From contig JAFRHL010000030.1 of NCBI GenBank assembly GCA_017433295.1, forward strand, positions 1 through 48,931: 48,931 nt of DNA. Direction: 5' to 3'. This DNA is from Eubacterium sp. (GTDB taxonomy: Bacteria; Bacillota; Clostridia; Lachnospirales; Lachnospiraceae). Both the position numbers and the translations under genes were made by a program. Below, one piece after another: positions 1-48,931 of the stretch. Within the stretch, counting starts at the first letter, position 1; each line of letters begins with the position of its first letter. A model generated the notes under the pieces. The model worked only from the letters and a program-made list of their open reading frames with translations, was not told the origin of the DNA and searched no databases.

Positions 1-541
1 CCACGTTGAGGCCCATGGCCTTGGCGAAGCAGTAGAGCTCCATAACAGCACCGGGCTCGTCTCCTGCGGAGCCTGTGTAGATCACGCCGTGGTCTTTTGC
101 GAACTTGTCAAGGTAAGGCCCGATCACCACGTCAGTCTCAACATTGAGCATTACCACATGCTTGCCGTTCTTCATGGCGTCTGTGGCAACCTTTGCGCCC
201 ACATCCGGAACACCTGTGCAGTCGATGGCACACTCAACGCCCTCTGCCTGGGAGATGAAATCAGCGCTCTCACATGCAACATATTTGCCGGCTGCGATGC
301 CTGCGTTTGCCTCTTCAAGAGTTTTCGCAACAACGATATCCTCATCGGCTACCCCTGCGTACTTGAAAGCCTGTACAGCGTTGTCAATGTTGATATCGGA
401 AACGATGGCAGGGGTCATACCCTTCATCAGCACCATCTGGGTAACCATGCCGCGTCCCATCTGGCCTGCGCCGACGATACCTGTCTTGATGATCTTGCCT
501 TCTTTTTCTCTCTGTTCCAGTTTCCAGTTCATGTTTAACAT
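1..541 (-). CDS. NAD(P)-dependent oxidoreductase, COG4091-type homoserine dehydrogenase-like (partial)
   Basis: This is the N-terminal 180 codons of a gene that runs off the left edge. The protein opens with a Rossmann nucleotide-binding motif (GIVGAGQMGRGM, about residues 20-31) and continues with conserved segments such as GSAGDEPGAVMELY near the cut. These match the predicted homoserine dehydrogenase-like family (COG4091) that often carries a C-terminal SAF domain and is found beside glucitol/sorbitol PTS genes. I chose the ATG at 541 because AGGAGG lies 8 bases upstream; the ATG at 547 would leave only 2 bases. It follows the PTS IIA gene on the same strand with an 85-base gap, so the two are probably cotranscribed. 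The substrate is not known; a polyol-derived metabolite is an inference from the neighbour. Confidence 0.75.
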   Translation of the reverse strand, partial: MLNMNWKLEQREKEGKIIKTGIVGAGQMGRGMVTQMVLMKGMTPAIVSDINIDNAVQAFKYAGVADEDIVVAKTLEEANAGIAAGKYVACESADFISQAEGVECAIDCTGVPDVGAKVATDAMKNGKHVVMLNVETDVVIGPYLDKFAKDHGVIYTGSAGDEPGAVMELYCFAKAMGLNV

Positions 542-626
542 TTTCATTTCCTCCTTGCAGTAATGATTCTATATGGATTATTAATGTGTTATCAATGTTG
601 GTTAATGATTATCAATACTTCCGGTA

Positions 627-998
627 TCAATAGATTTCGATCCGGTCTCCGACTTTGACGGAATCTTTTGTGATCATTTCGCCTTCCAGCATGATGCAGC
701 CCGGCCTGTATGCTTCTTCGCCTCCGCCAAAGGCCAGTGTGCAGTGCCCGAGTTCTCTTAAGGTCTCAGGGGCTTCATCACCCACTGCAGTGATGGTGTA
801 GACATTTGATCCGATCATCAGGATATCGCCTTTTTTCGGGGTGGCAAGCAGATCCGCCTTAGTATGCAGAATCGCAAGCTCAGCGAGTTCGGGAGGCGCG
901 TCTTCATTAAAAATGATGACAAAGTTTAAGGGCATTCCCTCTCCGAGAAATTCAAATGCCATTGGACCGAATCCGGTAATTTCTGAACGATATTTCAT
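627..998 (-). CDS. srlB: PTS glucitol/sorbitol-type IIA component
   Basis: This 123-residue protein matches the glucitol/sorbitol-specific EIIA family in length and sequence, including the conserved ETLRELGHCTLAFGG segment around residues 79-93. In this family a histidine in the N-terminal third accepts phosphate from HPr and passes it to EIIB; His45 in AILHTKADL is the likely residue. The protein acts in the cytoplasm in uptake and phosphorylation of a hexitol. The IIB and IIC subunits are not in the window and would have to lie beyond the dehydrogenase on the left or elsewhere. It is the first gene after a good promoter with an operator-like palindrome (1065-1112), so it may lead the operon. 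The true sugar cannot be told from IIA alone. Confidence 0.85.
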   Translation of the reverse strand: MKYRSEITGFGPMAFEFLGEGMPLNFVIIFNEDAPPELAELAILHTKADLLATPKKGDILMIGSNVYTITAVGDEAPETLRELGHCTLAFGGGEEAYRPGCIMLEGEMITKDSVKVGDRIEIY

Positions 999-1064
999 CC
1001 GTAGCTCCTTTCTGGCAGATAGTAAGTTGGCCGGTTTGCTTTATGTCCGTGTCTTGATGGATTA

Positions 1065-1093
1065 ACTATACAACTCTTTTTACGAAATATCAA
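1065..1093 (-). promoter_or_regulatory. Sigma-A promoter of the PTS IIA operon
   Basis: Read on the minus strand, TTGATA (1088-1093) and TATAGT (1065-1070) are separated by exactly 17 bases, about 70 bases upstream of the PTS IIA start. Confidence 0.7.
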
Positions 1094-1097
1094 GTGT

Positions 1098-1112
1098 TTT
1101 GTTCAGAACAAA
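1098..1112. promoter_or_regulatory. Operator-like palindrome TTTGTTC-A-GAACAAA
   Basis: A perfect 7-1-7 inverted repeat lies just upstream of the -35 box of the PTS IIA promoter. That position fits an activator site or an upstream operator for a sugar regulator. No regulator gene is nearby in the window, so the binding protein is unknown. Confidence 0.5.
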
Positions 1113-1270
1113 TGTATAAATAACTGCCGGACGTGGATTTATTGAGATGAAGGTATTTGTTTATTTATTAACACTAATGTATTTAGTCAAATGATTAAAT
1201 AAAAACGGGTTTTCGCATAAAATTACTCTCTTCCATAAATTCCGGGAAGGGAGTGACAGCAGGGCGTATA

Positions 1271-1307
1271 AAAGAAAAAGGCGAAGAGCCTTTAGGAGAT
1301 CCTCGCC
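1271..1307 (-). terminator. Rho-independent terminator of the diguanylate cyclase gene
   Basis: On the minus strand GGCGAGGA and TCTTCGCC pair with one mismatch and are followed by TTTTTCTTTT. The stop codon of the cyclase gene (1292-1294) lies in the loop, so gene end and terminator overlap. Confidence 0.65.
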
Positions 1308-2458
1308 CGCATTTTCTGGGATGCTTTGTCCTGATATAGTTTTTTATCTGCCCTTTGTATACACTTCTGAATCGTATCCTGACTGCGTTTGAGTTCATCA
1401 TAACCGACTCCTACGGACAGAATATAAGGAGTCTCGCTGGTCCTGCAGCTATCTTCAATCTGGCTTCGGATCTCTTTGATCAGAGAACCGAGCTCATCTT
1501 CTTTACCGGGGTGTACAATAAGTATAAATTCATCTCCTCCATACCTGCCCAGAAAGACAGGCATATTACGGCTGCTGATGACCTGCCTTAATGAATCAGC
1601 TATTATAACCAGGGCGTTGTCTCCCTCGGCATGACCATAGTTGTCATTAATGGACTTGAAATTATTGACATCGATCATAATGACATAAGTCAGGTAGTCA
1701 TCTCTGAAAAGGTTGGCCTTTTGAGAAATATACCTTATCAGCTGCCCCCTGTTATTAAGCTTGGTCAGCGGATCAATAGATATCTGCCGCTCCATGGACT
1801 GGATGTAGAAGATCAGCATAAGAATGGTACAGCTGAAGCAGAAGATGGGGGTGCTGGGAAGCAGCCGCAACTGGACCATTCCCCCGGCAATAACCATAAG
1901 TGGAAATAGACCTATATAAAGATGCCTTCTCTTTTCTATGGGATTCTCCACGTTCCGCGCCCTTGTCACTGTGTACAGGATCATTGCCACAATATAGATA
2001 TATGGTACAGCAACCAGGAAAACATTATAAGCATCCTGAACTTCAAGAGCGTCATTGATAAGCACATGGGGAGTAAATATATAGACTGCAATCAGAATTG
2101 TGGTGCTTACCAGGAATGGAAATATAACGGCAAACCGATTGATGGGCCTGTTTCTGTGAGATACCTGCTCGACAGCCATAACATAATCTAACCAGGTATA
2201 TGTTACTGCGGACATAATGACGTAATTGAGACCATTGCTCAGGGTCACCGTGATAATATTCCGGGGAATCATGCCGGCTATGATGGCTGACCAGATGGAG
2301 TCGGAAACAAAATACAGCATCAACGCTACCAGGGCGTAATCATATTTAAGCTGTTTTTCCTGTCTATCTACGCTGAAAAGATCATGAGCAAGCAATATGG
2401 CGAAAATGATCAGGCATACGATGTTAGATTCCGTGTAATAAATAAAGTACTCATTCAA
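1292..2458 (-). CDS. Membrane-anchored diguanylate cyclase (GGDEF)
   Basis: The protein has 388 residues. The first 220 are hydrophobic with about six or seven predicted membrane helices and match no sensor family I recognise. The C-terminal part (about 225-385) is a GGDEF domain with the metal/substrate segment VIMIDVNNFKSINDNYGH and an intact RYGGDEF active site, so it should make c-di-GMP from two GTP. No RxxD motif sits at the usual place before GGDEF, so product inhibition through that site is unlikely. Translation probably starts at a TTG (2458): AAGGAG lies about 10 bases upstream and the nearby ATG (2454) is out of frame. It has its own strong promoter and terminator and is monocistronic. 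Confidence 0.88.
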   Translation of the reverse strand: MNEYFIYYTESNIVCLIIFAILLAHDLFSVDRQEKQLKYDYALVALMLYFVSDSIWSAIIAGMIPRNIITVTLSNGLNYVIMSAVTYTWLDYVMAVEQVSHRNRPINRFAVIFPFLVSTTILIAVYIFTPHVLINDALEVQDAYNVFLVAVPYIYIVAMILYTVTRARNVENPIEKRRHLYIGLFPLMVIAGGMVQLRLLPSTPIFCFSCTILMLIFYIQSMERQISIDPLTKLNNRGQLIRYISQKANLFRDDYLTYVIMIDVNNFKSINDNYGHAEGDNALVIIADSLRQVISSRNMPVFLGRYGGDEFILIVHPGKEDELGSLIKEIRSQIEDSCRTSETPYILSVGVGYDELKRSQDTIQKCIQRADKKLYQDKASQKMRARIS

Positions 2459-2517
2459 TAATACTTCACTCCTTTATCATATCAGTCCATATATTCTTTT
2501 GTAGATATTCGTGTCAC

Positions 2518-2546
2518 ATTATATCACATTTTTTTTCATATGTCAG
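2518..2546 (-). promoter_or_regulatory. Sigma-A promoter of the diguanylate cyclase gene
   Basis: Read on the minus strand, CTGACA (2541-2546), a 17-base spacer and a perfect TATAAT (2518-2523) preceded by an extended TGA. The start codon lies about 55 bases downstream. The rest of the AT-rich stretch 2547-2733 holds no feature I can name. Confidence 0.7.
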
Positions 2547-2733
2547 CTTTTTTGATTTCATTTATATGTTTTTAAGATATCATTTATATGGAAATATATC
2601 AGATTAGAAAATAAATATTTACAAAATCACATTCAGGGTGATACTCTTGCTATATATGTTACAAGGGTCAAAGGGTTATAAAACGGGAGTCTGCCCATAT
2701 TTTGGCAGCACGTCATAAAAGGTAAGGTGAACG

Positions 2734-3351
2734 ATGAATCTCCGGATGTCAGAAGAGTTGAAGAGAAGAAAAAGTAAGCAGCGAAGGGCAGCCATCAGTG
2801 CCCGCAGAGCGCTGACATCAGGGCAGCGGGAAGAGAAGAGCAGAAGGATCTGTGATTTTCTTAAAGTCTTGCCGGAAATCAGGGAGGCAGAAACCATATT
2901 TTCATATCGGGCGACCTTTGACGAAGTAAATGTGGATGAATTTAACCAGTGGGCAGAGAAAGAAGGGAAAATCGTCGCATATCCCATATCTTATCCCCGG
3001 GGGATCATGAAAGCGGCAGTCCCCGAAGGGGATACTGCCTGGACAAGAGGAAGCTATGATATCCTGCAGCCGGTGGAAGAACGGTCTTTATTCATGCCGG
3101 CGGAATGCTTTGATGTGATTATCGTGCCCTGTCTTGCCTTTGACCGGGAGGGAGGGCGCCTGGGGCATGGCGGCGGGTATTATGATCGTTATCTTCCCCG
3201 CTGTAATAAAGAAATGTTTGCCGTTCTTGCGGCATTTGATGTACAGGAGATGGATCATATCGCTGCGGATGATACAGATGTCCGCCTCCGGTGCATGGTG
3301 ACAGAATCCGGGATACAGCTGCCCGGATCAGATGATATCCGGGGATATTGA
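2734..3351 (+). CDS. 5-formyltetrahydrofolate cyclo-ligase
   Basis: This 205-residue protein matches the 5-formyl-THF cyclo-ligase (MTHFS, YgfA) family, which converts 5-formyl-THF to 5,10-methenyl-THF using ATP in one-carbon metabolism. The N-terminal basic helix beginning RKSKQRRAAISARRAL and the C-terminal GRLGHGGGYYDRYLP loop (nucleotide/folate site, about residues 145-159) are both present, and length is normal. The start at ATG 2734 follows a weak AAGG-type ribosome binding site. The gene stands alone on the plus strand and converges on a regulator gene; its stop codon lies inside the first unit of a 35-bp tandem repeat. folC, another folate gene, lies 12 kb away in the same window. Confidence 0.92.
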   Translation: MNLRMSEELKRRKSKQRRAAISARRALTSGQREEKSRRICDFLKVLPEIREAETIFSYRATFDEVNVDEFNQWAEKEGKIVAYPISYPRGIMKAAVPEGDTAWTRGSYDILQPVEERSLFMPAECFDVIIVPCLAFDREGGRLGHGGGYYDRYLPRCNKEMFAVLAAFDVQEMDHIAADDTDVRLRCMVTESGIQLPGSDDIRGY

Positions 3352-3448
3352 TTCTGGAGGGACCAGCTGATACCTGCGGATACTGATTCTGGAGGGACCA
3401 GCTGATACCCGCGGTTACTGATCTTCCAGGGACCAGCTGATCTCATCC
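3344..3448. repeat. 35-bp tandem repeat spanning two convergent gene ends
   Basis: Units at 3344-3378 and 3379-3413 are nearly identical, and 3414-3448 is a diverged third copy. The shared core GGGACCAGCTGAT recurs exactly 35 bases apart. Unit 1 contains the stop codon of the cyclo-ligase gene; unit 3 encodes the last residues (ISWSLEDQ) of the convergent regulator. The spacer units look like duplicated copies of that 3' end. Confidence 0.85.
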
Positions 3449-4224
3449 AGCTCTGCATGGAGATATTCTGCCCAGCTATACTGGTTCATATAATCTCCCA
3501 GGTAGTGATAACGGGAGGCTTTCTTTTTTTCCAGCCAGTCAAAGAGGTCGCACTCGATCCGGTCCGGCGCAATGGCCAGACTGCCCCGCTGCTTTATGAT
3601 GATATCCGTAAGGTTCAGCTTTGTCAGAGTGTTATTCAGATCCTGACGGAGATTCCGCAGATAGGAGCCCTTTTTATTCGGGTCGCCTTCATCCTCCCAC
3701 AGGGAGGCGATGATCTCACCGTTGCTGGTCTGGGCTCCCCGGTTATTGACCAGGAGGGCCAGGACTTCCCTGGTTCTGGAATACTTAAAGGTCACAGGCC
3801 TCCCATCCACAAAGAACTCAAAATTACCAAAGGTCTGGGCAAAAGCCCGTTTGGGCAGGTTTTTACCTGTGGGATAGCGGAGCTGGGTCAGCTCCATATT
3901 GACATCTTCTTCAGAAAAAGAGTATAAAAGGCAGCCGCTTGCCCGAAGCCTTAAGGCTTCAAAGGCATCCGTTTTCCTGCCAGTGAGAAAGATGAGATTA
4001 ACTAAGGGGTAGAGGTCTTTAAGATACTGCCCCAGATCCAGACCATGGAGCTCCTTCAGGTCCATATCTAAAAACGCAATGTCGATACCCTGGGTCCTGG
4101 CCATGGCCAGGGCGGAAGGGCTGCTGTCAAAGCAGTGAAGGTCAGACTCCGGCGTTAGCTGCGAGAGGGTATGGGAGAGCTTATTCATCAGTATTTCATC
4201 GTTTGTCACAGATAGAATTGTCAT
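3415..4224 (-). CDS. Atypical response regulator: receiver plus winged-helix DNA-binding domain
   Basis: The 269-residue protein has a receiver-like N-terminus (about 1-115) with a likely phospho-acceptor in AFLDMDL, but the usual paired acidic residues are replaced by an Asn-Asp pair in VTNDEI. A linker leads to a winged-helix/Trans_reg_C-like domain (about 130-225, FGNFEFFVDGRPVTF...) of the kind seen in SARP/BTAD-related regulators, and a short helical tail. It probably binds DNA; targets are unknown. The ATG at 4224 was chosen because GGGAGG sits just upstream; an upstream extension of 20 codons has no such site. It follows the 162-residue hypothetical gene with a 16-base gap, so they form a two-gene operon with no histidine kinase. 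Confidence 0.75.
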   Translation of the reverse strand: MTILSVTNDEILMNKLSHTLSQLTPESDLHCFDSSPSALAMARTQGIDIAFLDMDLKELHGLDLGQYLKDLYPLVNLIFLTGRKTDAFEALRLRASGCLLYSFSEEDVNMELTQLRYPTGKNLPKRAFAQTFGNFEFFVDGRPVTFKYSRTREVLALLVNNRGAQTSNGEIIASLWEDEGDPNKKGSYLRNLRQDLNNTLTKLNLTDIIIKQRGSLAIAPDRIECDLFDWLEKKKASRYHYLGDYMNQYSWAEYLHAELDEISWSLEDQ

Positions 4225-4240
4225 AGCCGGCTGCCCTCCC

Positions 4241-4729
4241 CTATAAAGTGACCACATCGGTCTTCTGGTTTTTGCGCTCAGCATCCGTCATGTGCAGAGG
4301 ATCAGCCTCCCCCACCAGCAGCATTTCCCCTTTATTTAGGGCTGCTTCATGCAATGGGCCGGAAGAAAGATCTGCGATGACCAGGGCCGCAAAACGGTCA
4401 TAATTGTCATCATCGATCACCGGGAAATGGTGCTGCATCCTGTACCAGTGGCGGGGATCCAGTTCTGTCCGGCCGATATAGAGCCTGTCGGCTGTCGCCT
4501 CCACTTCATCGGGACCCGCCGGCTGTCCCGGTTCCATATCCATGTCATCACAAAAGAGCATGGCATAGGTCTTAAGGATCTGATCCCGGACCGTCTCCCT
4601 GCGGCACCCCTTTTTAAGTTTACCGGTTTCCATATCCATAATCTTATAGTAATAATCCTTTGCATCTTCACTGGCCTCAAAATGGAGTACAGCCTCATAA
4701 AATGCACGATCAATATAGGTATTTGCCAT
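4241..4729 (-). CDS. Hypothetical protein, first gene of an operon with an atypical regulator
   Basis: I do not recognise this 162-residue protein. It is acidic, has no signal peptide or membrane helix, and looks mainly helical in its first half. The start is firm: AAGGAGG lies 8 bases before ATG 4729, and a 17-spaced promoter is present upstream. It is followed after 16 bases by the receiver/winged-helix regulator and is transcribed divergently from a lipoprotein gene. It might be a partner or sensor of that regulator, but only gene order supports this. Confidence 0.75.
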   Translation of the reverse strand: MANTYIDRAFYEAVLHFEASEDAKDYYYKIMDMETGKLKKGCRRETVRDQILKTYAMLFCDDMDMEPGQPAGPDEVEATADRLYIGRTELDPRHWYRMQHHFPVIDDDNYDRFAALVIADLSSGPLHEAALNKGEMLLVGEADPLHMTDAERKNQKTDVVTL

Positions 4730-4762
4730 AATCAGACCTCCTTGCGGATCTTTTCTTCCTTA

Positions 4763-4791
4763 ATAATAACAAATGTTTGGATATCAGACAA
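4763..4791 (-). promoter_or_regulatory. Promoter of the hypothetical/regulator operon
   Basis: On the minus strand, TTGTCT (4786-4791), 17-base spacer, TATTAT (4763-4768), about 35 bases before the start codon of the hypothetical gene. Confidence 0.65.
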
Positions 4792-4830
4792 TACCAATGA
4801 ACTGTTATCCTCAGTCTCACACAGTTTCTA

Positions 4831-4858
4831 TTGACTCTGTATCATAAGATGATACAAT
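4831..4858 (+). promoter_or_regulatory. Lipoprotein promoter with embedded operator palindrome
   Basis: TTGACT (4831-4836), a 16-base spacer and TACAAT (4853-4858) form a sigma-A promoter. The spacer and -10 box are covered by a perfect 8-3-8 inverted repeat (TGTATCAT, AAG, ATGATACA; 4838-4856). A protein bound there would block RNA polymerase. The divergent receiver/winged-helix regulator is one candidate; nothing proves it. Confidence 0.65.
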
Positions 4859-4897
4859 ATAAAGAAAATGACTAATAATAAAAAGGAGGAAATTGTG

Positions 4898-5533
4898 ATG
4901 ATAAAAAAGATGATTGCGGGATTTTTAGCCATTACCATGATCATGGCGGCAGCCGGCTGTGCCGGATCAAAAGCTCCATCGGCTACGACACAGAAAGCTG
5001 CAGAGCAGGAAACTCAGGCAGAGGCCGGTCAAAGTCAGGCATCGGCAGAAGACTGGTATAAAGAAGTGCTTGCCGATGAAGCGACAAAGAAGCAGTATTC
5101 ATATTATAAACTTCTGGACATCAACCAGGATGGTACGGAGGAGCTGTTCCTGTCTACTACGGAGAAATATTTCATCGGGGCAGAGGACAAGGCCTGCCTG
5201 ATGGCTGATGAAAACGGAGAGGTAAAGACCCTGCAGGAGATCGGCGGCGCAGGCGGAGAGTACTGGATCTATAATCAGTCAGACGCCACCCTCAGTTACT
5301 ATTCCAGATTTTCCGGTGAGTCCCATATTGTGCTTTACAGGCTGGAAGAGGGTGGCCTGACAGAAATCAGCACAGCGGATTATTATTCACCGCATCATTA
5401 TACAGAAGAGGATAATGAGGAGGAGATCTATCTGCTTGATGGCAAAAAAGCGGACAAAAAGGAAGCGGAAAGCTATTGGGAGCAGTATGGCAATGAAGCC
5501 GGTGCCATCACCTATGAAGCAATCGGAGACTGA
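4898..5533 (+). CDS. Secreted lipoprotein with EF-hand-like segment, function unknown
   Basis: The 211-residue protein starts with a lipoprotein signal peptide; the lipobox AAAGC puts the lipidated cysteine at about residue 21, so it should be anchored outside the membrane. A Thr/Gln/Ala-rich linker follows. The segment LDINQDGTEELFL resembles the calcium-binding-loop-like motif common in surface proteins of Clostridia. No enzyme domain is recognised. The start at ATG 4898 was chosen because AAAGGAGG lies just upstream, whereas an ATG at 4868 has no ribosome binding site. It is expressed from a promoter covered by a palindrome and may share a transcript with the GAF-GGDEF gene 76 bases downstream. 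Confidence 0.8.
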   Translation: MIKKMIAGFLAITMIMAAAGCAGSKAPSATTQKAAEQETQAEAGQSQASAEDWYKEVLADEATKKQYSYYKLLDINQDGTEELFLSTTEKYFIGAEDKACLMADENGEVKTLQEIGGAGGEYWIYNQSDATLSYYSRFSGESHIVLYRLEEGGLTEISTADYYSPHHYTEEDNEEEIYLLDGKKADKKEAESYWEQYGNEAGAITYEAIGD

Positions 5534-5549
5534 AGCACAAACCTGTCCG

Positions 5550-5569
5550 GGTCCGGCCGAGGCCGGACC
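5550..5569. other. GC-rich intercistronic hairpin
   Basis: GGTCCGGCC and GGCCGGACC form a perfect inverted repeat between the lipoprotein and GAF-GGDEF genes. No T-run follows, so it is more likely an RNA-stabilising or weak termination structure than a full terminator. Confidence 0.45.
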
Positions 5570-5609
5570 TTAAATCAGAAGACAACAGTCATAAGAGGAG
5601 GATACTCGT

Positions 5610-7028
5610 ATGGACTGGAAAAACTTCGTGAATCATTTTAATCCCATGACATGTATCCTGTCTGTGGAGAAAAAACCGGATGGCGGCTGCGGGACCATCC
5701 GTATTGTAACCGGGAATGACGGGTATCTGGATTCTCTGGCCCTTGCCGCCGGAGGTCTTGATCTGGACAGCAATGAAAAAACGGAATTTGTTCCCAACAG
5801 CGAATACACACGATACATTCCGAAGGATCTGAATTTTGAGGATGTCTGTTACCGGTGCGCAGTCTTAAAAGAGCCTATTCACAACAGTGTGCGCATGAGC
5901 CGGTATTCCTTCGACATGAACGTTTTTCTCCTGCCTCTGGAATGCGATGATGAGAATGTGGCCTACTGCAGCTTCACACAGGTCCTGCTTCTGAAGTCAG
6001 ATGATAATCTTCTGTCCATGAATATTTCAAAGGAAACAGCGACAGATGTCATCAGTACATGTATCAAACTGCAGGGAGACAGACCATTTCATGATATCAT
6101 GCAGGAGGTGATCGAAGACATCCGGAGTATTTGCGCAGCGGATTTCTGCTGCATTCTCCTGATGGATGAGACCCGGCGTTCCTGTTCCATTCTGGGTCAG
6201 GCAAAGGCACCGGATTCCCCCCATGAATGGATGGAAAACTATATGGATGAAGACTTTTATGATCTGGCGGAAACCTGGCAGGATACCCTCAGCGGCAGCT
6301 TCTGCCTGGTCATTCGTGATGAGGAGGACATGGAGTATGTCCGGGAACGAAATCCCGTCTGGTACCAGTCGCTGACCAGTGCAGGTGTGGAGCATCTGAT
6401 CATCTTTCCCCTCATCTCCCAGGGACATTTGATCGGATACATCTGGGTGACGAATTTTGATACCGAGGATACCCTCCGCATCAAGGACACCCTGGAGTTA
6501 ACCACTTATTTTATCGCATCGGAGATTGCCAGCCACCGCTTTATCGACCAGCTCCAGGCCTTAAGCAGGATCGATATGCTGACCGGGGTCATGAACCGGA
6601 ACGCAATGAACAACCGGGTATCGGAGCTCAGTGAGGCAGGGGAGGAAGAACTTTGTCATATGGGAATGGTATTTGCGGACATGAATGGCCTCAAATATGT
6701 CAATGACAATCAGGGACATATGGCAGGTGACATGCTCCTTAAGAATGCAGCCATGATCCTTCAGAGTACCTTTGCCGGAGATGAGATCTACCGGGTGGGC
6801 GGCGATGAATTTCTGGTGATGCTCCATAAAACAGACATGGAAGATATGCAAAAGAAAATTGGGGATGTTAAGAGAAAGTCTGAGATGTTTGAAAATGTCA
6901 GCTTTTCAGCCGGCTGCTGCACTCTGGATGGCTGCCGTGACATCCGCCGGGCACTGTCCGAAGCCGACGCAAGAATGTATAAGGATAAAAAGGATTATTA
7001 CAGCAGGGGGAAAGGGATAAAAAGATAG
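5610..7028 (+). CDS. Cytoplasmic GAF-GGDEF diguanylate cyclase
   Basis: This 472-residue protein has no signal peptide or membrane helix. Residues 1 to about 140 are an N-terminal region I cannot assign. A GAF-like domain follows (about 150-300; FHDIMQEVIEDIRSICAADF and HLIIFPLISQGHLIGYIWV are typical). The GGDEF domain (about 318-465) keeps the ADMNGLKYVNDNQGH segment and RVGGDEF, so it should be an active cyclase. No RxxD inhibitory site precedes GGDEF. GAF domains bind small ligands or sense redox state; the ligand here is unknown. AAGAGGAGG precedes the ATG. It lies 76 bases after the lipoprotein gene and is followed by a terminator hairpin. Confidence 0.87.
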   Translation: MDWKNFVNHFNPMTCILSVEKKPDGGCGTIRIVTGNDGYLDSLALAAGGLDLDSNEKTEFVPNSEYTRYIPKDLNFEDVCYRCAVLKEPIHNSVRMSRYSFDMNVFLLPLECDDENVAYCSFTQVLLLKSDDNLLSMNISKETATDVISTCIKLQGDRPFHDIMQEVIEDIRSICAADFCCILLMDETRRSCSILGQAKAPDSPHEWMENYMDEDFYDLAETWQDTLSGSFCLVIRDEEDMEYVRERNPVWYQSLTSAGVEHLIIFPLISQGHLIGYIWVTNFDTEDTLRIKDTLELTTYFIASEIASHRFIDQLQALSRIDMLTGVMNRNAMNNRVSELSEAGEEELCHMGMVFADMNGLKYVNDNQGHMAGDMLLKNAAMILQSTFAGDEIYRVGGDEFLVMLHKTDMEDMQKKIGDVKRKSEMFENVSFSAGCCTLDGCRDIRRALSEADARMYKDKKDYYSRGKGIKR

Positions 7029-7036
7029 CTTTTCCC

Positions 7037-7092
7037 AAACCGTCAGGATTCATTTTCATGTAAGTTATACATGGGATTCTGACGGTTTCTTG
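7037..7092 (+). terminator. Terminator of the GAF-GGDEF gene
   Basis: AAACCGTCAG (7037-7046) pairs with TGACGGTTT (from about 7079), with an inner CATG/CATG stem, followed by TTTCTTG. The arms contain one mismatch. Confidence 0.6.
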
Positions 7093-7150
7093 ATTAGAGG
7101 GGTTCTGCAGGCAATGGGTCGAACCACCCCCAATGCTGAATGACTTGTTG

Positions 7151-7190
7151 AAAAAAAACAGGATTCCATGTTTTATTACATGGAATCCTG
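7151..7190 (-). terminator. Terminator of the ferredoxin operon
   Basis: A perfect 12-bp stem (CAGGATTCCATG, 8-base loop, CATGGAATCCTG; 7159-7190) is followed on the minus strand by eight T residues. It ends the operon that begins with the PAS hybrid kinase. Confidence 0.8.
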
Positions 7191-7231
7191 ACAGTTGGGG
7201 ATTTTGATGTGACAGTCCTGATTACGGTATA

Positions 7232-8002
7232 TTACAGATACAGTTCACTTTTTTTCCGGTCGGCGCAGGCGGCGGATATCTTCTGCCGGATGGCCTCAAC
7301 GGTATTTTCCTCGGCTGCTCTTGCCTGTACGGGACAGACTCTGACACAACGCATGCAGGAGATGCAGGATTCGCCCGACGGGGCGTTCGGTGTCTCGGTG
7401 GGAATTGCGCTTACCGGGCAGGCGAATGCGCAGTTGCCGCACATGATGCAATGGTCCTGGGCATAGGTATGGAGAGGAATCCCGTGGTAAAGATGGTAGG
7501 GATGGGTACCGGGGACTGCGGGGGAGCTGGTGTCGGACCGGTCCAGTTTCTCTAAAATCTTTCCGGCGATTGTCTTGAGGTCTTCTGCATCCTGGTCATC
7601 CGGCCTTCCCTGGGCAATCTCCCTGACAATGGAATGCTCGGCAACGGCGGCGACAGCGGCAATCACTGTAAATCCGCAGGATGCCGCGATATCCTTTAAT
7701 TCCAGGAGAGTATCTTCATATGCCCGGTTTCCGTAAACCGCGGCGATGACGGCCTTTGCCCCGTTACCTTTAATCATACGGATCCGGCTGGCCGCAATGG
7801 CAGGAACTCTTCCGCCGTAGGAGGGGACGGAAATGATGGCAAGATCACCCGGATGGATCAGAACGCTGCGGGCTGACAGGTCTTTTTCTACCAGGTCCAC
7901 AGTGGTTTTTTCGTCTGCCAGAGCAGCCTGTAAAGCATCTCCAAGAATTCCGGCGACTTTTTCGGTGCCCCCGGCAGGGCTGAAACAAATATTGTAGAGC
8001 AT
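7232..8002 (-). CDS. EFR1-type flavodoxin-ferredoxin fusion protein
   Basis: The N-terminal 165 residues of this 256-residue protein resemble a short flavodoxin (FSPAGGTEKVA near residue 8 as FMN phosphate loop; SVPSYGGRVPA around 60). The C-terminal part carries two 4Fe-4S clusters: CIMCGNCAFACPVSAIP and CISCMRCVRVCPVQA. This arrangement is typical of the EFR1 family of electron carriers in anaerobic Clostridia, which probably shuttle electrons between ferredoxin and flavin partners in the cytoplasm. GAGGTG lies 8 bases before the ATG. The gene is the last of a four-gene minus-strand run after a Cache-GGDEF cyclase (28-base gap) and ends at a strong terminator. Why a redox carrier sits with signalling genes is unclear; a redox link to signalling is only an inference. 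Confidence 0.88.
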   Translation of the reverse strand: MLYNICFSPAGGTEKVAGILGDALQAALADEKTTVDLVEKDLSARSVLIHPGDLAIISVPSYGGRVPAIAASRIRMIKGNGAKAVIAAVYGNRAYEDTLLELKDIAASCGFTVIAAVAAVAEHSIVREIAQGRPDDQDAEDLKTIAGKILEKLDRSDTSSPAVPGTHPYHLYHGIPLHTYAQDHCIMCGNCAFACPVSAIPTETPNAPSGESCISCMRCVRVCPVQARAAEENTVEAIRQKISAACADRKKSELYL

Positions 8003-8030
8003 AGATTATTCACCTCTTCTTAAAAAAATA

Positions 8031-9695
8031 TTAGCTGGTTATATCAGGGAGTTCAGGAGTCTTCGTCCTGAGCCCCTTTTTGTTCTGCCTTTTATTTGCA
8101 TACATTATCTTATCTGCCCGGCGGACCGTATCAACGACATAAAAGTCGATTTCGGGATCGTACACAGCAATTCCCATCGCGATACTCACCTGTTCCCATC
8201 TGTTGACAGCCGATCTGCAGATAGCTTCTTTGGCTTCCTCAAACTGCCTGGAGAGGGCCTCCCGGTTATTATAGTCATCGTTTCGCAGGATAACGGCAAA
8301 TTCATCGCCCCCTATTCTGAATACGGGGCTGTGGGCAAAGACACGGCAGATGAGCTGACAGGCAGTTTTCAGATATATATCTCCCTTGTCATGTCCATAT
8401 TTGTCGTTGATCAGTTTAAGATTATCGCAGTCAAATACACCGATGGCAAATATCAGCTCTTTATTTGATGCTTCTACCTGTCCCTGCAGCTGTTCTACAG
8501 CGGTTGAGAAAGCACCCTTGTTTCTCACGGAAGTCAGGGCATCCACATAGGCACGTTTATTAAGATCACTGATATGATCCTTCATGTTGGCTGTCAGCCG
8601 TTTGAAGGTGCTTGTGAGCCTGCCCACCTCATCCTTGCCATCGTAATTCAGAGTAAAATCATAATCACCTTTATCAACCTGTTCTGCGGCTTTGGTGAGT
8701 TCCTTAAGGGGTTTTGTGATCCGTCCTGTATAGAAAAGAGTGAATATACTTAAACCCAGCAGGACCAGAAGAGAGATAAGGATGATCTCCCGGATCAGTT
8801 TCTGCCAGTCGCCCTCAGTCTCGGAGACCGGCACCGTCACGTTCATGCGCATACCGTTGGACAGGGGGAGCCATACAGCCTGTTTTTGTACACCCTGAAA
8901 GGTGTACTGGAAAAAAGTGCTGTCGCTTAAGGCACCATCGGGGATTTTGGGTATGGTTTTTTCCGTCAGCTGGGTGACATCGATGCGGGGATGAAAATAC
9001 AGGTTCCCTTCGGCATCACTTAAAAAGGCATAACCGTTTCTGTAGAGTCGGATACTGTCCACCTGTTCGGCCATGGTGCTGTAGTCGATCTCAATACCGA
9101 CCACACCGATGAACTGGCCCCGCCAATAAATGGGCTCATTGTAGGAAATGACCCGTTTATCCAGATTGTCCGTGATGTAGGGAGGGAGCCAGATGGGCTT
9201 GCTGGTATGTTTGGGAACGGTGAACCAGACCAGCTTGGAGGTGTCCTCGGTATCATAAAGGGTGATATCGGTTACCTCATGCTCCACAAATCCTTCATTC
9301 TCCAGATTCGTGAACCAGAAGCCCTTTACCGTATCAGAGACCGCAGGATCGATCCGGTAATAGTAGGTCAGCACACCGTTTGCCTTGTAGGCCATTTCAT
9401 CGAAACATTTTCCCACACGCTCCATATGGGCTGACAGTTGTTTGGGTTCAAGACTGTCCAGGGTTTCCAGATCCTCTTCCACAAAAGCAGAGACTTTCCC
9501 CACTGATTTCTGTACACTGTTAAAATAGTAATCAAGATTCCGCTCTCCGGTCTCACATAAAAGAAGGATAAGCTGCTGGGCTTCACGGCGCTCGTTATGT
9601 CTGATAAAAAATACACTGACCATGGTAACCACCGTCACTGATATTATGATCATCCATACGGTCAGCAGAGTAATTCTGGTTCGCAATGAATGCAT
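8031..9695 (-). CDS. Cache-HAMP-GGDEF membrane diguanylate cyclase
   Basis: The 554-residue protein has an N-terminal membrane helix (about 8-28), an extracellular Cache-like ligand domain (about 35-280), a second helix (about 290-313), a HAMP domain (about 315-368, beginning GRITKPLKELTKAAEQV) and a GGDEF domain (about 385-545). The catalytic site is intact (FRIGGDEFAVIL) with GVFDCDNLKLINDKYGH ahead of it and no RxxD inhibitory site. It should sense an external small molecule and make c-di-GMP. I chose ATG 9695, which has AAGGAGG 7 bases upstream; an ATG at 9713 would overlap the previous stop as ATGA but lacks a site. The preceding gene ends at 9710, so the ribosome binding site lies against its stop codon and translation may be coupled. 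Confidence 0.88.
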   Translation of the reverse strand: MHSLRTRITLLTVWMIIISVTVVTMVSVFFIRHNERREAQQLILLLCETGERNLDYYFNSVQKSVGKVSAFVEEDLETLDSLEPKQLSAHMERVGKCFDEMAYKANGVLTYYYRIDPAVSDTVKGFWFTNLENEGFVEHEVTDITLYDTEDTSKLVWFTVPKHTSKPIWLPPYITDNLDKRVISYNEPIYWRGQFIGVVGIEIDYSTMAEQVDSIRLYRNGYAFLSDAEGNLYFHPRIDVTQLTEKTIPKIPDGALSDSTFFQYTFQGVQKQAVWLPLSNGMRMNVTVPVSETEGDWQKLIREIILISLLVLLGLSIFTLFYTGRITKPLKELTKAAEQVDKGDYDFTLNYDGKDEVGRLTSTFKRLTANMKDHISDLNKRAYVDALTSVRNKGAFSTAVEQLQGQVEASNKELIFAIGVFDCDNLKLINDKYGHDKGDIYLKTACQLICRVFAHSPVFRIGGDEFAVILRNDDYNNREALSRQFEEAKEAICRSAVNRWEQVSIAMGIAVYDPEIDFYVVDTVRRADKIMYANKRQNKKGLRTKTPELPDITS

Positions 9696-9709
9696 CAGTC
9701 TTCCTCCTT

Positions 9710-12598
9710 TCATCTGGCACTCTGTATAATGTTCGATCCAAAATCTGAAGCATGAAGGGGGCGGGAGAAATAATATCCCTGCACCAGGGAGCAGCCCAGA
9801 GCCTTTAACCGTCTCATCTGCTCTTCGGTCTCCACTCCTTCCGCGACGACAGGAATCTTCAGGTTTTTAGCGATGTCAATGATCAGCGCCACCAGCTGGA
9901 CGTCTTTTTCATTATGTTCGATATTCTGTATGAATGCCCGGTCCATTTTCAGGACGTCAATGGGCATGGAAGACAACATATTGAGGGAGGAATATCCGGT
10001 GCCGAAATCGTCCATTTCCACCTCATAACCTTTCCTTCGAAGGCCTTCTACGACCCGGATGACTTCGTCTGCATTTTCGGTATAGGCGGACTCGGTCATC
10101 TCCAGTCTCAGGGCATCGTGATCCAGACCGTAGTAGGAAAGGATGCCGTCAAGTGTGCTCTCCAGCATGGGGTCGAACACATCCACTCTGGAAACATTGA
10201 CAGAGACAGGAATGGTTATCCCGTACTGTTCCCTCCAGCGGACGATCTGCCTGGCGGCTTCTTCCCATACATACTTATCTACCAGGCCGATCTGGCCGTT
10301 TCTTTCAAACAGGGGGATGAAATCGTCCGGGGGAATCATGCCAAGCTCGGGATGACACCAGCGGACAAGAGCTTCCGCGCTTACCATCCTGGGCGGATCA
10401 GCCTGAATATCATATTTGGGCTGGTAGTGGACTTCAAATTCATAGGAATCCAGAGCCTGCCGCAGGTCATTTAAAAGACGCTGATTATACATCTCCTGGT
10501 CACGGACCTTCTCGTCAAATATGATCAGATGCTCCTTATAATGTCCCCGGGCCATGTTGCAGGCTGTCCGGGCCCTGTCAAAAAGTTGTACCGGTTCAAG
10601 CCCCGCCTGCCAGGGCATGACACCCATTCGGAGGCGGATACTGGCGTTGGGAGCGAGACCATCCAGCCTGGCCTGCAGGCGGTCAAAAATGACCGGATAG
10701 TCTTCTCTGTGCCGGCAGTAAATATCAAACCGGTCTGCACCGAATCTTCCGGCGATCCCTCCGGCTTCCTCTGAGATCTCCCGGATCTCGGCTCCCAGGA
10801 TACGCAGTACCTGATCACCGAATTCCCGTCCGTTCAGCGCATTCACGGAATGGAACTGTTCAATATTGAGTACGATGGCATCCATGGGAGTGTCCGGGTG
10901 GTCGTGGTACATACGATCGGCATATTCAAGGAAGTAATCCCTGTTGTACAGGCCGGTCAGCTCATCAATTTCCGTAGCGGAGATCAGTTTTTTTGCTTTT
11001 TTCTCCGACCGCATGCTCTGGATCATCAGGGTGAGGATCAACAGAAGCACGATGCCGACTCCTGCCATGACTACGGTCAGGTTATCTACGATAAAATCAC
11101 TGATGGTGAGTCTGGCATCTTCTGTGGTATAGTAAGTCAGGGCAGCATTTACAGTGGAATTGGGAACCTGGCCGACAACCTTTGACAGGATGGAATACAG
11201 TTCCCTGTCCCCGTTGCCCACTGCAAAGGAGTAATCCAGTCCCACACCTGTGGTGATGGTGGTAAGATGATACTTCTTGCATAGTCTGGAAATATTATTA
11301 TAGCGGTAATTGCTGATCAGAACACAGTCTGCCAATCTGTCCGATACTGCTTTCAGGCAATCCTCGGTGGTGGGGTAATAGACCTTCTTCCATTCAGGGA
11401 AGTTATCAAGAAGAAACGAATCGTAATTGGGATTCCCCTCATTTACGGCCGCGATAATGTGCGCCTTGCTGGTAAATACCTTCTGGTCTGACTGGCGTAC
11501 CACCGCGTAGATTTCCGTATCCATCAGCGGCGACGTTATGATGACACCCATGCTTTCTCCATCGTAGCCGCTGAAATTGACAGGGAAGACGCAGTCCACC
11601 TCGCCTTTCTGCAAAGCGTCCATGGCAGAAACCACAGTGGGGAAGGCAGTCGCTTCAAAATCAAGCTTTGCATTTGCCAGACAGTCAGAGGCGTAGTCCA
11701 GATAATCCTTCATGACCCCGGTCAGCCGGCCGGTTTCTTTGTCCTCTGCGCAGAAGGCCAGATAGTTGTCCTGGTAGCCTACCCGGATCTTCCCGTGGGA
11801 GGATAGCCATTTTATCTCATCGTTAGTCAGAACAGTATTGGCCCCGGTTCTTTTAAAGAATTTCTCATACATCTGCAGGTTATAATACCGGTTTTCGTCC
11901 TGTATCATGCTGAGAGCTACATTCAGATCATTAAGAAGGTCAGGCCGGTTTTTGTTCACGGCGAAATAGAAATCGGAGGATCCGACCTTGAAAACGGGTA
12001 CAGCATGCACCGGATCCGTAAAGAAATCTACGGTAACATAGGCATCCAGTTTACCGCTTTCAAGCATTCCCAGGGATTCGTCTTCGGAGCATGTCATTTC
12101 AACCAGCTCCGGGCGGATCCCGTTATCCGCAGCCCATTCCCTGAAGTAGTTTTCCTGAATACTGTCCTTATTTACACCAACCTTTTTCCCGTTCAGGGAA
12201 GAAAAATCCATTGAGGAGATTTCCCGGTTCTCAGGGGCAATAAAGAGGTAGTATTCTTCCGTTCCCATGGCGAAGGATGGAAAGAACATCTTCTTTTCGC
12301 GCTCGGGCATATAGGAGACATCGCTCATCAGATCGATTTCGCCTCTTTCCAGCATTTTAAGGAGCTCCGGCCAGCTTCCATTTACATATTCATAGTTCCA
12401 GCCCGTATAGGCGGCAACCTTCAGCTGATACTCATAGGCATAGCCGGAACGCCGTCCTGTCTCATCTATGGTATTGAAGGTGGAGTCATACCAGCCCACC
12501 CGCACGGTCTTGCTCTTCTGTCTGGCTCCGCCACTGACCGGGATCAGGAGAAGAAAGGCCGGTATGAGGAGAAGCAGCAGTCTTATCATTTTTTTCAT
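9710..12598 (-). CDS. Tandem solute-binding GGDEF-EAL protein, probable c-di-GMP phosphodiesterase
   Basis: The 962-residue protein has a signal/anchor segment, two family-3 solute-binding domains in tandem (about 30-245 and 265-500), a membrane helix (about 508-530), a GGDEF domain (about 545-690) and an EAL domain (about 705-955). The GGDEF site is degenerate: RFGADRF replaces RYGGDEF, so it may bind GTP without cyclase activity. The EAL domain keeps EALVRW, VNVSR, EMTESAY, DDFGTGYSSL, VAEGVET and QGYYF, so it should hydrolyse c-di-GMP. The binding domains suggest sensing of amino acids or similar solutes outside the cell. It follows the PAS hybrid kinase by 25 bases and abuts the Cache-GGDEF gene. 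AAAGGA precedes the start. Confidence 0.88.
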   Translation of the reverse strand: MKKMIRLLLLLIPAFLLLIPVSGGARQKSKTVRVGWYDSTFNTIDETGRRSGYAYEYQLKVAAYTGWNYEYVNGSWPELLKMLERGEIDLMSDVSYMPEREKKMFFPSFAMGTEEYYLFIAPENREISSMDFSSLNGKKVGVNKDSIQENYFREWAADNGIRPELVEMTCSEDESLGMLESGKLDAYVTVDFFTDPVHAVPVFKVGSSDFYFAVNKNRPDLLNDLNVALSMIQDENRYYNLQMYEKFFKRTGANTVLTNDEIKWLSSHGKIRVGYQDNYLAFCAEDKETGRLTGVMKDYLDYASDCLANAKLDFEATAFPTVVSAMDALQKGEVDCVFPVNFSGYDGESMGVIITSPLMDTEIYAVVRQSDQKVFTSKAHIIAAVNEGNPNYDSFLLDNFPEWKKVYYPTTEDCLKAVSDRLADCVLISNYRYNNISRLCKKYHLTTITTGVGLDYSFAVGNGDRELYSILSKVVGQVPNSTVNAALTYYTTEDARLTISDFIVDNLTVVMAGVGIVLLLILTLMIQSMRSEKKAKKLISATEIDELTGLYNRDYFLEYADRMYHDHPDTPMDAIVLNIEQFHSVNALNGREFGDQVLRILGAEIREISEEAGGIAGRFGADRFDIYCRHREDYPVIFDRLQARLDGLAPNASIRLRMGVMPWQAGLEPVQLFDRARTACNMARGHYKEHLIIFDEKVRDQEMYNQRLLNDLRQALDSYEFEVHYQPKYDIQADPPRMVSAEALVRWCHPELGMIPPDDFIPLFERNGQIGLVDKYVWEEAARQIVRWREQYGITIPVSVNVSRVDVFDPMLESTLDGILSYYGLDHDALRLEMTESAYTENADEVIRVVEGLRRKGYEVEMDDFGTGYSSLNMLSSMPIDVLKMDRAFIQNIEHNEKDVQLVALIIDIAKNLKIPVVAEGVETEEQMRRLKALGCSLVQGYYFSRPLHASDFGSNIIQSAR

Positions 12599-12623
12599 AT
12601 TTGTTCATCCTTTTTATTCAATC

Positions 12624-15071
12624 TCAGACGCAGGCTGGATGCACATAGGTTTCCAGTACCCGGGCCAGGATGTCGACATCAATGGGCTTTGTAATATGCT
12701 CATTCATGCCGGCTTTTTTACATTTCAGCATGTCGTCAGTGAAGGCGTTGGCGGTCATGGCAACGATGGGGATCTCCTTCGCGTAGGACCGGTCCATGGC
12801 CCGGATGGCCTGTGTGGCTTCATAGCCGTTCATGTTGGGCATCTGCAGGTCCATAAAGATCATGGAATAATATCCGTCGGGGGAGGCGGCCAGTTTTTCT
12901 ACGGCCTCTTCGCCGTCCCTGGCCCAGTCCACATCAAGGCCGGTCATTTCCAGAAAGTCCATGGCGATCTCCGCATTGATCTCCTGGTCTTCAGTCAGCA
13001 GCACCCGGCAGCCTTCAAGCTCCAGCTCCTCCAGATTTTTTAAGGAGGCATCCAGATCCACATCTTCCGGATGGTTGTTGATAAGGGATTCGAAGAGGGC
13101 GGCAAGCTTGGTACGGAACAGGGGCTTGCTGATGAAGGCAGTGGCCCCCGCTTCTCTGGCCTCCTGTTCGATATCCGTCCAGTCGTAGGCGGAGAAGATG
13201 ATGATAGGAACATCCTCTCCCACCAGCTTACGGATCTGTCTTGTGGTTTCCACACCGCCCTGATCCGGCAGCTTCCAGTCTATGATAATGGTAAAAAAGT
13301 CCCTTCCCTGTTCCAGTCGTGCTTTTACCCGGTCCACGGCTGCCTTTCCTGAGAGGACCCATTCACTGTTCATTCCCATTTCACCTATGATCTCGCAGGT
13401 GGATTCGCAGCAGACGGGGTCGTCATCTGCAATCAGGACACGCAGATCGACAAACCGGCTGTAATCAATGTCTGCCGTATTCTGAAGCTTCAAATAAATA
13501 TTGACCGTGAATTTGGAGCCCTCTCCGTAAACACTTTCCACGGTGACATCTCCGCCCATCATGCGGACGATGTTCCGGGTAATGGCCATTCCGAGCCCGG
13601 TACCCTGGATTCCGGCGGTCTGCCTGTCATTAGCCCGGGAAAAAGGTTCAAAGAGACGTTTCTGAAACTCTTCGGTCATACCGTAGCCGTTGTCCTCAAA
13701 GACAAACTGGTAATGGCCAAAGCCCTGAGTCCTGGTGGGAGTCTCCCGGACACTTAAGGAAATCTTTCCCCCGTCGGGAGTGTACTTGATGGCATTGCTC
13801 ATGATATTGATGAAAACCTGCTCGATCCGCCGGCTGTCACCGATAACATATTCGTGTTCCACTCCCTCGATATGTATCCGGAAGGAGTGGCCTTTGGCCT
13901 GCAGCTGGGGCCTGGTCATGGTCAGCATTTTATCAATGAGCTCCGCCAGACAGAACTCTTCTTCCTGCAGCTCAACCTTTCCCGACTCGATCTTATTCAT
14001 ATCCAGAACCTCGTTGATCAGGGAAAGAAGGTGGCTGGAGGATTCCGTGATCTTCCGCAGGCAGTCTGCCACCCGTTCCCTGTCATCAAGATGGTTGGCG
14101 GCTATGGTGGTCATACCGATGATTCCGTTCATGGGGGTGCGCATGTCATGACTCATGCTGGAGAGGAAGTCGCTCTTGGCCTTGTTGGAGGCGTTGGCGG
14201 CATCAATAGCTTCCCGGAGGGCCTGCTGGATCTGCTGTTCCTTTCGGACCTCGTCGTCCACGTCTTTAAAACCGGCTACGATGCCGGTTTTTCCATCCGG
14301 CAGGTCCAGCCTGGCAAACTCCAGCCGGTAATATCGGATCCCGTGTTCAAAGACCCGGCGGAAGGGAACAGAATAAATCAGAGTGTTCTCTGTATTTTTT
14401 ATGATTTTTTCAGGTGATACTGCTTCCAGGAAGCCCGCACGGTCTTCCTCCAGTACGAGGTTGGAATAAAAGGCGAAAGCGTCAGAGAACCGTGTGATCT
14501 TCACGGCGGTCTGGGCGGGCATGAGATGGACCATTTCCTCATCGATCCGGTAAAGCTCAAACCGCTGAGTCTCAAGGTCATTGATGAGCCAGACCGAGTC
14601 ATATACCCTGGTAAGAGCTTCTATAACGGCAGACCGGAGAGCTTTGTCAGATTCCGCCTGCCGGTGTTTATCAGTGATGTCCGAGATAAATACATAGTAA
14701 AGACCGCTGTAGACTTCAGACTCCACATAATGACCGTAATCATCGATCCAGCGGGTCTCTCCGTCCCTGCGAATAATCCGGTATTCAACATAATCAAGGT
14801 CAGAACGGTTCTCATCGATCTGCTCCTTTATTGAAGAGGAAACCCGGTCATAATCCTCCGGATGGATCATTCCCCGGAAAGTAAAGCCGGAAAATGCCCT
14901 GAATTCTTCCAGATCCTCGCAGCCGAAAATATGGCAGACGGCCTTATTGGCATACAGCAATTCCTCGCTCTCATCAGCCTTGTAAATAAAGAAGCCGCCC
15001 GGCATATGCTCGCCAAACTGTTCGATGATGGAAAGACTCTGTTCGTTAAAAATAAAATGCCTGCTGAACAT
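12624..15071 (-). CDS. PAS hybrid histidine kinase with two receiver domains
   Basis: This 815-residue protein lacks clear membrane helices. It has a PAS domain (about 15-140), a second PAS-like region (about 150-275), a HisKA domain with phospho-acceptor His in SMSHDMRTPMNGIIG (about 295-365), an HATPase domain (N, G1 and G2 boxes seen, for example DNGYGM and GTGLGMAI; about 405-530), and two receivers. Receiver 1 (about 548-670) has phospho-Asp in IIIDWKLP; receiver 2 (about 690-805) has it in IFMDLQMP. There is no Hpt domain or separate output regulator nearby, so the phosphorelay partner lies elsewhere. It is the first gene of an operon with two c-di-GMP proteins and a ferredoxin, expressed from a good promoter divergent from folC. 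Confidence 0.9.
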   Translation of the reverse strand: MFSRHFIFNEQSLSIIEQFGEHMPGGFFIYKADESEELLYANKAVCHIFGCEDLEEFRAFSGFTFRGMIHPEDYDRVSSSIKEQIDENRSDLDYVEYRIIRRDGETRWIDDYGHYVESEVYSGLYYVFISDITDKHRQAESDKALRSAVIEALTRVYDSVWLINDLETQRFELYRIDEEMVHLMPAQTAVKITRFSDAFAFYSNLVLEEDRAGFLEAVSPEKIIKNTENTLIYSVPFRRVFEHGIRYYRLEFARLDLPDGKTGIVAGFKDVDDEVRKEQQIQQALREAIDAANASNKAKSDFLSSMSHDMRTPMNGIIGMTTIAANHLDDRERVADCLRKITESSSHLLSLINEVLDMNKIESGKVELQEEEFCLAELIDKMLTMTRPQLQAKGHSFRIHIEGVEHEYVIGDSRRIEQVFINIMSNAIKYTPDGGKISLSVRETPTRTQGFGHYQFVFEDNGYGMTEEFQKRLFEPFSRANDRQTAGIQGTGLGMAITRNIVRMMGGDVTVESVYGEGSKFTVNIYLKLQNTADIDYSRFVDLRVLIADDDPVCCESTCEIIGEMGMNSEWVLSGKAAVDRVKARLEQGRDFFTIIIDWKLPDQGGVETTRQIRKLVGEDVPIIIFSAYDWTDIEQEAREAGATAFISKPLFRTKLAALFESLINNHPEDVDLDASLKNLEELELEGCRVLLTEDQEINAEIAMDFLEMTGLDVDWARDGEEAVEKLAASPDGYYSMIFMDLQMPNMNGYEATQAIRAMDRSYAKEIPIVAMTANAFTDDMLKCKKAGMNEHITKPIDVDILARVLETYVHPACV

Positions 15072-15175
15072 AAAAAGCTCCTTTTTCTCTGGGGATTATT
15101 ATCGTTGGGAGACCCCGGCTGTAATATATGCTGAGCATTAAGCGGGGCTTTTATCTGATTTTTTGTACTAGGAAT

Positions 15176-15204
15176 AGTATAGCACAAGATTTACCGGGCT
15201 TCAA
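15176..15204 (-). promoter_or_regulatory. Promoter of the hybrid kinase/c-di-GMP operon
   Basis: On the minus strand TTGAAG (15199-15204), 17 bases, TATACT (15176-15181). The leader to the kinase start is about 100 bases. Confidence 0.7.
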
Positions 15205-15215
15205 TCTCAGACGCA

Positions 15216-15245
15216 AGAATCTCACGACTGAAGTCGAGAGATTCT
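15216..15245. repeat. 30-bp inverted repeat between divergent promoters
   Basis: AGAATCTC-A-CGAC pairs with GTCG-A-GAGATTCT around a TGAA loop, with a single A/A mismatch. It lies exactly between the -35 boxes of the kinase-operon and folC promoters. It could be a shared operator or the leftover terminal hairpin of an IS200/IS605-type element; sequence alone does not decide. Confidence 0.6.
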
Positions 15246-15263
15246 CAGACACAGAAATCTCTA

Positions 15264-15292
15264 TTGCATTCGACAGGGTCAGTGGTTATAAT
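15264..15292 (+). promoter_or_regulatory. folC promoter
   Basis: TTGCAT (15264-15269), 17-base spacer, perfect TATAAT (15287-15292), about 20 bases before the folC leader and its AAAGGA site. Confidence 0.75.
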
Positions 15293-15318
15293 TATTAAAA
15301 AAAGGAATAAGAAAGAAA

Positions 15319-16596
15319 ATGATTTACCAGGAAGCTGTTGATTATCTGAATGAACAAAAGTCTCAAATAATACGTCCGGGCCTGGAGGCTGTATCAGGGC
15401 TGCTGGCCCTGCTGGGCGATCCCCAGGACAATATGAAATATATCCACATCGCGGGAACCAACGGTAAGGGTTCCACAGCGGCTTATATAGAAAGTATTCT
15501 CCGGGCAGCAGGCTATAAAACGGGTTTGTTTACTTCTCCTTACATCGAAAGCTTCTCGGAAAAGATCCGTTTTAACAATCAGATTATGAGGGAAGATATA
15601 TTGATCCAGCTTACTGAAAAGGTAAAGGCTGCCGCGGACCGGCTTAGCCTCAGAGATCTTTACCCTACTCCCTTTGAACTGCAGACAGCAGTTGCTTTCC
15701 TGTTTTTTCAGATGATGGAATGCGATATCGTGGTTCTGGAAACGGGTCTTGGGGGAAGGCTTGACGCGACGAATGTGATAAAGGAAGCGGAGGTGTCCGT
15801 GATCTGCTCCATCAGCTATGACCACATGGATTATCTGGGGAATACCCTTGTGGAGATAGCCGGTGAGAAGGCGGGGATCATAAAGCCCCATGGACGGGTA
15901 GTCTGTTATCCTCAGAAGGAGGCTGCCGGGGAAGTGATAAGGAGACGCTGCCGGGAGATGGATTCCGAATTATATTTGCTTAATGAGAAAGACGTGGTTC
16001 TTGTCAGCGGGGACAGATCCGGGCAGATTTTCAGGATGGGAGAGCATGAACCCTTTACGATCCATATGCTGGGAGGCCACCAGGTTTATAATGCCGCCCT
16101 GGCGGTGATGGCTATCGATATCCTGAACCGGCGGGGATACCGGATCCCGGAGAAGGATATTGCCTGTGGCCTGGCACAGACCAGATGGCAGGGGCGTCTG
16201 GAGATGGTCAGAGAGGATCCTGTTGTGATCGTGGACGGGGCCCACAATGCCGATGGAGCCAGGGTACTGGCCGAAGGCCTGAAAGAATTATTTCCGGGGA
16301 AGAAAATCACTTTCATCACCGGGATCCTGCGGGATAAGGAATATGAGAAAATGCTGGACCAGGTCATTCCCATGGCGGAAGCCTTTTATACTGTGACTCC
16401 TGACAATCCCAGGGCCCTCTCGGCGGAAGAACTGGCTAAGGTGATAGAAGACAAAGGCGTGAGGGCATATGCCTGTCCGACTGTGAAAGAGGCAGTGGGG
16501 CAGTGTATGAAATTGGGCAGGGATTCCATCCTATGTGCTTTCGGATCCCTCTATTATATCGGTCAGGTAAAAAAGGAAGTTGTGACTCATGTGTGA
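15319..16596 (+). CDS. folC: Folylpolyglutamate synthase / dihydrofolate synthase
   Basis: The 425-residue protein is a full-length FolC, a Mur-ligase relative that adds glutamates to folates (and may join dihydropteroate to glutamate) using ATP in the cytoplasm. The P-loop IAGTNGKGSTAAYIES (about 43-58), the FTSPYIESFSEKIRFN segment, LETGLGGRLDATNV and the C-terminal VDGAHNADGARVL are all present. AAAGGA lies about 12 bases before the ATG and a strong promoter is just upstream. It is divergent from the kinase operon and may be monocistronic, since a new -10 element for the next lipoprotein gene appears 13 bases after its stop. Confidence 0.93.
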   Translation: MIYQEAVDYLNEQKSQIIRPGLEAVSGLLALLGDPQDNMKYIHIAGTNGKGSTAAYIESILRAAGYKTGLFTSPYIESFSEKIRFNNQIMREDILIQLTEKVKAAADRLSLRDLYPTPFELQTAVAFLFFQMMECDIVVLETGLGGRLDATNVIKEAEVSVICSISYDHMDYLGNTLVEIAGEKAGIIKPHGRVVCYPQKEAAGEVIRRRCREMDSELYLLNEKDVVLVSGDRSGQIFRMGEHEPFTIHMLGGHQVYNAALAVMAIDILNRRGYRIPEKDIACGLAQTRWQGRLEMVREDPVVIVDGAHNADGARVLAEGLKELFPGKKITFITGILRDKEYEKMLDQVIPMAEAFYTVTPDNPRALSAEELAKVIEDKGVRAYACPTVKEAVGQCMKLGRDSILCAFGSLYYIGQVKKEVVTHV

Positions 16597-16608
16597 CATT
16601 TTCTGTGT

Positions 16609-16614
16609 TATAAT
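16609..16614 (+). promoter_or_regulatory. Extended -10 promoter element of the L,D-transpeptidase-like gene
   Basis: TATAAT preceded by TGT (TGn extended -10). No good -35 box is present at 17 bases, as is common for extended -10 promoters. Confidence 0.5.
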
Positions 16615-16620
16615 CATTTC

Positions 16621-16660
16621 ATAAAAAGGCCTGGTAATAAAAAGGCCTGGTAATAAAAAG
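16621..16660. repeat. 16-bp tandem repeat in a 5' leader
   Basis: ATAAAAAGGCCTGGTA occurs at 16621-16636 and 16637-16652, followed by a partial third copy to 16660. It lies in the leader between the -10 element and the ribosome binding site. Copy number could vary by slippage. Confidence 0.85.
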
Positions 16661-16697
16661 CTGTTAAAGAAGCAGAAAATAAGAGGAGGAATCATTT

Positions 16698-17903
16698 ATG
16701 AAGACAAAAAAAGGATTAGTTGTTATTTTCCTGGCAGCGGCATTGATGGCTTTGACTGCCGCCTGCGGATCGGCCTCAGCGCCAGCGGGGAAAGAAGGCA
16801 CAACAGAAGAGTCTGCCGGGGCAGCAACAAAAGCAGCTGCAGATACCCTGAATCCCTCACCGGACTGGGTGGCAAAGCTTGACGCGGCCGAGGACGCAGA
16901 CCAGCTTTTCGTAGTGGCGCAAGTGGGAGAAACCACAGCCTATGTTTCCATGCATGAGAAGGATGCCGACGGAAACTGGAAAGAAATCCTCACAACACCC
17001 GGTTTCATTGGTAAAGCCGGACTGGGCAAGACCAAAGAAGGCGATGCGAAGACACCGGTGGGAGTTTATCATTTCAATTATGCATTCGGTATCGCCGATG
17101 ATCCGGGATGTGTATTCCCCTACCAGAAGGTGACAGAGGATGATTACTGGTCCGGGGACCAGAGAGACGGCTATCATTACAATGAGATGGTCAGCATCAA
17201 GGATCTTCCGGATCTGGATACAGATGAATCAGAGCACATCGTTGAATATCCCTATCATTACCAGTACTGCATGAACATCAGCTGGAATGAGAAGGGAGAA
17301 AAAGGGAAAGGCTCTGCCATCTTCCTCCATTGCCTGGGACCCTACAAGCCCTATACCGGAGGTTGTGTGGCTATCCCTCAGGACAAGGTGATCACAGCCA
17401 TGCAGAATGTGAAAAAGGACTGTGTCGTTGTCATAGATACTCTTAAGAATATAGCGCCGGATTATTATGATGACTGGGATCTTGGACCCGGGACAGATGC
17501 CGATGACGCTGCCGATGACGCCGATGATGCTGATGATGCCGATGACTTTGCAGACGCTTCCATAGATTATGGTACATCCAAACTCTTTTCCCAAGAAGAT
17601 ATGGATGCCTCCATCAAGCTGATTGAGAAAGAATTTGACCAGTGGGAGGGCTGCGAGATGCACAGCATCAGATATGCCGGAGATGACTGCAACAATGAAG
17701 AGAATATTAAATGGGTGAATGAGCTGGAGGAAGGTAATAATTATACCCAGTGCATCCAGTTCAACACGGATTTCCACTCCCCGGTAAAGGAGGAGGACCT
17801 GAAAAACACAGCCTGGGAACCGGATCAGGAGTACAAAGATTACCAGTGGACACTGGCCCGGACTGAAGGCGGAGACTGGGAGCTTTTGAGCTGGGGGTAC
17901 TAA
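16698..17903 (+). CDS. L,D-transpeptidase (YkuD)-like lipoprotein with C-terminal accessory domain
   Basis: The 401-residue protein has a lipoprotein signal (lipobox TAAC, Cys23), a YkuD-type catalytic domain (about 66-250), an Asp/Ala linker (about 266-287) and a C-terminal domain (about 288-401). The catalytic signature is seen as His211 and Cys223 in YTGGCVAIP; this differs a little from the usual S/T-H/x-G-C-R pattern because Val replaces Arg. L,D-transpeptidases cross-link peptidoglycan or attach proteins outside the membrane. The C-terminal domain (YGTSKLFSQEDMD... ending DWELLSWGY) recurs in Lachnospiraceae surface proteins in my recollection; its function is unknown. GAGGAGG precedes the ATG. 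A terminator hairpin follows. Confidence 0.82.
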   Translation: MKTKKGLVVIFLAAALMALTAACGSASAPAGKEGTTEESAGAATKAAADTLNPSPDWVAKLDAAEDADQLFVVAQVGETTAYVSMHEKDADGNWKEILTTPGFIGKAGLGKTKEGDAKTPVGVYHFNYAFGIADDPGCVFPYQKVTEDDYWSGDQRDGYHYNEMVSIKDLPDLDTDESEHIVEYPYHYQYCMNISWNEKGEKGKGSAIFLHCLGPYKPYTGGCVAIPQDKVITAMQNVKKDCVVVIDTLKNIAPDYYDDWDLGPGTDADDAADDADDADDADDFADASIDYGTSKLFSQEDMDASIKLIEKEFDQWEGCEMHSIRYAGDDCNNEENIKWVNELEEGNNYTQCIQFNTDFHSPVKEEDLKNTAWEPDQEYKDYQWTLARTEGGDWELLSWGY

Positions 17904-18044
17904 TTTGGGCTTATATCCAGAGGATACCAGTAGATCTATGAAAAGGTTGATGAAAGTTCGCTTTTTCAGGGGGCAGAAAGAGAAGAAAGTTGCTGTCTGG
18001 CTCTAAAGACCGGATGATGCATCAATTTTTGACTAATATAAGAG

Positions 18045-18078
18045 AACGGAGCATGATCAAAAATGCTCCGTTTTTTAT
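18045..18078 (+). terminator. Terminator after the L,D-transpeptidase-like gene
   Basis: AACGGAGCAT (18045-18054), 8-base loop, ATGCTCCGTT (18063-18072), then six T in the run TTTTTTAT. The stretch 17904-18044 holds no gene I can support. Confidence 0.85.
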
Positions 18079-18156
18079 ATTTGGGCCGTTCTGTATGCTG
18101 AAATATCAACTTTAGTATCTTTCAGGCCCGGCCGAAAATCAATTATATCAACGATT

Positions 18157-19671
18157 TCACAGGTAAGCCAGTTTTGTGATGACCACAAAGCAAAGAACCA
18201 GGAAGGCCAGTCCTGCTAGTTCGGGGATAAGCCGGTTCCTGAAGAGACCTGCACATTCTCTGATGAAGGCGTTTGGCCAGAACCACCATTTGGTCTGGCT
18301 GCCCAGTCCTTCTGCCGCCAGTCCTGCCAGCCCTGCCCAGACACCGCTTCGGAAGACGTGATAGTTGGTCGTGACAAAGGCGGTGTTCACATTGGTCATA
18401 TCCGGATTTTGGTTCTCGATGATCTTTTTTGAAAATTCCATATTCTGGTATGTGTTGGCAGACTTGTCCTCGCGGATTATGGCATCCTTCGGGAATCCGG
18501 TACTGATCATATACCGGTACATTGCATCGGCTTCCGCCATGGGTTCCCCGTCGCCCTGTCCTCCGGAAGGAATGATGACCGCTTCTTTTCCGCTTTCTTC
18601 TTTCTGCCTGTGCCAGAATTCCATGGCTTTGTCCACCCGCCCCCGAAGCAGGGGAGGCAGGGTACCGTCTTTCCGGAAACCGCAGCCCAGGATCAGGATA
18701 TAGTCCCTGTCGGAAGGGGGTATGTGTTTTGCTGCCCGGAAGCCGCAGACCAGGGAACTGAAAAAGATACATTCAAAATATGTAAATGTAATGCCTATGA
18801 CATTCTCGATGTTGATGGCCAGGAACTGCTGGTTCAGGGTCCCCTGGCTGAGGCCTGTGTATATTTTATAATAGATGATTTCTCCCGCGATCAGAATAAT
18901 GCCCAGCAGGAGGCCCAGGACATTCTGGAATCTGGGGCGCTCGTGCCGCAGCAGTTCAATATTGCTGATGATCAGCAGGATACTGAAAATGACCAGCAGT
19001 GGAGATGTAAAGATGGTAAAATATTTTCCTCCGGCAGCCACATCACAGATGAACTGCCAGGTAGAGTATAATTCAGGATTGATCAGGTGATTGATGTAAA
19101 CCGGGACAAGAATGATCAGCGCCACCACTGAAAAGATAAACACACCGCAGGACAGGATGGCCTCATAAGAGTATGCCAGAGGCCCCTCCAGCCGCCGGTA
19201 AAACATCAGCATGATCAGGGCCAGTCCCACATAGTAGAGGATCCCTGAGAGTATGAGGGCCTCATCTCCGGTAAAGCTGCCGGTCTGTTTAGAGAAGGCT
19301 GTCCGGAACCGGTCGACGAAGATCTCATCCTTTATCAGCTCCATTCCCTTCGGATCCAGCACTCTCATCACATATTTTCCGGTTTTATCAGGGAGCATGG
19401 TCATCTTCAGCACCTTTGCGCGGACCGATTCCTCCGGGGAGTCCTCCAGCTCGTATTCCGTGACGGGGACGCCTTCCTTCTCCCATCGGATGGTAACATT
19501 CCCGGCTGTCTTTAACTGATCTGTATTTTTAGTCAGTATCAGAGATAAGGACAGGCGGTTTTGAACCATCAGCCTTCCCGCCAGGGTAAATAGAATGGCA
19601 GCTGCCGTTAGAATCAGGACCTGGATGGCAAGGCTTCTTTTCGCCTCTGTTAAAGATTTATACCGCTTCAT
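18157..19671 (-). CDS. Multi-pass membrane protein with DUF218 (YdcF/SanA-like) domain
   Basis: The 504-residue protein has an N-terminal helix (about 15-35), a non-membrane region (about 45-120), a bundle of membrane helices (about 125-305) and a DUF218 domain (about 325-470; DYILILGCGFRKDG, IIPSGGQGDGEPMAEADAM and NTYQNMEFSKKII are typical). DUF218 proteins such as SanA and YdcF are linked to the cell envelope but have no settled reaction. The start has AAAGGAG upstream. A weak promoter (TTTACT, 17 bases, TATGTT) may serve it; the interrupted metY gene is upstream on the same strand, 140 bases away. Confidence 0.82.
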   Translation of the reverse strand: MKRYKSLTEAKRSLAIQVLILTAAAILFTLAGRLMVQNRLSLSLILTKNTDQLKTAGNVTIRWEKEGVPVTEYELEDSPEESVRAKVLKMTMLPDKTGKYVMRVLDPKGMELIKDEIFVDRFRTAFSKQTGSFTGDEALILSGILYYVGLALIMLMFYRRLEGPLAYSYEAILSCGVFIFSVVALIILVPVYINHLINPELYSTWQFICDVAAGGKYFTIFTSPLLVIFSILLIISNIELLRHERPRFQNVLGLLLGIILIAGEIIYYKIYTGLSQGTLNQQFLAINIENVIGITFTYFECIFFSSLVCGFRAAKHIPPSDRDYILILGCGFRKDGTLPPLLRGRVDKAMEFWHRQKEESGKEAVIIPSGGQGDGEPMAEADAMYRYMISTGFPKDAIIREDKSANTYQNMEFSKKIIENQNPDMTNVNTAFVTTNYHVFRSGVWAGLAGLAAEGLGSQTKWWFWPNAFIRECAGLFRNRLIPELAGLAFLVLCFVVITKLAYL

Positions 19672-19737
19672 TCGTATTTTCTCCTTTTCAGGATTAATAC
19701 TAACATATCTCCTTTTCTGTTTCCAGTAAATTTATTT

Positions 19738-19780
19738 GGGGGGCCGGGGATCTCCCGGGCCCTGGATCCCCTTGCCCCCC
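19738..19780. other. Long GC-rich hairpin between metY and the DUF218 gene
   Basis: GGGGGGC and GGGGATC pair with GATCCCC and GCCCCCC in two 7-bp stems separated by a small bulge. On the minus strand, after metY, no T-run follows, so termination is uncertain; it may protect or separate the two transcripts. Confidence 0.5.
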
Positions 19781-19811
19781 GCAAATTATTTTTCTGAAAT
19801 GGAAGCGTTTT

Positions 19812-21092
19812 TTATACAGCCGCAAAGCCTCCCTCCAGGTCCGCGATGATATCATCGATATGCTCTGTTCCGATGGAGAGCCGGATGGTGCTGGGTCAGA
19901 TGCCCTGATCCAGCAGTTCTTCTTCCGACAGCTGTGAGTGTGTGGTGGATGCCGGATGGATCACAAGGCTCTTTACATCTGCAACATTAGCCAGCAGTGA
20001 GAAGATCTTCAGGTTATCTATGAACCTCCAGGCTTCATCCTGGCCGCCCTTTATATCAAAGGTAAAAATGGAAGCGCCGCCATTGGGGAAGTACTTCTGG
20101 TAAAGGGCGTGGTCCGGATGGTCCGGAAGAGAGGGATGGCTGACACTTTCCACCTGTGGATGGCCGGTCAGGAATTCCACGACCTTCTTTGTATTTTCGG
20201 CATGTCTTTCCAGGCGGAGCGACAGGGTCTCCACTCCCTGGAGGAGCAGGAATGCATTAAAGGGCGAAATGGCTGCTCCGGTGTCACGAAGGAGAATGGC
20301 CCGGATGTAGGTTACAAAGGCAGCGGGTCCTACGGCATCATAGAAGGAAACACCGTGATAGCTGGGGTTGGGAGCTGCGATATTGGGATACTTTCCTCCT
20401 GCCTTCCAGTCAAATTTACCGGACTCAACGATAATGCCGCCCAGTGTTGTGCCGTGGCCGCCAATGAATTTCGTGGCCGAGTGGACTACGATATCCGCAC
20501 CGTGCTCAATGGGACGGATCAGGTAGGGTGTGCCGAAGGTATTGTCAATTACCAGCGGGAGACCGTGCCTGTGAGCCAGTTCGGCAACGGCGTCAATGTC
20601 CGGGATATCGCTGTTGGGGTTGCCAAGTGTTTCAAGGAAGACTGCCCTTGTCTTATCTGTGATGGCGGCTTCCGCTTCCTCCAGATTGTGAATATCTACA
20701 AAGGTGGTCTGTATTCCATATTGGGGGAGGGTATGGGACAGGAGGTTGAATGTGCCTCCGTAAATCGTTTTCTGGGCTACAATGTGACCGCCGTTTGCTG
20801 CCAGGGCCTGTATGGTGTAGCTGATGGCAGCCGCCCCGGAAGCCAGGGCCAGGGCTGCGCTGCCGCCCTCAAGAGCCGCAAGCCGCTTTTCCAGCACATC
20901 CTGTGTGGAATTGGTCAGTCTTCCGTATATGTTGCCCGGGTCGGCAAGGCCGAAACGGTCAGCTGCATGCTTGCTGTTATGGAAGACATAAGAAGTGGTC
21001 TGATAAATGGGGACTGCCCTTGAATCGGTTGCCGGGTCAGCCTGTTCCTGTCCTACGTGTAACTGTAATGTTTCGAATCTGTATTTACTCAT
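19812..21092 (-). pseudogene. metY: O-acetylhomoserine sulfhydrylase interrupted by in-frame TGA
   Basis: The reading frame from ATG 21092 encodes 398 residues of a PLP-dependent O-acetylhomoserine (thiol)-lyase, which makes homocysteine from O-acetylhomoserine and sulfide. The PLP lysine is in HSATKFIGGHGTT (Lys208), with the family segments QTTSYVF and IDNTFGTPYL. A TGA at 19896-19898 then stops translation, but the same frame continues with PSTIRLSIGTEHIDDI and ends at 19812, giving the expected 426-residue length. The lost tail holds the conserved Arg of IRLSIG that binds the substrate carboxylate, so the truncated form should be inactive. Causes could be a nonsense mutation (for example from CGA), a sequence error, or readthrough: TGAC is a leaky stop context. 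AAAGGAG precedes the start. Confidence 0.85.
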
Positions 21093-21144
21093 GTTCTATC
21101 TCCTTTTCTGATATCTGATCTTGTGTTATCGTTATTCCGATTTC

Positions 21145-21184
21145 CTGAAAATAAAGAAACCGGGGGCTTGTGGCAAGCTCCCGG
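21145..21184 (-). terminator. Terminator/attenuator in the metY leader
   Basis: On the minus strand CCGGGAGCTTG and CAAGCCCCCGG (one mismatch, 3-base loop) are followed by TTTCTTTATTTT. It lies about 55 bases before the metY start and after the small leader ORF, with no obvious promoter between it and metY, so it may be a regulated attenuator. Confidence 0.65.
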
Positions 21185-21231
21185 GCAAATGGCAATATCG
21201 GCAGGATACTCCGTCAGGTGAAACCTTTCTT

Positions 21232-21381
21232 TTAAAAAAGATTCCTGGCTGATGTTAATGCCGTATTGAAGCAGGGCGTACATGGAAAGCAACCGGACGC
21301 CCCAGCCATATGATATGCCCGGGAGTTATGCATTCGGAAGCACATGACCATATTCTTCTTATCAATTACGGTATTAAGCAT
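21232..21381 (-). CDS. Small ORF in the metY leader, Met/Cys-rich, possible leader peptide
   Basis: A 49-codon ORF begins at ATG 21381 with AGGAGG 9 bases upstream, only about 25 bases after the predicted transcription start. The peptide has Met at 1, 11, 13, 17, 25 and Cys at 14, 31, 34, 37 (a CFPCTPCF segment), so sulfur amino acids make up nearly a fifth of it. It is followed by a terminator and then metY. This order resembles leader-peptide attenuation. The alternative is a frameshifted remnant of a longer gene: another frame stays open from 21292 down into the metY start. I recognise no family in either frame. Confidence 0.45.
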   Translation of the reverse strand: MLNTVIDKKNMVMCFRMHNSRAYHMAGASGCFPCTPCFNTALTSARNLF

Positions 21382-21412
21382 CTTGTTTTATCCTCCTGTA
21401 TCGGTTGAAAGT

Positions 21413-21441
21413 AATATACCACTACATACCTACTATGTCAA
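21413..21441 (-). promoter_or_regulatory. metY promoter with Rrf2-like operator
   Basis: On the minus strand TTGACA (21436-21441), 17 bases, TATATT (21413-21418). The inverted repeat TACCTA N9 TAGGTA (21427-21447) overlaps the -35 box. Such AT-rich sites with TAGGTA arms resemble those of Rrf2-family sulfur/iron-sulfur regulators (CymR, IscR relatives); that link is from memory and unproved. Confidence 0.65.
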
Positions 21442-21481
21442 TAGGTAATAGTGAAAATTTTTTTTCTGCCTTATTAATTCA

Positions 21482-21510
21482 TTGCGAAATAACAGATTCT
21501 AATATACAAT
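21482..21510 (+). promoter_or_regulatory. Promoter of the GGDEF-GGDEF-EAL gene
   Basis: TTGCGA (21482-21487), 17 bases, TACAAT (21505-21510); the start codon is about 60 bases downstream. Confidence 0.65.
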
Positions 21511-21573
21511 ATAAAAGTAGAATCAGCACAGATGCGGATTCGATGCTCACCACATTCGCAAAGGAGAGAAGTG

Positions 21574-24381
21574 ATGATGGATTTTAATCTGCCATGGCAA
21601 TCCCAGGGAGATGAATTAGACCGATATAAAGAAGAAATCAATAAGGAGAACCGTATCGCCATCCGGATGCTGGCCTTTTACGGGGTGCCGCTCAGCGCTG
21701 TAATTACCATTTCCCACCTGATTTTTTTAGGGATGGGAGCGGCTGTCTGGTTCAGCATTTTCATGATGATGTATTATGCGGCCTTTCTTTTATTTGAGCA
21801 TTTTCTGCTGCCGGAGGACTATCCTTATTCTACCACTCTCCTGTATCTGATGGAGACGCCGGTGATGCTGATGGCTGTCCTTCTGGGTACAGTGCTGGAT
21901 CCCCACCGGGCTGCAGTGACGGTACTGCTTTTTCTGATCGCCCTGCCTGCCTTTATCATGGACAGGCCTGACCGCCTTCTGATATTTACAGGGCTCTGGG
22001 CTGTTTTATTTCTTGTAATGTGCTTTATCTGCAAGGATCCTTCGGTTCGTATCCTGGATGCCCTGCACATCTTTGAGTTTTTTGTTACTTCCGTTGCCCT
22101 GGTCAATGTGATCCTGCGGGTGCGTCTGGAGTCCCTGCACCATCTGATTCAGGGAGAATATCATCTGGAGCATGAGCAGCAGACAGACTGTCTGAACAGG
22201 TATGCCCTGGCCAGCCGGGCGGTCTCCTATGTGGATCAGGAAGTGGTGGTACTGCTGGCGGATATGGACCGGTTTACTCTCTATAATGACTTTTACGGAC
22301 ACGAAGCAGGGCAGAAGATCATAGATTATTTCGCGGCCGCCCTGATCAACCATTTTGGCAGGGATAATATCTACCATTATAATGGAGATGAGTTTCTCTG
22401 TGTGCTGAAAGGACAGCAGGAAGAGGACTACACCAGAAAGATTGCCCTGTGCCGGGAGGAGCTGGACAACTTTATTCTGGAAGAGAAAAAGCTGCCGCTG
22501 ACCTGTGCTTTCGGATATGTCACCGGAAGGCCGGCTGATGTAAAGGAATTTCACGAGATGATCCAGCTGGCGGATATTTATGCCCACAAAGCTAAAACCA
22601 GAGGACTGGGCGGTTATCTGGGAGATGTCTTCAGCCAGGAGCATCTTCGGTCCGGTATTGTGGAAAGCAATCTGATGACCCATGCGAAATCCTATGAGAT
22701 CAATCAGCTTACCGGGCTTCCGGGCATGAGTTATTTTGTCAGCCGTTCCGACGCCCTTCTCAATAATGTGGCTGACCAGTCCCGCCATCCGGTGGTGGGC
22801 TACTTTAAACTGGTCAATATGAGAGACTATAATGATGCATTCGGCTATGGCCAGGGGGATGAACTGATCGTGGAGACCAGCCATCTCCTGCTTAAGTATT
22901 TTTCAGACCGGTACATCTGCCACATTACGGCTGCCAAGTTCGGTATCCTGTGCTATGAAGAAGAGATAAGCGATGCCCTGCGTAATATTAATGAGACATT
23001 GAGAGATTATAAGGAAGGATTTCCTGTGCGGGGACAGGCCGGCTTTGCCCGTTTTACGGGTACCGAAAGTGTTATCTCCCTGATGGACCAGGCCAAGATC
23101 GCCCAGGAGACTTTGCCCCGGGGCGGTGAGCTGGCCTATTGCTTTTACGATCAGGTGCTTGATACAGAACTGCATTTTCGCCAGTACATCATCAGTCATG
23201 TGGACGAGGCCATCCGGTCCGGCTGGCTTCAGGTATATTATCAGCCCATTGTCCGCTCTGTAACAGGCCATGTATGTAACGAAGAAGCCTTATCCCGGTG
23301 GATCGACCCCCAGTACGGATTCCTGTCACCCGGCCGCTTTATTCCCACCCTGGAAGAAAACGGGCTCATGTACAAGGTGAACCTTCATGTAGTTCGTCAG
23401 GTGCTTAATGACTTCGAACGCAGGAAGGAGAACGGCGTACCCCTGGTTCCTGTATCTGTGAATCTGTCCCGGAAGGATTTTGAGAAATGTGACATGGTTC
23501 AGGAGATCGCAGACCTGGTGGATGCTTCCGGTTACTCCCGGGATATGATTAAGATCGAGATCACAGAATCCGCCTTTATCAAAAACCAGGAACTTTTAAG
23601 GCGGGAAGTAGAAAGGTTCAGGACTGCGGGCTTTGATGTGTGGATGGATGACTTCGGCAGTGAGTATTCTACCCTGAACCTGCTGCAGGACCTGGATTTT
23701 GACCTTATTAAGATCGATATGCAGTTCATGGAGAACTTCTCCATCACCAGTAAGAATTACATCATTATTTCAGATATTATCCATATGGCCAGGCGGATGG
23801 GGATCACCACCCTGATCGAAGGCGTGGAAACCAGGGATCAGTTCAGGCTTCTCCAGTCCATGGGCTGTGAAAAAATACAGGGATTCCTGTTTAATAAGCC
23901 CAACCCCTTTGACTACATTCTGGAGAGGGTAAGGACCAGGACCGGCCTTCGCTTTGAAGACCCCAAAGTAGGCCCCTATTATGCTGCCATCGGCGGCATC
24001 GACTTAAATGAGCCTTTATCCTACGGGAAGATGCAGTCCGAGTCCGGGATGGAAAAGGAGATGGCTGCCGGCGTACTGGAGCTGAGCCAGCAAGCTATCC
24101 TCTGTTTAAGAAGTACGGACCGGTTTGTGAAGATACTTGAGGAGGAGGGGGCCATTGACAGGGAGGGCGCCTTGTCCCAGTTCAGTATTAAAGAGGAGAA
24201 ACTTCCGGAAGCCTTCCTTTCTGCCGCTGTCCGCAGCGTGGAATCTTCGGGGTGGATCAATTTCAACTGTAAGCTTGGGGCGGAAGGTGATATGTCCGTC
24301 TATATGTGCAAAGTGGCAAATGTTACCGGCGGAGACGCGGTGGCTATCCTGACGGTACTTCTGGAGAGCCATGGGAAATGA
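21574..24381 (+). CDS. Membrane GGDEF-GGDEF-EAL protein, probable c-di-GMP phosphodiesterase
   Basis: The 935-residue protein has about five or six membrane helices (about 30-175), a first GGDEF domain (about 195-330) with NGDEF in place of GGDEF, a second GGDEF-like domain (about 350-505) fully degenerate at the active site (TAAKF), an EAL domain (about 520-770) and a C-terminal region of about 150 residues I cannot assign. The EAL motifs EEALSRW, VNLSR, EITESAF, DDFGSEYSTL, IEGVET and IQGFLF are all kept, so phosphodiesterase activity is likely. The first GGDEF may bind GTP or retain weak activity. AAAGGAGAG precedes ATG 21574. The stop codon overlaps or closely precedes the sugar kinase start region, so the two are probably cotranscribed. 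Confidence 0.87.
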   Translation: MMDFNLPWQSQGDELDRYKEEINKENRIAIRMLAFYGVPLSAVITISHLIFLGMGAAVWFSIFMMMYYAAFLLFEHFLLPEDYPYSTTLLYLMETPVMLMAVLLGTVLDPHRAAVTVLLFLIALPAFIMDRPDRLLIFTGLWAVLFLVMCFICKDPSVRILDALHIFEFFVTSVALVNVILRVRLESLHHLIQGEYHLEHEQQTDCLNRYALASRAVSYVDQEVVVLLADMDRFTLYNDFYGHEAGQKIIDYFAAALINHFGRDNIYHYNGDEFLCVLKGQQEEDYTRKIALCREELDNFILEEKKLPLTCAFGYVTGRPADVKEFHEMIQLADIYAHKAKTRGLGGYLGDVFSQEHLRSGIVESNLMTHAKSYEINQLTGLPGMSYFVSRSDALLNNVADQSRHPVVGYFKLVNMRDYNDAFGYGQGDELIVETSHLLLKYFSDRYICHITAAKFGILCYEEEISDALRNINETLRDYKEGFPVRGQAGFARFTGTESVISLMDQAKIAQETLPRGGELAYCFYDQVLDTELHFRQYIISHVDEAIRSGWLQVYYQPIVRSVTGHVCNEEALSRWIDPQYGFLSPGRFIPTLEENGLMYKVNLHVVRQVLNDFERRKENGVPLVPVSVNLSRKDFEKCDMVQEIADLVDASGYSRDMIKIEITESAFIKNQELLRREVERFRTAGFDVWMDDFGSEYSTLNLLQDLDFDLIKIDMQFMENFSITSKNYIIISDIIHMARRMGITTLIEGVETRDQFRLLQSMGCEKIQGFLFNKPNPFDYILERVRTRTGLRFEDPKVGPYYAAIGGIDLNEPLSYGKMQSESGMEKEMAAGVLELSQQAILCLRSTDRFVKILEEEGAIDREGALSQFSIKEEKLPEAFLSAAVRSVESSGWINFNCKLGAEGDMSVYMCKVANVTGGDAVAILTVLLESHGK

Positions 24382-24410
24382 GCAGAGCCATAGAAAATGA
24401 GGGAAGACAT

Positions 24411-25367
24411 ATGAGCAGAATGGAGATCACCTGCATCGGGCAGGCCCTGGTGGACTGTATTACCCGGAGAATGGGAGAAGAAGACCCTTCAAAAAGGGTA
24501 CACAGGGCAAAGAGCATCTCTTTAAGTATCGGCGGAGACGCAGTGAATGAAGCAACGGTCCTGGCCAGACTGGGCCATAGAGTCAGGCTGGTCTGCGGTC
24601 TGGGTCAAGACCCTGCCGGAGACCTTATCCTGGATCATGTGAGGAGAAATGGAATCGATGGCAGCCTAATAGATAGAAAGGCCGGCAGACCGACTCCCCT
24701 TGCCAATCTGCTGGTAAATGAGGATGGCAGCAGAGTTTCCTTCAATGACGCATCATCCCTGCTGGAGGATTACATTCCCCCGGTGCTGTCCTGTGACGGG
24801 ACAAGGATCGTATCTCTGGCCAGCCTCTTCAGGGCGCCTCTGGACCGGAGGGATACTTTACTACGGCTGGTTAAGACCGCAAAGGAAAACGGCTGCCTGG
24901 TCTGCGCCGATACCAAGCTGCCCACCTTCAGGAATATCGGGCTTTCGGATATTGCGGATATCCTGCCCATGATTGACTACATATTTCCCAATGACGCAGA
25001 GGCCGCCTGGCTCACCGGCTGCGGAGACTATGCGGACATGTCAGCCCGTTTACGGGATGCGGGGGTAAAGAATGTGATAATCAAGGCAGGCAGCGACGGC
25101 TGTTATGTCTATGGAAGGGAGGGGCATTTCCACATGGAAGCCCTGCCTGTGAAAGCCGTCGACGCCACCGGCGCGGGAGATAACTTTGTGGCAGGCTTCT
25201 TATCGGGCCTTTTGCGGGGATTTTCCCTTTATGACTGCTGCAGCTACGGAAGTATCTGCGCTGCCGTCTGCGTGCAGAATATCGGAGCAGGAGGCGGGGT
25301 GCGGTCCAGAGAAGAGGCGGACGAGCTGGCAGCCCGCAAAGCCCGGCTGTGTTCCTCTCATGAATGA
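24411..25367 (+). CDS. PfkB-family carbohydrate kinase
   Basis: The 318-residue protein matches the ribokinase/PfkB family. The N-terminal SIGGDAVNEATVLARLG segment and the C-terminal DATGAGDNFVAGFLSGLLRG signature (catalytic Asp in GAGDN) are present. It phosphorylates a sugar or nucleoside with ATP; the substrate cannot be told, although fructose- or ribose-like substrates are common. I prefer ATG 24411 because GAGGGA lies just upstream; an ATG at 24378 overlaps the stop of the GGDEF-EAL gene as ATGA but has a poorer site. A sugar kinase directly after a c-di-GMP protein may be chance. Confidence 0.87.
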   Translation: MSRMEITCIGQALVDCITRRMGEEDPSKRVHRAKSISLSIGGDAVNEATVLARLGHRVRLVCGLGQDPAGDLILDHVRRNGIDGSLIDRKAGRPTPLANLLVNEDGSRVSFNDASSLLEDYIPPVLSCDGTRIVSLASLFRAPLDRRDTLLRLVKTAKENGCLVCADTKLPTFRNIGLSDIADILPMIDYIFPNDAEAAWLTGCGDYADMSARLRDAGVKNVIIKAGSDGCYVYGREGHFHMEALPVKAVDATGAGDNFVAGFLSGLLRGFSLYDCCSYGSICAAVCVQNIGAGGGVRSREEADELAARKARLCSSHE

Positions 25368-25478
25368 GGGGCGAGGGAGCTGATGTCCGCTTAAGGACTT
25401 TGCTTAGATACATTTTTTAAGGTACGGGTGACATTCGTAATCACCTGTCAAATGGTATTTTTTAAGAGGAGTGACTGT

Positions 25479-26657
25479 ATGAAACAATTCTGGAAAGACT
25501 CTTTGAAAAGCGCGATTCCCGGCTTTCTGAGTCTGACACTTACCGTAATCTTATTTTTTTGCATTTTTCGTTTTGATGGGATCGGCAAAGGCTTTCATTC
25601 CCTTTTGTCCATTCTGATGCCCTTTATCTATGGCGGTGTGATGGCATATCTGCTGAAAACACCCTATAACTGGATCGAGAAAAAACTGTCTGCCCGTATG
25701 TCAGGAAAAAGACAGGGACTGGTCAAACCCCTGTCTGTTCTGATCGTAATGTTCCTGTCCTTTGTGATCATCTATCTGCTGCTGGCCATGGTGGTTCCGG
25801 CTTTGGTAAACAGCATTGTGCGGATCATCAGTAAAGTGCCGGAAACTCTGACCCAGTTCGAGCAATTTGTAAATAATATCAGCCATGGCAATGAGGTGAT
25901 CAATAATTACATTGATCAGGCGACGGCTGCCATCCGGACCAACGGTATGACCTGGGTGAAGGAACACATCCTTCCCAGCCTGCAGAGTATGATGGGCGAA
26001 TTTGCCAATACCTTTGGGGCCGTATTCGGAGTCATGTACAATATTGTCATCGGTATCATTATCTGTGTCTACCTGCTCTTAAGCAAGGACACTTTTGCCC
26101 GGCAGGGTAAAATGGTGATCTATGCCCTCTTCCAGAAGAAAATCGCAGTAAAGGTTCTCGATGAATTTGCCTTTATTGACAAGACCTTTGTGGGCTTTTT
26201 CGCGGGAAAGATCCTGGACAGCGCCCTGGTGGGACTGATCTGTTATGCCTTCTGCCTGATCATGCATTTTGCCATGGGCATGCAGAATATAGTCCTGATT
26301 GCCGTGATCATAGGTGTGACCAACGTCATTCCCTATTTTGGCCCTTATATCGGCGCCATTCCTTCCGCTCTTCTGATATTGATGGACAGTCCCGTAAACT
26401 GTATTATATTTATCGTATTTCTTATTATATTGCAGCAGTTTGACGGAAACTTCCTGGGGCCCATGCTGCTGTCAGGAAGTGTGGGACTTTCCGGTTTCTG
26501 GGTTCTTTTTTCCATCACACTTTTCGGTGGTCTGCTGGGATTTGCGGGGGTACTTGTGGGAGTCCCGGTTTTTGCGGTAATTTATGACCTGATCAAACGC
26601 TTTATCTTCTTCCTGCTTAAGAAGAGGAAGGTGAAGGTCAGTGATATAGCCAGCTGA
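25479..26657 (+). CDS. AI-2E family transporter (YtvI/PerM-like permease)
   Basis: The 392-residue protein is very hydrophobic, with helices at both ends and a soluble segment in the middle (about 120-200), as usual in the AI-2E family (UPF0118). The family signature region TNVIPYFGPYIGAIPSALL (about 285-303) is clear. Members export small molecules or ions; some act as autoinducer-2 exporters or Na+/H+ antiporters, so the substrate is uncertain. GAGGAG lies 8 bases before ATG 25479; an upstream frame start has no site. The stop is 3 bases from the end of the convergent kinase-DegV gene, with no terminator between them, so the two transcripts probably overlap. Confidence 0.87.
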   Translation: MKQFWKDSLKSAIPGFLSLTLTVILFFCIFRFDGIGKGFHSLLSILMPFIYGGVMAYLLKTPYNWIEKKLSARMSGKRQGLVKPLSVLIVMFLSFVIIYLLLAMVVPALVNSIVRIISKVPETLTQFEQFVNNISHGNEVINNYIDQATAAIRTNGMTWVKEHILPSLQSMMGEFANTFGAVFGVMYNIVIGIIICVYLLLSKDTFARQGKMVIYALFQKKIAVKVLDEFAFIDKTFVGFFAGKILDSALVGLICYAFCLIMHFAMGMQNIVLIAVIIGVTNVIPYFGPYIGAIPSALLILMDSPVNCIIFIVFLIILQQFDGNFLGPMLLSGSVGLSGFWVLFSITLFGGLLGFAGVLVGVPVFAVIYDLIKRFIFFLLKKRKVKVSDIAS

Positions 26658-26660
26658 TTT

Positions 26661-29336
26661 TCAAAGGACCTTTTTGTCCCGGTACAAAAGACCGAAGGTA
26701 CCCGGTCCGCAGTAGGAGGAGATGGCCGGGGAAGCCTTCTGGAAAATGATCTTTTCAAAATCGCAGTATTTCTTTATCTCAGACCGGATTGCTTCAAGCT
26801 CCTTTGGCTGCATTCCCACATAGGTGACAAAAAGGATCCTCTGGTCAATGGAGTTTCTGTGTTTGAGTTCGGAAGCAATGTACTTCTTCCAGTAGGAACG
26901 CCGGGAGCCCACCAGGAGTCTCCCGATGCGGATCCTGCCTTCTTTCAGTTTCAATACAGGATGTATCAGCAGGGCTTTTGTGAGTCCTGCTGTTTTCTTT
27001 TTTACCAGTCCGGATCTTGCCATATATTCCAGATCTTCCACAATGAATCCGGAATGGATATGGTTTTTGACAAGCTCCAGCTGCTCTATGATCCTGGCAG
27101 GGCCAAGGCCCTCCTCCAGCAGCTGACAGGCCTTTAGTACCAGAAGACCCTGCCCGCTGGAAAGATGGCCGGAATCAATAACCTGGACATTCTGGAAGTT
27201 ACCGGCAGCCTCTGTTGCCGGCTGATATCCGCTGTCCTTTATTTGACCGGAAATAGAGATGTGGATAACATTTCCTGCCCGCAGCAGCTGAGAGGCAAAA
27301 AAGCTTTCATAGGCTGAGGTATCCGGAGCAATCGTCTTTACGCTGCTGCCTGTTTTCTGCATATAAGAGACGAGGCCGGCAGATTCGATTTCCACCCCGT
27401 CAAGAAACAGCCCCTCTTCGGTGGCTACGGTATGAGGGATAATACCTATATGATACTTTTTGATCAGGTATCCCGGAAGATCGGCGATGCTGTCGGTCGT
27501 TATGACAGTCTCATGAAGCTGCTGCTGCTCCTTCAGCCATGCCATGCTGTCTTCAGCGATGGACCTGTCGGAATCGACGAGATGAAGAAGCTCTTCGGGC
27601 AGAAGACGAATACATTCCTCCTCCAGCTCCTTTCCGCTGCAGGGCTTCACAAGATAACCGTCAAAGCCTTCTCTGGCATAAAGCCGGCGGCTTTCGCCCT
27701 CACTGTTGGCGGTAAGGGCCACCACCCGGGCATCCCTGCTGAGTCCCCCTGCCTGGGATCTCAGATGATGCAGGCATTCTATTCCGTCCATTTCGGGCAT
27801 CATGTGATCCATAAAGATAAGATGATAGCGGATATTGAGAGTTTTCTTAAGGGCCTCCTTTCCACTGGCAGCAGTATCTATGCGCATACGGGTATCCCGA
27901 AGCAGTTTTTCCACCACCATACGGTTGGGGGCATTATCATCCACGATCAGCAGACTTGCTTCCGGCGCTTCAAAGCTGTGCCTGTAAGGCTGGCGGGTAA
28001 GTTCGCTGCGGCTGCTTTTGAAGGGATTTGTCCCGATACTCTCGCTGCCGGCAATTTTCTGGGGCAGACGGATGGTGAAGACGCTGCCCCGGGTATAGAC
28101 GCTGTCTACGGTGATGCTGCCATGCATCAGGTCCACAAGCTGTCTGACAATGGAGAGTCCCAGACCTGTTCCTTCAATCTGACGGTTTTTCTTTTCGTCT
28201 ACCCGGCGGAAGGCAGTAAAGAGATGGGGCATAAATTCTTTTTTTATGCCGATTCCCGTATCGCTTACCGTGAATGTGATGATTTTATCTGCAGAATCTT
28301 CAGATTCCCCGCTGACCGTTAAAGTGACAGAGCCCTCGGAGGTATATTTGATGGCATTGTTTAATATGTTGATGAGGATCTGTTTGATCCGGATTTCATC
28401 CCCGTATAAACGGGCGGGCAATTCCGGATCCACCTCCACATGCAGGTCAAGCCCCTTTTCTCTGGCGGGAAGCCAGACCATGCCAATGATATCCGAAAGC
28501 ATATCTCCCAGCTTGTACTCTGCTTCCGAAAGCTCCATTTTGCCGGATTCCAGTTTGGACATATCCAGAATATCATTGACCAGGTGGAGGAGCAACTTGC
28601 CGGCTGCCCGGACCTGGGCAGCGTCCTGGGCCACTTCATCAGAAATGTTTTCCCTGAGGATCATTTCATTGAGTCCCACAATGGTGTTGACCGGGGTACG
28701 GATCTCATGGCTCATACTGGAAAAGAACCGGTTCTGGGCCATGTTCAGGTTTGCGATCTCTTCCTGCTGTTTTTTAAGGATTTCCCTCTCCTGTCCGGCC
28801 ATATGAAGCTGGAAGAGGAACATGCTGGTGGTCATGATCCCGGTTATGATCAGCGAGGAGAGAGAATCAACATAAGCTGAATCAGTGGAGTAGGGCACCA
28901 CCAGTCCGGGATAATAATAAGACAAGGCATAGCAGATGATGGTTACGACAATATCGGAAATCAGAAGAAAGATTCTAAGACGGCCCCGGACTGTGAGAGT
29001 GATGAAAACCATGGCGAGAATACACCAGTTGGGTGCTCCGGCATGGATGCCTCCGTTATAAAAGAAGGCAAAGGGAAGCATCAGGAAAACCAGAAAAATT
29101 CCGCTGGCCCCTGCTCCCAGCTGTATCTTCCCCGTGCGCAGGGTGGAAATGCAGGTGGGTATAAAAAGCAGGTCACAGACCAGGAAAAATACTGTCCGCT
29201 GAAATTGAAAATCCACAATGGCCGCAATGACAAGCCAGACAAAGAGAGTGATGATACTGAGGGCAGAGTGCAGGCGGTAGCGTCGTTCAAATACATCCCG
29301 GGAGGGATCGTTCAGTTTTTTAAGCCAGTTTTTCAT
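26661..29336 (-). CDS. Hybrid histidine kinase fused to a DegV fatty-acid-binding domain
   Basis: The 891-residue protein has about six membrane helices (1-190), a coiled segment, HisKA (about 205-270; His in SMSHEIRTPVNTIVG), HATPase (about 315-430; DTGIGI, GTGLGLSIV), a receiver (about 462-580; phospho-Asp in IFMDHMMPEMDG) and a C-terminal DegV domain (about 610-891). DegV features seen are TDSIADLP at the start, IHISISGQIKDSGYQ, VIDSGHLSSGQGLLVL and FIVEDLEYMARSGLV. Stand-alone DegV/FakB proteins bind a fatty acid and present it to the kinase FakA. Here the domain is placed after the receiver, so lipid binding may modulate signalling. The start overlaps the previous gene by 4 bases (ATGA) with AAAGGAGG upstream. 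There is no Hpt domain; the upstream kinase carries one. Confidence 0.88.
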   Translation of the reverse strand: MKNWLKKLNDPSRDVFERRYRLHSALSIITLFVWLVIAAIVDFQFQRTVFFLVCDLLFIPTCISTLRTGKIQLGAGASGIFLVFLMLPFAFFYNGGIHAGAPNWCILAMVFITLTVRGRLRIFLLISDIVVTIICYALSYYYPGLVVPYSTDSAYVDSLSSLIITGIMTTSMFLFQLHMAGQEREILKKQQEEIANLNMAQNRFFSSMSHEIRTPVNTIVGLNEMILRENISDEVAQDAAQVRAAGKLLLHLVNDILDMSKLESGKMELSEAEYKLGDMLSDIIGMVWLPAREKGLDLHVEVDPELPARLYGDEIRIKQILINILNNAIKYTSEGSVTLTVSGESEDSADKIITFTVSDTGIGIKKEFMPHLFTAFRRVDEKKNRQIEGTGLGLSIVRQLVDLMHGSITVDSVYTRGSVFTIRLPQKIAGSESIGTNPFKSSRSELTRQPYRHSFEAPEASLLIVDDNAPNRMVVEKLLRDTRMRIDTAASGKEALKKTLNIRYHLIFMDHMMPEMDGIECLHHLRSQAGGLSRDARVVALTANSEGESRRLYAREGFDGYLVKPCSGKELEEECIRLLPEELLHLVDSDRSIAEDSMAWLKEQQQLHETVITTDSIADLPGYLIKKYHIGIIPHTVATEEGLFLDGVEIESAGLVSYMQKTGSSVKTIAPDTSAYESFFASQLLRAGNVIHISISGQIKDSGYQPATEAAGNFQNVQVIDSGHLSSGQGLLVLKACQLLEEGLGPARIIEQLELVKNHIHSGFIVEDLEYMARSGLVKKKTAGLTKALLIHPVLKLKEGRIRIGRLLVGSRRSYWKKYIASELKHRNSIDQRILFVTYVGMQPKELEAIRSEIKKYCDFEKIIFQKASPAISSYCGPGTFGLLYRDKKVL

Positions 29337-31903
29337 TCTGCGCCTCCTTTCGGGAAAAACTCCAGAAGCTCGTCAATTTCGGGCGCGAACTCCAGAACTT
29401 CATCATCAATCTGCATCCGGATCTGTTCGACCAGCTTCCTGTAATCCCGGATCATTTCCCCATGATGTTTCACAATATAGGAAGAGTCACCCTTTTTCGC
29501 CGCCGTCTCCAGAGCCTGGGTGATCTCTGAGAGGGGGACAGCCCCGATCAGGCGGGAGCTGCTTTTCAGGGCGTGAACATATATGGCATAATTATCCAGA
29601 TCCATGGAAGAGAGACATTGGTCCAGGCGTTCCTGCTTTGAAACTGCCTCCGAAACATATTGCTCAAGCAGGGTATCATACAGCTCTTTATCTCCCTGGC
29701 AATGGCCAAGGCCCATCTGTAAGTCAAGCTCTGCCTGAACCGGTGGATTCATGGAATCCGGCGGAACCGGCAGCGGCTTTTCTTCCGGTTGACGTGGATC
29801 GGTGAAAATCGCCTCAGCAGGCTCTGTAAAAGAAATCGTCTCAGCAGGCTCCGCAAAGGAAATGGATGAAGGGGGCAGGACCCGCTTCAATGTCCGCTCC
29901 AGCTCCGGTATTTCAATCGGTTTGCTGATAAAGCCGTCAAAGCCCTCCGCCAGCATCATTTCCTTTGCTGTGCTTAAGGCATTTGCCGTCAGGGCGATAA
30001 TGGGTATGTTTTTCCTGCCGCACTCGGTTTCCTGCCGGATCCGTTTCATGGTCTCCACCCCGTCCATTTCCGGCATCATATGATCCATGAAGATCAGGTC
30101 AAAGGTCTGGTCCCGGCACATGCGGACAGCCTCTTTCCCGGAATCGGCGGTACTGATAAAGATACCGTATTTCCGGAGGATACCGGAAGCAACATTTAAG
30201 TTCATGGGTTCATCATCCACGATGAGGGCATGAACATTGTGACAGACCAGTTTTCTTTCACTGCCGGGGATGAAATCCAGGTCGGAATTAAGGATGGCGG
30301 CAACAGGGAAGCAGTAAAAGGGTTTGGGCATGATAAGAATGTGGGAGGAAGGCGGGAGAGGGAAGTTTTCCCTGCCAACCAGGATCACATTCATCTGGCC
30401 GGAGAGGGAGTCCAGCAGAGCGGAAGAGGACAGATATTCTTCCTCGCCGATAAAGAGGTGGGTGATCTTAACCTTTTTAAGCAGTGCCAGGAGGTCATGC
30501 TCATTATCGACACGATGCATGGGCGTGCCAAGTCCCTTTACAATATTCAGGATCATATCGTTATAGAATTCCCGGACATAGGGATTGGAGTATTTGCGGA
30601 TATTGAGGTATCCTCCCAGCACGATACTTTCGGGACTGGCAACGGACATGCAGAATTCTTCGTCCGTCACCTGCTGGGGGATACTGACATGTACCGTGGT
30701 ACCGCTGCCGGGCTCACTTTCCACCATGAGAAAGCCGCCCAGGGCATGGGTAAATCCTGACACGATGGAAAAACCGAGTCCAAGTCCGCCAATGCGCATG
30801 GATTTGCCGGTATCTCCCTGGTAAAAACGGGTGGATACCAGGTCAACTTCTTCTGGGGTCATGCCGATTCCCGTATCCTTTACTTCAATACAGAGATTGA
30901 TGCCATAGGTCTGTTTTATGGCAGAGAAATGGACATATACGCCGCCTTCCCGGGTGTATTTTATGCCGTTGCTGATAAGATGGAAGAGGATCTTCTGCAG
31001 CTTGGCCGTATCTGTAACCAGACCGGCAGGAATATCGGCATCAACATCCACCACCAGCTCAAGCTCTTCCGGGAGCCCGGGACGGAGGACAGTCATCAAA
31101 TCGTTCAGAAGAGAAGACAGGCTGTAGCTTTCGGAATTGACCACAAGACGGTCAGTTTCCAGTTCGGAATAATCCAGGATGTCACTGATCTGATCAGCCA
31201 TCCGGCGGCCTGCGTTGCGCACCGTATACAGCTCCGGACCGAATTCATGATCCGGGTGCTGAAAGAGAAGGGTATCCGTCGTTCCAAGAATGGCATTGAC
31301 CGGTGTACGGAGTTCATGGGAAAGATTGGCCAGGAACTGATTCATCCTTCTGGTGGCCTTGTTCAGATTCCGGATCTGAATATCATTTTCCTCAAAGAGC
31401 TGGGCCCAGAGCTTTATGATAAAACGGGCCAGCCAGCAGGCCAGTGTCATCAGAAAGAAGTGCAGGATAAGCCTGGAGATCAGGAGGCTGTCCCAGACTG
31501 TATTTAAACGGATCATAAATATAACGTCATAGAGCAGGGTGAAATAATAGGTAATCTGGCAGAAGGTCACCAAAGCCCCTTCGCCAACTACCGTAAAGAT
31601 CAGGATCATGATAATCATGAGGGTAGACATGTCAAAGATACTGGTGAGATGGATCCCGTAAAAAAAGAAGGTCCCCATCATCAGGAAAGTGTAGATCCAG
31701 ACCCGCTGGTGTTCAGTCATTTTCTGTCCGGTATGCAAATACCAGCAGACGGCGACGGCGGAGAGGATCAGGGGGATGGCCCAGAGCTCCCAGGACATGA
31801 GAAGAGTCTCAAAAACAAGCCCCAGGGCCAGGAGAGTGTAGCTGACCAGGATTAGCATATGTGAAGATTCAAATAGTCCGGTGCGGTGATTGTCCTGCTT
31901 CAT
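29333..31903 (-). CDS. Hybrid histidine kinase with pseudo-receiver, receiver and Hpt domains
   Basis: The 856-residue protein has about six membrane helices (1-175), HisKA (about 190-255; His in NLSHELRTPVNAILG), HATPase (about 300-415; DTGIGM), a receiver-like region lacking the phospho-Asp (about 435-550; ends in MPKPF), a true receiver (about 555-675; Asp in IFMDHMMPEMDG), a Pro/Glu-rich linker with a 9-residue repeat, and an Hpt domain (about 740-835; His in YVHALKSSSRL). It can therefore run a full His-Asp-His relay toward a soluble receiver; the HD-GYP protein encoded just upstream has such a receiver. GGGAGG lies about 13 bases before the start, a little far. It overlaps the kinase-DegV gene by 4 bases. 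Confidence 0.9.
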   Translation of the reverse strand: MKQDNHRTGLFESSHMLILVSYTLLALGLVFETLLMSWELWAIPLILSAVAVCWYLHTGQKMTEHQRVWIYTFLMMGTFFFYGIHLTSIFDMSTLMIIMILIFTVVGEGALVTFCQITYYFTLLYDVIFMIRLNTVWDSLLISRLILHFFLMTLACWLARFIIKLWAQLFEENDIQIRNLNKATRRMNQFLANLSHELRTPVNAILGTTDTLLFQHPDHEFGPELYTVRNAGRRMADQISDILDYSELETDRLVVNSESYSLSSLLNDLMTVLRPGLPEELELVVDVDADIPAGLVTDTAKLQKILFHLISNGIKYTREGGVYVHFSAIKQTYGINLCIEVKDTGIGMTPEEVDLVSTRFYQGDTGKSMRIGGLGLGFSIVSGFTHALGGFLMVESEPGSGTTVHVSIPQQVTDEEFCMSVASPESIVLGGYLNIRKYSNPYVREFYNDMILNIVKGLGTPMHRVDNEHDLLALLKKVKITHLFIGEEEYLSSSALLDSLSGQMNVILVGRENFPLPPSSHILIMPKPFYCFPVAAILNSDLDFIPGSERKLVCHNVHALIVDDEPMNLNVASGILRKYGIFISTADSGKEAVRMCRDQTFDLIFMDHMMPEMDGVETMKRIRQETECGRKNIPIIALTANALSTAKEMMLAEGFDGFISKPIEIPELERTLKRVLPPSSISFAEPAETISFTEPAEAIFTDPRQPEEKPLPVPPDSMNPPVQAELDLQMGLGHCQGDKELYDTLLEQYVSEAVSKQERLDQCLSSMDLDNYAIYVHALKSSSRLIGAVPLSEITQALETAAKKGDSSYIVKHHGEMIRDYRKLVEQIRMQIDDEVLEFAPEIDELLEFFPKGGAE
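29810..29863. repeat. 27-bp (9-codon) tandem repeat in the kinase linker
   Basis: Two in-frame units (29837-29863 and 29810-29836) encode ISFAEPAET and ISFTEPAEA in the linker between receiver and Hpt domains of the hybrid kinase. Copy number changes would alter linker length without breaking the frame. Confidence 0.8.
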
Positions 31904-31922
31904 AAATACAGTTCATCCTCCC

Positions 31923-32939
31923 TTAATTTTCGTGCATGGTATATGCGGTATCTTCATCGATCATCTCCAGCATGATGTCCGCAAAGGCCGGGTCAAACTG
32001 TCTTCCCCTGCCTTCCTCGATCTCCCTGCGGACTATATCCTGGGCAAGGATCTCCCGGTAGCTTCTGTGGCTGGTCATGGCATCATAGGCATCCGCCACG
32101 GCAATAATGCGGGCTTCCTCCGGGATATTCTCTCCGGCAAGTCCGTCCGGATAGCCCTTTCCGTCATAACGTTCATGATGCCAGTGGGCTCCGGTGGCCA
32201 GGCCGGGCATTTCCCGGATATTGGATAAAATGCTGTGGCCCCTGTCCGGATGGCCCTTGATCAGGGCAAATTCTTCCTCGGTCAGGCGGCCGGGTTTATT
32301 GATGACGGCGTCCGGTATACCGATCTTACCCACATCATGGAGGATACCCATCATATAGAGATAGCTGCACCGGGCCTCGTCATATCCGTATCTCCGGGCA
32401 ATTTCCCGGGAATATTCGGCGACCCTTCTGGAATGCCCGTGGGTATACGTGTCCTTGGCGTCAATGGCTTCCGCCAGGGTTTCTACAATATGAAGAGAAA
32501 GCCTTTCGATTGCTTCGGTTTTCTTTCTGACTTCCCTGGTGAGATTCCTCTGCAGGCGGACCAGGTCAATGGTATGTCTGACCCGCAGCACCAGGACTTC
32601 CGGGATAAAAGGCTTTTTGATGAAATCCATGGCACCCAGCTGCAGGCCCCTGGCTTCAGTTTCCGCCTCGTCATCGGCGGTCAGGAAAATGACCGGAATA
32701 TCCTTTCCGTTTTTTAACCTTTTCAGCCGTGTTATGGTTTCAAAACCGTCCATCTCCGGCATCCTGATATCCAGAAGGATCAGGTCAGGGGACGGATCCG
32801 GCTCCTGACGGCTGATGTGGTCAAGCAGGGCCTGGCCGGACTTAAGTCCGGTGACCCTCATACCGTTTTTGCTGAGGATATGTCCCGCCATTTTCAGATT
32901 CGTAATATCATCATCTACTACAAGTACCCAGTTTGTCAT
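31923..32939 (-). CDS. Response regulator with HD-GYP c-di-GMP phosphodiesterase domain
   Basis: The 338-residue protein has a receiver domain (about 1-120; acidic pair DD9-10, phospho-Asp57 in LILLDIRMP) and an HD-GYP domain (about 145-325). The metal and catalytic residues are present: HGHSRR, HDVGKIG at 201, H230, HWHHE and GKGYP at 261. HD-GYP enzymes cleave c-di-GMP fully to GMP, so phosphorylation of the receiver would be expected to switch c-di-GMP breakdown. It follows the rlmD-type gene by 18 bases and precedes the Hpt-bearing hybrid kinase by 19 bases, which makes that kinase its likely phosphodonor. AAAGGG lies 8 bases before the ATG. Confidence 0.92.
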   Translation of the reverse strand: MTNWVLVVDDDITNLKMAGHILSKNGMRVTGLKSGQALLDHISRQEPDPSPDLILLDIRMPEMDGFETITRLKRLKNGKDIPVIFLTADDEAETEARGLQLGAMDFIKKPFIPEVLVLRVRHTIDLVRLQRNLTREVRKKTEAIERLSLHIVETLAEAIDAKDTYTHGHSRRVAEYSREIARRYGYDEARCSYLYMMGILHDVGKIGIPDAVINKPGRLTEEEFALIKGHPDRGHSILSNIREMPGLATGAHWHHERYDGKGYPDGLAGENIPEEARIIAVADAYDAMTSHRSYREILAQDIVRREIEEGRGRQFDPAFADIMLEMIDEDTAYTMHEN

Positions 32940-32957
32940 AATTAATACCCTTTTCCA

Positions 32958-34328
32958 TCATGATATCTGACTCCTACACAAAAGAACAACCGTCTCGATA
33001 TGAACCGTACCGGGGAACTGGTCTACCAGGCAGCATCGCCTTACTTCATAACCTGCTTCCATAAGAACTGCCAGATCCCGCATCAGGCTGGTAGGCTTGC
33101 AGCTGACATAGACCATTTCCTTAACGCCGAAGCTGATTATCTTTCTTAAGGCTTTGGGATTGATCCCGTCTCTGGGCGGGTCCAGGACGATGATATCTGG
33201 TTTGTCATGAAGATCATCAACCACCTTAAGCACATCTCCGGCTATAAATTCACAGTTGGCCAGGCCGTTGGCTGCCGCATTTTCTCCGGCTGCTTCCACA
33301 GCTTCCTCAACGATCTCCACTCCCACCACCTTCCGGGCCACCGGAGCCAGGATCTGGGCAATGGTGCCGGTGCCGGAGTAAAGATCGTAGATCAATTTAT
33401 CTCTGGTTTCTCCCACATATTCTCTTACCTTGTCATAGAGGATCTCCGCACTCAGTGTGTTGGTCTGGAAAAAGGAGAAGGGAGAGATCTTAAACTTCAT
33501 ATTAAACAGGTATTCATCAATATAATCCTGTCCATAAAGGAGTCTGGTCTCGTCGCTTTTTACCACATCGGCAGGACTGTCATTGATGGTGTGGAGGATG
33601 CCGGCAATACGGCCGTCTATTGAGCTGCCGGCGGTCAGGATCGCCTGAACGAAACTCTCCTCATCCAGCCTGTCCATGGAACTTGTCACCAGGTTTATCA
33701 AAATATCTCCGGTTTTTACAGACCTCCGCAATACCAGGTGCCTTAAGAAACCCTCATGCCGCATCCGGTGGTAGTATGATTTTCCTTCCTTTTTAAAATA
33801 GGAGAGTACTATATTGAGCAGCAGGTTAAAATCCGGGTCCACGATCCGGCAGTCGGAAAGGGGCACTATGTCATAGAAACTGTTTCTCTTATGCATACCC
33901 AAAGTGAGGGGGCCGCCTTTTTCCTCGTCCCCGAAGGTGTACTCCATCTTATTGCGGTAGCCTTCATGGATGGGGCTGCCATAGATGGCCTCAATGGAAA
34001 AATCAAAGCCGGCCTGCCGGATGAGAGCTTCTACCTGACGCCTCTTCAAAGAAAGCTGTTCATCATAGGGAAGATTCTGGTAGGCACAGCCTCCGCAGCT
34101 GCCGAAATGGATGCAGGCAGGAAAAGGGAGTTCGCGGTCAGAGGGCTCGAGAACTTCCAAAAGCCGGCCTTCCAGCCGGTCTTTTCTTTTTTTGCTGATA
34201 GAAAAACGGACAGTCTGGCCCTCCAGAGCATTTTTCACTATGATTTTCTGATCGTCTTTTATTATGATGCCTTTATTGGGGAAATCTGTTTGAAGAACAG
34301 TTCCCGTAAGGATGTCGCCTTTTCTCAT
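32958..34328 (-). CDS. rlmD: 23S rRNA (uracil-5-)-methyltransferase, RlmD/RlmCD type with TRAM domain
   Basis: The 456-residue protein begins with a TRAM RNA-binding domain (KGDILTGTVLQTDFPNKG), has the Fe-S cysteine cluster HFGSCGGCAYQNLPYDEQ (about 77-94), the SAM motif DLYSGTGTIAQ (about 320-330), VLDPPRDG and the catalytic-Cys motif YVSCKPTSLMRDL. It methylates uridines in 23S rRNA; one enzyme in Gram-positives (RlmCD) serves U747 and U1939, so the exact target is open. The start at 34328 fits a promoter whose predicted transcription start is near 34356; a longer reading frame would begin upstream of it. It leads an operon with HD-GYP and two hybrid kinases. A second, shorter paralogue lies at 44906-46084. 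Confidence 0.87.
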   Translation of the reverse strand: MRKGDILTGTVLQTDFPNKGIIIKDDQKIIVKNALEGQTVRFSISKKRKDRLEGRLLEVLEPSDRELPFPACIHFGSCGGCAYQNLPYDEQLSLKRRQVEALIRQAGFDFSIEAIYGSPIHEGYRNKMEYTFGDEEKGGPLTLGMHKRNSFYDIVPLSDCRIVDPDFNLLLNIVLSYFKKEGKSYYHRMRHEGFLRHLVLRRSVKTGDILINLVTSSMDRLDEESFVQAILTAGSSIDGRIAGILHTINDSPADVVKSDETRLLYGQDYIDEYLFNMKFKISPFSFFQTNTLSAEILYDKVREYVGETRDKLIYDLYSGTGTIAQILAPVARKVVGVEIVEEAVEAAGENAAANGLANCEFIAGDVLKVVDDLHDKPDIIVLDPPRDGINPKALRKIISFGVKEMVYVSCKPTSLMRDLAVLMEAGYEVRRCCLVDQFPGTVHIETVVLLCRSQIS

Positions 34329-34362
34329 ATATATAAAAGTAATCCTTTCATTATCTTGAATG

Positions 34363-34391
34363 ATTGTACCATTGCACAGCATAGAAAGCAA
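34363..34391 (-). promoter_or_regulatory. Promoter of the rlmD/HD-GYP/kinase operon
   Basis: On the minus strand TTGCTT (34386-34391), 17 bases, TACAAT (34363-34368), giving a leader of about 28 bases to ATG 34328. Confidence 0.7.
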
Positions 34392-34503
34392 CTTAAAAAC
34401 AAAGAACCGAAATCCGACAAACTTTTTAGTAGATTCTACATCTGATTTGTGATATTATAGGCTTCGTGTGACAAAGATGTCTTACTTAAGGAGGATTTGA
34501 AAT

Positions 34504-35898
34504 ATGAACGAGAAGACAAAGCGCGGCAGCTTTTCCGGGCAGCTGGGATTTATCCTGGCGGCAGCGGGAAGTGCCGTGGGACTGGGAAATATATGGCGTT
34601 TTCCTTATCTTGCCGCTAAGGACGGGGGAGGAGTTTTCCTGCTCCTTTATCTGGTTCTGGCCCTGACCTTCGGATTTGCGCTGCTTACCACCGAGATTGC
34701 CATCGGACGCAAGACAGGACAGAGTCCGCTGACAGCCTATGGGCAGATTGATAAGAGGTGGGGCTGGATTGGCTTTGTGGCCTGCCTGGTACCATCTATT
34801 ATTCTTCCTTATTATTGTGCCATCGGCGGCTGGGTGTTCAAATATTTCTTTACATATCTGACCGGGCAGGGGCATGCCGCGGCAGCGGACGGCTATTTTT
34901 CGGGATATATCACCGGTAATACTGAGCCCATCGTCTGGATGGTGGTCTATTTTATGATCACTGCCGTCGTTGTAATTGCCGGAGTGGAAAAGGGGATCGA
35001 GAAGTTCAGCAAGATACTGATGCCGGTTCTGTTTGTTTTGATCACCGCAATTTCTGTTTTTGCTCTGACACTGAAGCATACCGATGCTTCCGGAGCGGTA
35101 CGCACCGGATTCCAGGGATTAAAGATCTATGTGATCCCCAATTTTAAGGGGATGACTGTAAAGTCTTTCTTTATTGTGCTGATGGACGCTCTGGGACAGC
35201 TTTTTTATTCCATCAGCGTGGCCATGGGCATCATGATCACCTATGGTTCTTATGCAAAAAAAGAGACAAACCTGATGTCCTCCATTAATGAGATCGAGTT
35301 TTTTGACACCCTGGTGGCTTTCCTGGCAGGACTGATGATCATCCCGGCTGTATATACTTTTGCCGGCGTGGATGGTATGTCCGGCGGCCCGGGACTTATG
35401 TTTATCACCCTGCCAAAGGTATTTGAGTCCATGGGCTCCATTGGAAGCGTGGTGGGGCTGGTCTTTTTTGTAATGGTTTCCTTTGCCGCGGTTACCTCCT
35501 CCGTATCGATCATGGAGGCTATTGTTTCCAGCCTTATGGATCAGTTTAAGCTCAGCAGAAGGAAAGCCTCGGTGATCATCATTGCCTATACACTTTTAGC
35601 GGGAACTGCTGTCTGCATGGGCTATAACAGACTTTATTTTGAACTGAAGCTTCCCAACGGCACTGTGGGACAGATCCTGGATGTCATGGATTATGTCAGC
35701 AATAACTGCCTGATGCCGGTGGTATCTCTGGGCACCTGTATCCTGATCGGCTGGGTGGCAGGCCCGGAGGTGGTCATCAATGAGGTGACCCAGGACAAAT
35801 ACAAATTCGGACGGAAAAAGCTCTATGTTGCCATGATCCGTTTCATTGCGCCAATACTGCTTTTCATATTGCTGCTGCAGGCCTTTGGAGTATTTTAA
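34504..35898 (+). CDS. Sodium-dependent transporter, NSS (SNF) family
   Basis: The 464-residue protein is a neurotransmitter:sodium symporter homologue with about 11-12 membrane helices. The helix-1 sodium/substrate signature GSAVGLGNIWRFPYLAAKDGG (about 20-40) is the clearest mark. Bacterial members such as LeuT, MhsT and TnaT take up amino acids with sodium; the amino acid here is unknown. The start has AAGGAGG 8 bases upstream. It is divergent from the rlmD operon and is followed by prfC after 62 bases without a clear terminator. The length is that of the shorter bacterial members. Confidence 0.9.
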   Translation: MNEKTKRGSFSGQLGFILAAAGSAVGLGNIWRFPYLAAKDGGGVFLLLYLVLALTFGFALLTTEIAIGRKTGQSPLTAYGQIDKRWGWIGFVACLVPSIILPYYCAIGGWVFKYFFTYLTGQGHAAAADGYFSGYITGNTEPIVWMVVYFMITAVVVIAGVEKGIEKFSKILMPVLFVLITAISVFALTLKHTDASGAVRTGFQGLKIYVIPNFKGMTVKSFFIVLMDALGQLFYSISVAMGIMITYGSYAKKETNLMSSINEIEFFDTLVAFLAGLMIIPAVYTFAGVDGMSGGPGLMFITLPKVFESMGSIGSVVGLVFFVMVSFAAVTSSVSIMEAIVSSLMDQFKLSRRKASVIIIAYTLLAGTAVCMGYNRLYFELKLPNGTVGQILDVMDYVSNNCLMPVVSLGTCILIGWVAGPEVVINEVTQDKYKFGRKKLYVAMIRFIAPILLFILLLQAFGVF

Positions 35899-35960
35899 CC
35901 TGTTGGCCGGGGCAATTTCGATTGATAAAATGATATATTTTCGGGAAAGGAATTAATACC

Positions 35961-37553
35961 ATGTCAGAAATGTTTGACCAGATAAAGAAAAGAAGAACAT
36001 TTGCCATTATTTCCCATCCTGATGCCGGAAAGACCACGCTGACGGAAAAATTCCTCCTTTATGGCGGCGTGATCAACCAGGCCGGTTCTGTCAAAGGAAA
36101 GGCCACCGCAAAGCATGCGGTGTCGGACTGGATGGATATAGAGAAGGAGAGAGGAATCTCTGTCACTTCTTCTGTTTTACAGTTTGAATTCGGGGGCTGC
36201 TGCATCAACATCCTGGATACGCCCGGTCATCAGGATTTCTCGGAGGATACCTACCGGACCCTGATGGCGGCCGATTCCGCCGTGATGGTGATCGATGCCG
36301 GTAAGGGTGTGGAGGCCCAGACCAGAAAGCTCTTTAAGGTCTGTGCCATGAGGCATATCCCCGTGTTTACCTTTATTAATAAGATGGACCGGGAGGCCAG
36401 GGACAGCTTTGACCTGCTGGATGAGATCGAAAAGGAGCTGGGTATTCCCACCTGTCCGGTAAACTGGCCCATCGGTTCCGGAAAGCAGTTCCGGGGTGTC
36501 TATGAGAGAGAAAGCGGCCAGATCGAACTGTTTGAGGACACTATGAAGGGGACCCGGGTGGGGACGGTAAAGAGAATTCCCCTGGATGATCCGGAAGTCT
36601 CCGATTATGTGGAGGAGGATGCCCTGGAACTGCTCAGGGAAGAGATCGAGCTTCTTGACGGGGCCAGTGCGGAATTTGACCAGGAGTTGGTGGATGCGGG
36701 AGAACTGTCGCCGGTATTTTTCGGGTCTGCCCTTATGAACTTCGGGGTGGAGACTTTTTTGAACCATTTCCTTAAAATGACAACATCCCCCCTGCCCCGG
36801 ACCAGCGATCAGGGTGTCATTGATCCCATGGAGGAAGAGGAATTCTCCGCCTTTGTCTTTAAGATACAGGCAAATATGAATAAGGCCCACCGGGACCGGG
36901 TGGCCTTTATGAGGATCTGCTCCGGCGAGTTTGATGCCGGCATGGATGCCTGGCATGTACAGGGGGGAAAGAAGGTCCGTCTCTCCCAGCCCCAGCAGAT
37001 GATGGCCAATGGCCGTAAGATGATAGAGCGGGCTTATGGGGGAGATATTATCGGCATTTTTGACCCCGGCATCTTCTCCATCGGAGATACCATCACCTCC
37101 TCCGGAAATAAATATGCCTATGAGGGGATCCCCACCTTCGCGCCGGAGCATTTTGCCAGGGTCCGGCAGGTGGATACCATGAAGCGGAAGCAGTTCATCA
37201 AGGGGATCAATCAGATCGCCCAGGAGGGAGCCATTCAGATCTTCCAGGAGTATAACACCGGAATGGAGGAGATCATTGTGGGAGTCGTGGGCGTGCTCCA
37301 GTTTGATGTACTCATCTATCGCCTGAGAAATGAGTATAATGTGGAGATCCTCCTTGATAAGCTGCCCTATGAGCATATCCGCTGGGTGGAGAATAAAGAC
37401 ATTGATATCAGGGAGCTTCGGGGCACTTCCGATATGAAGAAGGTAAAGGATCTGAAGGGAAGACCGCTTCTCTTATTCATAAATAGCTGGAGTATCGGAA
37501 TGACACTGGACAGAAATGAAGGACTGGTGCTTTCGGAATTCGGGAGAGAATAG
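35961..37553 (+). CDS. prfC: Peptide chain release factor 3
   Basis: This 530-residue translational GTPase recycles RF1 and RF2 from the ribosome after peptide release. The GTPase motifs are intact: ISHPDAGKTTLTEKF (G1, about 19-33), ERGISVTSSV (G2), LDTPGHQDFSEDTYR (G3) and FINKMDREARD (G4, about 139). Length and C-terminal sequence are those of RF3 rather than EF-G. AAAGGA precedes the ATG. A 16-base element GGCAATTTCGATTGAT lies 35 bases upstream (35911-35926) and is nearly repeated before the next gene. Confidence 0.94.
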   Translation: MSEMFDQIKKRRTFAIISHPDAGKTTLTEKFLLYGGVINQAGSVKGKATAKHAVSDWMDIEKERGISVTSSVLQFEFGGCCINILDTPGHQDFSEDTYRTLMAADSAVMVIDAGKGVEAQTRKLFKVCAMRHIPVFTFINKMDREARDSFDLLDEIEKELGIPTCPVNWPIGSGKQFRGVYERESGQIELFEDTMKGTRVGTVKRIPLDDPEVSDYVEEDALELLREEIELLDGASAEFDQELVDAGELSPVFFGSALMNFGVETFLNHFLKMTTSPLPRTSDQGVIDPMEEEEFSAFVFKIQANMNKAHRDRVAFMRICSGEFDAGMDAWHVQGGKKVRLSQPQQMMANGRKMIERAYGGDIIGIFDPGIFSIGDTITSSGNKYAYEGIPTFAPEHFARVRQVDTMKRKQFIKGINQIAQEGAIQIFQEYNTGMEEIIVGVVGVLQFDVLIYRLRNEYNVEILLDKLPYEHIRWVENKDIDIRELRGTSDMKKVKDLKGRPLLLFINSWSIGMTLDRNEGLVLSEFGRE

Positions 37554-37638
37554 CTGTAATATTTTTTTGATATGGCATGGATACAGATTCTGTGTTATCA
37601 TAGAGGCGATTTCGATTGATTCTGATTGTATAAAGGAA

Positions 37639-37667
37639 TTGACGATGACAGCAGAGTATCATATGAT
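37639..37667 (+). promoter_or_regulatory. Promoter of the PurF-like gene
   Basis: TTGACG (37639-37644), 17 bases, TATGAT (37662-37667), about 50 bases before the start codon. Confidence 0.65.
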
Positions 37668-37717
37668 CCTGAATTGATTTGCAGATTATTTAAAGTCAGA
37701 AAGAGGATATTTATATC

Positions 37718-39127
37718 ATGGGTGGAATTTTTGGAGTAGTTTCAAAAGAGAATTGCGCATTTGATCTATTTTTTGGTGTTGACTATCATTCTCATCTGGG
37801 AACCCGCCGGGGAGGCATGGCTGTCTATGGTGAGGATGGTTTCGACCGGGCGATCCATAATATCGAGAATTCGCCATTTCGGACAAAATTTACAGGGGAT
37901 GTGGAGAAAATGAATGGCCACATGGGAATCGGCTGCATTTCCGATTTTGAGCCCCAGCCCCTGCTGATGCACTCCCATATCGGGAGCTTTGCCATCACGA
38001 CAGTGGGTAAGATCAATAATCAGGAGGAACTGATAAAAGAAGCCTTTGATAAAGGAAAGACACATTTTCACGAGATGAGCGGCGGCGGAGTGAATCCCAC
38101 GGAACTGGTGGCGGCCCTGATCAATGAAAAGGCCAGCATCGCAGAAGGGATACGGTTTGCCCAGGAGAAGATCGACGGTTCCATGACCCTGATGGTCATG
38201 ACGGAGCATGGTATCTTTGCGGCCAGGGACCTGATGGGAAGGACGCCTCTTTTTATCGGGGAAAACGAGATGGGCCACTGCATCTCCTTTGAGGATTTCG
38301 CCTATGCCAACCTGGGCTATAAGACCTGTAAGGAGCTGGGACCGGGGGAGGTGGTCTTTGTTACCGCCGACAAGGTCAGGACCGTCATCTGCCCGGGAGA
38401 TAAGATGAAGATCTGCTCCTTCCTCTGGATCTATTATGGATATCCCAATGCCTCCTATGAAGGAGTCAATGTAGAGAGTATGAGATACCGGTGCGGCGAG
38501 CTGCTGGCCAGACGGGATAATGTGGAGGCAGACTGTGTCGCCGGGGTCCCTGATTCCGGGATCGCCCATGCAGTGGGTTATGCCAATGAGTCCGGTATAC
38601 CCTTTGCCAGACCATTTATCAAGTATACTCCCACCTGGCCCAGATCCTTTATGCCCCCCAGTCAGGTAAAAAGAGATCTGATCGCCAAGATGAAGCTGAT
38701 TCCCGTAGATCCCCTGATCCGGGACAAAAAGCTTCTGCTGATCGACGATTCTATTGTACGGGGGACCCAGATGAGGGAGACTACCGAGTACCTGTATGAG
38801 AACGGAGCAAAAGAAGTTCATATCCGGCCTGCCTGCCCGCCTCTCCTTTACGGCTGCAAGTACCTGAATTTCTCCCGGTCCAAGTCTGAACTGGACCTGA
38901 TCGCCCGCCGGGTGATCCTGAAGAGGGAAGGGGAAAAGGCGGAGGATCCCGAGATCCTGGCCCAGTACGCAGACCCTGACAGCGAAAGATACCAGGCCAT
39001 GCTGGACGATATCTGTAAGGAGCTGAATTTCACCTCTCTGCGTTACCACAGGCTGGATGATATGATTGAAGCCATCGGCCTTGATCCGGAGTGCCTCTGC
39101 ACCTACTGCTGGGACGGAAAAGAATAA
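37718..39127 (+). CDS. Amidophosphoribosyltransferase-like protein lacking the catalytic cysteine
   Basis: The 469-residue protein has the two-domain layout of PurF: an Ntn-type glutaminase fold (about 1-230) and a phosphoribosyltransferase domain (about 250-400) with an intact PRPP loop, LLIDDSIVRGTQM. However it begins MGGIFG, so the Cys nucleophile found at position 2 in PurF is Gly. Other glutaminase residues are also changed: RRGGMA replaces the usual HRGQ segment, and the NGN oxyanion motif reads VGKINN. It therefore probably cannot hydrolyse glutamine; it might use ammonia, act on another substrate, or be regulatory. The C-terminus CLCTYCWDGKE resembles the PurF end. AGAGG precedes the ATG. 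It is probably cotranscribed with the 192-residue hypothetical gene. Confidence 0.8.
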   Translation: MGGIFGVVSKENCAFDLFFGVDYHSHLGTRRGGMAVYGEDGFDRAIHNIENSPFRTKFTGDVEKMNGHMGIGCISDFEPQPLLMHSHIGSFAITTVGKINNQEELIKEAFDKGKTHFHEMSGGGVNPTELVAALINEKASIAEGIRFAQEKIDGSMTLMVMTEHGIFAARDLMGRTPLFIGENEMGHCISFEDFAYANLGYKTCKELGPGEVVFVTADKVRTVICPGDKMKICSFLWIYYGYPNASYEGVNVESMRYRCGELLARRDNVEADCVAGVPDSGIAHAVGYANESGIPFARPFIKYTPTWPRSFMPPSQVKRDLIAKMKLIPVDPLIRDKKLLLIDDSIVRGTQMRETTEYLYENGAKEVHIRPACPPLLYGCKYLNFSRSKSELDLIARRVILKREGEKAEDPEILAQYADPDSERYQAMLDDICKELNFTSLRYHRLDDMIEAIGLDPECLCTYCWDGKE

Positions 39128-39179
39128 ATGTATGATAACCGGGAGGTAAATATATAAAAACCGTGAGGATGATCAAGTA

Positions 39180-39758
39180 ATGAAAAGAGATGATTTTAAG
39201 GTTTATTCAAACCCCGATATAAAAAAACGCATGAAAGAGCAGGTGGACGAGATCACCTTTGAGCTGGAGATCCCCGATGAGGACTCGATCACGGCACTGT
39301 TTCTGGCAAGTCCCTACTTTATCGCATTCATGCGCAGCCAGGATATGTTTTATTATCCTGTAGACCTGACAGTGGAAGAGACCCTCATGGCCCCCCTGCT
39401 TTCCGATGAAGTCCTCTGGGATTTTGTGGAGAATTCGAAGCTGATACGGATGAAAGAGGATATTCCCCTGGCACCCCTTCTCCATATTCCCGTGGAGGAT
39501 GAGGAGGGAGACCAGCAGATGCTGTCCCTGTTTGAAGGAATTATCCAGATGGAATTCATGAAATTCTTCCAGACCACAGTGATGGTCACAAACGTGGAAG
39601 CCGCCATGGCGGACGAGTTTGATGATGTGTTTGAAGACCTGGTTGGAGAACTGGAGGACAACGGCTATCTTGACCAGGTCATGGTCAATGTCGGGGAATG
39701 TCTGGATAATCCGGACTTCCTTTCAGAGTTGCTGTTTCCGGAAACAGAAGAAGAATAA
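39180..39758 (+). CDS. Hypothetical acidic protein downstream of the PurF-like gene
   Basis: I do not recognise this 192-residue protein. It is strongly acidic, especially at the C-terminus (ends FPETEEE), has no signal peptide or clear membrane helix, and looks largely helical. GAGGAT lies about 10 bases before the ATG. It begins 52 bases after the PurF-like gene on the same strand with no terminator between, and a strong terminator follows its stop, so the pair is a likely operon. A role linked to the PurF-like protein is only suggested by position. Confidence 0.78.
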   Translation: MKRDDFKVYSNPDIKKRMKEQVDEITFELEIPDEDSITALFLASPYFIAFMRSQDMFYYPVDLTVEETLMAPLLSDEVLWDFVENSKLIRMKEDIPLAPLLHIPVEDEEGDQQMLSLFEGIIQMEFMKFFQTTVMVTNVEAAMADEFDDVFEDLVGELEDNGYLDQVMVNVGECLDNPDFLSELLFPETEEE

Positions 39759-39762
39759 TAAA

Positions 39763-39795
39763 AAAGTGTCTCGCAAGCGAGGCACTTTTTTATTA
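39763..39795. terminator. Bidirectional terminator
   Basis: AAGTGTCTCGC and GCGAGGCACTT form a hairpin flanked by an A-run upstream and TTTTTT downstream, so it can serve both the hypothetical gene (+) and the LarA-family gene (-). Confidence 0.85.
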
Positions 39796-39848
39796 TTGAG
39801 GAAGCCGGTTGTTTTTGTGCTCCCCATATGCTGCGGGCAGTCCTTTTA

Positions 39849-41126
39849 TCAGTCTCTCACAACCACTGAGATACCGTTGGGAATGCAGGTAAGGGAAGCG
39901 TCCTCCCCCTTGATCTCTCTTGCCATCCTGTAGGCGGTATCCAGATCGGGAGCGTAGGTCATCTTCAGGCCCTCGATCATTTCCTTCTGCTCAGGATCAG
40001 CCACGAAGATCACCTTGTACCTGCGGACGATCCGGGCCAGGATCTGGGAACACCACTGGTCCGGCGCGGTGTCGTTCTGCTCGGTTGCCAGGAATTTCTG
40101 GTAGGCGTCCTCTATGGTGGGCTCGTCTGCTATGATATGGTAGAAGAAATCGCCGCCGGTGCCGTCGGAGCAGCTGGCCAGCATGATGATCACACCGCCT
40201 TCTTTTACGGTTGCCTCCGCTGCAGTCATGCCCTTGGGGGACTGGTAGGCGTTCTGGTCCAGGGGATAGCCGCCGTTGGTGGTGATGACGATGTCCGCGG
40301 GCTGAGGTTTTACTACAATATAATCTGCGATAAAGTCACATCCCTGCCGGTGGGCAGTCTCAAAATTCCCCGCGAAGGCGGCAACCGTTTTCTTGTCCTC
40401 ATCGATGACCACATTACAGATGAAGGCCAGCTTTGCCATCCGGGCAGCTGCCAGCATATCCTCGTGGATGGGGTTCTTGTCAAGAATGCCTGTACGGGCA
40501 TAGGGACTGTCAATAAACTTGGAACAGTGGTTACCCATTACAGTTACGGCATCGGCCACACCCGGCAGGACAGACTTGCGGCCTCCGGAAAAGCCTGCGA
40601 AGAAATGGGCTTCGATAAAGCCTTCTGCCACCAGGAGGGAGGTATTTAAGGCTATCTTGTCGATGATGCAGTCCGGGCCGGAGGGCAGGACTCCCACTTT
40701 GGCATTCTTGGAGGGATCATGGGCATCATGGACAACGATATGGTCTTTAAACTCTTCATAAAGGGCAGAGCCCAGTTTGGAGCGGAGCTCTTCCACAGTG
40801 GTGGGCCGGTGGAAACCGGTGGATACCAGCAGGGTGATTTCAACATCGGGATTACCTGCCCGGAGTTCTTCAATCATGACAGGCAGAATATCCTGTGAAG
40901 GAACAGGCCGGGTGTGGTCGCTGATGATGATCACACAATCAGGCTTTCCCTTTGCAAGCTCACAAAGTCTGGGACTGTCGATGGGATGCATCATGGCTTC
41001 CCTGACGATCTCCAGGCCGTTTTTATCGCTGGCAAGCTTGTCCACATTGGATGTTAAAACAGGAGTGTCGTCCGGGACCTGCAGATCGTAGGTGGTGTGC
41101 GCATAGAAAAACTTGACTGTTTTCAT
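39849..41126 (-). CDS. LarA-family nickel-pincer racemase/epimerase
   Basis: The 425-residue protein matches the lactate racemase LarA family (DUF2088). The residues known from Lactobacillus plantarum LarA are all visible: DHTRP at 70-74, His106 in GFHRP, His174 in EAHFFAGFS, Lys184 in GGRKS (the residue that holds the pincer nicotinate cofactor) and His200 in GNH (nickel ligand). The family interconverts 2-hydroxyacid enantiomers, but many members act on other substrates, so lactate is not certain. The cofactor genes larB, larC and larE are not in the window. AAGGAGG lies just before the ATG. The leader is long if the weak upstream elements (TTGCCT, 18 bases, TATTAT on the minus strand) are the promoter. 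Confidence 0.87.
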   Translation of the reverse strand: MKTVKFFYAHTTYDLQVPDDTPVLTSNVDKLASDKNGLEIVREAMMHPIDSPRLCELAKGKPDCVIIISDHTRPVPSQDILPVMIEELRAGNPDVEITLLVSTGFHRPTTVEELRSKLGSALYEEFKDHIVVHDAHDPSKNAKVGVLPSGPDCIIDKIALNTSLLVAEGFIEAHFFAGFSGGRKSVLPGVADAVTVMGNHCSKFIDSPYARTGILDKNPIHEDMLAAARMAKLAFICNVVIDEDKKTVAAFAGNFETAHRQGCDFIADYIVVKPQPADIVITTNGGYPLDQNAYQSPKGMTAAEATVKEGGVIIMLASCSDGTGGDFFYHIIADEPTIEDAYQKFLATEQNDTAPDQWCSQILARIVRRYKVIFVADPEQKEMIEGLKMTYAPDLDTAYRMAREIKGEDASLTCIPNGISVVVRD

Positions 41127-41261
41127 ATTTTCCTCCTTAATTGTTTGTTAGTACAGGTTCTGCTTCCTCTCTGACGAAAAAACGGTCGAGACTTTAACGG
41201 TAAGATGAATGTGTCAGGAACAACGAGCTGATTTTGATAAGCTTTTGAAGGATAAAATCCC

Positions 41262-41291
41262 TTGACTATTGTATCAGTAATATAATATCAT
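41262..41291 (+). promoter_or_regulatory. Promoter of the GGDEF-EAL gene
   Basis: TTGACT (41262-41267), 18 bases, TATCAT (41286-41291). An alternative TATAAT (41281-41286) is only 13 bases from the -35 box. Confidence 0.5.
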
Positions 41292-41357
41292 AAAATAGCT
41301 GCCGCAGGCAATTAAGAAATATTTATGTAAAAAGAATCAGGGTGGGGTTAATTATTC

Positions 41358-43505
41358 ATGAGATACGGGATACCGGAGTTGTTTCCAGAAAAAACAGCAT
41401 CCTCTGAAGAAATCATTCATCGTTTAAATCATACATTTCCTGAAGAGAGGTTTGAGGCGAATTCTGTTACCGGACTTCTCGAAGAAAAGGAGTATATCAG
41501 GGTGGCGGAGAAGCTGCTGACTTTTATTCATTCACCCTGGATATTGATATCTATAGATCTGGAAAAGTTTAAATTATTTAATGAGTGGTATGGCTGGCAG
41601 AATGGAACCAAAGTCCTCTCCAGTGTCGGCAGGACCCTTGACATTGAAGCAAAGAGGGCGGGCGGGATCGCCGGTTATATGGGCAATGATGATTTCCTGC
41701 TCTTTGCGCCGGAGGATAAGGTAAAGGTTAAGGAGCTCTACCGCAGCATCCACGAGATCATGGGGCAGTACGGTGTATCCGTTGCTTTTCAGCCATCCTT
41801 CGGAATCAGCCGTGTGGAGAAAGCGTCTGAAGGATTGTCCATCCGCACCCTCATCGACCAGGCAGCCCTGTCCTGTAAAAACGCCCAGACGGATTTCAGG
41901 GACAGAATACTGTATTTTGATTCCCATATGGTGGAGGAGACAGAGAAGGAATATCGTTTCCTCTCAGAATTCCGCCGTGCCCTCCGCAGCCGGCAGATTA
42001 CCTTTTACCTGCAGCCCCAGTGCCGGGCTTCCAACAGCAGTATTATAGGGGCGGAAGCTCTTGCCCGCTGGCAGAAAGAGGATGGAAGCTTCCTGTCTCC
42101 GGCGGTCTTTGTACCTATGCTGGAGAAGACAGGTTTTATTACAGATCTGGATAAATATATCTGGGATTCCGTGGGGAAATGGATCCATGACTGGAGGGAA
42201 AGAGGCGGTCCTTTTCTTCCTGTATCTGTAAATGTCTCACAGATCGACATATTCACCATCGATGTACCCGCATTTTTTAAAGACCTGGTAAAACATTATG
42301 ATATCCCCATCAATTCCATCAAGATTGAGATCACGGAGTCGGCTCTCGCCGAGAATCAGGAGAAGGTCCTCTCTGTGGTAAAAGAATTGAGAGATGCCGG
42401 ATTCCTTGTCATGATGGATGATTTCGGAAGCGGCTATTCCTCTTTGAATATGCTCTATAAGATTGATGTGGATATAATAAAAATCGACGCATTTTTCCTG
42501 CATTTTGAACAGGAACGCGAAGAAAAGGGAATTCATATCCTGGAGTCCATCATTAATATGACCCGAACCATGGGTCTGCCCATAATTGTTGAGGGAGTAG
42601 AGACAAAAGAACAGGTGGAATTCCTCCGGACCCTGGGCTGCCGTTATATGCAGGGCTATTATTTCTATAAACCAATGCCGGTCCGGGACTTTGAAGCACT
42701 GATAACCACAGAAGATGCGGTGGACTTCAGCGGCTTTACCTTTAAAGCCAATGAGCAGTTCAGAGTCCGGGAATTTCTTGATCAGACAGTTTACAGTGAC
42801 GCCATGCTTAATAATATCCTGGGACCTGTGGCCATATATTCCTGGAATGGGAAGGACATAGATATCATCCGGTTCAATGAGCAGTTCTACCAGATGGTTA
42901 ATGTACCGGATTTTCAGCAGCGGCTCATTGAAATCCAGCAGTATATGCCCGAAGAGGACAGACAGAACCTCACGGATACCCTGGAACAGGCCTATAAGGA
43001 TCATATGAACGGCGCGACAGCGGTACTTACATTTTTCAGGGGGACCGGGGACAGCCTTCGTATCCTGATGCACTTTTATTATCTCAGGGATAAACAGGGA
43101 TCCAGACTCTATTATGGGTCTGCCAGAGATGTTACCCAGATCACACTGCTTCAGAAAAATATAGAAATGATCACCAGGCAGTTTTCAGAATGTCTGATCT
43201 TCCAGATAGCAAACGACGAAGGCTGCCACTTTGAAGTTGTCGCCCAGGGGATAGAGGAACTGGATCTGTCAAAAAAAGAACTGGAAAACGAACTGAATTC
43301 CGGTATCTTCTATACCCGCATCGTACCGGAACAGCAGAAAATGTTTAAGGAGCAATGCCTCGGGGCTCTGGAAGGCCTTGACTTTTCTTCCTATATCGCC
43401 CTTTACAATAAAAAAGGAGAGAGATTGTCCCTTTACATAGAATCAGATTGTGTGGAAGACAGCATAAGCAATGTAGCCTGCATCATCAAAATATCAAGCC
43501 CGTAA
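41358..43505 (+). CDS. Cytoplasmic GGDEF-EAL protein with C-terminal PAS-like region
   Basis: The 715-residue protein has no membrane helix. A degenerate GGDEF domain (about 45-170, site MGNDDF) is followed by an EAL domain (about 190-440) with EALARW, VNVSQ, EITESAL, DDFGSGYSSL, VEGVET and MQGYYF, all the expected catalytic motifs. The last 270 residues contain one or two PAS-like domains (about 470-715). It should act as a phosphodiesterase, with the degenerate GGDEF and PAS regions as possible control parts. Having the sensor-like domains at the C-terminus is the reverse of the common order. The ribosome binding site is a weak GGGTGGGG about 12 bases before the ATG. A terminator overlaps its stop codon. 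Confidence 0.86.
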   Translation: MRYGIPELFPEKTASSEEIIHRLNHTFPEERFEANSVTGLLEEKEYIRVAEKLLTFIHSPWILISIDLEKFKLFNEWYGWQNGTKVLSSVGRTLDIEAKRAGGIAGYMGNDDFLLFAPEDKVKVKELYRSIHEIMGQYGVSVAFQPSFGISRVEKASEGLSIRTLIDQAALSCKNAQTDFRDRILYFDSHMVEETEKEYRFLSEFRRALRSRQITFYLQPQCRASNSSIIGAEALARWQKEDGSFLSPAVFVPMLEKTGFITDLDKYIWDSVGKWIHDWRERGGPFLPVSVNVSQIDIFTIDVPAFFKDLVKHYDIPINSIKIEITESALAENQEKVLSVVKELRDAGFLVMMDDFGSGYSSLNMLYKIDVDIIKIDAFFLHFEQEREEKGIHILESIINMTRTMGLPIIVEGVETKEQVEFLRTLGCRYMQGYYFYKPMPVRDFEALITTEDAVDFSGFTFKANEQFRVREFLDQTVYSDAMLNNILGPVAIYSWNGKDIDIIRFNEQFYQMVNVPDFQQRLIEIQQYMPEEDRQNLTDTLEQAYKDHMNGATAVLTFFRGTGDSLRILMHFYYLRDKQGSRLYYGSARDVTQITLLQKNIEMITRQFSECLIFQIANDEGCHFEVVAQGIEELDLSKKELENELNSGIFYTRIVPEQQKMFKEQCLGALEGLDFSSYIALYNKKGERLSLYIESDCVEDSISNVACIIKISSP

Positions 43506-43519
43506 AAAACGGGCTTTTT
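43496..43519 (+). terminator. Terminator of the GGDEF-EAL gene
   Basis: AAGCCCGT and ACGGGCTT form a stem followed by TTTTTG; the stop codon lies at the top of the stem. It separates the convergent FIST-domain gene. Confidence 0.75.
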
Positions 43520-43524
43520 GCATC

Positions 43525-44808
43525 TTACGAACCCTTATTTTCTGCTATTTCCTGCTGCTGCATCTGGATAAAGGTTGCCAGACAGCTGCTTACCAGCAGC
43601 TGGTGAGAGAAATCATTTCTTTCCTGCAGGGTCAGCTCCGGAAGAGAAGCAGCGGCTTCCCCTTCCCTCATGGCGGCAATGACCAGGGTGATATTATGCA
43701 TATATATCTTGCCTCCGGTACGGTGTATCTCGCCGGCTGTAAAGAAACCGGCAGACGGAGCAAGCATTTCAAAAGGAAGAGTTTCCCTGCTGACTTCCTT
43801 TGGACCCCAGAAGAACTTTCTTCCGGCACAGGAGAAAAACCGGATTGCCTGCGGGCCGAAGGGGTGGATCTTCCTGACCATCTCGTGGACAGTGTGCATG
43901 ATATGGACGGGATCTCCATAAGTGATACAGCAGGAACGGGCCTCATCAACAGTAGCTCCCAGTCTGAGAGAACCATCAGGGAGATGGGAAGCGATCACCC
44001 TCAGATACTCTGTTTTGTTTTCTTCAAATAGAAGGGGAAATTCATTGCACAGACGATAAAAGCGGTCATCCGTGGGAACATTCAGATAATGTCTATAGAC
44101 TTCAAGGGCCGGTCTGCCATCCAGTTCATGCAGCAGATTCCTGCTGGCGGAGGTCACCATTAAGGGCTTGCCCAGCACCCTCCACCCGGTCAGATGGCTG
44201 GTGGATATATGGAAATCAGGCCCTCCCATGAGGATAAAAACAGCGGTGTATGTAGAGGGATCTCCGGAACTGGAAAAGACAAAGGTATCACTGGTATCGC
44301 CATTTACAACTTCCAGCGCATGGGCTCCGCCTCCATATACCTGGATCTCTTGGGGCATGGCGGAGATCTGATTGCAGAAAGCGGGCATGTCCACCTGTCC
44401 CAGGGTGGTCAGCATTTCGATCCCCTTTACCCATGGATTATCATTGACAATGCCCAGGAGCTTTTCGGCTGACCCGGCCTGGGTCTCATAGGTCATGGGC
44501 ATCTGAAGGACCATTACAGTGGTGTCCGGATCCTCGAATACGGAGCAGGTCAGGGAAATCTTCGTCTCCACAAGGCTGCCGTGGATAATATTTCCGGTAC
44601 TGGTAACTCCCGCGTAAAGGGCCTCCGGAAAGACCCCGTGAAGCATGGATAGAACAATTTCAAGGGGCTCCCTGGCCAAAGTATTGGTAAATATATGGAA
44701 TAATACAGATGAATCACTGATATGGTGGCTGTCACAGAAAAGCCTGATCTGCTCTAACCAGATAGACAGTCCTTTATTTCTCTTGTAAATGGTCTGGAAT
44801 TGTTTCAT
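43525..44808 (-). CDS. FIST-domain sensory protein without output domain
   Basis: The 427-residue protein matches the FIST domain pair: FIST_N (about 20-220; YAGVTSTGNIIHGS) and FIST_C (about 225-370; FFSCAGRKFFWG and FFTAGEIHR). FIST domains are thought to bind small ligands such as amino acids and are usually fused to GGDEF, EAL or kinase modules. Here no output domain is present and the C-terminus is only a short helical tail. It converges on the GGDEF-EAL gene, so it may be a separate sensory partner. GAGGAG precedes the ATG by 6 bases and a strong promoter lies upstream. Confidence 0.83.
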   Translation of the reverse strand: MKQFQTIYKRNKGLSIWLEQIRLFCDSHHISDSSVLFHIFTNTLAREPLEIVLSMLHGVFPEALYAGVTSTGNIIHGSLVETKISLTCSVFEDPDTTVMVLQMPMTYETQAGSAEKLLGIVNDNPWVKGIEMLTTLGQVDMPAFCNQISAMPQEIQVYGGGAHALEVVNGDTSDTFVFSSSGDPSTYTAVFILMGGPDFHISTSHLTGWRVLGKPLMVTSASRNLLHELDGRPALEVYRHYLNVPTDDRFYRLCNEFPLLFEENKTEYLRVIASHLPDGSLRLGATVDEARSCCITYGDPVHIMHTVHEMVRKIHPFGPQAIRFFSCAGRKFFWGPKEVSRETLPFEMLAPSAGFFTAGEIHRTGGKIYMHNITLVIAAMREGEAAASLPELTLQERNDFSHQLLVSSCLATFIQMQQQEIAENKGS

Positions 44809-44850
44809 AAGCGGCTCCTCGTTTGGATCAGATACAGAAAACTAATGATA

Positions 44851-44879
44851 ATAATACAATAAGGAACCGGGCTTGTCAA
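44851..44879 (-). promoter_or_regulatory. Promoter of the FIST gene
   Basis: On the minus strand a consensus TTGACA (44874-44879), 17 bases, TATTAT (44851-44856). Confidence 0.75.
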
Positions 44880-44905
44880 TTGGCCCGGAAGCTTGAGGGA
44901 AAAGC

Positions 44906-46084
44906 ATGAATGATAACAATATAGCGAATACTAAGGATAATAAAACCTGTCCCTACCATAATAAATGCGGTGGCTGCCAATATACCGGCATGCCCTACGA
45001 CAGACAGCTTGCTGCCAAGCAGGAAAAGATCCGAAATCTCCTGGGCTCTTTCGGGAAGATAGATCCCGTCATCGGTATGGAAGAGCCTTATCATTACCGG
45101 AATAAAGTACATGGGGTGGTCTGCACCGATAAAAAGGGGAACGGCTATACAGGAATTTACCAGGCAGGAAGCCACAGGGTAGTGAAGGTCGAAGGCTGTC
45201 TGATAGAAGACCGCCGGGCAGACCAGATCATGCACTCTGTCACCGGTCTCATGAAGTCCTTTAAAATGAAAGCCTATAATGAAGACACAGGATACGGTTT
45301 CCTAAGGCACATTCTGATCCGGACCGGACGGCAGACCGGCCAGATCCTCCTGGTGCTGGTGACCGCCTCACCCGTATTCCCTTCCAGGAATCATTTCGTC
45401 AAAGCCATAAGGAAGCTGCACCCGGAGATCACCAGCATTGTCCAGAATGTCAATGACCGCTCAACCAGCATGATCCTGGGAGAAAAGCAGAAGGTCCTTT
45501 TCGGAAAAGGATATATAGAGGACATACTCTGCGGAAAAAGATTCCGTATCTCCCCGAAATCCTTCTACCAGGTAAACCCCCTGCAGACGGAAATTCTCTA
45601 CAATAAGGCCCTGGAATTCGCCGGCCTTACCGGAAAAGAAACCGTAATTGATGCCTACAGCGGTATCGGAACCATCGGCATGATCGCCAGCGACCAGGCA
45701 AAAGAAGTAATCAGCGTTGAACTTAACGGGGATGCCGTCCGGGACGCCAGGCTCGGCGCCAGGCAGAACAATATCCGCAATATTCGTTTTTACCAGGCAG
45801 ATGCCGGAGAATTCATGGTGGCCATGGCAGCCCGGAAAGAACAGGCAGATGTGGTATTCATGGACCCGCCCCGGGCCGGGAGCGACCGGAAATTCCTGGA
45901 CTCCCTGATCCGCTTAAAACCCGGAAAAGTAGTATATGTGTCCTGCAATCCTGAGACCTTAAAAAGGGATCTTTCTTATCTTACGGCTCATGGCTACAGG
46001 GCAGGGAAGATACAGCCGGTGGATATGTTTCCGATGACGGAGCACGTCGAATCAGTTGTGAAACTCACCCGAGCCGGGTTGTGA
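44906..46084 (+). CDS. RlmD/RumA-type RNA (uracil-5-)-methyltransferase without TRAM domain
   Basis: The 392-residue protein is a second member of the TrmA/RumA family in the window. It lacks the N-terminal TRAM domain of the 32958-34328 protein but keeps the Fe-S cysteines (CPYHNKCGGCQYTGMPYD, about 15-32), the SAM motif DAYSGIGTIG, FMDPPRAGSD and the catalytic motif YVSCNPETLKRDL. It probably methylates a uridine in 23S rRNA; the two paralogues may divide the two sites. The C-terminus reads VDMFPMTEHVESVVKLTRAGL, a segment of which partial copies occur 1.3 kb downstream. GAGGGA precedes the ATG. It is divergent from the FIST gene. Confidence 0.86.
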   Translation: MNDNNIANTKDNKTCPYHNKCGGCQYTGMPYDRQLAAKQEKIRNLLGSFGKIDPVIGMEEPYHYRNKVHGVVCTDKKGNGYTGIYQAGSHRVVKVEGCLIEDRRADQIMHSVTGLMKSFKMKAYNEDTGYGFLRHILIRTGRQTGQILLVLVTASPVFPSRNHFVKAIRKLHPEITSIVQNVNDRSTSMILGEKQKVLFGKGYIEDILCGKRFRISPKSFYQVNPLQTEILYNKALEFAGLTGKETVIDAYSGIGTIGMIASDQAKEVISVELNGDAVRDARLGARQNNIRNIRFYQADAGEFMVAMAARKEQADVVFMDPPRAGSDRKFLDSLIRLKPGKVVYVSCNPETLKRDLSYLTAHGYRAGKIQPVDMFPMTEHVESVVKLTRAGL

Positions 46085-46099
46085 CTATGATTTTACTGA

Positions 46100-46195
46100 C
46101 AAAAACCAGATTTCAGAGAAGTCCGGGAGCAGTGCGGTTACAAGACCTTTATAAAGATGACGAACAAACTCGGGTATGATGTGGTACTCGCTTAA
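46100..46195 (+). pseudogene. C-terminal gene fragment of unknown family
   Basis: A 31-codon open stretch (QKPDFREVREQCGYKTFIK... ending GYDVVLA, stop at 46193-46195) has protein-like composition but no start codon or ribosome binding site. It lies between the methyltransferase and the AT-rich acyltransferase and looks like the tail of a lost gene. The family is not recognised. Confidence 0.4.
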
Positions 46196-46246
46196 AGCAA
46201 CCGCTGATTGATACTGCGTCAAATCAATATGCAAGGAGAAATTCTT

Positions 46247-47302
46247 ATGATGGAAATAAATAAGAGCACCAATTTCAGAAAAGACTATTCCATAAGCTGT
46301 GCAAGGTTTATTGCAATGTGCTTTATTGTGGGTTGTCATATGATGCAAAGGGATGATTTTTCCACTGATATACAAGGAGCACATATCGGATGGGCTTTTT
46401 GGTTCAATATAGGAGTCCAAATGTTTCTGTTTATATCAGGGTATCTCTATGGAAAAAGGAAAAAGATAGATATATTGCCGTTTTATAAAAAAAGCTTTCC
46501 AAAGATATTGGTAGATTATTATGTGTTTATTGTAGTAATGCTCATAGTGATTTGTTTTTCACCGTTGTTAGATATAGGTGTAAGTGGCGCATTCAAATTA
46601 CTGACTTTTTCTGGTACAGTTCCGGGGTTGGATCACTTGTGGTTTATTGCCACCATAATGTTTTGCTATTTGTTGACTCCAATTTTTTCGGAAATAATAA
46701 ATGCGATTGATGAAAGAAGCAATTGTAGATTTTGGATAGAGTCTATTGTTTTGCTCTTGATAGTTCAGGTCGCAATTATGGTGTTCTTCAGATCTTTTAG
46801 TGCCGCATGGATAAACTGCTTTGTTATAGGAATGATTTATTGCAAGATAGAACAAAGAGAGATAGTGAACAGGCGCTTGTTTAATGTAATAGTTATAGTG
46901 CTTTGTTTGCTAATTGTTCCTATTCAATTTCGCATAGACTATTGGCCACATAGAGAATTGCCCTCTCTGATTGCTTCTCTGTATGGTCAGTTCACAAATT
47001 ATGGGCATGTTTTTTTGGGGATAGCAGCTGTTATTCTAATACGGTTTGTTTTCAAAAAAATCAACACAAAAAAAGATGGACATCATCTTTTGGATTGGTC
47101 AGATAAGTATTCTTATGATGTGTATCTTGTCCATCATGTTTTTGTACAGAGCGCGTTTGGCTGTGTAGAGTTTATTTCAAATCGCTGGATAGCTTTACCT
47201 TTAGCAGTAATTCTATCTATTATCTGTGCAGTTTTGCTTTATCATGTTTCGAATTATATAAGAATTAAGCTAACTGCTGTATTTCGAAGCCTACCAAACT
47301 GA
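46247..47302 (+). CDS. Acyltransferase family 3 membrane protein
   Basis: The 351-residue protein has about ten membrane helices and matches acyltransferase-3 enzymes that modify cell-surface sugars or peptidoglycan with acetyl or other acyl groups. The N-terminal CARFIAMCFIVGCHMM segment corresponds to the family motif with the catalytic-type His, and DHLWFIATIMFCYLL is also typical. AAGGAG lies 8 bases before ATG 46247. The gene is clearly richer in A and T than its neighbours, with many ATA, TTT and AGA codons, and is flanked by gene scraps, so it was probably acquired by transfer. No surface-polysaccharide cluster is around it, and its acceptor is unknown. Confidence 0.8.
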   Translation: MMEINKSTNFRKDYSISCARFIAMCFIVGCHMMQRDDFSTDIQGAHIGWAFWFNIGVQMFLFISGYLYGKRKKIDILPFYKKSFPKILVDYYVFIVVMLIVICFSPLLDIGVSGAFKLLTFSGTVPGLDHLWFIATIMFCYLLTPIFSEIINAIDERSNCRFWIESIVLLLIVQVAIMVFFRSFSAAWINCFVIGMIYCKIEQREIVNRRLFNVIVIVLCLLIVPIQFRIDYWPHRELPSLIASLYGQFTNYGHVFLGIAAVILIRFVFKKINTKKDGHHLLDWSDKYSYDVYLVHHVFVQSAFGCVEFISNRWIALPLAVILSIICAVLLYHVSNYIRIKLTAVFRSLPN

Positions 47303-47327
47303 AAATGAAGGAAGAGGAATTCTGATC

Positions 47328-47464
47328 GACATGTTCCCGCACACTGGCTCCGGTGGATATGTTCCTGACCGAGATTTTACGAGCAGGCACGAAGAATGAC
47401 TATCTATTTCATTGACTCGTGCCATGTGGAGACGGTAGTATTGATGTCAAGGAAAGATACATAA
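47328..47464 (+). pseudogene. Fragments of an rlmD-like 3' end
   Basis: Three pieces in different frames match the C-terminus of RlmD-type methyltransferases: DMFPHT (47328-47345), VDMFLT (47353-47370) and CHVETVVLMSRKDT followed by TAA (47420-47464). The family end normally reads VDMFP.T.HVETVVL.S. No upstream methyltransferase body is present. The rest of 47465-47644 contains no gene I can support. Confidence 0.6.
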
Positions 47465-47644
47465 GGCCGTAAAAAGTGCCGTATTTCCGGGCTTTTCGGG
47501 CATTTGACCGTCAGCGGTGACACCCGGATCAGACCGTAAAAATTGCTCTGTCAGAACATATCAATCGCTCCGGTCGGAGGGTTGAGTAGGCGGTTTAGAT
47601 GTCAGAGCGATAACTCTGGATTTTACGGACTTGGTTTCGTTATC

Positions 47645-47677
47645 AAAAAACTGACCGTCAGTTAGTCTGGCGGTCAG
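47645..47677 (-). terminator. Terminator of the old-yellow-enzyme gene
   Basis: CTGACCG(T/C)CAG arms (47651-47661 and 47667-47677) form a hairpin followed on the minus strand by TTTTTT. Confidence 0.8.
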
Positions 47678-47690
47678 ATAAAACATACTC

Positions 47691-48683
47691 TCATGTTGTT
47701 TTGTGCACCCTCTTGCGTCCGGGACATCTGCTTCCGTCGCTGTACCATTGACAGCTGCGGCAGCCCAAGCACGGTTTATAATTCATGTTGTTTTTACTTT
47801 TGAGCACGAATTCCGGATCTGCTAAGAAAGATTTCGCATAAGCCGCCAGATCAGCATTTTCATCGCGAATCAGCCTGTCACCACGATTCAGTGTCTCAAT
47901 ACCCCAAGCTGCGATCACCGGAATGTTGACATGCTTTTTCAACAGAGATGCGGCGTAGGTCATAGGTGTATATTCATAGTCTGCCGGAATTCCCGGAGCG
48001 TATCCCTCCTGTACGCCAACGGAAACATTGAGGAGATCAAAGCCCATTTCTTCAATTGCTTTTGCCATACGGATATCCTTGTCCCAGTCAAAACAACAGC
48101 CCATCCGGAAAGATAGAATGAGATCTTCAGGGGAAAAAATACGAATTCCGGTTACCATCTCGCGAACAAGATTCAAACCATCGCTGTAGCGGTCATGACG
48201 CCCGTTTGTTCGTTGCGAAAGGATATGGTTCAGGGTTACATTATGTGCTCCGTGAATTTCGATGCCATCCACACCAGCCTCAATGCACAGTTTGGCGCTG
48301 TAAAGATAACGGGTCAGCAGGTCTTCTATATCTTTGGTTGACCAACGTGGTGAATAAGGAATTGCAATGCCAAGTTGGGCAATCAGAACAGAGCCGTTTT
48401 TATGGGCGGCGTCAACAATTCTCTTAAGCGGCATGACATGCTCAGGTTTATAAATTCCCGGAACAGGAAATCCGCAGGCAACAGCATCTTCCGGGGAGAT
48501 GACAAGACTTTGTGTGATCATCAGACCGATATTGTTCTGAGCCAATGCCTCATATTCCTGTATAACATCTTCACCCATAAGACCGTCTTCATAAGTAAAG
48601 CCAACGCGTTCTGCGGCTCCCATTACAATGCGGTTTTTTAGTTCTTTGCTTTTTATCTGGAGGGGAGTAAAAATATCTGGCAT
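47691..48683 (-). CDS. NADH:flavin oxidoreductase, old yellow enzyme family (short form)
   Basis: The 330-residue protein has the FMN-binding TIM barrel of the old yellow enzyme family (IFTPLQIKSKELKNRIVM at the start; VDGIEIHGAHNVTLNHILSQ, about 138-157). It ends with a Cys cluster (CLGCRSCQWYSDGSRC) like the 4Fe-4S site of 2,4-dienoyl-CoA reductase-type enzymes, but lacks their C-terminal FAD/NAD domains. Such enzymes reduce activated C=C bonds; the substrate here is unknown. GAGGAA precedes ATG 48683. It is transcribed divergently from a TetR gene 129 bases away, which suggests control by that regulator, as is common for such pairs. Confidence 0.85.
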   Translation of the reverse strand: MPDIFTPLQIKSKELKNRIVMGAAERVGFTYEDGLMGEDVIQEYEALAQNNIGLMITQSLVISPEDAVACGFPVPGIYKPEHVMPLKRIVDAAHKNGSVLIAQLGIAIPYSPRWSTKDIEDLLTRYLYSAKLCIEAGVDGIEIHGAHNVTLNHILSQRTNGRHDRYSDGLNLVREMVTGIRIFSPEDLILSFRMGCCFDWDKDIRMAKAIEEMGFDLLNVSVGVQEGYAPGIPADYEYTPMTYAASLLKKHVNIPVIAAWGIETLNRGDRLIRDENADLAAYAKSFLADPEFVLKSKNNMNYKPCLGCRSCQWYSDGSRCPGRKRVHKTT

Positions 48684-48715
48684 AATCGGTTCCTCGTTTC
48701 TGTCAGGTTGTGGTT

Positions 48716-48721
48716 ATTATA
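48716..48721 (-). promoter_or_regulatory. -10 element of the old-yellow-enzyme gene
   Basis: TATAAT on the minus strand, 33 bases before the start codon; the -35 box at 17 bases is weak, as expected for a regulated promoter. Confidence 0.5.
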
Positions 48722-48734
48722 GCCCAGCCAAGTA

Positions 48735-48763
48735 TTGAAGAAAAGAGACAACGATGATATAAT
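48735..48763 (+). promoter_or_regulatory. Promoter of the TetR-family gene
   Basis: TTGAAG (48735-48740), 17 bases, TATAAT (48758-48763) with an extended TGA just before it. Confidence 0.7.
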
Positions 48764-48812
48764 GTATAAAATAGAACAAAAGCAGATGATTGTATTGCCT
48801 GAGGAGCATGAT

Positions 48813-48931
48813 ATGGACACGAAAGGGATCATCATAGAAGCCATGAAGCAGCTGTTGGCGGAGCAGAGGTTTGACAAAATCACTGTACAGAATATCATAG
48901 ACCGCGCACACTGCTCCAGAGGAACCTTTTA
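48813..48931 (+). CDS. TetR-family transcriptional regulator (partial)
   Basis: Only the first 39 codons are in the window. They form the typical TetR helix-turn-helix: an N-terminal helix (KGIIIEAMKQLLAEQRFDKI) followed by TVQNIIDRAHCSRGTFY, the recognition region. ATG 48813 has GAGGAG 6 bases upstream. The gene is divergent from the old-yellow-enzyme gene and probably represses it and itself. The ligand-binding domain lies outside the window. Confidence 0.85.
   Translation, partial: MDTKGIIIEAMKQLLAEQRFDKITVQNIIDRAHCSRGTF

Follow-up and report, generated by a model that had tools for sequence, protein, structure and literature searches.

The closest described relatives of the system reported here are the FakB/DegV lipid carriers (S. 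aureus FakB1 and its relatives), the RpfC/RpfG circuit of Xanthomonas and the hybrid histidine kinases of the TorS/BarA type. In FakB1, according to two papers (PMC8892158, PMC9136124), Thr62, Ser95, Ser171 and His270 hold the carboxylate, R205 contacts both FakA and the membrane, and fatty-acid exchange can do without R173, which the Fak reaction requires; the first describes alternation between closed and open ligand-exchange states (PMC8892158), and in the second R173 is said to neutralise the acyl-phosphate (PMC9136124). RpfC/RpfG, as outlined in PMC3749722, perceives the fatty acid DSF and passes the signal from a sensor-HK-REC-Hpt kinase to a REC-HD-GYP phosphodiesterase encoded in the same operon. 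A 2022 review of c-di-GMP sensing (PMC8846402) states that lipids may be sensed by such networks and that the sensor domain ‘has yet to be identified’, adds that direct demonstrations of a stimulus together with its kinase are rare, and mentions elsewhere a PAS domain that binds DSF, so that a fatty-acid receptor as such has precedent. The word DegV is absent from the main text of that review.

The window, a 48,931-nucleotide stretch of an Eubacterium sp. genome (Lachnospiraceae), encodes on its minus strand an 891-residue hybrid histidine kinase (26661..29336; open reading frame list and Pfam) in which a membrane region of five hydrophobic segments (residues 25-147, 28896..29264, from hydropathy) is followed by HisKA (residues 200-265, 28542..28739), HATPase_c (residues 312-427, 28056..28403), a receiver domain (Response_reg, residues 463-573, 27618..27950) and a DegV domain (residues 611-885, 26682..27506), the first three by Pfam and the last by Pfam, NCBIfam and matches to solved structures. 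The earlier note on this DNA had placed DegV after the HisKA, HATPase and receiver domains, and Pfam bears this out: past residue 610, PF02645 (DegV) matches with 149.7 bits (cut-off 27, E 1.4e-43) over positions 3-277 of its 280-position profile. The 891-residue protein also reaches 167.6 bits against TIGR00762 of NCBIfam (cut-off 99.7), and thus lies within the DegV family by curated cut-offs along the profile. Several DegV proteins as well as FakB1, FakB2 and FakB3 are among the solved structures that match the domain by sequence. The remainder of the protein is a hybrid histidine kinase, the HisKA His being present in 109 of 110 full-length relatives, the ATP-binding motif in 108 and the receiver Asp in 106. 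For the membrane region no family scored above cut-off; there were weak matches to MASE7, MASE11 and DUF6057, the last of these in 7 of 14 members with a best E of 0.005.

Upstream of this gene and overlapping it by 4 bp lies that of a partner hybrid kinase of 856 residues (29333..31903, minus strand), which has a membrane region and, by Pfam, HisKA, HATPase_c, REC and Hpt domains, the Hpt domain occupying residues 745-806 (29486..29671, minus strand); the stretch between HATPase_c and REC that has no Pfam match we infer to be a pseudo-receiver. Comparison of the membrane regions of the two kinases gave no clear kinship (hhalign probability 15%). A 338-residue REC-HD-GYP response regulator (31923..32939, minus strand, Pfam) is likely the output of the relay, acting as a c-di-GMP phosphodiesterase. 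Both neighbours are as the earlier note described them, an Hpt kinase and an HD-GYP effector. Partner and regulator together share the HK-REC-Hpt plus REC-HD-GYP architecture of RpfC/RpfG within one cluster, which by this architecture is the closest known circuit. There are two kinases here and one in Xanthomonas, one of the two carries DegV, and the description of RpfC includes no such domain; a Pfam scan of 16 window proteins gave no crotonase-like DSF synthase (RpfF). TorS/BarA-type kinases share the HisKA-HATPase-REC(-Hpt) core and give the top NCBIfam scores of both window kinases, yet these scores fall far below the cut-offs of those models, and the present pair differs from them in that one kinase terminates in DegV and the two have a single Hpt between them. 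The window as a whole is rich in c-di-GMP and signalling genes (Pfam), among them those for a dCache-HAMP-GGDEF protein (8031-9713), a solute-binding-GGDEF-EAL protein (9710-12598), a hybrid kinase that has PAS and two receivers (12624-15071) and a further two proteins of GGDEF-EAL type (21532-24381 and 41358-43505).

Among 24 genomes of the genus the fusion occurs only in the window's own; seven others have a match at E 1e-20, with DegV in frames of 283-312 aa, and one of these (G013) carries the separate kinase-type DegV of locus L195 described below. When 348 genomes from the family were sampled, DegV matched in 55 at E up to 1e-45, and the 72 matching places divide into 65 in frames of at least 700 aa, four in frames of 400-699 aa and three in shorter ones. 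Wider samples were searched at thresholds that would miss more divergent fusions. The order sample (392 genomes, E up to 1e-60) added a single further family, with long frames in two genomes; the class sample (391 genomes, E up to 1e-65) added another family, with long frames in three genomes that share a genus; and the phylum sample (299 genomes, E up to 1e-65) gave them only in the window's family. A wider genome scan, for which six close alignment rows served as query, the 24-row alignment being too variable, returned 211 relatives from 373 stretches; the best 80 of these, which were analysed further, carry Lachnospiraceae, Ruminococcus, Oscillospiraceae, Clostridiales and similar labels and are mostly metagenome-assembled. 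The same six-row query found no relative among viral contigs. A scan of genome contigs with the single domain as query also gave no relative. On plasmids 18 records match, and the eight listed are all below 30% identity, with DegV family annotation or none. Absence of the fusion from the other 23 genus genomes searched could mean that assembly had wrongly joined a kinase gene to a free degV gene, an explanation to which we give practically no weight: the same domain order recurs in independent assemblies of many genera, metagenome-assembled genomes included, and the overlap with the partner gene is conserved. The 65 long frames of the family sample, spread over many genomes, rule out assembly error as the source of the fusion, which is real.

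Taking the window, 40 other loci and 79 of the best 80 relatives, and removing two duplicates, we obtained 118 distinct loci from related Clostridia, with frames called by a simple script and counts that overstate independence, the rows being related by descent; L165 was left out, having no DegV by our own domain model. Kinase, REC and DegV stand together in 114 of the 118; of the other four, two are DegV-Hpt proteins, one is a kinase-DegV protein that lacks REC and one is truncated at a contig end. In 96 loci the gene immediately upstream, on the same strand, encodes an intact partner kinase. The 22 that lack it comprise 12 contig-end cuts, eight broken or split frames, L125, in which an opposite-strand frame was called where the partner is expected, and L081, in which no partner was seen. 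Every one of the 96 pairs has exactly one Hpt, carried by the partner in 85 and behind DegV in 11, and never by both or neither. Nine of the 11 rows with Hpt behind DegV form one clade and the remaining two, placed apart, are half-length, so that one or two transfers are enough; on the best tree the Hpt location changes twice, one change being forced. With perhaps no more than one or two moves of the Hpt behind them, the 96 pairs do not count as independent observations. The gene junctions of the pair measure -1 to -4 bp in 49 of the 96. Of the 348 genomes in the family sample, 47 contain the partner membrane region, and DegV matches in 46 of those 47 (Fisher p 4e-47, without correction for kinship of the genomes), and nine of the 55 DegV-positive genomes have no partner membrane region at the threshold used. 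Narrow patterns recognised the receiver Asp and the Hpt His of the partner in only 67 of 95 each. The broken or split partner or DegV kinase frames (L055, L065, L080, L102, L103, L130, L134, L154) may be assembly errors or real splits. L081 (7290-9878) encodes a DegV protein that has HATPase, gives no Pfam match to REC or HisKA and is fused to a membrane region of the partner type.

The gene before the pair encodes an enzyme that makes or breaks c-di-GMP (GGDEF, HD-GYP or EAL) in 63 of the 96 loci, namely REC-GGDEF-REC-HD-GYP (23), REC-HD-GYP (22), REC-GGDEF-REC (8), REC-GGDEF (6), other HD-GYP proteins (3) and EAL (1), according to neighbour models that were built from these same loci and confirmed on representatives by Pfam. 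By the same models the other 33 have REC alone (5), no model match (14), another hybrid kinase (2) or a partner-like fragment (1), or else no same-strand neighbour (9) or a contig end (2). A link between lipid state and c-di-GMP breakdown, as the earlier note had it, stands in part: the linkage to c-di-GMP enzymes holds, and breakdown fits the window, but by our own models the regulator contains GGDEF, and hence a synthesis domain, in 37 of the 96, and HD-GYP without GGDEF in 25. The commonest gene before the pair joins synthesis and breakdown domains in one regulator, for example at L092 (1225-3600). In L156 an OmpR-type regulator follows the DegV kinase (Pfam), so c-di-GMP need not be the sole output.

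A tree of 60 of the 118 kinase-type DegV domains (the window and 59 random draws), 35 free DegV proteins and FakB1 places all 60 in one clade with 100/100 support, and a single free DegV falls inside it, that of L195 (row L007). L195, from the window's genus, encodes this DegV as a separate protein of 282 aa between two kinases, and in L201 a 287-aa DegV stands between an Hpt-bearing kinase and a REC-GGDEF protein. DegV thus occurs as kinase-DegV, as kinase-DegV-Hpt, as DegV-Hpt without a kinase (L079, L083) and as a stand-alone protein beside or between kinases (L195, L201); L079 is divided into three genes, for a REC-REC-HD-GYP protein, a kinase without Hpt and a DegV-Hpt protein without a kinase. 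The single clade and the arrangements in L195, L201 and L079 indicate that DegV accompanies these kinases in cis or in trans. Three high-scoring free DegV proteins (L199, L200, L204) had no kinase neighbours by our own models. Mean pairwise identity among 15 kinases is 0.65 for the kinase core, 0.60 for REC, 0.42 for DegV, 0.25 for the membrane region and 0.24 for the linker before DegV. The kinase-type domains also bear a signature of their own, with Asn at FakB1 position 270 in 115 of 118 and Gly after position 205 in all 118. Being conserved and so marked, the domain is probably under selection rather than decaying. L195 encodes a second DegV (13520-14383, 232 bits to PF02645) slightly downstream of its separate kinase-type DegV.

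Like the FakB/DegV proteins, the kinase-type domains have the DegV fold at full length by sequence; unlike them they are fused to, or encoded with, kinases, and most lack the residues on which FakB function depends. We compared them, in FakB1 numbering and with the window's residues placed by alignment, with 35 distinct free DegV rows drawn from 40 loci, a set that leans to the canonical form, its members being those nearest to the window or the relatives' best PF02645 matches. R173, R205 and H270 occur together in none of the 118 kinase-type domains and in 32 of the 35 free ones, the commonest kinase-type triplet being Gln-Phe-Asn (68 of 118). Position 173 is Arg in 17 and Lys in three of the 118 and Arg or Lys in all 35 free DegV; position 205 is Arg in one of the 118 and Arg or Lys in 33 of the 35; position 270 is His in none of the 118 and in 33 of the 35. 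The window has Leu777, Val809 and Tyr875 at these positions, the last departing even from the Asn of its own clade. The carboxylate network (Thr62, Ser95, Ser171, His270) is only partly kept in the window: position 62 is Thr or Ser in 98 of the 118 and in all 35 free DegV (Thr668 in the window), Ser95 is found in 30 of the 118 and all 35 (the window's position being ambiguous through a one-residue insertion), and Ser171, retained as Ser775, occurs in 28 of the 118 and is not discriminating, as only two of the 35 free proteins have it. In the helix that enters the membrane, position 177 is hydrophobic in 10 of the 118 and 26 of the 35, and position 180 in 16 of the 118 and 31 of the 35, the window having Lys and Gly there. 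Positions 168, 174, 181 and 185 remain hydrophobic. Three relatives tested against the NCBIfam FakB1 model scored 55-77 bits (cut-off 350). The window's genome also encodes a FakA-type protein (650 bits to the YloV model, cut-off 396; 563 to the FakA equivalog model, below its cut-off of 975) and four free DegV proteins, which likely serve normal fatty-acid activation. Since the FakB triad is never complete in them, the kinase-type domains are probably not FakA substrates, and any ligand would be a different one or held otherwise. The earlier note's suggestion that signalling is read or tuned by a bound fatty acid survives in so far as the kinase system constantly includes DegV and conserves it; with the catalytic and docking residues of FakB mostly gone and the carboxylate network partly kept, a fatty acid would be one candidate ligand and not the default.

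The exclusive placement of Hpt, the overlapping genes, the neighbouring enzymes and the fact that partner and DegV occur in the same genomes point to one relay that would set c-di-GMP, and we lean, if only slightly, towards a two-kinase relay regulated by a ligand-holding DegV. The two membrane kinases made from overlapping genes would share one Hpt as a single signalling unit, and phosphate would flow from the Hpt to the receiver of the c-di-GMP enzyme, in the window the REC-HD-GYP phosphodiesterase. DegV, at the end of the second kinase, may be a former lipid carrier of the FakB type turned into a cytoplasmic regulatory domain, with a cavity that most likely still binds a small hydrophobic ligand, probably one without a free carboxylate. 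The loaded and empty forms would then alter flow through the relay differently, for which closed and open states like those of FakB1 offer a ready switch. We also entertain, as a tentative extension short of an even chance, a single capture of DegV by Clostridia of the gut and rumen, in which it would serve c-di-GMP signalling as a lipid sensor domain. The system would then be the Gram-positive counterpart of fatty-acid-to-HD-GYP signalling, and the residues for FakA docking and for the charged head group would have been replaced (in most members R173 by Gln and H270 by Asn), leaving a sensor that FakA cannot consume and that reads a lipid whose head is uncharged. Both gut and rumen are rich in fatty acids.

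The change from charged to amide residues would suit a carboxylate-free lipid, but the same data allow loss of ligand binding: with the carboxylate network and the membrane-docking face mostly gone, binding itself may be lost. DegV might then be a scaffold to which the partner kinase, Hpt or regulator docks, or which aids kinase dimerisation, its conserved part being a protein-contact surface. Such a role would suit the loss of FakB residues for carboxylate binding, docking and the membrane face, the replacement of the membrane-inserting hydrophobics of FakB1 at 177 and 180 by polar or basic residues, and the proteins of L079 and L083, where DegV is fused directly to Hpt; we nonetheless think it rather doubtful, as a bare scaffold need keep neither the full-length fold nor Thr or Ser at the carboxylate contact of position 62. 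A domain that still works as FakB, loading membrane fatty acid for phosphorylation by FakA and thereby coupling fatty-acid activation to the kinase, is improbable despite its family membership and the FakA-type protein of the genome, given the incomplete triad, the low FakB1 model scores and the four free DegV proteins available to FakA. Small acyl phosphates are able to phosphorylate receivers, and DegV directly follows the receiver in most of the 118 loci; both count towards a DegV that carries an acyl-phosphate and donates its phosphate directly to the adjoining receiver, so feeding lipid state into the relay. That reading is more improbable still, as the Arg that would neutralise an acyl-phosphate is rarely kept at 173 and L081 has DegV without a receiver.

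In the literature searched, with subscription journals mostly outside its coverage, we found no paper describing a kinase-DegV fusion, and the available parts of PMC3146951, PMC12688256 and PMC10146087 describe none. The kinase-type DegV family is a candidate lipid sensor, and its soluble domain, about 290 residues long, could be purified and analysed for bound lipid. If the preferred relay is correct, it would show a metabolic carrier turned regulator through loss of the residues that link it to its enzyme. The family also offers a natural example of Hpt relocation from one kinase of a relay to the other. Among the neighbour clusters examined there was no recurring lipid gene; the largest cluster consists of generic ABC ATPases and the next of a T2SSE-type ATPase, assigned by a Pfam run on another member of the cluster (L065). 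In 11 loci (L120, L121, L131, L132, L137, L140, L141, L143, L148, L151 and L152) the next gene after the DegV kinase, on the opposite strand, is the one for this ATPase, which as a guess may be PilT-like.
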